A DNA stretch of 32,474 bases from a virus. Each line of letters opens with the position of its first letter. Positions within the stretch are counted from its first letter, which is position 1. The stretch spans positions 1-32,474 of IMG/VR virus record IMGVR_UViG_3300022200_003705; one strand, written 5' to 3'. Below the pieces are notes generated by a model that was not told the DNA's origin, ran no database searches, and saw only the letters and a list, made by a program, of their open reading frames with translations. Below, one piece after another: positions 1-32,474 of this stretch. Both the position numbers and the translations under genes were made by a program.

Positions 1-2
1 TA

Positions 3-122
3 TCTCCATGTAAAAGTCTTTCAAATAGTGTACGAAAATTAGAAATGGCAAAAGAAGTCATTGATAGATTTTTAGAGAACCCAGTCACTGAAGATAAAGT
101 AGAATACATTAAATACCCATAA
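3..122 (+). CDS. Partial hypothetical protein (C-terminal 39 aa)
   Basis: An open frame runs in from the left edge and stops with TAA at 120-122; the N-terminus is outside the window. The visible residues include a probable helix (LEMAKEVIDRFLENP) and end in EYIKYP. The next gene's ATG lies one base after this stop, the tight spacing usual in this phage block, which supports the frame being real. No family is recognised and no function is claimed. Confidence 0.5.
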   Translation, partial: SPCKSLSNSVRKLEMAKEVIDRFLENPVTEDKVEYIKYP

Positions 123-123
123 G

Positions 124-327
124 ATGATAAACAAGAATAAAGTAACAGACCTAGAGTTTGAAAATGTAAATGGGTGGGATGCGCCTGACTTTGTAGATGC
201 GTACATATCGTACGCTAACGTACAAGACCCTGACGGTACATGGCGTGCCGCAACAGAAGAAGAGTTGGATGAGTTGAATGACGATCCTGACTTTGTTTAC
301 GAAAGTTTAATATATCAACTACACTAG
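124..327 (+). CDS. Small acidic phage protein, unknown function
   Basis: 67 aa, beginning one base after the preceding stop and ending two bases before the next ATG, so it sits in a tightly packed early operon. It is strongly acidic, with a C-terminal cluster of Asp/Glu (TEEELDELNDDPDFVYESL). It looks like the short acidic proteins common in phage early regions, but no domain can be named. There is no signal peptide, membrane segment or metal-binding motif. The acidic surface could suit a host-factor-binding role or DNA mimicry, but that is speculation from composition only. Confidence 0.75.
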   Translation: MINKNKVTDLEFENVNGWDAPDFVDAYISYANVQDPDGTWRAATEEELDELNDDPDFVYESLIYQLH

Positions 328-329
328 AC

Positions 330-527
330 ATGGAAGCTAAACTAGGAGAGATGCTGTTTAACAGCCTTAAATCTGTGAATGAGGTAATCATACTCAAGGA
401 GCAGTTACGTAAGAACAACGAGGCTCTAATGGCCTTAGCAGATGCCCACACGGGTGAGGTAGCGATGATGTTGGAAGACTTAGTCGCGGAGAACAATAAA
501 GTTCTTGAAATTAATTTTAATATCTAA
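330..527 (+). CDS. Small helical protein, unknown function
   Basis: 65 aa. Leu, Glu and Lys rich with heptad-like spacing (VNEVIILKEQLRKNNEALMALADAHTG), so mostly alpha-helical and possibly coiled-coil. It starts two bases after the previous gene and is the last gene before the terminator hairpin at 555-593, so it probably ends this transcription unit. The reverse-strand open frame across the same bases has no supporting context. Function unknown. Confidence 0.7.
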   Translation: MEAKLGEMLFNSLKSVNEVIILKEQLRKNNEALMALADAHTGEVAMMLEDLVAENNKVLEINFNI

Positions 528-554
528 ATATTAATGTTTAGATTTGCACCCTAC

Positions 555-597
555 GAATCCAATGAAGGGGATGTAAAAGTCCCCTTCGGATTCTTTT
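555..597 (+). terminator. Intrinsic terminator after the first small-gene group
   Basis: A long hairpin: GAATCC (555-560) pairs with GGATTC (588-593), and GAAGGGGA (564-571) pairs with TCCCCTTC (580-587), with a three-base bulge on the 5' side and an eight-base loop. It is followed directly by TTTT. It lies 28 bases after the stop at 527 and closes the operon of small genes. Confidence 0.8.
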
Positions 598-787
598 GAT
601 AGGTGTTACTTAACGGGGTTGACCTTAACTCAACCCGACCAGCTACTGATGGTAGCGATAGAGTTCATTAATATCAAGCGGTAAATCTTGGCTCTGACCC
701 ACAAGCGTCAACCAAGTCATAAGCGATAAGTTCCTAGTGGTTCTTTAAATGTGCCCGTCCAATTGCAGGTTTGGATTTTTGATATTG
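598..787. other. Gene-free stretch with potential RNA structure
   Basis: No convincing protein gene. Local hairpins are visible: GGGTTGA (616-622) with TCAACCC (630-636); GCTAC (642-646) with GTAGC (652-656); CTTG (687-690) with CAAG (702-705). GGTTGAC (617-623) can also pair with GTCAACC (707-713), which would enclose the two downstream hairpins in a multibranch fold or compete with the first. A weak hairpin TCCAA/TTGGA (758-762/771-775) followed by five T closes the stretch. This could be a small structured RNA or leader element. It does not fit a tRNA: there is no D-loop and no TTCRANY T-loop. Confidence 0.35.
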
Positions 788-868
788 ATGGCTAGTAAGC
801 GTAATGCTGACACTGGGCTACTATTAATAGGTATCGCAGGTATAGGCTTGGTATATACGCAATACTAA
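788..868 (+). CDS. Candidate 26-aa single-pass membrane miniprotein
   Basis: ATG at 788 to TAA at 866-868. Polar N-terminus (MASKRNADTG) followed by one hydrophobic stretch (LLLIGIAGIGLVYTQY) with small-residue GxxGxG spacing suited to a transmembrane helix. It is the only open frame in this gap with protein-like character. Very short hydrophobic proteins with a basic/polar start and a glycine-bearing helix are frequent in Bacteroidetes phages, which favours it being real. The last six codons overlap the upstream copy of the 42-bp repeat (851-892). No obvious ribosome-binding site, as elsewhere in the window. Confidence 0.4.
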   Translation: MASKRNADTGLLLIGIAGIGLVYTQY

Positions 869-892
869 AAAACACTAATAAAACAAACAAAA
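851..892 (+). repeat. Imperfect 42-bp direct repeat, copy A
   Basis: Aligns without gaps to 1576-1617 with 33 of 42 bases identical; shared blocks are GTATATACG, AAAACAC and AATAAAACAAAC. Copy A ends 20 bases before the methyltransferase ATG and copy B ends 19 bases before the primase ATG, so spacing to the downstream start is conserved. It may be a shared leader/regulatory element or the flank of an inserted gene. Confidence 0.6.
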
Positions 893-912
893 AAGAATTT
901 AAAAAATAAGCG

Positions 913-1557
913 ATGGCAAGAATTTTAATAGCCTGTGAGGAAAGTCAGGCAGTAACAAAAGCATTCAGAAAGTTAGGACACGAGGCTTTTTCTTGTGACA
1001 TATTACCTTGTAGCGGTGGGCATCCTGAATGGCACTTACAGCAAGATGTTACTGAACTATTAAAACAGAAATGGGATTTGATTATAGCCTTCCCACCGTG
1101 TACCTACTTAACTGTAACAGGTAATAGATGGTTTAACATTGAAAGGTATGGTGAAAAAGCCGTGAAGCGACACGAAGACCGTAAAGAAGCGATTAAATTC
1201 TTTATGATGTTTGCAAATGCTAACTGTAACCATATTGTAATTGAAAACCCTGTTGGCGTAATGAGTAGCGAATGGCGGAAACCTGACCAAATTATAAACC
1301 CTTGGCAGTTTGGCGACCCATTTGAAAAGAAAACCTGCCTTTGGCTTAAAGAACTTCCGACATTAACGCCTACGAATGAAGTAGAACCTGCGCCAAGAAA
1401 AGAATTTAAGAGTGGGAAAACTATGCCTGCCTGGTATGCTGATGCTTGGAAACTACCTAAAGAAGAAAGAGCGAAACTAAGAAGTAAGACCTTTCCAGGG
1501 ATTGCACAGGCTATGGCGAACCAATGGCATAACTTTCTTATGAAAACGGATGCTTAG
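913..1557 (+). CDS. DNA cytosine-methyltransferase-like protein
   Basis: 214 aa, small for a methyltransferase. The N-terminus fits a Rossmann-type SAM site (ILIACEESQAV, then GHEAFSCDILP to about residue 32). A PPC motif at 61-63 (FPPCTYLT) matches the Pro-Cys catalytic motif IV of C5-cytosine methyltransferases, and ENP at 111-113 matches the ENV motif VI. The end (KTFPGIAQAMANQW) resembles the motif X region that helps close the SAM pocket. Phage proteins of this shape are usually annotated as DNA cytosine methyltransferases; the substrate base and recognition site cannot be read from sequence. No restriction enzyme is adjacent, so it is an orphan that could protect phage DNA. Copies of a 42-bp repeat lie on both sides. 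Modification of free nucleotides is a less likely alternative. Confidence 0.75.
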   Translation: MARILIACEESQAVTKAFRKLGHEAFSCDILPCSGGHPEWHLQQDVTELLKQKWDLIIAFPPCTYLTVTGNRWFNIERYGEKAVKRHEDRKEAIKFFMMFANANCNHIVIENPVGVMSSEWRKPDQIINPWQFGDPFEKKTCLWLKELPTLTPTNEVEPAPRKEFKSGKTMPAWYADAWKLPKEERAKLRSKTFPGIAQAMANQWHNFLMKTDA

Positions 1558-1575
1558 GTATTACGCACAACGAGT

Positions 1576-1617
1576 GTATATACGAAACGTATTAAAACAC
1601 CAATAAAACAAACTAAA
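1576..1617 (+). repeat. Imperfect 42-bp direct repeat, copy B
   Basis: Second copy of the element at 851-892, 33 of 42 bases identical without gaps. It starts 18 bases after the methyltransferase stop and ends 19 bases before the primase-helicase ATG. A Bacteroidetes-like -7 element lies just downstream at 1622-1629. Confidence 0.6.
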
Positions 1618-1621
1618 ATCA

Positions 1622-1629
1622 TACTTTCG
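1622..1629 (+). promoter_or_regulatory. Possible -7 promoter element before the primase gene
   Basis: TACTTTCG matches the Bacteroidetes -7 consensus TAnnTTTG at all but one fixed position and ends seven bases before the ATG at 1637. No TTG is found at the expected -33 spacing, so support is moderate. If used, the leader would be only a few bases. Confidence 0.4.
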
Positions 1630-1636
1630 CAAAATT

Positions 1637-3460
1637 ATGAGTAAAATAACTATCTTTAATGGTGCAAGGGATACCATAAACCCCTACTACATAACAGTAG
1701 ACCAAGCACTTAACCGCATAAGAACGGGTAGAAGTGCTGAGGCTGTCAACCTAATTAGACAGAAGTTCATTGCGGGAGAGGACTACGCCAGTCTTAAAGT
1801 GTCACTGCCATCTGTCATCTTTGCGGGTGTAGCAGACAAGGTAGGGAAGGATAAGAACGGAAACGATACGCTAAGGAATGACGAATGCATATCCAGCCAT
1901 TCAGGATTCTTTGTGCTAGACTTTGACGAGGGAGATGCAGAGGTCATACGACAGCGATTGCAGAAGGACACCTACATCTACGCTGTTTGGGCTGGCGTTA
2001 CGAAGGGTTGCAAGGCTCTTGTGAAGTGTCCCCCAAACATCATCAATCACCCGATGTACTACAACGCATTTCTGTCTCGTTACCCTGAGTTGGACAGTAC
2101 CTCTAAGAATATAGGTAGACTGTGCTTCGAGTCCTACGACCAAGACCTTTGGGTAAACCCTGACAGTAAGGTTTGGGACAGAACCTTGACTGACGAGCAG
2201 TACCAAGCACAGAAGGCGGACGCTAAGGAGAAGCGTAAGAAGAAGGTACTAGACATAGCAGCCTCAATGATACGTAGTTCGGTAGACGGAGAGAAGCATG
2301 ACGTACTGCTCAAGGCTTCAAGGCTTGTTGGGGGTGCGGTAGGAACTAAGCTAATTACATTTGATGAGGCCACTAAACACCTAGAGGAGGAGATTAAGAA
2401 GAAGAAGCCGAAGGACTTTAGGCTTGCTGTAACCACAATCAAGGACGGCATCGAGTACGGAAAGAAGGCCCCACTCCACGAGATTAAAGAGATGGAGAAG
2501 TCGCTTGACTTTACCAAACGTAACGATGGGAGTTACGACTTCTTAGCCAGTGACGAGGAGATGGACGAGTACGAGAGTGCAGTCATTAACGGCACACTTG
2601 AGATGGGCTTGCCTACGGGGATGCCGAAGTTAGACACGCACTGGATGCTCAAGAAGAATACTCTGGTGTGGCTTGCTGCAAGGGACAACGTAGGTAAGTC
2701 GTTTGTGTTCTGGTACTTCTCGGTACTTGCCGCAACGATGCACGACTGGAAGGTGCTTATGTACGCCAAGGAAAACAGAGATGGCTCAGTCCGCAAGAAG
2801 ATTAAAGAGTTCTACATCGGCAAGTCCATTAAGCTGTTCACAGCGGATGAGCATAAGTTAGCCAAGGACTTTGTGTCTGAACACTACCGATTCTTTACAG
2901 CCAAGAGGATGCACACCGCACAAGACTGGTTGATGAAGTGCGAGATAGTTCACGATGAAGGCTTTGAGTACGATGTTGTCATCGGAGACCCGTACAATGC
3001 GTTCGACCTTCCACTAGGCGAGAATCAGTACACGGTCAACTTGAGGTCACTGAACCTACTGCAAACGTTTAAGGAGAACTACTCCGCTGTTTGGATCACT
3101 GACCACATCACAAGTACAGCAGCTAGGGGCAAGAATAATGACGGTGGTATGGAAGTTCCAAGTAAGCATGACGTTGAGTACGGTCAGATGAAACCCAACA
3201 AGGCAGATGACTTCCTGATCGCCCACAGAAACTTAAAGGACGAAAGCGTTAAGTACTGCACGGAGATTCACGTTGACAAAATCAAGGAGACTGAGACGGG
3301 GGGAAGCCCAAGTCCTAAAGACAGCCCAGTACTATTGTACGCAAACAAGGACTTGTGTGGGTTCAAGTGTAATGGTGTAGACCCAATCAAGGAGTATTGG
3401 AACCGTAAGGATTACTACAACCTCCCGCAAGAAAGAGAGAAATCTATTATAGACACCTAA
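1637..3460 (+). CDS. Primase-helicase (VirE-N/BT4734-type domain plus RecA-like helicase)
   Basis: 607 aa. Residues about 55-180 match the VirE N-terminal/BT4734-like domain: FVLDFDEGD with Asp95 and Asp97, then GVTKGCKALVKC, then NIGRLCFESYDQD. The DxD strand resembles metal-binding motif I of archaeo-eukaryotic-type primases, so this half probably makes primers. From about residue 320 a RecA-like ATPase follows: P-loop ARDNVGKS ending at Gly353-Lys354-Ser355, with Ala-Arg where Gly is common, a Walker B strand DVVIGD ending at Asp451, and WITDHITS as a DnaB-like motif 3. The combination suggests a replicative primase-helicase at the fork, analogous to T7 gp4 but built from different domains. 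It sits upstream of the SSB and polymerase genes. No zinc-binding primase domain is seen. Primer synthesis is inferred; the ATPase fold is clear. Confidence 0.8.
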   Translation: MSKITIFNGARDTINPYYITVDQALNRIRTGRSAEAVNLIRQKFIAGEDYASLKVSLPSVIFAGVADKVGKDKNGNDTLRNDECISSHSGFFVLDFDEGDAEVIRQRLQKDTYIYAVWAGVTKGCKALVKCPPNIINHPMYYNAFLSRYPELDSTSKNIGRLCFESYDQDLWVNPDSKVWDRTLTDEQYQAQKADAKEKRKKKVLDIAASMIRSSVDGEKHDVLLKASRLVGGAVGTKLITFDEATKHLEEEIKKKKPKDFRLAVTTIKDGIEYGKKAPLHEIKEMEKSLDFTKRNDGSYDFLASDEEMDEYESAVINGTLEMGLPTGMPKLDTHWMLKKNTLVWLAARDNVGKSFVFWYFSVLAATMHDWKVLMYAKENRDGSVRKKIKEFYIGKSIKLFTADEHKLAKDFVSEHYRFFTAKRMHTAQDWLMKCEIVHDEGFEYDVVIGDPYNAFDLPLGENQYTVNLRSLNLLQTFKENYSAVWITDHITSTAARGKNNDGGMEVPSKHDVEYGQMKPNKADDFLIAHRNLKDESVKYCTEIHVDKIKETETGGSPSPKDSPVLLYANKDLCGFKCNGVDPIKEYWNRKDYYNLPQEREKSIIDT

Positions 3461-3473
3461 GGATGGAGTCTTC

Positions 3474-3497
3474 CTGATGATACTGTATCAGCATTTT
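3474..3497 (+). terminator. Weak hairpin after the primase-helicase gene
   Basis: CTGAT (3474-3478) pairs with ATCAG (3487-3491), with possible inner pairing GATAC/GTATC as an alternative, followed by CATTTTAAAA. The stem is short and the T run only four bases, so it may attenuate rather than terminate. A good promoter follows at 3510-3539, consistent with a transcription-unit boundary here. Confidence 0.35.
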
Positions 3498-3509
3498 AAA
3501 AATAATTCA

Positions 3510-3539
3510 TTGTTAATAAAAACCTTTAAACTACATTTG
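3510..3539 (+). promoter_or_regulatory. Bacteroidetes-type promoter (TTG-N19-TACATTTG)
   Basis: TTG at 3510-3512 and a perfect -7 element TACATTTG at 3532-3539, separated by 19 bases, match the Bacteroidetes sigma consensus TTG/TAnnTTTG. The -7 element ends four bases before the ATG at 3544, so the start site should fall on or next to the start codon, giving a leaderless or nearly leaderless message. Confidence 0.7.
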
Positions 3540-3543
3540 TAAA

Positions 3544-3732
3544 ATGATTACGACAATACTTCACTTAACGGGACTTTGGATAGCGTCTATTTTCTTGATA
3601 GCCACAAAGTCAGAGGAGGGGCCAAGCTTCAGAAAGAAAATCTTTTGGATGTTCAGACTCCCAGCAGGACTTTACATAGCTATATGGCTATTCATAACAT
3701 TCACTAAAATAGTAAACTTTTTAAATCAATAA
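3544..3732 (+). CDS. Small two-helix membrane protein
   Basis: 62 aa with two hydrophobic segments: TTILHLTGLWIASIFLIAT at about residues 3-21 and LPAGLYIAIWLFITF at about 39-53, joined by a charged loop (KSEEGPSFRKK). It is predicted to sit in the inner membrane with both segments spanning. Its own promoter lies directly upstream (3510-3539), so it probably starts the unit that continues into the OB-like and SSB genes. Size and topology would allow a holin, a superinfection-exclusion protein or a membrane anchor for replication. No endolysin gene is nearby, which weighs against a classic lysis cassette. Function not assigned. Confidence 0.7.
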   Translation: MITTILHLTGLWIASIFLIATKSEEGPSFRKKIFWMFRLPAGLYIAIWLFITFTKIVNFLNQ

Positions 3733-3742
3733 ATAAGTAATA

Positions 3743-4150
3743 ATGAAGAAAATAAGTAAGGTAGTAAGTGTATTAGTAGGCTCTAGTTGGCAAAGCACAA
3801 ATGGAGATACCATGCATACTCACGATTATGTTATGGAAGATGGACAAAAGATTCAGACCTCCCATAAAGAGCAAAATAAATTCTCTGTTGGCGATGAGGT
3901 AGAGTATGAGGTTAAGTCCAGTCATCCCACATACGGTGATAAAGGTTCAGTAGGTAAAGTGAATACCCGCGGTGGCGGAGGTGCAGGATACAAGCCTGAC
4001 ACCGTGGGGATTACAGTAGGGGCTTGTCTCAATCTATCTGTATCTATGTTCAACCATGGCAAGATAGATAAGGATAAGATAGTAGCAACAGCAGACTGGT
4101 TAATTGAGCAATCGTTCGCACTTAAATCAAAACATTCAAATAAATCATAA
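3743..4150 (+). CDS. OB-like small protein next to SSB, function uncertain
   Basis: 135 aa. The first half (KVVSVLVGSSWQ, HTHDYVMEDG, FSVGDEVEYEVK) reads as a beta-rich, OB-like barrel; residues about 75-90 are glycine-rich (NTRGGGGAGYK), followed by a helical tail (IVATADWLIEQSFALKSK). In Bacteroidetes phages, OB barrels with such helical tails occur among putative ssDNA-binding proteins. It lies five bases upstream of an SSB-like gene in the same unit, which suggests a partner role in handling single-stranded DNA. No acidic SSB tail is present. The OB assignment is by eye and should be read as tentative. Confidence 0.65.
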   Translation: MKKISKVVSVLVGSSWQSTNGDTMHTHDYVMEDGQKIQTSHKEQNKFSVGDEVEYEVKSSHPTYGDKGSVGKVNTRGGGGAGYKPDTVGITVGACLNLSVSMFNHGKIDKDKIVATADWLIEQSFALKSKHSNKS

Positions 4151-4155
4151 AGACT

Positions 4156-4497
4156 ATGAATCAAGTAAAAGGAAGAGTACTAAATGTGGATACACAGGTA
4201 GGCTCAACAGAAAAGGGAGAGTGGAAACGTGTTACAATTTTAGTAGAGACTGCTTCAAAACGTAACAACACAGTACCAGTAGGATTTTTTAATCCTGAGT
4301 TTAACCTGCCGGATGTAGGGACAGAGGTAGAGATTGACTTCTTTGTCGGAGGTAGAGAATGGCAAGGAAAGTACTACGCTCAGATTGACGGAAGTCAACT
4401 AAGAGTAGTAGGAGGTAATCAAATTTCACAACCCAAACATCCTATGGTAAGTCAATCATTTGATGATATTACAGAGGACGATAGTCTTCCATTCTAA
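4156..4497 (+). CDS. ssb: DUF3127-like OB-fold single-stranded DNA-binding protein
   Basis: 113 aa. The OB-fold core runs over about residues 1-85: GRVLNVDTQVGSTEKGEWKR, then VGFFNPEF, then VGTEVEIDFFVGGREWQGKYY. This follows the DUF3127 pattern of Bacteroidetes proteins (GEWKK, then ExxVxVxFDIxxREYNGRWY). A disordered spacer (GNQISQPKHP) leads to an acidic tip ending DDSLPF, the hallmark tail by which bacterial SSBs recruit polymerases, helicases and nucleases. It would coat ssDNA at the fork and gather phage or host repair proteins. It sits between the primase-helicase and polymerase genes and is followed by a gene with its own promoter. The tail plus OB core makes SSB function likely even though the core is not the standard SSB family. 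Confidence 0.85.
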   Translation: MNQVKGRVLNVDTQVGSTEKGEWKRVTILVETASKRNNTVPVGFFNPEFNLPDVGTEVEIDFFVGGREWQGKYYAQIDGSQLRVVGGNQISQPKHPMVSQSFDDITEDDSLPF

Positions 4498-4520
4498 AAT
4501 GGTAGTGTTATAATTTTTAC

Positions 4521-4528
4521 TACCTTTG
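4521..4528 (+). promoter_or_regulatory. Bacteroidetes -7 promoter element before the HNH-like gene
   Basis: TACCTTTG is a perfect match to TAnnTTTG and ends 18 bases before the ATG at 4547. No TTG is seen about 19 bases upstream. With the terminator at 5124-5154 it makes the HNH-like gene a self-contained transcription unit. Confidence 0.5.
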
Positions 4529-4546
4529 TAACAAATAGACAAAGTT

Positions 4547-5095
4547 ATGAGTAGTAAAATATGTTTTAAGTGCGGAGAGGATAAGCCCCTCTCCGCCTAT
4601 TACAAGCACAAACAAATGGGCGATGGGTACTTGAATAAGTGTAAAGATTGTACCAAGAAAGATGTTAGAGAAAGAGAAAGTAAATTACTTCAAGACCATG
4701 AGTGGGTAGAGAAGGAACAAGCCCGACACAGGGAGAAGTATCATAGACTAGGGTATAAAGAAAAGCACAAACCTACAACAGAAGCTAAGAGGGATATAAT
4801 GAAGAGGTATAACGAAAAATATCCTGAGAAAAGGAAAGCTAGAAGTGCTTTAGGTAAGTATACCATACCAAATAGAGATTGTCACCACTGGTCTTACAAC
4901 GAACCTCATTACAAAGACGTAATAATTCTGTCAAAAAAAGATCATAGATTTCTCCACAGGTTTGTAGAGTATGATCAAGAGAGATTCATGTACAGAACAA
5001 TTAAGGCTATTGGAACTTTCGTAGCAGGGGAGCTACTAGACACTAAATACAGGCACATAAAGTATTTCATATACTGCAAACAACTTAACAAATAA
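4547..5095 (+). CDS. Zinc-finger HNH-like endonuclease (possible homing-type)
   Basis: 182 aa. An N-terminal four-cysteine zinc ribbon has Cys6, Cys9, Cys32 and Cys35 (CFKCGED and KCKDC). A basic, helical middle (about 45-105) is rich in Lys/Arg and could lie along DNA. The C-terminal part holds an HNH-like core: CHHW with paired histidines, KDVIIL in the place of the usual Asn strand, then KKDHRFLHR. The canonical Asn is replaced by Asp, so cleavage is not certain. Such proteins are common as free-standing nuclease insertions in phages. It has its own promoter element and its own terminator and separates the SSB from the DnaA-like and polymerase genes, fitting a later insertion. It could instead be a zinc-binding regulator. 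Confidence 0.65.
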
Positions 5096-5123
5096 ACTAA
5101 ACTAAATTTTAAAAGCGGTGATT

Positions 5124-5157
5124 AAAGGGGTGAGGTGTAACGAGCCTCCCTTTTATT
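5124..5157 (+). terminator. Intrinsic terminator after the HNH-like gene
   Basis: GAGG (5132-5135) pairs with CCTC (5145-5148) and the stem extends outward, past a bulged T, through AAGGGG/CCTTTT pairs including G-T pairs. Loop of nine bases. The T-rich 3' side TTTTATTT completes a terminator. It lies 16 bases before the DnaA-like gene's ATG at 5173. Confidence 0.6.
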
Positions 5158-5172
5158 TAAACAAAAAATATT

Positions 5173-5592
5173 ATGGACTACAAAGAAGTACTCAAAGAAC
5201 TAGATGACCTAAGAGACAAGATTCTGGTCTGCATAAGACTAGAAAGAGATAGATTGCAAGAGAAAGCAAAAGAGGTAGCTTTTAATAATCACAAAGACAT
5301 ATTGTACATTTGCAGTCGTATAGGAATGGTATCTGTAGAAGATATCTGTAGCCCCACAAGAATCAAAGAAGTAGTGCAAATTAGACAAATCTACTGCTAC
5401 TTAATGTATAAAAACACAGGACTATCTCTTAAAGACATAGGAGAGATAGTAGGTAGAGATCACGCAACAATTATCTACATGAGAGATTCAATTAAGCACG
5501 AGATTAAGTCTTATTACAAAAATGGATACGACCCAAGAGGTACTGTTGGTATTTTAAAAGCTATTCAAGAAATATCCGATTTACAGTATTAA
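5173..5592 (+). CDS. DnaA domain-IV-like DNA-binding protein
   Basis: 139 aa. Residues about 55-112 match the C-terminal DNA-binding domain of the bacterial initiator DnaA: VEDICSPTR, then VVQIRQIYCYLMYKNTG, then LSLKDIGEIVGRDHATII. The signature GRDHAT is intact at 94-99 (Asp96, His97), where DnaA contacts the DnaA-box major groove. The AAA+ ATPase domain is absent; instead there is a short helical N-terminus (about 1-45). It therefore probably binds DnaA-box-like sites without ATP-driven unwinding, as a phage origin-binding protein or a decoy of host DnaA. It lies four bases upstream of the DNA polymerase gene, with which it is presumably co-expressed. Confidence 0.8.
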   Translation: MDYKEVLKELDDLRDKILVCIRLERDRLQEKAKEVAFNNHKDILYICSRIGMVSVEDICSPTRIKEVVQIRQIYCYLMYKNTGLSLKDIGEIVGRDHATIIYMRDSIKHEIKSYYKNGYDPRGTVGILKAIQEISDLQY

Positions 5593-5596
5593 AGCT

Positions 5597-7453
5597 ATGA
5601 TATACATCCCTTGCGACATAGAGGCGAACGGATTCCTCAGTAAAGTAAATAAGGTACACTGCCTATCTATGAACTGGGGCGGTGACATTAAGACTACGTC
5701 CTCCTACGATGACATACGTAAGCTTGTATCTCGTAAGGACATAACACTAGTAGGCCATAACTTTCAAACGTATGACGTACCGGTAATAGAAAAAATATTA
5801 GACTGTAAAGTAGTTTGTGGGGTTGTAGATACACTGGCACTCAGTTGGTATCTATACCCGCACAGATCTTCCCATGGACTAGCAGACTGGGGAGTAGAGT
5901 TTGGGATACCCAAGGTAGCTATACAAAATTGGGAAAACCTTCCAAAAGAACAGTACTACCATAGGTGTGAGGAGGACGTTAAGATTCAAACGCAGTTATG
6001 GTTTAAGATTAAGAAAGACCTTGACGAGTTATACGACAGCAACGAGACGATTATAGACTCACTGGTGCGATATCTTTCCTTTAAGATGTACACAGTAAGG
6101 TTGCAAGAGGCTAACCCGTTTAAGCTAGATATAGATGCCGCAGAAGCTAACCTAAAACTTCTTGAGGACTTAAAGGAAGAGAAGACAGATGCCCTGAAGA
6201 AGGTCATGCCTACCATTGGTGTTAAGTCAATGAGAGTTCCACCAAAGATTCCGTTTAAGAAAGACGGTACGCTGTCATCTCAAGGAGAGAAGTGGAAGAA
6301 ATTAACAGAGGAGAGAGGACTGCCCTTCGAGCATAGCGAACCTATTGAGGTGATCAATGACTACGATGAGCCTAACCCTAACTCCCCAGCACAGATAAAA
6401 GATTGGCTGTTCAGTCTAGGTTGGAAGCCTCAGAACTTCAATGACGGAACTAATGGTAAGATACCCACCTACTACCTGTCCGATAAGTCACTGTGCCCGT
6501 CTGTACTACAGCTTGGAGATGACGTTAAAAGCCTTGACGACTTGGGCGTACTTAAGCACAGAATTGGACTACTGAAGGGATTCCTTCGTGACCAAGAGGA
6601 CGGCTACATATCTTGCGGCATACACGGACTAGCTTCAACACTAAGAACCCGTCACGCTCGCCTAGTCAATATGCCGAAGCCATCAGTACCATACGGGGAA
6701 TTAATTCGTGGGGTGCTTACCTGTGACGAGGGCTACGAGTTAGTAGACTCCGACCTTGCATCCCTTGAGAATATGATTAAGCTAGACCTAATCTACCCAA
6801 TGAATCCTGAAAAGGTAATGGCCCAGTTAACGGAGGACTACGACTCCCACCTCGAAATATGTATGCTTGCGGGCATGATGAGTCAGGAAGATGTAGACTT
6901 CTACAAGGAATGTAAGAAGAACAAGGACACGAAGTCAGACAGATACCACGACCTAGACAAGAAGCGACACAGTGGAAAGACGGTCAACTACTCAGCACAG
7001 TACGGTGTTGGTAAGGCTAAGTTAGCAGAGAACTTGGAGATTAAGCAAAGTGAAGCTAAGAAATTACTTGATGCTTACTGGGAGGCTAACAAAGAAGCTA
7101 AGACTATAGCAAGCAGGTTCGAAACTAAGCAGTGCCTAGATAGAACTTGGGTTAAGAATCCCTACAATAAGTTTTGGTACGAGTTACGGAGCGATAAGGA
7201 CAGGCTGTCCGCTGTTATACAGTCCACGGGAGACTTTATAACCCACCTATGGGCCAAGAATGTTACAGACGTAAGCGGCAGACTGTCAATGATTTACCAC
7301 GATCAATTAGACTTGATAGTGAAGAAGGGTTACAGAAAAGGCATAGAGAAACTCTTACGAGACTCTATCGAAATGGTGAACACAAGACTAAGGTTAAATG
7401 TACCTATGGATATTTCTGTTAACTTTGGAGATAAATTTAGCGATATACATTAA
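5597..7453 (+). CDS. polA: Family A DNA polymerase with 3'-5' exonuclease
   Basis: 618 aa, in the T7 gp5 size range. Proofreading domain: Exo I DIEANG (Asp7, Glu9), Exo II GHNFQTYD (Asp60), Exo III YHRCEED (Tyr121 to Asp127). Polymerase domain: motif A VDSDLASLE with catalytic Asp386 and the conserved Glu five residues on; motif B KRHSGKTVNYSAQYG at 456-470; motif C YHDQLDL with His568 and Asp569. Motif C reads HDQ where nearly all family A enzymes have HDE, a change at the second acidic residue. No 5'-3' exonuclease domain is present, as usual for phages. It would be the replicative polymerase, working with the primase-helicase and SSB upstream. Whether it uses a host processivity factor cannot be seen. 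Confidence 0.95.
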   Translation: MIYIPCDIEANGFLSKVNKVHCLSMNWGGDIKTTSSYDDIRKLVSRKDITLVGHNFQTYDVPVIEKILDCKVVCGVVDTLALSWYLYPHRSSHGLADWGVEFGIPKVAIQNWENLPKEQYYHRCEEDVKIQTQLWFKIKKDLDELYDSNETIIDSLVRYLSFKMYTVRLQEANPFKLDIDAAEANLKLLEDLKEEKTDALKKVMPTIGVKSMRVPPKIPFKKDGTLSSQGEKWKKLTEERGLPFEHSEPIEVINDYDEPNPNSPAQIKDWLFSLGWKPQNFNDGTNGKIPTYYLSDKSLCPSVLQLGDDVKSLDDLGVLKHRIGLLKGFLRDQEDGYISCGIHGLASTLRTRHARLVNMPKPSVPYGELIRGVLTCDEGYELVDSDLASLENMIKLDLIYPMNPEKVMAQLTEDYDSHLEICMLAGMMSQEDVDFYKECKKNKDTKSDRYHDLDKKRHSGKTVNYSAQYGVGKAKLAENLEIKQSEAKKLLDAYWEANKEAKTIASRFETKQCLDRTWVKNPYNKFWYELRSDKDRLSAVIQSTGDFITHLWAKNVTDVSGRLSMIYHDQLDLIVKKGYRKGIEKLLRDSIEMVNTRLRLNVPMDISVNFGDKFSDIH

Positions 7454-7455
7454 TT

Positions 7456-7599
7456 ATGGACACAATCAAAAATTACCCAGAAATAAGATATGAGGGAGAT
7501 GTAGTATACGTCCCCCACTATCTAGCAGACCAAATACCAAACTCATTACTAAAAGAATGGAAGAGTAAAGGATATACAATACAATTAGAAATAGTATGA
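7456..7599 (+). CDS. Small hypothetical protein (47 aa)
   Basis: ATG at 7456, two bases after the polymerase stop, to TGA at 7597-7599; its last bases overlap the next ATG as ATGA. It reads MDTIKNYPEIRYEGDVVYVP and ends with a Lys-rich helix and short strand (KEWKSKGYTIQLEIV). Tight coupling on both sides supports a real gene. No domain recognised. Confidence 0.7.
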   Translation: MDTIKNYPEIRYEGDVVYVPHYLADQIPNSLLKEWKSKGYTIQLEIV

Positions 7600-7910
7600 A
7601 ATCTAAAGCAATACCTCTGTCAGTACTTGAATTAATGCTTCCAGCAGAACAAATCCCTAACTATAAATTAATAAGAAAAAAAGATGGACTCACTAAAATA
7701 TCGGAAGAAGTTAAGTGGTTTGAGTGGGGACTAGATGGGAAATTTGAAAGTATACACGAAGAGCCTGCAATAGGTAGGAGTTTAATTATGTCGCCCTTTA
7801 ATGAGTTCTTCACTTGGCAGACTACTCCTATTACGAAGATTGTCAAACAGAAAGAAGGGTACATAAAGTTTAAAACAGAGAATAGTACTTACGAATTATT
7901 TAAGTTATGA
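7596..7910 (+). CDS. Hypothetical phage protein
   Basis: 104 aa, linked by four-base ATGA overlaps to both neighbours, so translational coupling is likely. A mixed sequence rich in aromatic and charged residues (VKWFEWGLDGKFESIHEEP, IMSPFNEFFTWQTTPITK) suggests a compact alpha/beta fold. No signal peptide, membrane segment, cysteine cluster or known motif is visible. It belongs to the run of small genes between the polymerase and the nucleases and may serve as an accessory to replication, but only position supports that. Confidence 0.75.
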   Translation: MKSKAIPLSVLELMLPAEQIPNYKLIRKKDGLTKISEEVKWFEWGLDGKFESIHEEPAIGRSLIMSPFNEFFTWQTTPITKIVKQKEGYIKFKTENSTYELFKL

Positions 7911-8239
7911 CAGCAGACCAAATATCACAAACAATAGTTGACTGCCTTACCCAAGGGTACGAGCAAAGAACAAACAAAGAAAAGGTCACAGAGGCCCTTG
8001 AGATGCTTATACCCCTTTTAGGCTACTTGCCTGATTTAAAAAGAAGAGTGGAGTACGAGTACGCTGTTGCTTGTTCGGAGGGTGTGGGGGCTTCTACGGG
8101 GGCTGAAAGAGTAAAGCTTAAACTAGCTGAGGGATATGCCGCCACACAAAAAGCAGAACTAGAAGAAATCAAGTCCCTTGAGAAGTCCCTTCACGGTGCA
8201 ATCTCTGGACTTCAAAGCTTATTGAAGGAGTATGACTAA
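7907..8239 (+). CDS. Helical hypothetical protein
   Basis: 110 aa, joined to the previous gene by ATGA and overlapping the next by eight bases. Predicted almost fully helical; the C-terminal half (TQKAELEEIKSLEKSLHGAI, ending LQSLLKEYD) has heptad spacing typical of a coiled coil. The middle (YAVACSEGVGASTGAERVKL) resembles helical regions of small phage structural or replication-accessory proteins. It may multimerise. No catalytic motif. Function unknown. Confidence 0.75.
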   Translation: MTADQISQTIVDCLTQGYEQRTNKEKVTEALEMLIPLLGYLPDLKRRVEYEYAVACSEGVGASTGAERVKLKLAEGYAATQKAELEEIKSLEKSLHGAISGLQSLLKEYD

Positions 8240-8441
8240 AGTAAAAGAAATAGTGGAGCGATCGGACAGTATTGTGTCCACTACCGAGGAGGCACTTCTT
8301 GTTATAGGAGAGTACATTAGAGTTAGAAAGGGTCACAAGGTAGTGCCAAGAGTAAGCTCAATGATGGACTATTACCTCATGGCAGACGCGTACATAATTG
8401 CAGTGGCTTGGCTTAGGGCTAATAAAGAATATTTACAATGA
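8232..8441 (+). CDS. Small helical hypothetical protein
   Basis: 69 aa. It starts inside the end of the preceding gene and ends with a four-base ATGA overlap with the NinG-like gene, so it is translated as part of the same chain. Helical, with a basic turn (RVRKGHKVVPR) between two helices and a moderately hydrophobic end (ADAYIIAVAWLRANKEY), which is probably a buried amphipathic helix rather than a membrane span. No motif recognised. Confidence 0.7.
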   Translation: MTKVKEIVERSDSIVSTTEEALLVIGEYIRVRKGHKVVPRVSSMMDYYLMADAYIIAVAWLRANKEYLQ

Positions 8442-8893
8442 TTGAACGCAAAAAGAAAGTCTGTAAGTGTGGATGTGGCGAAGAGGGCTACATCTACGCA
8501 AGGGGAATGCTCCTTGACTGTGACAGAAGGGAGAACCCCCACAAGCACGGACTCTCCGATAAACCTAAGACAGCATCTAAAGTTATAAAAAATCACGTAA
8601 AGAAGCCTACAGGGGAGAAGGCTCTGTTCGAAGCACTGTGGGCCACGAGAGAACACGTAAGCTTTGTAAGCGGGCTTCCAGTTAATCCTATAGCACACAC
8701 GTTTGCCCACGTAATCCCTAAAGGGCTTTACCCTAAGTTCAGGCTGTACGACAAAAACATAGTATTCTTGACACCCGAAGAACACTACGAATTTGATTTC
8801 GGTACGGCAACAAGTAGAAATAAGTTATCAGGTAATTGGGGGAAATTGTTTAATCTTGCAGAAGAGTTAAAAAAAGAATACAGAAATGAGTAA
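8438..8893 (+). CDS. HNH-type nuclease, NinG/Rap-like
   Basis: 151 aa. A cysteine-rich start CKCGCGEEG (Cys9, Cys11, Cys13) resembles the zinc-binding leader of many phage HNH proteins. The core is HNH-like: FEALWATREHVSFVSGLPV, then AHTFAHVIPKG (first His), then DKNIVFLTPEEHYEFD (Asn and last His). This order matches the NinG/Rap group of lambdoid recombination nucleases, which cut branched DNA such as Holliday junctions and D-loops. It heads a cluster with a metallophosphoesterase (overlapping by eight bases) and a RecB/Cas4-like nuclease, which supports a role in recombination or in resolving replication intermediates. Exact substrate not determined. Confidence 0.7.
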   Translation: MIERKKKVCKCGCGEEGYIYARGMLLDCDRRENPHKHGLSDKPKTASKVIKNHVKKPTGEKALFEALWATREHVSFVSGLPVNPIAHTFAHVIPKGLYPKFRLYDKNIVFLTPEEHYEFDFGTATSRNKLSGNWGKLFNLAEELKKEYRNE

Positions 8894-10118
8894 GGTATTG
8901 GAATACAAAAACAAAATTATTGAACTAAACTCTAAGGGCTACAGCTCTAGGAAGATAGTTAACGTATTGGAGGATGAGTACGGAGTACACTTCAGTAAGA
9001 GTACAATCAACTACCACCTGAAGGAGTGGACTGACGGTGAAAGTGTAACAAAGCAAGATGACTCCACTTACAGTGAGGGTGTACTAAGTACTGACGCGTT
9101 CAAGCACTACTGCGAGAAGGAGGGTATAGACATCTCCCGTGTAACAAGTGCCAAGTACGTGAACCACGCAGGTCAGCAGAAGTTTAATATTGTCCTTGAC
9201 TACAAGGAGGATGAGTCGAATACTATCGACTACAAGACGATCATTGACGAGGCTATGAACTACAAGTTCACACCTGACAGAGACCTTAAGCCTTCACCAA
9301 AGGCAGCAATCACAAGGCTTGTATACACAGACACCCACATCGCAATGTGTACAGACTCTGAGGAGACGGCCATGTACGCAACCCCCTGGAACGAGGACAC
9401 CCTTATGGATACCATGGAGTTGATGTGTAAGTACGTTATCAGTAACAGGGCAGGAAACACACTTATCATTGACGACCTTGGGGATGTCCTTGACGGGTGG
9501 GACGGTTACACTACTCGCGGGGGCCATAAGCTACCTCAGAATATGTCTAGCCAGAAGGCATTTAAGGTAGCGTTGCAGTTCAAGCTCTCTATGTTAGATA
9601 TCCTACACCCCTACTTTGACAACATCCTATGCCACAACGTATGCAACGATAACCACAGCGGAGCCTTCTCTATGATACTTAACCATGCGTTCATGCGAGT
9701 TGCCCACGAAAGGTATAACAACGTATTTGTGGTTAACTACGAGAGGTTTATAGACCACTACATGTTCGGCAGACACGCATTTGTACTGACACACGGAAAG
9801 GATTCTAAGAGTTTGAAGTTTGGATTCAAGCCGAAGCTAGACTCTGTACAGATTGAGAAGATTGACCACTACCTTAAGCACAACGAGAGAGGCAGTATCT
9901 ACAAAGAGGCGGACTTCATTTGGTTTGATAAGGGAGACAGTCACCAACTTCTGTTTGACTACTCCACCGCTCAGGACTTTAACTACATGAACCACATAGC
10001 CTTATCTCCATCATCAGAGTGGGTGCAAGCTAACTTTAAGAAGGGCGACAGAGGGTTCACAATCCAACAGATAGACCCGATGGACAGAAACATTAAGATG
10101 ATACCTATTATAATTTAA
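8886..10118 (+). CDS. HTH-linked calcineurin-like metallophosphoesterase
   Basis: 410 aa. Residues about 1-50 form a helix-turn-helix unit (ELNSKGYSSRKIVNVLEDEY, then STINYHLKEW). From about 140 onward all five metallophosphoesterase motifs are present: DTH (Asp149, His151), GDVLD (Asp200, Asp203), NDNH (254-257), THG (His303) and GDSH (Asp351, His353). These bind two metals, usually Mn, in Mre11/SbcD nucleases and related phosphatases. A phage DNA-end or hairpin nuclease is the likely role, with the HTH guiding DNA binding. No SbcC-type ATPase gene is nearby, so it may act alone or with an unseen partner. Protein phosphatase activity cannot be excluded from motifs. Confidence 0.8.
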   Translation: MSKVLEYKNKIIELNSKGYSSRKIVNVLEDEYGVHFSKSTINYHLKEWTDGESVTKQDDSTYSEGVLSTDAFKHYCEKEGIDISRVTSAKYVNHAGQQKFNIVLDYKEDESNTIDYKTIIDEAMNYKFTPDRDLKPSPKAAITRLVYTDTHIAMCTDSEETAMYATPWNEDTLMDTMELMCKYVISNRAGNTLIIDDLGDVLDGWDGYTTRGGHKLPQNMSSQKAFKVALQFKLSMLDILHPYFDNILCHNVCNDNHSGAFSMILNHAFMRVAHERYNNVFVVNYERFIDHYMFGRHAFVLTHGKDSKSLKFGFKPKLDSVQIEKIDHYLKHNERGSIYKEADFIWFDKGDSHQLLFDYSTAQDFNYMNHIALSPSSEWVQANFKKGDRGFTIQQIDPMDRNIKMIPIII

Positions 10119-10120
10119 CC

Positions 10121-10354
10121 ATGAAAGCAATACTAGAATTTGATTTAAATGATCCTGATGACAGAGCCTCCCATGTACGCGCTGTTATGGCAGACAATGC
10201 ACTCTTTGCAATACACGACTACAATGAATTCCTGTACAAACACGCCAAAGGGGATTTAACAGATGAACAGTATGAGACATTAAGTGTCCTAGCGAATAAG
10301 TTTCACGAATGTCTTGCTAATAGGTCTATAGACATAGATAAAATGTTAGAGTGA
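10121..10354 (+). CDS. Small acidic phage protein
   Basis: 77 aa. It begins MKAILEFDLNDPDDRASHVR, a start typical of a small helical family seen in many phage replication regions beside nucleases and polymerases. The rest is helical (MADNALFAIHDYNEFLYKHA, then DEQYETLSVLANKFHECL). It starts two bases after the metallophosphoesterase stop and its TGA shares a base with the next ATG. No catalytic motif; probably an accessory protein, role unknown. Confidence 0.8.
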   Translation: MKAILEFDLNDPDDRASHVRAVMADNALFAIHDYNEFLYKHAKGDLTDEQYETLSVLANKFHECLANRSIDIDKMLE

Positions 10355-11157
10355 TGGACGAAAGAGTAAGAGAGTACCTTGACAAGTGGGATGATATTGA
10401 ATGGAGTGCCTCTAGGGTATCTTCGTTCATCTCCTGCCCATATAACTTCTATGGGACGTACATACTAAAACTAAGTTCCGACAACTACTTTGCGTACAGA
10501 GGCTCTATGATGCACGATATCATGGAAGAGTACTACAAGTATATGCAAGGGCTAGACATTCCCTTAGAAACAATGAGGGAGCTGCTTACCCGAAAGTTTG
10601 AGTATCTGATGGATAAGTGCCCCCACGAAGCGGTGTCGTACTACACAGACAAGAACGGGAAGGTCGGTAAGAGGGCTATGAACCACAAGAACCTTTCAGA
10701 TAGTTTAGCGAGTTGGACTCCTATGTCTAACGTTCAGTATGTGGAGAGGGAGATTAAGTTTCCTGTACACGGGTATAACTTTAGGGCGTTTCTAGACTTT
10801 GAGCGGGGGTACGACAGGCTTGAGCCCACTGGCTTAAAGGAGCCTATTACGTGGCATGGTGACTACAAGTCGTCTTGGGATCCTAAGAAGTATGAGTTCC
10901 AGCAGTACCTGTATATGTACGGAAAGGAATTGGTTGACGGTAAAAGGCCTGTTGGGTTTGAGGTAATAGAGTACAAGAATAATTTTAAACCTGTTGCTAT
11001 GAAGTACGACAAGACCACTATTAAGTTTGTAACCTCCAAGGCAAAGGATGCCATTGACGACATTAAGAAAGCCCTTGAGACGGAGTGCTTCCCAAAGAAC
11101 CCAAAGGACAAGTTCTTCTGCCAAAACCTCTGTAAAATGTGCCAGCACGGACAGTAA
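10354..11157 (+). CDS. PD-(D/E)XK nuclease, Cas4/RecB-like, possible Fe-S protein
   Basis: 267 aa from the ATG at 10354, preferred over the in-frame GTG at 10351 because it gives the usual TGATG junction. The N-terminus SASRVSSFISCPYNFY matches the Cas4/AddB entry motif with Cys28. His54 (RGSMMHD), Asp148 (FRAFLDFE), Asp170 and Lys172 (DYK) and the QQYLYMYG helix give the full RecB-family PD-(D/E)XK set. The C-terminus carries Cys256, Cys260 and Cys263 (FCQNLCKMC), which with Cys28 could hold a 4Fe-4S cluster as in Cas4 and AddB; Cys245 is also nearby. It probably degrades or trims DNA ends during recombination or packaging. No Cas1 or CRISPR is present, so this is a recombination-type rather than an adaptation-type member. 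Confidence 0.85.
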   Translation: MDERVREYLDKWDDIEWSASRVSSFISCPYNFYGTYILKLSSDNYFAYRGSMMHDIMEEYYKYMQGLDIPLETMRELLTRKFEYLMDKCPHEAVSYYTDKNGKVGKRAMNHKNLSDSLASWTPMSNVQYVEREIKFPVHGYNFRAFLDFERGYDRLEPTGLKEPITWHGDYKSSWDPKKYEFQQYLYMYGKELVDGKRPVGFEVIEYKNNFKPVAMKYDKTTIKFVTSKAKDAIDDIKKALETECFPKNPKDKFFCQNLCKMCQHGQ

Positions 11158-11243
11158 TGGCAGTACTAAACACTTGGGGAGAAGAGTTCGATAGAGCCAT
11201 GTTCCCCGAATACTATAAAGAAAAAGATGAGTCAGGAAATTGA
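11157..11243 (+). CDS. Possible 28-aa protein
   Basis: The ATG at 11157 overlaps the nuclease's stop (TAATG) and the frame ends with TGA at 11241-11243 inside the next gene. Sequence begins MAVLNTWGEEFDRAMFPEYY and ends KEKDESGN. The coupled start and sensible composition favour a real gene, but it is very short and could be a translational bridge to the next reading frame. Confidence 0.45.
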   Translation: MAVLNTWGEEFDRAMFPEYYKEKDESGN

Positions 11244-11583
11244 TTACTTCAAGGGATTCAGAGAAATACAGATAGAGGATATTCCTTTAAAAAAGAAGAA
11301 GGAAAAGAAGAAGCCTAAGTACGTATACGCTCCATATAATCCGGACTATCATAATAAGCCTTATACAAGCCAGGGAGATATACCGTATAACCGAAATTAC
11401 AAAGAAAGACTTATGGCAGATAAAGACAAAGAGCTACACAGAAAATTACTTAAGTATCCGGTAGAGCTTCACGAGTCTATGAAGGATTTTTTAAATAGCC
11501 CAATCTGTTCTGAATTAGGTATTGTCAATTTAAATGAGATGTTTATATTTGCTGTCAACAAACTTATTAAAGAGCATGAATAG
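11227..11583 (+). CDS. Basic hypothetical protein, possible ribbon-helix-helix
   Basis: 118 aa. A lysine-rich stretch (LKKKKEKKKPKYVY, about residues 21-34) and a Tyr/Pro/Asn-rich linker (YAPYNPDYHNKPYTS) suggest a flexible, nucleic-acid-friendly N-terminal half. The C-terminal 40 residues (KYPVELHESMKDF, then LGIVNLNEMFIFAVNKLI) resemble the strand-helix-helix of CopG/ParD-like regulators, where the second helix often reads sEfi.Av..li. It may be a DNA-binding regulator of early or late phage transcription; this rests on pattern only. Its last codons contain the next gene's ATG. Confidence 0.65.
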   Translation: MSQEIDYFKGFREIQIEDIPLKKKKEKKKPKYVYAPYNPDYHNKPYTSQGDIPYNRNYKERLMADKDKELHRKLLKYPVELHESMKDFLNSPICSELGIVNLNEMFIFAVNKLIKEHE

Positions 11584-11824
11584 TTACTATTTTAAAATAG
11601 ACTCGGACATTGGGAGGGAGCTTTACTGCGAGTTTGAGGCAGAGTCTTATGAAAGAGCAGTCAGAAATTTGCTTTTTTGTTGCTTCTCCCATAAGTACGA
11701 AGAAAGATTTAAAAACATAAAGGACGCAGACACTAAATGCGAGATACTTCTTGATAATCTACACAGAATAAAAGAGGTAAGCCTTGAAGAATTTAACCAA
11801 TACTACCCATTACAATTAGATTAA
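11576..11824 (+). CDS. Hypothetical protein (82 aa)
   Basis: The start at 11576 (MNSYYFKIDSDIG) is chosen because it overlaps the end of the previous gene by eight bases, as others here do. A longer frame from 11534 would overlap by 50 bases and adds an unlikely leader (MRCLYLL). The N-terminus looks like a beta-strand unit with an ExES turn (YCEFEAESYERAVRNLLFCC); the remainder is helical and charged. No recognised family. Confidence 0.7.
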   Translation: MNSYYFKIDSDIGRELYCEFEAESYERAVRNLLFCCFSHKYEERFKNIKDADTKCEILLDNLHRIKEVSLEEFNQYYPLQLD

Positions 11825-11826
11825 GA

Positions 11827-12204
11827 ATGAAAAAAGAATACACGCCAGAAGAGCTTAAACAGATTGATGAGTTCATCTACAGGTCCGCCGCACAACGAAT
11901 AGTGTTCTCAGCTCTTTTGGGGGCTATTAGAGAGCTTATCCCATCTTGGATGGATACTTCAATACAGAAGGACAAAGAGATCCTTAGAGACGGTAAAGCA
12001 GCCTTGAACAGAATGTTTAAACAGTTTGACGGAAAGAAGCTATCGGATGATAAACTGTACGACAATCTTGTTGATGGGTACATGAATGTATCATCGGATA
12101 TGCTAAAAGGTTTACTAAATATAATGTTAGAAAAAGATGGAGATGAGCAAGAGACTACAGCTAGTGTGTCAGATACAGACAGCACTGGTAGCGAACAAGC
12201 CTAA
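11827..12204 (+). CDS. Helical hypothetical protein with acidic/Ser-Thr tail
   Basis: 125 aa. Residues about 1-105 are predicted helical and conserved-looking (YTPEELKQIDEFIYRSAAQR, then KKLSDDKLYDNLVDGYMNV). The tail is low-complexity and acidic (ETTASVSDTDSTGSEQA). Such a body plus an acidic tail can occur in scaffolding-like or nucleic-acid-mimic phage proteins, but nothing specific is recognised. It starts two bases after the previous stop and overlaps a second open frame (12143-12298) by 62 bases. Confidence 0.7.
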   Translation: MKKEYTPEELKQIDEFIYRSAAQRIVFSALLGAIRELIPSWMDTSIQKDKEILRDGKAALNRMFKQFDGKKLSDDKLYDNLVDGYMNVSSDMLKGLLNIMLEKDGDEQETTASVSDTDSTGSEQA

Positions 12205-12298
12205 GTACCTTGGGCGTATGGACGAATACAAAAAGAAATACAACAGAACCGAAAAGTTGATTAAGAAGCTAGGCTTCTATGATCAGTTCAAAATCTAA
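12143..12298 (+). CDS. Small basic protein at the end of the plus-strand block (51 or 26 aa)
   Basis: An open frame from ATG 12143 to TAA 12296-12298 overlaps the acidic tail of the preceding gene in another frame. The distal part (KPKYLGRMDEYKKKYNRTEK, then LIKKLGFYDQFKI) is highly basic, helical and protein-like, unlike the low-complexity overlap. Translation may instead start at the in-frame ATG at 12218, 14 bases after the upstream stop, giving 26 aa. It ends 16 bases before the strong terminator. Alternatively, the segment may be reached by a ribosomal frameshift from the 125-aa gene; no clear slippery site was identified. Confidence 0.5.
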   Translation: MSKRLQLVCQIQTALVANKPKYLGRMDEYKKKYNRTEKLIKKLGFYDQFKI

Positions 12299-12314
12299 AA
12301 GGTTCTTAGTGAAT

Positions 12315-12345
12315 GCCCCCAAGTTAAATTCCTTGGGGGCTTTTT
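12315..12345 (+). terminator. Strong intrinsic terminator at the convergent junction
   Basis: A perfect nine-base-pair stem GCCCCCAAG (12315-12323) with CTTGGGGGC (12332-12340), an eight-base loop, then TTTTT. It ends the plus-strand replication block. The minus-strand operon stops at 12347, right beside it, so read-through from that side would also meet the hairpin, although its T run on that strand is poor. Confidence 0.92.
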
Positions 12346-12346
12346 A

Positions 12347-12796
12347 TTAATTAGTGATAGTAGTGTAAGCAGTAGCTGCTGAAGTAGCCTTTACAATAAA
12401 AGGCTCTACTCCTCTAAGCCCAAGAGGCTCAGGAGTTAGGCTGCTTCCGTCCTTGATGGCTGACGTATTACCGTAGCTATCTACAATAACAATATCTCCC
12501 CCACTAGCCGCAACAGAAATCTGTCTTGCATTTCCCTTTGTAGTTTTTACAGTAGCACCTGTAAGCGCAACAGTAAATGGAGCATAAAGAATTAATTCAG
12601 TGTCAGAGTTCACGTAGTTTACTTTACGTAACTGATCGTTAGCTGCATCATATAAATAATCTCCTCCCTTTATATCTGCTAAGAAAGCAGTCCCTGTTCC
12701 GGTAACAATTTTATTTGTCGTGTTTGCGGTAACAGTTCCAGTAACTGTTCTAGATAATGGAAGTGTATCTGTAGATGTAAGTGTAATCTGTGGCAT
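12347..12796 (-). CDS. Small beta-rich virion/tail-associated protein
   Basis: 149 aa, Thr/Val/Ala rich and predicted all-beta. The section TVTANTTNKIVTGTGTAFLA, then GDYLYDA, then RKVNYVNSDTELILYAPF follows the pattern of short beta domains in phage baseplate and fibre proteins (VTGTGTxFxxxxxGDxI). It is the last gene of the late operon. A perfect -7 element (12815-12822) ends 18 bases before its ATG, so it may be expressed separately and strongly, as decoration or fibre-tip proteins often are. The assignment to the virion rests on fold pattern and location. Confidence 0.65.
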   Translation of the reverse strand: MPQITLTSTDTLPLSRTVTGTVTANTTNKIVTGTGTAFLADIKGGDYLYDAANDQLRKVNYVNSDTELILYAPFTVALTGATVKTTKGNARQISVAASGGDIVIVDSYGNTSAIKDGSSLTPEPLGLRGVEPFIVKATSAATAYTTITN

Positions 12797-12814
12797 ATTG
12801 CTTTAATGTTTTTG

Positions 12815-12822
12815 CAAAACTA
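12815..12822 (-). promoter_or_regulatory. Bacteroidetes -7 promoter element for the 149-aa gene
   Basis: Read on the minus strand, TAGTTTTG is a perfect TAnnTTTG match, ending 18 bases before the ATG at 12796 and lying in the 39-base gap after the giant gene's stop. No TTG at the -33 position is evident. Confidence 0.5.
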
Positions 12823-12835
12823 TATTTAGTTAGTT

Positions 12836-15800
12836 CTAGATATTTGTAAATTTATATTTCTTTCGTTCAGGAGTCGTGCTGTCTTCTGTAGACTTTGTGG
12901 GTTTAACTTTGCTAGACTCCTTTAGATATTTTTTAATCAGTCCCTTAATCTGCCTAGTCATAGGTAATTGAGTACCTATAGACGTTAATCCTAGATTAGT
13001 TGCATTTATAGCAAGCTCTACCATCGTAGCAAGTTCTGGATCTTCTGTTATGTTTTCTGTTTTTTCTAGTAACTTTATGTTTTCTAGTAAGAATTCTAAT
13101 TGAGGTAAGGACTCTTTAAGAGCAAGTTGACTAGTTGAGTAAGAATTTGAAAAGTCTAATGGCTTGTAGATATAAAACTGATCTTTTAATATTTCAGCTA
13201 TTAATTCTTTAGCCTCTTTGTCATCAGTATAGCGATACGCTAAGGATAGGCTAGTTATTGCAGATAGTCTTCCTATTTTACCGTACTTAGATAAACCTAA
13301 AAAGGATACTTGACCTACTAAATTAGTAGCCATAGCTTTTATATCAAATAATTCTTCGTACTCCTGTATTGCTTTTTCCTTGTCGTCATCGTCCCCAAAA
13401 GTTAATTGTTGAGCAATGTAGTATAGGGACATTCCATAAGAATAAGCCATAGCGTTAAATAATACTCCCGATGCATTCCTTAATTCTGCGGAATCCATAC
13501 TCTTACCTTCTGTAACAAAATCCTTTGCAATGAACTTCAGAGATGTAAACAATTCCCCTTGCTCTCTATATACGTAGTTCCCAAAGAATGATACCACCTT
13601 CCCAAAAACAGAGTCTGCCTTTATTGTAGCTTTACTGAACGGTACTTCCAAATACCTCCTTGTCCCAGCTTTAACTTTAGAGTCCTGAATACGCTCCACC
13701 ATTTCCTGTCCTACTTTTGCAGACTTTAGTAATGCGTCTTTATTTTCCTCCATATAAGTCTTATCATTCAAGTATAAATCCAAATTTAAATCTGAACCTG
13801 TCAACTTTTTAAATTCCGCCCTCATAGTAGGCAAGAAAAGCCCTACAGCACTGTAGTATTCTGGAGCAGACATAACTTGCCTTCCTAACTTAACATAGAA
13901 TATCTCTTTATCTAATCCCTCTCTAATATTCTGTCTTGTTTTCTCAGAATCTAATTTCTCTGCTACAGTTATATCAAAATCCTCTTTGATTTTATCGAGT
14001 GTTATCCAAGCCTTTTTATCAAATACATCTGTTATACCATTAATTGAACCTGTCTTTATTACCGATGTTAAAACTGCGGATGTAAATTCTACTACACTCC
14101 TTATTGGGTCAAACAGCGTCTTGGCATATCTAGCACCGAATAATGCATTAGCCAATTTCTTAACTGCAGTATCACCCGCTACCTCTGCTTGATAATTTAA
14201 TGAATCGTTAAAATCGTTCTTAATAGCTATGGCTACAGGACTATTCTCTGTCTGGTTTACAGCAGATGTTAGCAGGGCGTTAATAGCAGGTTGATTAATG
14301 CTGAAGCTGTAGTCTAATGCTACGTCCGATATATGGTCTACTACAATACTATTTAAGTCAAAAGAGAATACCCCTACAATAGGCAGTAATGACTCTGTTA
14401 ACTTCTCCTTACCTGCACTAGCAAGTGTATTTAGATTACCATACCCTGCAATTGGCGGGGTGGACGAGGCTCTCTTACTGCCGCCCTTCCTCTTAGTCGG
14501 TAAATACATTATTCTAGGGGTAAATTCAGACCCCCTACTTAGGTTAGCCGCTTCCTGGTAAGATGCCGAACTGTCAAACACCTCTCTTGCAGCATCATAC
14601 ATCTTTTTTTGGCTTTCGGATAAAACCTTTTCTGCATCTAAATTAGCTACATCTACATAGCCTAGCCTGCTGTCTACTAATTCAGAGTATATCTCTTCTA
14701 AAGCCTTTATCTCTTCTTTAGAATAATTTGCTAAAGCTTGTTTATCTTTAAATTTAGCCTTAGTTTCTTCATCCATGCCAACAGCATCCATGGCTTTTTC
14801 ATTCCCAAGCCATATACCAAATATATCTCTTGCGCCTACAGGTACTCCGTCAGCCTTTATACCTAGGCCAGCTTTAAATTGCTCCTGTATATAGTGAGCA
14901 ACTATACCCGCTTTATTAGAATCTTTTATAAACTGTTTTCTAGCAGGGATATTTAGTATAGAGGGCATACCTCCGATTATTTTTGAGTACGGCTCTATCA
15001 GATTATTAGCTAAATTTTGGGCTGCTTTTGTTAATGTAATCATAGGTTGATATACATTATTCCAAATAGCCTTATCTCTTATGTTTAATATATTTCTAAC
15101 TCTCTGCGAAGCAGTCTTTGTGCCTAATTTACTTACTAAGTCTTTTGTATTTGTCTCTTTAGTGTCTGCTGTTTTAATTGAATCTGCTGTTTCTTTTGCA
15201 GCTTTTGATTTATAGGCAGAATAAGACTTAAGGTCTGATATAGCTTTGTAAGGTATAGTGCCTAAAGAAATAGAGTCTAATATATCATTAGCCATAACAT
15301 ACCAAGATATATCATCAACAGCCTCTGCATCCAATAAAGATTGGACTACCCTTTTCTGGGCGGGGTCTGATGGCAGATTTACTTGTTTTTTGGCTTTATT
15401 GTACTTAGCTTTCTCCCCCTCCTTTATTTTCTCTACCTCTTGATCATACTTCTTTGCAGCTTCTGCTAGATCTTTTCTGAGTTCCTCTGCTTTAGTTTCA
15501 TCAATATCACCATTATCTAGGGCTTTCTTAATTGCATTACTTGCCTTTTTTAAATCCCCTTTTACTTTCTTAGCTACTTCAAACGAGTCAATTGTTTTTT
15601 TCTTGAAGTCAATTGCAGTATCCGCTTCCAATTCCTCAATTAGGTTTTGACTTACTTCTTCTTCTGTATAAGATAGTTCAGCTATAAGTCTCTGTCTCTC
15701 TAGTTCTGCGTTAAGCTCTTGTTGAAGGGTTTCTGCCTCAGCTCTTTTTTTAGTGTTGTTTGAAACCCTATCCTTAAAAGATTTTTTCTCTACTGTCTTT

Positions 15801-18800
15801 TCTTTAGCCTTTTCTACTTTAGCAATTACTTCATTGATATCGTTAATAGTTAACTTTGGTGCGGACTTTATTAATTCATCTGCAATAGCTGCTACCTCTT
15901 CTAATAAGGCCATATCAGTTATCCCCTTGAGGTTAATTCGTGAGAATGCCTTAGCCGCTTGACCTAAAGTAGATTTACCTTTTGCTCTAGCTGTATTTCT
16001 GACCTTCTTGGTAGTTTCTCGTACAGCCTTGTCTGTGCTGTACTTGTCCTCTATCTGCTTTGCTATTTCAGATAACTCCTCTAATGCAATATCTACTGAT
16101 TTTTGGGTGTTAGACTTCCTTACTTGATTAAGGATTGTATTGACCTTAGCTGTTGGTATATCCTTAACTCCGTTTTCCCTTAAGCCCTTAATCAAAGAGT
16201 TAGCAAATCCTACAAGCAAATCTTTCTGCTCTTTTAGGGATTTACTCTTTTCCTTAGCCTCCTTTAATTTATCTTTGTAAGATTCTGTAACAGCTTTTAT
16301 CTTAGCTGCTGACTTCTCTTTCATTGCCTCGGTATACTCTACAAAGCCTTGCTTGTTTCTTTCTTTCTCTGTTAAGCCTTGTGTTTCTGAGGTTACCGTT
16401 TTAGCAGCTACTTTTTCTTGACCTTCTTGGGCAGTGACTTCAGGTTCTTTTTGTTTAATTCCTCTAGATATCTTTTTAACTATTGGTAACTCTCTTTGTT
16501 CTTTTACTTTGTTTGCAATGTTCTCTATTTCAGATATTTTAGATTCAACACCATTTATATCATTGTTTAGTAAATCAACAACCAAGTCTCTTGCTAATCT
16601 TTGTTCTTCGGTGTAAGTATCTATAGCTTTATATTCGTTTAAGGTTTTTGTTAATATATCGTTATAAAACCTTTTTGCATAGTTCCAACCGTCTATAGCG
16701 TTTGTAAATCTCAAGTTTGATTTAGAAAATTCATCAAGAGTTTTTATATCATTTGGTATGTCCTCAAATCCTTCTTTGCTTTTGGCTACCCATTCTTTTA
16801 TCTTTTCTATTTTCTCTAAAATATATTTAGAATCTGGATTTTTACCTCTGCTAGACAACTCTCTTAATATATCTCCAGCATTCTCTACTTTTTCTCTAAA
16901 AAAATTAGCTTCTCCCCATTTGTCTTTCTCTTTTCCAACAGTTATTTCTGCTGTTAGGTCTTGCTGAGAAAAGGCAGTGCCAAAATTTATTTCTTCTTCT
17001 TTGACGCTTTCTTCGGCAGTGACTTTAGTTTCTGCTTGGGGTTTTCCTTCCGCCATTTTTTCGCCAACTTGGGCTTCTGGCTGTACAGGTACTTCACTTG
17101 TTGTTTGCTCTTGAACGGCATTCTGTTGTGGTTTTAAAGACTCTAGTACAAATTTCTTAAACTCTATTTCTGTTACACCAGATGCTTTTACCTTTTCGTA
17201 TTGAAATGCGATAGCATCCTTTAATGACATCCCAGTCTTATATGCAGCTCTAACACCCTTTAGGGCTAAATTAGCTGCTGTATAACCTAGAACAGTAACT
17301 ACGTCATTAGCTTGTCCTCTGAGTGCAGTAAAGCTAGTTCTTTCGATAGCCTTATCAAGAGCGGCTAAAATCCTATCTTCAGATTCTTTTCTAGTGTCTT
17401 CAATAAGCTTCTCGGCCTCAGATAAATTCTTATTATCCGCCATTGTCTGCTTCCTCTTAAACTGAGAAATAGCTGTTTTACGTTCTTCCGTATCTCTAGT
17501 AATACCAATTAACTTCCCGTCAGCTCTCATTTTAGATACTGAAAAAGTTCCGTCTGGTTTTCTAGTTACTTGGTATATGTTTCCTTTTACTAAAACAAGA
17601 TCTTTATCTTTTGATTTACCTACTGCTTCATCTTCTACAGCCTTTACAAAGTCTGCTGTTTCCTTTTCTATATTCGCTATTTCAGCTTCCAACTCTTTCT
17701 CTATAGATTCAGCGGTATCTTCTTGTATATCTGGCTTATCTTTTGTTGGAAATGTTGGGGTAGGGACGGTTAGTACGGGTGGCTTTGGTCTGCCAATAAA
17801 CTTTCGCTTTTTTGGCTCCGGTTCTTGTTCTTTTTCTTTAAACTCTCCTACTGAATTATCCTTAGCTATTTGTTCTGCGGAATCTCCAGTATATCTCTTT
17901 GTAGTGCCGTATACTTTGTCCCCTACCTTAAGTGGCTTTTTTCTATTGTTTTGTAAATTCTCAATATTATCCTTGGTAACCACTATTCCACCAATTACCT
18001 CTTTACCTTTAACTACCCTACTACCGTCCTTTTTAACTGTGTCTCCTACTTTAAGTGGGACTTGTCTGTCGCTTTGTAGTTCATTAATATTATCCTCGGT
18101 AACTTCTATTACCTCTTTAGCCTTTACTACTCTGCTACCATCTTTCTTTTGTTCTATAGATATAATCTCATAGTTCTTACCTCCATCAGATACCACTCCC
18201 TGCTCTAATACTTCTGGAGCTTGAGTTGTTTTTTCTTCAAATGCAATTTCATCCTCAAGTGCTAATAACTCTTCGTCAGATATTTCAAGATCATCTAGGC
18301 TGATAACATCTGTATCGCTTTGTACAATAGGTTTTTTTGCAGCCCCCTCTAACTTTTTAGCCCTTTTATCCTCTAAATCGCTGATGGCCTTATCTTTTTC
18401 CGCCCTTAACTCAGCTACTCTTTTACTTTCTTCTCCATACTTATTGATCGCCTTATCAATAGCATTGTCAAATGTTTCGGTAGCCTTTTGTACACGAGAA
18501 TCAAACAGGTTGTTAACCTTATCGGCATCTGTCTTTACTTCTTGTGTGTCTCCGTATTGCTCTACTGTTGTAGTTTCTTTTGCCTTGCGCTCTTCAGCCT
18601 TTTGTCTTATCTGTTCCTCTAAGGCTTTTATCTCTTCGTCTATCTGTTCCTTAGCAACGCCTTTTTTATTCTTGGCTTCTTCTCTAAGTTCTGTTAGTCT
18701 TATTGCGGGGTCTAGTACTTCCGCAGACTCTTCTTCCGTGAAGTTACTTGGTATTTCAGAAACAGCCTCTGTAGACTTAGCTACTTTATTTAGGAATGCC

Positions 18801-20737
18801 TCTGCATCTTCTTGCTTAACTACTCCCTTTTTAACAAATTGAGTTATTACTTCTTTTGCTCCATCAGGGTCTTTACTGGCTTTAAGAATCATTTGATTCT
18901 CAATCTGCTTTCTCTTGTTTAAACTTACTATAGCCGGAATTGTACCAGAAGCCACAGTGGTAGTTGCAACAGTATTAATTACTTCACCTAATTCAGGAAC
19001 GTAAACTTCTACATCTTCATTTTCAAGGGCTATAGCTCCTGTTTGAACAGTCTTTCCTGCCAGTACTAGAAGCTCTTCTAGGTTCTCTTTACCAATTATC
19101 TCCCCTATACTTTTCAGTGCTTCTTTTGCAGCAAAACTTCTACCCTTAGAAAGGTTAGCTGCGAATACCTTAAGTGCTATATCTTTAACTTCTTTTGAGA
19201 AGATTTGATTATCAGGCATTATAAGCTCTGTAGTACCTTCCAGGAACGACATGAATTGCGTGTAAGCAAAAGCATCCCCACCACTAAGACCCATTTCCTT
19301 AGCATCTCTACGATTACTTTCTAACGAAGCAGCATAGCCACCAGCAACAGTATAAACATTCTTAGAAGAAGTTACTATAGCATCTTTAGCGAATGATGTT
19401 AATAATTTACCCTCAGTAGAAGCTATAGCAGTTCTTCCTGCGTATACGTTGCCTAAAGCTAGGGCAGCTATTATACCAACCTGATCCGAAGCACCTAAAA
19501 AAGCACCGCCTAAATCATACTCTCCAGTTTGTTCATTATAGAACTGTCTCTCACTTACAAGTAGTGGATTCTTATATGTCTTGTCTGCATAGTCTAATAT
19601 TCTATCAGATATAGTGTATAAATCCCCTCTGCCTGTAAAATCTTCAAAGCTGGAGGCAATAGTAGCTGGGAGAGTTATTAAGTCTATAGCTACATTATTT
19701 AAACTATTCAAAGCTCTAGAAGCAATATCTTGCGAAAAATTACCAGCTCCACCTTTATTTAACTCGTCTATTACTTCTTGGTCGCTTCTTATCTTATCTA
19801 TAATAGGCTTATTCTCTGTTTGAAGATTTGTAAATTTTGCGTAGTCGTTTACAAAATCCGTCTTCTTCTTCTCAGCTGCTACATACCCTTCAAAATCTGT
19901 AGGCTTATCCATGTTCTCTAACTCAGATACCCCGTTAGCAATCTTATTCCTTAGGTACTCAGACTGAATAAGAAAAGCCTCTTCATTATCTATTGGTTTA
20001 GTTTTCTGTAATTGTGTAGAGAATTGCCCTTGTCTATATCTTGCTAATCTTTCGGGGTCATTAAGTAATTCAAATCTCATTTTTTGATTAAAGCCTTGGT
20101 CTCCTATCATCATAGGAAATGCTTTATCAATAATGCTGTTTAATTCTTTATCTACATCTGTCTCCCATTTTTGCATTGGAGGCTGTTCAGCAACAGCAGC
20201 GTCAAATTTTGCCTGTTCGTTTGCTAAAAGTGCTTTTTGAGCTTTTTCTAAATCCTCTTTAGGGATCTTATCTTCTTTCGGTATCTCTTGTAGTTTTCTT
20301 CTTACTACTCCCTCAAAACTAGAATCATCTTTTACTTTTACAAACCCAGCTTCTTCCTCAGACCTTCTTACATCTAAAGGTTCGAGTGGGGGTGCTTCTT
20401 CGTCTTTTTGTATTGGCTTAAATTCAGGTTTAGTAGATAATATATCTTGTACTAATTTATCTATTGCTAATTCCTGATCTGTTTTATTTACATCTTCTCC
20501 ACTCTTTACAGAAGGCTCCGATGATACCTGTTGAGATGAAGTGCTTGTAGGCTGCTCTTGTGGCTCTTGCGAGCCGTTGGTAAAATTTTCAGGTTCGCCC
20601 TCCTCGCTTGCAAATTTTTCAAAGTATTGAGAAGCCATGCTTTTTATTTCGTCAGCAGAGTACCCTGCCTCTTGCATTTTAGCCGCATTACTATTAAGTT
20701 GTTCTACCTGTTCTGGTGTTAATTTTTTCTCTTTCAT
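12836..20737 (-). CDS. Giant internal/ejection-type virion protein (2633 aa)
   Basis: 2633 aa, by far the largest gene here. Residues 1-150 are low-complexity and disordered (PQEQPTSTSSQQ). Hydrophobic segments occur near 420-440 (VGIIAALALGNVYAG) and 587-602 (TVATTTVASGTIPAI). About 640-1800 is Lys/Glu/Ala-rich, helical and coiled-coil, interrupted by a tandem 38/41-residue repeat at 864-942. From about 1800 to the end the chain looks globular and helical, with further hydrophobic stretches near 2420-2482 (FNAMAYSYGMSLYYIAQQ). This architecture resembles giant 'polyvalent' phage proteins that are packaged and injected with DNA, and the gene position corresponds to T7 gp16 or P22 gp16. No transglycosylase, protease or RNA polymerase motif was recognised. 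It follows the 484-aa gene with one base between. Confidence 0.75.
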   Translation of the reverse strand: MKEKKLTPEQVEQLNSNAAKMQEAGYSADEIKSMASQYFEKFASEEGEPENFTNGSQEPQEQPTSTSSQQVSSEPSVKSGEDVNKTDQELAIDKLVQDILSTKPEFKPIQKDEEAPPLEPLDVRRSEEEAGFVKVKDDSSFEGVVRRKLQEIPKEDKIPKEDLEKAQKALLANEQAKFDAAVAEQPPMQKWETDVDKELNSIIDKAFPMMIGDQGFNQKMRFELLNDPERLARYRQGQFSTQLQKTKPIDNEEAFLIQSEYLRNKIANGVSELENMDKPTDFEGYVAAEKKKTDFVNDYAKFTNLQTENKPIIDKIRSDQEVIDELNKGGAGNFSQDIASRALNSLNNVAIDLITLPATIASSFEDFTGRGDLYTISDRILDYADKTYKNPLLVSERQFYNEQTGEYDLGGAFLGASDQVGIIAALALGNVYAGRTAIASTEGKLLTSFAKDAIVTSSKNVYTVAGGYAASLESNRRDAKEMGLSGGDAFAYTQFMSFLEGTTELIMPDNQIFSKEVKDIALKVFAANLSKGRSFAAKEALKSIGEIIGKENLEELLVLAGKTVQTGAIALENEDVEVYVPELGEVINTVATTTVASGTIPAIVSLNKRKQIENQMILKASKDPDGAKEVITQFVKKGVVKQEDAEAFLNKVAKSTEAVSEIPSNFTEEESAEVLDPAIRLTELREEAKNKKGVAKEQIDEEIKALEEQIRQKAEERKAKETTTVEQYGDTQEVKTDADKVNNLFDSRVQKATETFDNAIDKAINKYGEESKRVAELRAEKDKAISDLEDKRAKKLEGAAKKPIVQSDTDVISLDDLEISDEELLALEDEIAFEEKTTQAPEVLEQGVVSDGGKNYEIISIEQKKDGSRVVKAKEVIEVTEDNINELQSDRQVPLKVGDTVKKDGSRVVKGKEVIGGIVVTKDNIENLQNNRKKPLKVGDKVYGTTKRYTGDSAEQIAKDNSVGEFKEKEQEPEPKKRKFIGRPKPPVLTVPTPTFPTKDKPDIQEDTAESIEKELEAEIANIEKETADFVKAVEDEAVGKSKDKDLVLVKGNIYQVTRKPDGTFSVSKMRADGKLIGITRDTEERKTAISQFKRKQTMADNKNLSEAEKLIEDTRKESEDRILAALDKAIERTSFTALRGQANDVVTVLGYTAANLALKGVRAAYKTGMSLKDAIAFQYEKVKASGVTEIEFKKFVLESLKPQQNAVQEQTTSEVPVQPEAQVGEKMAEGKPQAETKVTAEESVKEEEINFGTAFSQQDLTAEITVGKEKDKWGEANFFREKVENAGDILRELSSRGKNPDSKYILEKIEKIKEWVAKSKEGFEDIPNDIKTLDEFSKSNLRFTNAIDGWNYAKRFYNDILTKTLNEYKAIDTYTEEQRLARDLVVDLLNNDINGVESKISEIENIANKVKEQRELPIVKKISRGIKQKEPEVTAQEGQEKVAAKTVTSETQGLTEKERNKQGFVEYTEAMKEKSAAKIKAVTESYKDKLKEAKEKSKSLKEQKDLLVGFANSLIKGLRENGVKDIPTAKVNTILNQVRKSNTQKSVDIALEELSEIAKQIEDKYSTDKAVRETTKKVRNTARAKGKSTLGQAAKAFSRINLKGITDMALLEEVAAIADELIKSAPKLTINDINEVIAKVEKAKEKTVEKKSFKDRVSNNTKKRAEAETLQQELNAELERQRLIAELSYTEEEVSQNLIEELEADTAIDFKKKTIDSFEVAKKVKGDLKKASNAIKKALDNGDIDETKAEELRKDLAEAAKKYDQEVEKIKEGEKAKYNKAKKQVNLPSDPAQKRVVQSLLDAEAVDDISWYVMANDILDSISLGTIPYKAISDLKSYSAYKSKAAKETADSIKTADTKETNTKDLVSKLGTKTASQRVRNILNIRDKAIWNNVYQPMITLTKAAQNLANNLIEPYSKIIGGMPSILNIPARKQFIKDSNKAGIVAHYIQEQFKAGLGIKADGVPVGARDIFGIWLGNEKAMDAVGMDEETKAKFKDKQALANYSKEEIKALEEIYSELVDSRLGYVDVANLDAEKVLSESQKKMYDAAREVFDSSASYQEAANLSRGSEFTPRIMYLPTKRKGGSKRASSTPPIAGYGNLNTLASAGKEKLTESLLPIVGVFSFDLNSIVVDHISDVALDYSFSINQPAINALLTSAVNQTENSPVAIAIKNDFNDSLNYQAEVAGDTAVKKLANALFGARYAKTLFDPIRSVVEFTSAVLTSVIKTGSINGITDVFDKKAWITLDKIKEDFDITVAEKLDSEKTRQNIREGLDKEIFYVKLGRQVMSAPEYYSAVGLFLPTMRAEFKKLTGSDLNLDLYLNDKTYMEENKDALLKSAKVGQEMVERIQDSKVKAGTRRYLEVPFSKATIKADSVFGKVVSFFGNYVYREQGELFTSLKFIAKDFVTEGKSMDSAELRNASGVLFNAMAYSYGMSLYYIAQQLTFGDDDDKEKAIQEYEELFDIKAMATNLVGQVSFLGLSKYGKIGRLSAITSLSLAYRYTDDKEAKELIAEILKDQFYIYKPLDFSNSYSTSQLALKESLPQLEFLLENIKLLEKTENITEDPELATMVELAINATNLGLTSIGTQLPMTRQIKGLIKKYLKESSKVKPTKSTEDSTTPERKKYKFTNI
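17912..18148 (-). repeat. Tandem 38/41-residue repeat inside the giant virion protein
   Basis: Unit 1 (18148 to 18035) encodes residues 864-901; unit 2 (18034 to 17912) encodes 902-942. Both begin KKDGSRVVK, pass through KEVI and DNI..LQ, and end PLKVGD.V; unit 2 has a three-residue insertion. Nucleotides are also similar, so the duplication is not ancient. The closing GD.V resembles small SH3/KOW-like barrels. Confidence 0.85.
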
Positions 20738-20738
20738 T

Positions 20739-22193
20739 TTACTCTATTACTACATTTGCGTTTTCGTCAAACTTAATAGCAGGTTTTGCTGCATCTTGTA
20801 TTTTAAAATCTACTTTATAAAACTCTTGTAAATCTTTTGACTGTGTAGGGGTAACTGGTATATATTTAACTCTACCGCCTTTAGTAGATGTTGATGTAGT
20901 AGTCTTACCACCTTCCTCATCTGCTTTTCCAGATGAAGTAGACTTAGACTCAGTTACTGCTTCTTGCATAATTAATACACCCTTACCAGAATCATCTAAT
21001 ATCACAGATAATGGCTTTCCTGTAACAACATTTCCATCTTGGTCAGCAACTTGATATTCTGGAAGCCCCTTACCTGCTTTATTAGCACTTATTCTAAATC
21101 TGTTTGAATTTTCTGTATTAAGTCCTATGTCTTGTATAGCTTTTGAAAAATCGTCAGCAGTAGTCTCAGACGGTTTACCACCTATAATGTTTAATCCTGT
21201 AACATCTGTACTGCTTGGTGCATTTTGAGGACTTGTAGTACTTTGTTTATAATCTTGTTCAGGTAAATCTAAGCCCGCTGTAGGGTTTTTTATGTCAAAT
21301 TTAGAACTGCTTACACTATAGCCCTCTGTTTTATCTTTTGCAGCTTGTGTAGCTGCTGCTTTTTCTCTTGCTGCTGCTTGTGTATCAATTATCGAATCTT
21401 GTTTTGTCTGGCTTTCTGGTAATAGGTTTGTGATGTACTGCCTCTTCCAATCGTTAAAACCCTTTCCTCCTGCAAGTCCTCTAGAATTAAGATCTGCGTA
21501 CGTAGATGCGAATCCTAGACCTCCCATGTTTTCTATCGCATTTGATAGATCCTTAAATTCTGTGGGGGATAATTTAGAAATTGTCTGCTTAGTCAACATA
21601 CCGTAGTTTGAACCAAATAGCTTTACCTGCTCATCTGCCCCAAGCTTGTTATAGTCAGTAACAAATTTTAACATAGCTTCGTCATCCAACTTAACAGCAG
21701 CAGTCATGTTACCAAATTTGGGGGCTGCGCTATATAAATCGTCTACTGTTAAATCTGGGTTTAATATGGTATTTCTGTAATCTTGTTTTCTATTAACCCA
21801 ATTACCATTCTCGTCTTGCTCTATAATCTGACCTTCTGATGCAGCAGCAGTAATAGCATTCTTGTAATCATTCTGAACCTTAGCACCATACCCTGCAACA
21901 CCTCTAGCCTCAGCTAAAAAGTCGTAGTTGTATGGATCAATCTCTCCGTTTCTTACTCTCTCTATAAGTTCATCTCTTTTAGCTTGAACATCTGCTTGAA
22001 TATTCTTAGGAAGACCAAGAGCATTTATTTTTGCTAAGTCTTCCGCTAATTTCTTCTGCTCGTCATTCTTTGCTTTAGACTCTAGGTAATTTCTTTGATT
22101 CTGAGCTAAAGCAGCTTGATCGCCTAAAGTATTTGTTATAGGACTGTATTTGGCTGTCCCGCCTATCTGTGCTACACTTGCTAATTCTGCCAT
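20739..22193 (-). CDS. Internal/cargo-type virion protein (484 aa)
   Basis: 484 aa. Helical N-terminal half with few hydrophobics (KNDEQKKLAEDLAKINALGL, then KRDELIERVRNGEIDPYNYD). The middle (about 265-340) is Ala/Ser/Thr/Gln-rich and probably disordered; a small beta-like unit (NRFRISANKAGKGLPEYQV) follows, then a Ser/Thr/Lys tail. It lies between a glycine-rich 262-aa protein and the 2633-aa giant, with eight bases and one base to its neighbours. By order it matches the medium member of the three ejected proteins in T7 (gp14-15-16) and P22 (gp20-7-16 set). No enzyme motif. Its role in the ejected complex is inferred from context. Confidence 0.7.
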   Translation of the reverse strand: MAELASVAQIGGTAKYSPITNTLGDQAALAQNQRNYLESKAKNDEQKKLAEDLAKINALGLPKNIQADVQAKRDELIERVRNGEIDPYNYDFLAEARGVAGYGAKVQNDYKNAITAAASEGQIIEQDENGNWVNRKQDYRNTILNPDLTVDDLYSAAPKFGNMTAAVKLDDEAMLKFVTDYNKLGADEQVKLFGSNYGMLTKQTISKLSPTEFKDLSNAIENMGGLGFASTYADLNSRGLAGGKGFNDWKRQYITNLLPESQTKQDSIIDTQAAAREKAAATQAAKDKTEGYSVSSSKFDIKNPTAGLDLPEQDYKQSTTSPQNAPSSTDVTGLNIIGGKPSETTADDFSKAIQDIGLNTENSNRFRISANKAGKGLPEYQVADQDGNVVTGKPLSVILDDSGKGVLIMQEAVTESKSTSSGKADEEGGKTTTSTSTKGGRVKYIPVTPTQSKDLQEFYKVDFKIQDAAKPAIKFDENANVVIE

Positions 22194-22201
22194 AATATTA
22201 T

Positions 22202-22990
22202 TTATCTAAAAATACTTTGAGATGGCCCAAATGGACTATAATTTTGTGATAGTGATTGTGGGGAGTTGTAATTAAGTGCTGGCTGTGTAAAGTTCTGATT
22301 AGCCTGTACATAACCTGGAGTAAATGTAGACATCTGTTGTTGAACAGGTGTAGTCAATGACGGTAAGCTTGCGCTACTTGCTCCAAAAGGATTTACAGCA
22401 GCTTGTGTTCCACCTAAGAATGTTCCTGCATTTGCTACGCCACTAGTAATAGATTGTAAGCCGGCTTGTTGTTGCTGTATACCTTCTATTCTTCTTTGTT
22501 GGGCTGTTGCTAAATCGTATTGGTTAAGTTGTTGTACCTCTCCGTAAGTCTGTTGACCTCGATTAGCCATCTCCCCTAATACCATCTGTGCGTTCTGCTG
22601 TCTTGCAGCTACATCCGCTAGTCCAATTTGAGAGTAGGCATTTGCTAAACCTGAAGCTGCTCTACCAATACCAACTAAACCACCTCTTCTGTCATCAGAT
22701 ACAGACAGACCTACACCAGCTGCTCTATCAGCACCTTGTTGCATAGCCATCATCTGTTCTTGTGGGAGTCCTACGCTTTCTCTTCTTTGGAGTTCATCGT
22801 AGTACATCTGATTGTAGTCAGCGTATTTTGTGTTTGCTATCTCTTCTCTTGCTGCAAGTCTGTCTTGTTCAGCTTGTTTAGCTACTTGTGCGCCTTTAAT
22901 GGCCCCGTATATTCCTAGCCCTGCTTGCACAGCACCACCAGCTAATCCAGCTGCCATACCTACGGGTGTTAATGATGTTAATCCTGCCAT
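22202..22990 (-). CDS. Small internal virion protein with membrane-active N-terminus
   Basis: 262 aa. Residues about 8-32 form a Gly/Ala-rich hydrophobic helix (GMAAGLAGGAVQAGLGIYGA), similar to N-termini of podovirus ejection proteins proposed to form a pore in the host envelope (T7 gp14-like). The body is helical and Gln-rich (DVAARQQNAQMVLGEMANRG), and the end is a Gln/Asn/Pro/Ser-rich flexible tail (YNSPQSLSQNYSPFGPSQ). A perfect -7 element lies upstream at 22999-23006, so the three ejection genes may also be transcribed apart from the tail genes. Function inferred from composition and order. Confidence 0.7.
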   Translation of the reverse strand: MAGLTSLTPVGMAAGLAGGAVQAGLGIYGAIKGAQVAKQAEQDRLAAREEIANTKYADYNQMYYDELQRRESVGLPQEQMMAMQQGADRAAGVGLSVSDDRRGGLVGIGRAASGLANAYSQIGLADVAARQQNAQMVLGEMANRGQQTYGEVQQLNQYDLATAQQRRIEGIQQQQAGLQSITSGVANAGTFLGGTQAAVNPFGASSASLPSLTTPVQQQMSTFTPGYVQANQNFTQPALNYNSPQSLSQNYSPFGPSQSIFR

Positions 22991-22998
22991 AATATTTA

Positions 22999-23006
22999 CA
23001 AATATA
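22999..23006 (-). promoter_or_regulatory. Bacteroidetes -7 promoter element before the ejection-protein genes
   Basis: On the minus strand TATATTTG matches TAnnTTTG perfectly and ends eight bases before the ATG at 22990. A TTG lies at 23021-23023, but with a 14-base spacer, shorter than the usual 17-23, so the -33 part is doubtful. Confidence 0.5.
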
Positions 23007-23023
23007 TGTTTTTATATAGCCAA

Positions 23024-26000
23024 CTATCTTGTATAATTGGACATTAAGTAATCGAAATTAGTTGATATAATCTTGTATATCTTGCTTGTTCCTTCTTTGA
23101 TAACCAACCTAGTCTTCTGCCAATATCCTCTTACCTTATCTCCTTCTATAAAGTCAGAGTAGGTTGTACCTGTTCCGGTACGCATATAGTCAAAGTAAAG
23201 TTGATTCTCTTTGTAAGCGGGGGTAGCACAAGTACTTATCTTACCGCTTGAATCCTCAACACCTCCGTCAATAGGATATGCAGAAGATGTAGTGTCTGTT
23301 GCTGCGATTGCAACTTCGAAGTCTGCCTCATCTATGACATCTCCGTCTGTTGTTGCCTTTACTCCAAGAGTTTTCCAAATCTTTACTTGATCACCGTTCT
23401 GATTAGATACTAGGTCAAGGTAAGCAGGGTATTCTGTTCCGTAATACTTTTGTGGGTTTGCATAATCATCGTGTATCCACAACTCCCCCGCTTTAAAGCT
23501 AACAAACTCTAAGCCTGCACTTGCCATGTGTTCCGGTATCCATGAATGGAACGAACTCCAAGACTTAAGTCTTTCAGAGTAAGCCAATGTAGTAGCCTTG
23601 TATGGGAATATTAAGAATGGTGCAGGGAATAGCCCCGGAGTACCATTAAATAAAGCCTCTACAATGTTTGCTACGTTTTTATCTTCTGGCATTAAAAACT
23701 TAACCACATCTCCTGTAATATCTAACACAGATGCTGTGAAGTCCAAATAACCGTAGAAGTTACCACCTATAATCTCAGGCACAGACATCTCTACTGATTG
23801 ACTTTCATACAAGTCGTATTGGTCTATTCCTGTGATAGTTGTAGTCAATGTAATTCCTATACCAAACTCGGACACTACCGTAGCTGCTAAAGTACCCGTA
23901 CGATTTACTTGAGTAGGCCATTTCAGGGTAAGTACGTACTCCTCTGTTCTCTTGTCATAAGAGCCGTAAGCAAAGTCTTGTCTAGGGGAGTTTATCATAT
24001 CTCTGAAAACTTCCTTGAAGTACTTGTTCATTCCTTGGTCAGAGATAGGAGTTACTCCATCTTGAGATAGTCTACACACCTGTCCTTGGTCTACATCAAC
24101 AAAGTATTTTCTACTGTTGTTGTAAGCAAATGATTCAGGGTGTGTTCCTATTCCTGCGCGGGTGGAGTAGTACATGATGTCAGACAAAGGTGTGTTAGCC
24201 CCAATGGTCATGTTATTCTCATCTAAGGTAGTTACAACTGCTCTATCGCTTTCTGCAAACCCAGTCGAGTTTTCGTGGAACACTATTACTCTACTTCCTT
24301 CAGTGTGAAGTTTTTGTATAGATTTTAATGCCCCGTTCGCATCTTTAAAGTTAAGGTCATATATTGTACCAAGCCCATTGTAACCTTGATCAGGTAGAAA
24401 CGGCTCCGAGTATCTTATGGTTGTGGGTCTTTGAACCTCACCTAAGAATCCTGTAATGTCCTCTTGTTGAGATGTGGACTTAACACTTCTGTTTGGTCTT
24501 CCAGCACCCCATGTCTTAGATGCTACTTTATCATAGAAGTTAGATTCTTCTACAAAATAGTTAAATGTAGTTGAAGATGCAGTGGCTGCTAGATTTGAGG
24601 TATCTGCTTTAAAAACGTAAGTCCTTGGCTTAATAAAACAATCTCCGTTAGTTAGTTCTATTGTAGCTGATTGTGCTGAGTTTTGTGTCTGTATGTTACC
24701 TACGTGATAGTATCTACTATTTGCTGTATCTGCGCTGATTGCCCCTGTGTACATCTCGTAGTAGAAGTCCACTGTTTTTTCTCTTGTTGGGGAGTATATC
24801 TCACAAAGTAATCCACGTATAGCGGCTTCTCCACCATTACCTGCTTCATTTGCTTTAGCAAATACCCCACCAGTACCCACTAAACTAAGAGGTAAGTCGT
24901 TGGGTCTAATCGCAATAGCATTTAGTTCTGCGTCATAAAACAGTATTTCTGCATCTGCCTCTGAGGTATAGTACTGAGAAGGGGATGTAGGTATATGCGG
25001 GGCAGAGGATAATAGGTAATAGCACAATCTTATTCTATCTCCTTGACTATAATCATAAGCTAAGGGACATTCATTCAGATTTGTATACCCAACTAGGGAG
25101 TTTTGAAGAGAGCTTAAAGGGATATAGATTAACTCTGTATTATCTATTGAATCATAAGTAAGTGTTTGAGCTGTATCTGCTGAGTCTACGTTACTTACGT
25201 CTCTTCTTATAAATCCTCTGTAAAAGTACTTTGTGTCTAGTGGGTTTTCTGACCCATTTGATAATTTAGGTAGGCCCGTAACCCTACTTAAGGGGAATGA
25301 CACAAAATTATTTATTCCGTTTGAGTTTGTTTTAAGTATGTGGTATTTTGTAGCCCAAGATGGCGCATCGTGGCTAACATTTATCCTTGCGTATCTTTGA
25401 CCTATATCTGCAAATGTAGTACCTGCTGATGCTTGCAAGTCTTTCCACCATGGATTATAAGTAGATAATGATGGGTGTTCTATTGCAGTAGTTATTCTAC
25501 CGTAATCATCGCTGTAAGATAGTGCAAATGTCTGCTGGCTCCCTCTTTTAAATGACTGGATTAAATTTACAGTTACGCCAACTGAAGTTGTGGGCACAAA
25601 AAATATTACGCTAAATACTTTCCAAGTTCCGCTATCTGGGCCAGGGTAAGTTATTTCTGGTATTGTATCAACTACTAAATAACTGTCTCCCCCTGATATT
25701 TGGTAGGTTGCGGAAAATAGATGCGCGTTTACTTCTAGTTGTCCTGAAAATACATTATACTCATTACCTACTTTCCTGTAAGCGTCTAAAGTACTCGCAT
25801 AAAAATCGGAACCTTGATTTATCCTAGATACAAATTTATTTATTAGTGCGGATACAGATGAAGATTCTGCTAATATATTTATTTCAGAAGAAAAATCTGT
25901 ACCGGTTGAATAAGTGTCTCCTGTATAAAGTACTACAGCTCTTGCAGCTAAATTTATAGTGTAAATAACTCCAGCCTGTACTGTTGATGGGAACTTAAAG

Positions 26001-27490
26001 GCTATCCCAATTCTTGATGGGTCAGCTTGTCTAATTGTAGATGATCCAAAGTCTGTCTCTTCATAAACAAGAAACCCGCTTATTGCAGATGATGTATTGT
26101 AATACATATCTATACTATCTGAAGCAGTGTTGTATGGGTTGCCCCTTTCAAAAAATTCTACTTCGGGAGGTTTTTGGTTTATGTCCCTTTCGCCATCTAA
26201 GGTGTATGGCTTACCCTCTGTGAAGTTAGAGTAAAGTATTCTATTCTTAGATGTAATAGCTTGTGCTTGTGCTTTTGTTGGAATCCAAGACATTAACTGG
26301 CTTGACTCATTTGTATCTAAAGGCATTAATGCCTTACTGCCATCGAAGCTGTATTTTAATTGTAACTTTCCATTATAACTATAGTTACTGCTATCTATTG
26401 TAGGTATTTTTATAGCTAAATTCCAATCACCTGGAGAATCGTCATTCAATACTCTTCTTATTGCAACACTTATGCTTTTATAAATACTTGCATCTGGAAC
26501 ATCAATATAACATTCTATAGCGTTAAATAACAGACGTGCATTATTATAGGTCTGTATGTTTATAAGACTATCTATTTGCGTAGGGGTAGATATAAATTTT
26601 GTTACGGGACTCCAAGAGCTTTCTCTTCCGTCAGGCTTTATGTACTTAACTTTAAATTGATATAGATTTCCCTCTAAGTAATTATAACTAGCTCCTGTAG
26701 TAGAGTAATTAACTATAGGGGTAGATAGGTGCGGCTTTACGATATTAGTAAAACTTTCCTCTGTATGTATGCCATAGATGTACCCCGATGGGCAAAAGTC
26801 CCAATCCGATTGAGGATTTCTATATAGGGTAGATATAGTGGGGTCTTGTGACGTAGTTACATTTGCACGGTAATAAACTCTATGTGTAGTAGGTGTTCCC
26901 GCAGAATGGTCGTATATAACTATATTTCTGTAGTACACATTACCCTGTGCAACTTGTACAGGTGTAGTAGCATCAAAGTCTCCGTAGTACTTCTTATATG
27001 TAAAAATACCACTGCTTGTGTTAGTGTCGTATGTTCGGATACCCTGATCTATATTTATGTTCTTAGGTTCACCCCAATTGTCTGTAAATAATAGATAAGA
27101 TGTATCGTCTCCAGATATTACATCTATACCAGTAACAAGGTAGTTTGGGTTTAGGTCAAGTACGTTTCCCGTGTCTGCTATAATTGTATTTATAACAGAC
27201 TCTTTATAGTTATACGCTAGTATACTATTGTTACCCTCATCATTATATATAATGTAAATAACCCTGTCATTTGCTTCGTCATCATAAGCCCCTATGACTT
27301 TATTTGCACCCGATGGTAATGTGTGTGATATTAATCTATTACCCTCTGAATTTGTTATAGCACCAACTGCACCTTTCTCACTGTTACCATTTCTAATGTT
27401 TAGGGCATAGCGGTACATTCCCTCTTGGAGTAATGACTCCATAAGGTCTTGATTCATCCCCGCAGCAAAACTTCTCTTTTCAATCGGCAT
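23024..27490 (-). CDS. Tail hub/stabilisation ('muzzle'-like) protein, 1488 aa
   Basis: 1488 aa. The N-terminus (FAAGMNQDLMESLLQEGMYR, then YALNIRNGN and NSEGNRLIS) matches the start of the stabilisation proteins of Bacteroidetes podoviruses and crAss-like phages, related to P22 gp10. These build the lower tail and close the channel. The bulk is beta-rich, with repeated Tyr/Asp/Gly strands such as GAYDDEANDRVIYIIYN and DTSYLLFTDNWGEPKNI, as expected for propeller- or barrel-like domains. It follows directly on the 241-aa neck gene and precedes the ejection genes, the expected order. Relatives in crAss-like phages are often around 900-1500 aa, so this is at the long end. Confident as a tail structural protein; the exact position in the tail is inferred. 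Confidence 0.8.
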   Translation of the reverse strand: MPIEKRSFAAGMNQDLMESLLQEGMYRYALNIRNGNSEKGAVGAITNSEGNRLISHTLPSGANKVIGAYDDEANDRVIYIIYNDEGNNSILAYNYKESVINTIIADTGNVLDLNPNYLVTGIDVISGDDTSYLLFTDNWGEPKNINIDQGIRTYDTNTSSGIFTYKKYYGDFDATTPVQVAQGNVYYRNIVIYDHSAGTPTTHRVYYRANVTTSQDPTISTLYRNPQSDWDFCPSGYIYGIHTEESFTNIVKPHLSTPIVNYSTTGASYNYLEGNLYQFKVKYIKPDGRESSWSPVTKFISTPTQIDSLINIQTYNNARLLFNAIECYIDVPDASIYKSISVAIRRVLNDDSPGDWNLAIKIPTIDSSNYSYNGKLQLKYSFDGSKALMPLDTNESSQLMSWIPTKAQAQAITSKNRILYSNFTEGKPYTLDGERDINQKPPEVEFFERGNPYNTASDSIDMYYNTSSAISGFLVYEETDFGSSTIRQADPSRIGIAFKFPSTVQAGVIYTINLAARAVVLYTGDTYSTGTDFSSEINILAESSSVSALINKFVSRINQGSDFYASTLDAYRKVGNEYNVFSGQLEVNAHLFSATYQISGGDSYLVVDTIPEITYPGPDSGTWKVFSVIFFVPTTSVGVTVNLIQSFKRGSQQTFALSYSDDYGRITTAIEHPSLSTYNPWWKDLQASAGTTFADIGQRYARINVSHDAPSWATKYHILKTNSNGINNFVSFPLSRVTGLPKLSNGSENPLDTKYFYRGFIRRDVSNVDSADTAQTLTYDSIDNTELIYIPLSSLQNSLVGYTNLNECPLAYDYSQGDRIRLCYYLLSSAPHIPTSPSQYYTSEADAEILFYDAELNAIAIRPNDLPLSLVGTGGVFAKANEAGNGGEAAIRGLLCEIYSPTREKTVDFYYEMYTGAISADTANSRYYHVGNIQTQNSAQSATIELTNGDCFIKPRTYVFKADTSNLAATASSTTFNYFVEESNFYDKVASKTWGAGRPNRSVKSTSQQEDITGFLGEVQRPTTIRYSEPFLPDQGYNGLGTIYDLNFKDANGALKSIQKLHTEGSRVIVFHENSTGFAESDRAVVTTLDENNMTIGANTPLSDIMYYSTRAGIGTHPESFAYNNSRKYFVDVDQGQVCRLSQDGVTPISDQGMNKYFKEVFRDMINSPRQDFAYGSYDKRTEEYVLTLKWPTQVNRTGTLAATVVSEFGIGITLTTTITGIDQYDLYESQSVEMSVPEIIGGNFYGYLDFTASVLDITGDVVKFLMPEDKNVANIVEALFNGTPGLFPAPFLIFPYKATTLAYSERLKSWSSFHSWIPEHMASAGLEFVSFKAGELWIHDDYANPQKYYGTEYPAYLDLVSNQNGDQVKIWKTLGVKATTDGDVIDEADFEVAIAATDTTSSAYPIDGGVEDSSGKISTCATPAYKENQLYFDYMRTGTGTTYSDFIEGDKVRGYWQKTRLVIKEGTSKIYKIISTNFDYLMSNYTR

Positions 27491-28216
27491 TTAGTACTTA
27501 ATTGACTGGTTAATAGTTTTTCTTGATGCATTGTACATACTGCCTAAACTCTCCGAAGCAAATCTAGCCTTAGCGTGGTGCTTTGCATTTAAGTAGTCAC
27601 TGAATGCTATCTGTTTCTCTTGTGGGGCATAGCTTCTCTTAAACTTCATTAGCCTGTGGTGCAATCCTAGCTGTATAGCGTCCACCAAGAACGGATGCAC
27701 TTCATATTGCGCACCGACCTTACTTGGGTCGCTTAGATACTCTAATATTACGTCACCAGATACATTAGAAGAAAACTCAACTAGTCCTCTGTCCCAATCC
27801 ATTCTAAATTTATATGCACTTCCACCTACGTTGCCGTATTGTCTACCAATCACTTCTCCATTACGAACCATGTCAGACACAGTGTTTGGAGCAGACGGGT
27901 ATCCGTATTCTTTATGGGAGATAGTATTATCGTCTAAACCTATAATAAGTTTGTTGTCAGAAAATATTTCTACAAACTCTCCATTTTGATTCGAGAATCC
28001 CATTCTAATTACTCGAACTACATCTTGCGGGAGTACGGCTCTAGTAGAGTCAGTTATCTCAAGTGAAACTACTTTAGGTACTCCGGAAACATCATAGTTC
28101 AAGTCTTTTAGAGTTGATATGGCTGCTTGTAATGTACGAGGGTATTCGTGCATAGCATCTTTGCCCTGCATGATTAAATACTCTCTTACAATTGAATCTA
28201 ACGTATAGCTTGTCAT
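27491..28216 (-). CDS. Neck/tail-tube ring protein
   Basis: 241 aa. Begins SYTLDSIVREYLIMQGKDAM and continues with a helix (YPRTLQAAISTLKDLNYDV), a beta-rich centre (KVVSLEITDSTRAVLPQDVV) and a C-terminal helical section (IQLGLHHRLMKFKRSYAP). This layout is like the tubular/adaptor proteins (P22 gp4, T7 gp11) annotated in Bacteroidetes podoviruses next to the stabilisation protein. The stop is adjacent to the 1488-aa start and its ATG overlaps the previous gene by four bases. It probably forms a ring between portal and tail hub. Confidence 0.7.
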   Translation of the reverse strand: MTSYTLDSIVREYLIMQGKDAMHEYPRTLQAAISTLKDLNYDVSGVPKVVSLEITDSTRAVLPQDVVRVIRMGFSNQNGEFVEIFSDNKLIIGLDDNTISHKEYGYPSAPNTVSDMVRNGEVIGRQYGNVGGSAYKFRMDWDRGLVEFSSNVSGDVILEYLSDPSKVGAQYEVHPFLVDAIQLGLHHRLMKFKRSYAPQEKQIAFSDYLNAKHHAKARFASESLGSMYNASRKTINQSIKY

Positions 28217-28827
28217 CTATTATCTGTTTGAATATCTTTTGGGGCTTGCATTTGAACCCCTAATAGTTGTAATGCTAATTGTATAATTTCGTACTCTAGG
28301 TCAGCAGGTGCTGGCATATAATCATCTGGCTGTAGGCTAGTTGCATCAGGAATAAGTCTTACAAATAACTCGAAGTCTTGATCAAAGTCCGCTCCTTGTA
28401 TGTAAATTCTATCTCTCTCAGGAATGTAACCTAATTGGCCCTCTAGCCCGTATGAGTCTAGACCCCTGAACATTGAGTTAAATCCACTGTCAAGTGGGAT
28501 CATAAGCTCATCTATACAGTTTCCAGGAGCAACATGGTATATCCCAGCGTTATTGTGTAAAGACTCTAAAGTCCTAATAGGTAGGACAGCGTACCACTTT
28601 CTTTTTCTTGTGTCAAATGAGATATTTAGGTAGTACTCTCTAAAACAGTCGTAAGGTATAGTTTCAATCCCTTCTGACTTATTTCTCCAAATAAGCTCTC
28701 TCAGTACTTTATTAGTGGCTTGCCCTGTAGCAAGTATTGCTTCTTGTCTTGTAATCTTACTTCCTACAACTTTTTGACCATATAGCTTTTGTACTTGCTC
28801 TCCGATTCTATATATTGTGCTACCCAT
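28213..28827 (-). CDS. Neck/adaptor structural protein (204 aa)
   Basis: 204 aa. The N-terminal helix (YRIGEQVQKLYGQKVVGSKI) and a following helix (QEAILATGQATNKVLRELIW) precede a beta region (KWYAVLPIRTLESL) and an end section (DLEYEIIQLALQLLGVQMQA). Size, fold pattern and place between two other neck-type genes suggest one of the ring proteins stacked under the portal. Its start overlaps the previous stop (TAATG) and its end overlaps the next ATG (ATGA), so translation is coupled. No closer assignment can be made by eye. Confidence 0.65.
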   Translation of the reverse strand: MGSTIYRIGEQVQKLYGQKVVGSKITRQEAILATGQATNKVLRELIWRNKSEGIETIPYDCFREYYLNISFDTRKRKWYAVLPIRTLESLHNNAGIYHVAPGNCIDELMIPLDSGFNSMFRGLDSYGLEGQLGYIPERDRIYIQGADFDQDFELFVRLIPDATSLQPDDYMPAPADLEYEIIQLALQLLGVQMQAPKDIQTDNR

Positions 28828-29519
28828 TATTGTTGTTGTTGTTCTGCGCTACTATATTGGTATAAGTCTTGTTCTCGTAACTCAATACCCATATACTTGC
28901 AAATTTTAAATACTAAGTCTTCAAAAGCCTGTACCTCTATGTCTGTGCTGTTACCTGCGGTTACTCCACTGTTGGGGTTTGTAGTTACTCCCCCCGATTC
29001 AACAAATGTTGGCGTACTTCCGGACAATGTGTAGTTCCACCACGGCTGTGCTGGTACTTTTAAGTAAGTCAGTGTGATATTGCTAATCTCTGCGGGGTAT
29101 ACCTCAAAACTATTTCCAATGTGTCTCATTATAGGGAACATTCTAGTTGGCCTATTTACCTCCGAAGCAAGCCTTTCAGCCCATTCGTCATCCCTAACAA
29201 TCTCGATTGGAGAAACTCTACCACTACCTTTAAATATATAATTACTGTAAGCGTGACTATAATGAAGATAGTCTGAAGGTTTCGCAGCTTTGCCATTTAA
29301 TATTGTTATTGAGCCTGATTTCTTTATTGGGGATAGGGCATCTGAATTATCCAAAGTACTCCCGTAACCCATTCCGTCAAGGCGATTATAGTTTTCTTCT
29401 ATATAATCTCTTTGAGCAAACTCTAGGTATCTATTAAATTCTGCTGGGGAAAGTATCCCACTTACCTGATCCTTATTAGATAGTTGCTGTACTGCTTTAT
29501 ATATTTTGTCTATTAACAT
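28827..29519 (-). CDS. Neck/adaptor structural protein (230 aa)
   Basis: 230 aa. Begins MLIDKIYKAVQQLSNKDQVS with the helix ILSPAEFNRYLEFAQRDYIE, a pattern found in structural proteins near the neck genes of Bacteroidetes phages. Middle strands (IVRDDEWAERLASEVNRPTR, then NSFEVYPAEISNITLTYLKV) suggest a beta barrel. It ends in a run of glutamines (SSAEQQQQ) coded by TTG repeats on the plus strand. It is the first of three consecutive neck-like genes and shares a base with the next ATG. Confidence 0.65.
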   Translation of the reverse strand: MLIDKIYKAVQQLSNKDQVSGILSPAEFNRYLEFAQRDYIEENYNRLDGMGYGSTLDNSDALSPIKKSGSITILNGKAAKPSDYLHYSHAYSNYIFKGSGRVSPIEIVRDDEWAERLASEVNRPTRMFPIMRHIGNSFEVYPAEISNITLTYLKVPAQPWWNYTLSGSTPTFVESGGVTTNPNSGVTAGNSTDIEVQAFEDLVFKICKYMGIELREQDLYQYSSAEQQQQ

Positions 29520-29525
29520 ATACTA

Positions 29526-31208
29526 TTAATGTAGATTTACTATTAACCAAGTTGCAGAGGATGTTTTCTTAAGCCTAACCCCTATATAGTTTCCTAGCAA
29601 CTCTAAGAAGTTTGACCCTGAAGGGTAGTCCACTCCATAAGCAAGCATACCGCCTACTAACTCCACAGCTGTTCCAGAAACTCTGGTTAGTACCTCTATC
29701 TCTGTTCCTATAGCCCATGTAGATGTAAATGTAGGGTCTAAACGCAAGTTAGATATTACAGAAACTTCGAAAAAGTAGTTCTTTTCTATTTCGGGTATAT
29801 TGTAAGTGCCTGTAGATATTAGTTTATATCCTTGTGAATCTTGCTTGTTGTTAAATGTACCCCAGTCAGTAGATGAAAGGTATCCATCTCTGCTTGCAGT
29901 GGCTGCTAGCATACTGATGTCGGGCGTAGCCCCTCCAGTAGAAGATATAGGAGAAGTTCCTGTTACACTTGTAACACCTACAGAAACATCTCCAGACCCT
30001 AATAAAGTAGTACTGTTAACTGTTTTTATGTTCGTTCCGCTTACAAGATTCTCTTGTTTTCCATCGAAAATAGCAAAGTTTTCTTTAGATAAATATCCGT
30101 CAGTTGTTTCGTCTACTTGCTCTATGCTTATCTGTGGGGTTGTTGTACCACTAGCTACTGAAATAGGAGATACTCCTGTTACCTCTGTCAAAGTTCCTCC
30201 TCCACCCCCTGAGTATATTGGAATATTTAAAATATTTCCTGAGAATGTAGCTGCACCTGATGAACCTGATGTTGTGAGTGTGAAGGTATCTTGTGGTGCG
30301 CCATTTATCCCGTATATCTTTATAGATGGGGATGATGGGTTAAGAGAGCAAGCACCATTACAATTTGTAATACTCTTAATCTTAGCTAAAATTTCCTCTA
30401 GAGATTCCGTATTACCGCTTACTACCGCTTCTCTAAACTGTACTGCTAAAGCCCCAACATATTGATAATCAGAAAGTAATGAAGCATAGTCTGATCTTCT
30501 TTTTGATTCCGCATTTAAAACCTTTACTCGTAGTGCCTCTATACAAGCGTATACATCGCACAATAGATTGTCTGGAGAGATTATCTCACTATTGTATCCT
30601 GAACCAAGTTCTTGATAACTAAATGATGCGTATGTTGTTGCACCTAGAATTGTTGTTGCAATTGTGTAGGTTATGTCGTAAGTAGTCTGAGCTTGAATGG
30701 CCCCTGTCCACACATTGCTTGTACTGATGTACATTGATGTAGTGACGTTTGACTGGCTAGTAGTTAAATTAGACTGTAGGCTTCCTGAAGGATATATAAC
30801 AGTCATAGTCCTAGATGCGGCAGATACTGTTCCATTGTCTACAGTATATGATGTGTCATCTAGTGCTAAGTAGCTGGGGGCGTAAATATCAATGTCCGGT
30901 GTTATTACAGGGTTTATACTGTCTACTTGAAAATTGATTATTTCTGTATCGCTGTCTCCAGCAGATGCTACAAAGTTAAAATAGTATTCTCCTTTTGGAA
31001 TTTCTCCGTTTACATCTAATGGGATGTATATGTCCGTATTAGATGCACCAGATAAAATGTCAGAGGTAATTCCTGATAAGTTATTGTAAATATCGGATCC
31101 ATTATATTGAATCTGAAGTTTACCTGTATCACCGGAAGCCGCAGTTACAAGAAATACATTTCCTACTGCTGAGGAGTTACTTCTTTTAAGTTTTATAGAT
31201 ATTGCCAT
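29526..31208 (-). CDS. Tail or head fibre protein with two carboxy-proximal repeats
   Basis: 560 aa. Residues 1-210 are beta-rich (SIKLKRSNSSAVGNVFLVTA, then KGEYYFNFVASAGDSDTEII); about 215-290 is a helical, cysteine-bearing segment (LLCDVYACIEALRVKVLNAE, then CNGACSL). From residue 340 come two fibre repeats with VTG.SPIS, DGYLS and F..KQ marks, then a compact end (TSATWLIVNLH). The DGYLSSTDWGTFNNKQ signature recurs in tail fibres of Bacteroidetes phages and prophages. It probably forms a trimeric fibre. It lies between the LamG-like receptor-binding candidate and the neck genes. A hairpin and -7 element precede it. Confidence 0.75.
   Translation of the reverse strand: MAISIKLKRSNSSAVGNVFLVTAASGDTGKLQIQYNGSDIYNNLSGITSDILSGASNTDIYIPLDVNGEIPKGEYYFNFVASAGDSDTEIINFQVDSINPVITPDIDIYAPSYLALDDTSYTVDNGTVSAASRTMTVIYPSGSLQSNLTTSQSNVTTSMYISTSNVWTGAIQAQTTYDITYTIATTILGATTYASFSYQELGSGYNSEIISPDNLLCDVYACIEALRVKVLNAESKRRSDYASLLSDYQYVGALAVQFREAVVSGNTESLEEILAKIKSITNCNGACSLNPSSPSIKIYGINGAPQDTFTLTTSGSSGAATFSGNILNIPIYSGGGGGTLTEVTGVSPISVASGTTTPQISIEQVDETTDGYLSKENFAIFDGKQENLVSGTNIKTVNSTTLLGSGDVSVGVTSVTGTSPISSTGGATPDISMLAATASRDGYLSSTDWGTFNNKQDSQGYKLISTGTYNIPEIEKNYFFEVSVISNLRLDPTFTSTWAIGTEIEVLTRVSGTAVELVGGMLAYGVDYPSGSNFLELLGNYIGVRLKKTSSATWLIVNLH
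29838..30191 (-). repeat. Two fibre repeats in the 560-aa protein
   Basis: Unit 1 (30191 to about 29976) and unit 2 (29975 to about 29838) both carry V(T)GxSPIS, then P.IS, then DGYLS..(N/D)(F/W)..F..KQ. Unit 1 also has the linker TVNSTTLLGSGDVSVG before unit 2. They are typical fibre-shaft repeats. Confidence 0.75.
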
Positions 31209-31235
31209 TTTTTGCTTATTACGTTAGCAAAAATA
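31209..31235 (-). promoter_or_regulatory. Hairpin overlapping a -7 element before the fibre gene
   Basis: TTTTTGCT (31209-31216) pairs perfectly with AGCAAAAA (31226-31233) around a nine-base loop. On the minus strand the same bases include TATTTTTG (31235 to 31228), a perfect TAnnTTTG element ending 19 bases before the fibre ATG. The inverted repeat could be an operator, or a stem in the leader of messages reading through from upstream. No TTG at -33. Confidence 0.4.
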
Positions 31236-31274
31236 GGATGGCTGCTTATCTATATTTTGTAGATTACAGTATGG

Positions 31275-31523
31275 TTATATTTCTTCGGGTGTAAACCATG
31301 TTTCATCTAAAGTTATAAATCCACTACAATACTTTTCAGTCACTTCATCTTGCATTATTCTATACTGGTCTAGTGTTGGGTGCTTGTGGTTTACTGGTTC
31401 GCCTAAATAGCTTTCAATTTTATATCCATTAGCATCAATTCGAGGTATGTTCTCACCTGCACAAATAGCCTGCTCAATCAAATTAAATTCTGTTAGTGTT
31501 ACTATTTTATACTTCGCTACCAT
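31275..31523 (-). CDS. Small tail-region protein (82 aa)
   Basis: 82 aa. Its ATG lies inside the end of the LamG-like gene (seven-base overlap), so the two are coupled. Sequence runs from KYKIVTLTEFNLIEQAICAG through YLGEPVNHKHPTLDQYRIMQ to FITLDETWFTPEEI. The last residues and the bases GAAGAAATATAAC around its stop match the end of the partial gene at the right edge. It may be a fibre-assembly helper or small tail part, but no family is recognised. Confidence 0.65.
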   Translation of the reverse strand: MVAKYKIVTLTEFNLIEQAICAGENIPRIDANGYKIESYLGEPVNHKHPTLDQYRIMQDEVTEKYCSGFITLDETWFTPEEI

Positions 31524-32305
31524 ACAGCATATATCTCATTTAAATAGTCCATAGTCTTAGTAATATTATCACTACTTAATGCAGAATTTGCAATGATTAG
31601 TTCTGCAAAATCCATATTAAGAAACCTAGAGTTTAAGCCGATAGAATAACCTATCGATATTTGATTCGTGACTGAGTTTGTGCCAAATGATAAATTTTCA
31701 TTGATTGGATTATTATTCACTTTCACTCTTAACGCTGTTCCTTCGAATTGCATCATTATTATACCCACATCCCCAATTGCAATGCCTCCACCGATAATTC
31801 CAGTTAATCCTTGTGAACCACTTCCGTTTCTTACCACACCTTCTAAAAACCCACCTGTTCCGTAAAACAGTCGCTTGTCATTTATGTTTTCTGTACCGAA
31901 TACCTGATCTCCTGATAACACAAATGAATTGACCTTGTAAACTAAAAAAATGGTTGATGTTCCTAATCCTGAACTAAGTGCTGAGTTTCTTAAAAAGTGA
32001 GATGTGCCGTTTAAATCAACCGTAGGTACAGCGTTAAAACTAAGGTTAGATCCATTATATATAGGTTGTGAACCTCCCACTAACTGCGTAAGATCGTTGC
32101 CATTTCCGCTAATGTCTGGTAACGCGCTAACCTTTCCACTAGATTCAGTAACAGCTAATCGAGGAGCTGTCCAAACGAATGGATTTAGGTCTAATGGCGA
32201 AAAAGCTCCTCCAAAAACAACATCTAATCCTGAGTATATCCTATTCAAGTTTATACTACCTAAATTAACAGAGTTTATATCTGTGCTTCCTAGTTTAATT
32301 GCCAT
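31517..32305 (-). CDS. LamG/concanavalin-like tail protein, receptor-binding candidate
   Basis: 262 aa. The N-terminus (IKLGSTDINSVNLGSINLNR, then IYSGLDVVFGG) is the attachment segment found on many Bacteroidetes phage tail proteins (LG...I..v.lG...v..IY.G). From about residue 40 a jelly-roll of the LamG/concanavalin type is indicated by DISGNGNDLTQ, VDLNGTSHF and STIFLVYKV, ending FAELIIANSALS and a final helix (MDYLNEIYAVW). Such domains bind glycans, so it is a candidate for host recognition. It begins two bases after the stop of the partial gene upstream. Confidence 0.75.
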   Translation of the reverse strand: MAIKLGSTDINSVNLGSINLNRIYSGLDVVFGGAFSPLDLNPFVWTAPRLAVTESSGKVSALPDISGNGNDLTQLVGGSQPIYNGSNLSFNAVPTVDLNGTSHFLRNSALSSGLGTSTIFLVYKVNSFVLSGDQVFGTENINDKRLFYGTGGFLEGVVRNGSGSQGLTGIIGGGIAIGDVGIIMMQFEGTALRVKVNNNPINENLSFGTNSVTNQISIGYSIGLNSRFLNMDFAELIIANSALSSDNITKTMDYLNEIYAVW

Positions 32306-32307
32306 AG

Positions 32308-32472
32308 TTATATTTCTTCTGTTGTGGCGTATTCATTCGTCCAAGAGCTAAAGTCCGTTATAACTTCTCCGTTTTCAGGGATTAATTCTTGAGAAGTACA
32401 TTCAAAACCTATATAGGGTTTTAGACTTCCGCCTTCTTCGTATCGGTTAAATTCCCATGTGCAGAATGTTGG
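32308..32472 (-). CDS. Partial tail-region protein (C-terminal 54 aa)
   Basis: An open frame enters from the right edge and stops at 32308-32310; the N-terminus is outside. Visible residues start PTFCTWEFNRYEEGGSLKPY and end SSWTNEYATTEEI. It lies just upstream of the LamG-like gene in the same operon. The C-terminus resembles that of the 82-aa protein (WFTPEEI), hinting at related short C-terminal motifs. Probably a tail or fibre component by location. Confidence 0.6.
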   Translation of the reverse strand, partial: PTFCTWEFNRYEEGGSLKPYIGFECTSQELIPENGEVITDFSSWTNEYATTEEI

Positions 32473-32474
32473 TG

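Follow-up and report, generated by a model that had tools for sequence, protein, structure and literature searches.

Which proteins does a crassvirus-related phage send into its host along with its DNA? The relatives of the crassviruses are very abundant, and the proteins that enter the host besides the DNA are largely unknown. The question is raised here by three adjacent genes in the window (the whole 32,474-base viral fragment that was analyzed), the last of which encodes a protein of 2633 amino acids (aa). We consider it quite likely that these are the genes for the ejection proteins of a crassvirus-related podovirus with a muzzle and that the giant is a modular cargo protein of the “polyvalent” type. 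As an ejection module, even one whose third protein is a giant, the set is ordinary; a modular injected protein that exchanges cassettes would be of more than routine interest.

Gene order behind the muzzle gene

A block of virion genes on the minus strand fills the right half of the window, and plus-strand replication genes, namely a DnaB/BT4734-like helicase, a family A polymerase, and a PD-(D/E)XK nuclease, occupy the left half. The virion block encodes, in order, proteins of 560, 230, 204, and 241 aa, a muzzle protein of 1488 aa, and proteins of 262, 484, 2633, and 149 aa. The muzzle protein (23024..27490; all window features given here are on the minus strand) matches crAss_MUZ in Pfam (6.7e-31) and phrog_14478 (7.6e-61). 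Two other genes encode virion structural proteins, probably ring proteins, at 28827..29519 (phrog_14543, 5.1e-22) and 27491..28216 (phrog_13977, 3.2e-14). In the list of open reading frames (ORFs), the 262-aa first protein lies at 22202..22990, in a position like that of gp14 in T7; the 484-aa second protein, like gp15 in position and size, at 20739..22193; and the 2633-aa third protein, placed like gp16 or a virion RNA polymerase (RNAP), at 12836..20737. The original prediction of these three ORFs in tandem was right in both lengths and coordinates, with the genes running from right to left. They are tightly packed, with 33 bp between the end of the muzzle gene and the 262-aa gene, 8 bp between the first and second genes, and a single base pair between the second and the giant.

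The same arrangement is seen in related phages. A muzzle-based tblastn search matched the Cellulophaga phages phi38:1 (Pervagoviridae) and phi13:2 (Pachyviridae) and the spring podovirus MW202828, in all of which the muzzle gene is followed by genes for a protein of ~200–300 aa, one of ~500–640 aa, and a giant (1691, 1990, and 3859 aa, respectively), in some cases with a few small genes interspersed. The small, medium, and giant products of phi38:1 and phi13:2 are annotated as structural or virion structural proteins, labels that presumably rest on mass spectrometry. Scanning IMG/VR by muzzle alignment gave 80 loci. Wherever the small protein could be recognized (39 of 39 loci), the medium gene follows the small one, usually less than 30 bp away, and a large third ORF is present wherever the contig extends past the medium gene. 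The three-gene set is far beyond chance. The 25 complete syntenic giants are 1368–3859 aa long, with a median of 2609 aa, and the size of 2633 aa is typical for the clade. This means that the earlier remark that the giant is twice as long as gp16 of T7 is true (gp16 has 1318 aa; PMC8954989) but not surprising.

Small neighboring genes vary around the set. The gene after the giant (12347..12796) encodes a 149-aa protein that is 32% identical to the product of the post-giant gene in locus L007, and L028 and L040 have genes of similar size there. Many relatives carry a gene for ~132–136 aa between the muzzle gene and the small ejection gene (L004 24042–24452, L005 18985–19383, L041 11948–12358, and L064 16734–17144) that is absent from the window. 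We read its product as GNAT-like in two annotated phages; one copy is annotated as an acetyltransferase subunit, and the phi38:1 copy as a structural protein.

Three-gene ejection operons encoding a small, a medium, and a large protein are the rule in podoviruses, and the published sizes of the first two proteins are 181–240 and 431–982 aa (PMC8954989). T7 (gp14/gp15/gp16) and P22 (gp7/gp20/gp16) share with the window a small-medium-large series in a single operon towards the end of the virion genes, and the first two window proteins fall within or close to the published ranges. However, the window giant is twice the size of gp16 and has no transglycosylase, and neither a Pfam T7_gp14 match nor any detectable sequence similarity links the two sets. 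In the Schitoviridae, DEV (gp73-gp72-gp71) and N4 (gp52-gp51-gp50) also have three ejection genes with the giant last, and this third gene encodes an ejected RNAP of 3398–3500 aa (PMC10925440, PMC12633501), whereas the window giant lacks the RNAP signature. The crAss001 genes that follow the muzzle gene encode cargo proteins of 60–277 kDa (PMC10172136). Its gp45, gp46, gp47, gp49, and gp50 resemble the window set in lying directly downstream of the muzzle gene and in including very large cargo, but the window has one giant rather than three RNAP-related proteins, with no RNAP motif and no family match. The set also resembles that of phi38:1 (gp99-gp100-gp101) and phi13:2 (gp124-gp125-gp127), which have the same order and a homologous first protein, although their giants show no detectable similarity to the window giant.

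The first protein has a family that can be followed by sequence. An iterative hidden Markov model (HMM) search from the 262-aa protein gave 44 hits at the same position in about 40 loci, including phi38:1 gp99 and phi13:2 gp124, both annotated as virion structural proteins. The Pfam T7_gp14 model (PF24072) did not match the window protein and found nothing above the cut-off in 37 records; one relative scored E 0.0065 (11.5 bits), below the cut-off. An AF2 model, for which the small-family run used rows from the window and the IMG/VR loci only, consists mainly of helices at residues 21–72, 77–93, and 106–191, and this model (mean pLDDT 57.6) had no Foldseek match in the PDB. A Gly/Ala membrane-type helix had been predicted in this protein. 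The Gly/Ala stretch is indeed there, at the N-terminus (about residues 3–34), but the protein is only weakly hydrophobic (its Kyte-Doolittle means over 19 residues reach 1.28), so the stretch is at most a possible membrane helix. Means stay below 1.5 in all three proteins, with maxima of 1.36–1.47 in the giant.

For the 484-aa protein, tblastn, iterative HMM, and hhalign searches returned no relatives, and none of the three proteins has a match in Pfam or PHROG. An ejection module, as in the original prediction, is favored by synteny, by the conserved 262-aa family, and by the order known from T7, P22, N4, and DEV; against it stand the lack of any relative of the 484-aa protein and, for the 262-aa protein, the weak hydrophobicity and the negative T7_gp14 and fold searches. 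We call the set ejection-module-like by position, since the gene order fits even though the searches assigned the proteins to no known ejection family, and family membership is unproven outside the 262-aa family.

Block exchange within the giant

The giant begins with an acidic, Ser/Thr/Gln-rich segment, is highly charged at about residues 700–1100 and 1400–1800, and has two more-hydrophobic regions, at about 210–640 and 1850–2600. Comparison with a related giant sets off a lineage-specific leader at residues 1–48 (20594..20737) from the block that the two share. This block, residues 49–729 (18551..20593), is 69% identical to the giant of IMGVR_UViG_3300022200_000131 (L002, L112), and the remainder of the two proteins can barely be aligned. 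Elsewhere, the window and L002 have in common only pieces of the muzzle protein (31–38%), a 77-aa gene (49%), and a 127-bp contig end. This mosaicism was the unexpected feature, and an exchange between phages otherwise so unlike each other is what host-specific injected factors would lead one to expect. Behind the shared block, or cassette, comes a charged, low-complexity middle (residues 730–1850; 15188..18550) with no zincin or other recognized domain, and then a C-terminal core (residues 2001–2605; 12923..14737) that also occurs in L092/L115 (24%) and, by profile, in L002/L097. AF2 modeling of residues 1850–2633 from five sequences gave helices at a pLDDT of 36 and no usable fold. Multiple alignment had hinted that the C-terminus shares ancestry with the giant bearing LPD38 or with the most frequent class of syntenic giants; hhalign values of 0.2–0.3% gave this no support, and it was dropped. 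The sole clear internal repeat observed in the giant, at residues 865–940 (17918..18145), is a ~38-residue unit (KDGSRVVK..KEVI...LKVGD) present in two imperfect copies.

Fourfold-degenerate sites in the cassette are 50% identical between the window and L002, which indicates that the exchange is old and that purifying selection on the cassette is strong. Searches of viral contigs, phage records, and GTDB genomes yielded no relative of the cassette apart from L002, and plasmids gave no significant match. A chimeric assembly at the cassette is formally conceivable; however, DNA identity to the donor-like sequence is no higher than ~78%, and the cassette therefore did not arise by simply mixing the two known contigs.

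Other pairs of relatives behave in a similar manner. As an example, the muzzle, small, and medium proteins of G022 (L041/L097) and G034 (L064/L103) are 88–89% identical and the other virion genes mostly 89–98%, and their giants are 76% identical over residues 1–89 and 74–78% over 846–2752 but unrelated over 90–845, with abrupt breaks at the DNA level. In L028 and L040, the head and ring genes are 94–100% and the small and medium proteins 43% identical; the giants are 66% identical over about residues 90–564 and unrelated over the other two-thirds. Among pairs with 65–80% head/ring identity, the median aligned share is 90% of the muzzle protein compared to 25% of the giant. The giants turn over faster than the remaining virion proteins. 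In both the window/L002 and the G022/G034 comparisons, the exchanged block sits in the same place, behind a leader of 50–90 residues. Two cases are too few to establish a hotspot, so a replacement slot is put forward as a hypothesis.

Enzyme domains in the counterparts and the role of the giant

The statement in the original prediction that the giant has no recognizable enzyme motif is borne out by profile and motif searches. No significant match was found in Pfam, PHROG, NCBIfam, PADLOC, or PDB sequences, and RNAP, lysozyme, and other enzyme domains were all absent, as were the HExxH and D-x-D-x-D motifs. The syntenic giants are richer. The HExxH zincin motif is present in 19 of 29 of them, compared to 0.13 expected from shuffles. 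Two carry a domain of the zeta-toxin/AAA_33 kinase type, located around residue 800 of one giant and around residue 2000 of the other, in blocks that are 48% identical; one carries LPD38, and LysM and GNAT matches occur in single giants. Among the domains of polyvalent proteins, zincin peptidases occur most often, and LPD38 is found only in the phage type (PMC5512222). With zincin, zeta-toxin/kinase, and LPD38 domains among them, the counterparts look like polyvalent injected proteins, so that, in this clade, the third ejection gene appears to encode proteins of that type.

How far does this apply to the window giant itself? The hallmark zincin motif and the one LPD38 of the polyvalent proteins (Iyer et al. 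2017; PMC5512222) occur in syntenic giants adjoining virion genes, and the window giant shares with such proteins its great size, its modular build, its place next to virion genes, and its shuffled blocks. In contrast, it has none of the catalogued polyvalent domains (effector, zincin, or LPD), and LPD38 in particular does not match it. The suggestion that it carries undescribed effector domains therefore finds indirect support in the counterpart domains and in the cassette-like behavior of residues 49–729, but none was recognized in the window giant.

One could consider a purely mechanical role instead, in which the giant is a long, gp16-like protein of the inner membrane or of DNA threading without any effector, and its fast divergence reflects adaptation to the host envelope and loose constraint. 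The missing enzyme motif and the long charged, helical stretches would suit such a protein, and gp16-like proteins do diverge fast and vary in their domains (PMC8954989). Gradual divergence, however, does not look like the clean replacement of a block in a similar slot between conserved flanks, and the zincin motifs in 19 of 29 counterparts, with kinase/zeta-toxin domains in some, also speak against this role; on balance we regard this reading as rather unlikely. That the giant is a divergent virion RNAP, as at the equivalent positions in N4 and DEV and among the crAss001 cargo, is very unlikely. Its position and size do match N4 gp50 and DEV gp71, and crAss-like phages have RNAP-related cargo of ~155–277 kDa, but the giant lacks the D-x-D-x-D/DFDGD motif and has no RNAP match in Pfam, PHROG, NCBIfam, or PDB sequences. 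By sequence alone, an ejected giant would look no different from a core or scaffolding protein inside the capsid that is never released. Since the giant is the third gene of a conserved, tail-proximal module adjoining the muzzle gatekeeper, and its counterparts have domains of the injected-effector type, we judge retention in the capsid to be very unlikely.

If the three genes do form an ejection module with the giant as polyvalent-type cargo, all three proteins would be stored in the head or tail, would leave partly unfolded and ahead of the DNA, and would link the tail to the cytoplasm. Going by position, the 262-aa protein may be an outer-membrane or early pore component and the 484-aa protein may belong to the periplasmic tunnel or bind the portal, with the 2633-aa protein as the giant cargo. 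In the giant, a short N-terminal leader would precede an exchangeable cassette (about residues 49–729), followed by a charged linker and a helical C-terminal body. The leader and body would serve packaging and threading, and the cassette and linker might act in or on the host, on either the envelope or immunity. More tentatively, the third protein may be a platform for delivering effectors whose exchange slot is fixed, with the leader and body staying bound to the lineage and a cassette of ~650–800 residues being swapped wholesale among phages, supplying host-specific injected factors of an undescribed type. Residues 49–729 of the window giant would be one of these. Should the giants prove to be modular injected effectors, alignments at the flank of the muzzle gene would offer a simple finder of unstudied counter-defense or envelope-acting domains, with the window cassette as a defined, testable example of a candidate injected effector.

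Contig ends and giant leaders

Positions 1–127 of the window are identical, over exactly 127 bp, to the end of the L002 contig, and contig IMGVR_UViG_3300025655_000715 (L003) appears to be broken at the same base. The shared ends are probably a branch in the assembly graph (k = 127), in which case the window phage and the L002 phage share sequence past the left end of the window.

The leaders of the giants have features of their own. A motif at the junction of leader and cassette, GS[LVI][ED], occurs in 7 of 29 giants (0.6 expected); it was set aside as evidence, being a post hoc observation and weak in the window. The first ~60 residues of the giants (L002, L004, L007, L040, L097, L098, and L103) often consist of a short motif of about 30 residues, running from Leu/Tyr-rich through Gly/Tyr to Phe, that occurs twice and is followed by a disordered linker. 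It is possibly a packaging or portal-binding signal. In phi13:2 (L006), the giant gp127 (24114–30086) is annotated with a TTG start right after an 87-aa ORF, gp126 (23839–24102), that resembles the leader of the window giant (LIDEGFSDEDIELYVQDF compared to MQEAGYSADEIKSMASQYF), and the leader and body of the phi13:2 giant may be split or misannotated.
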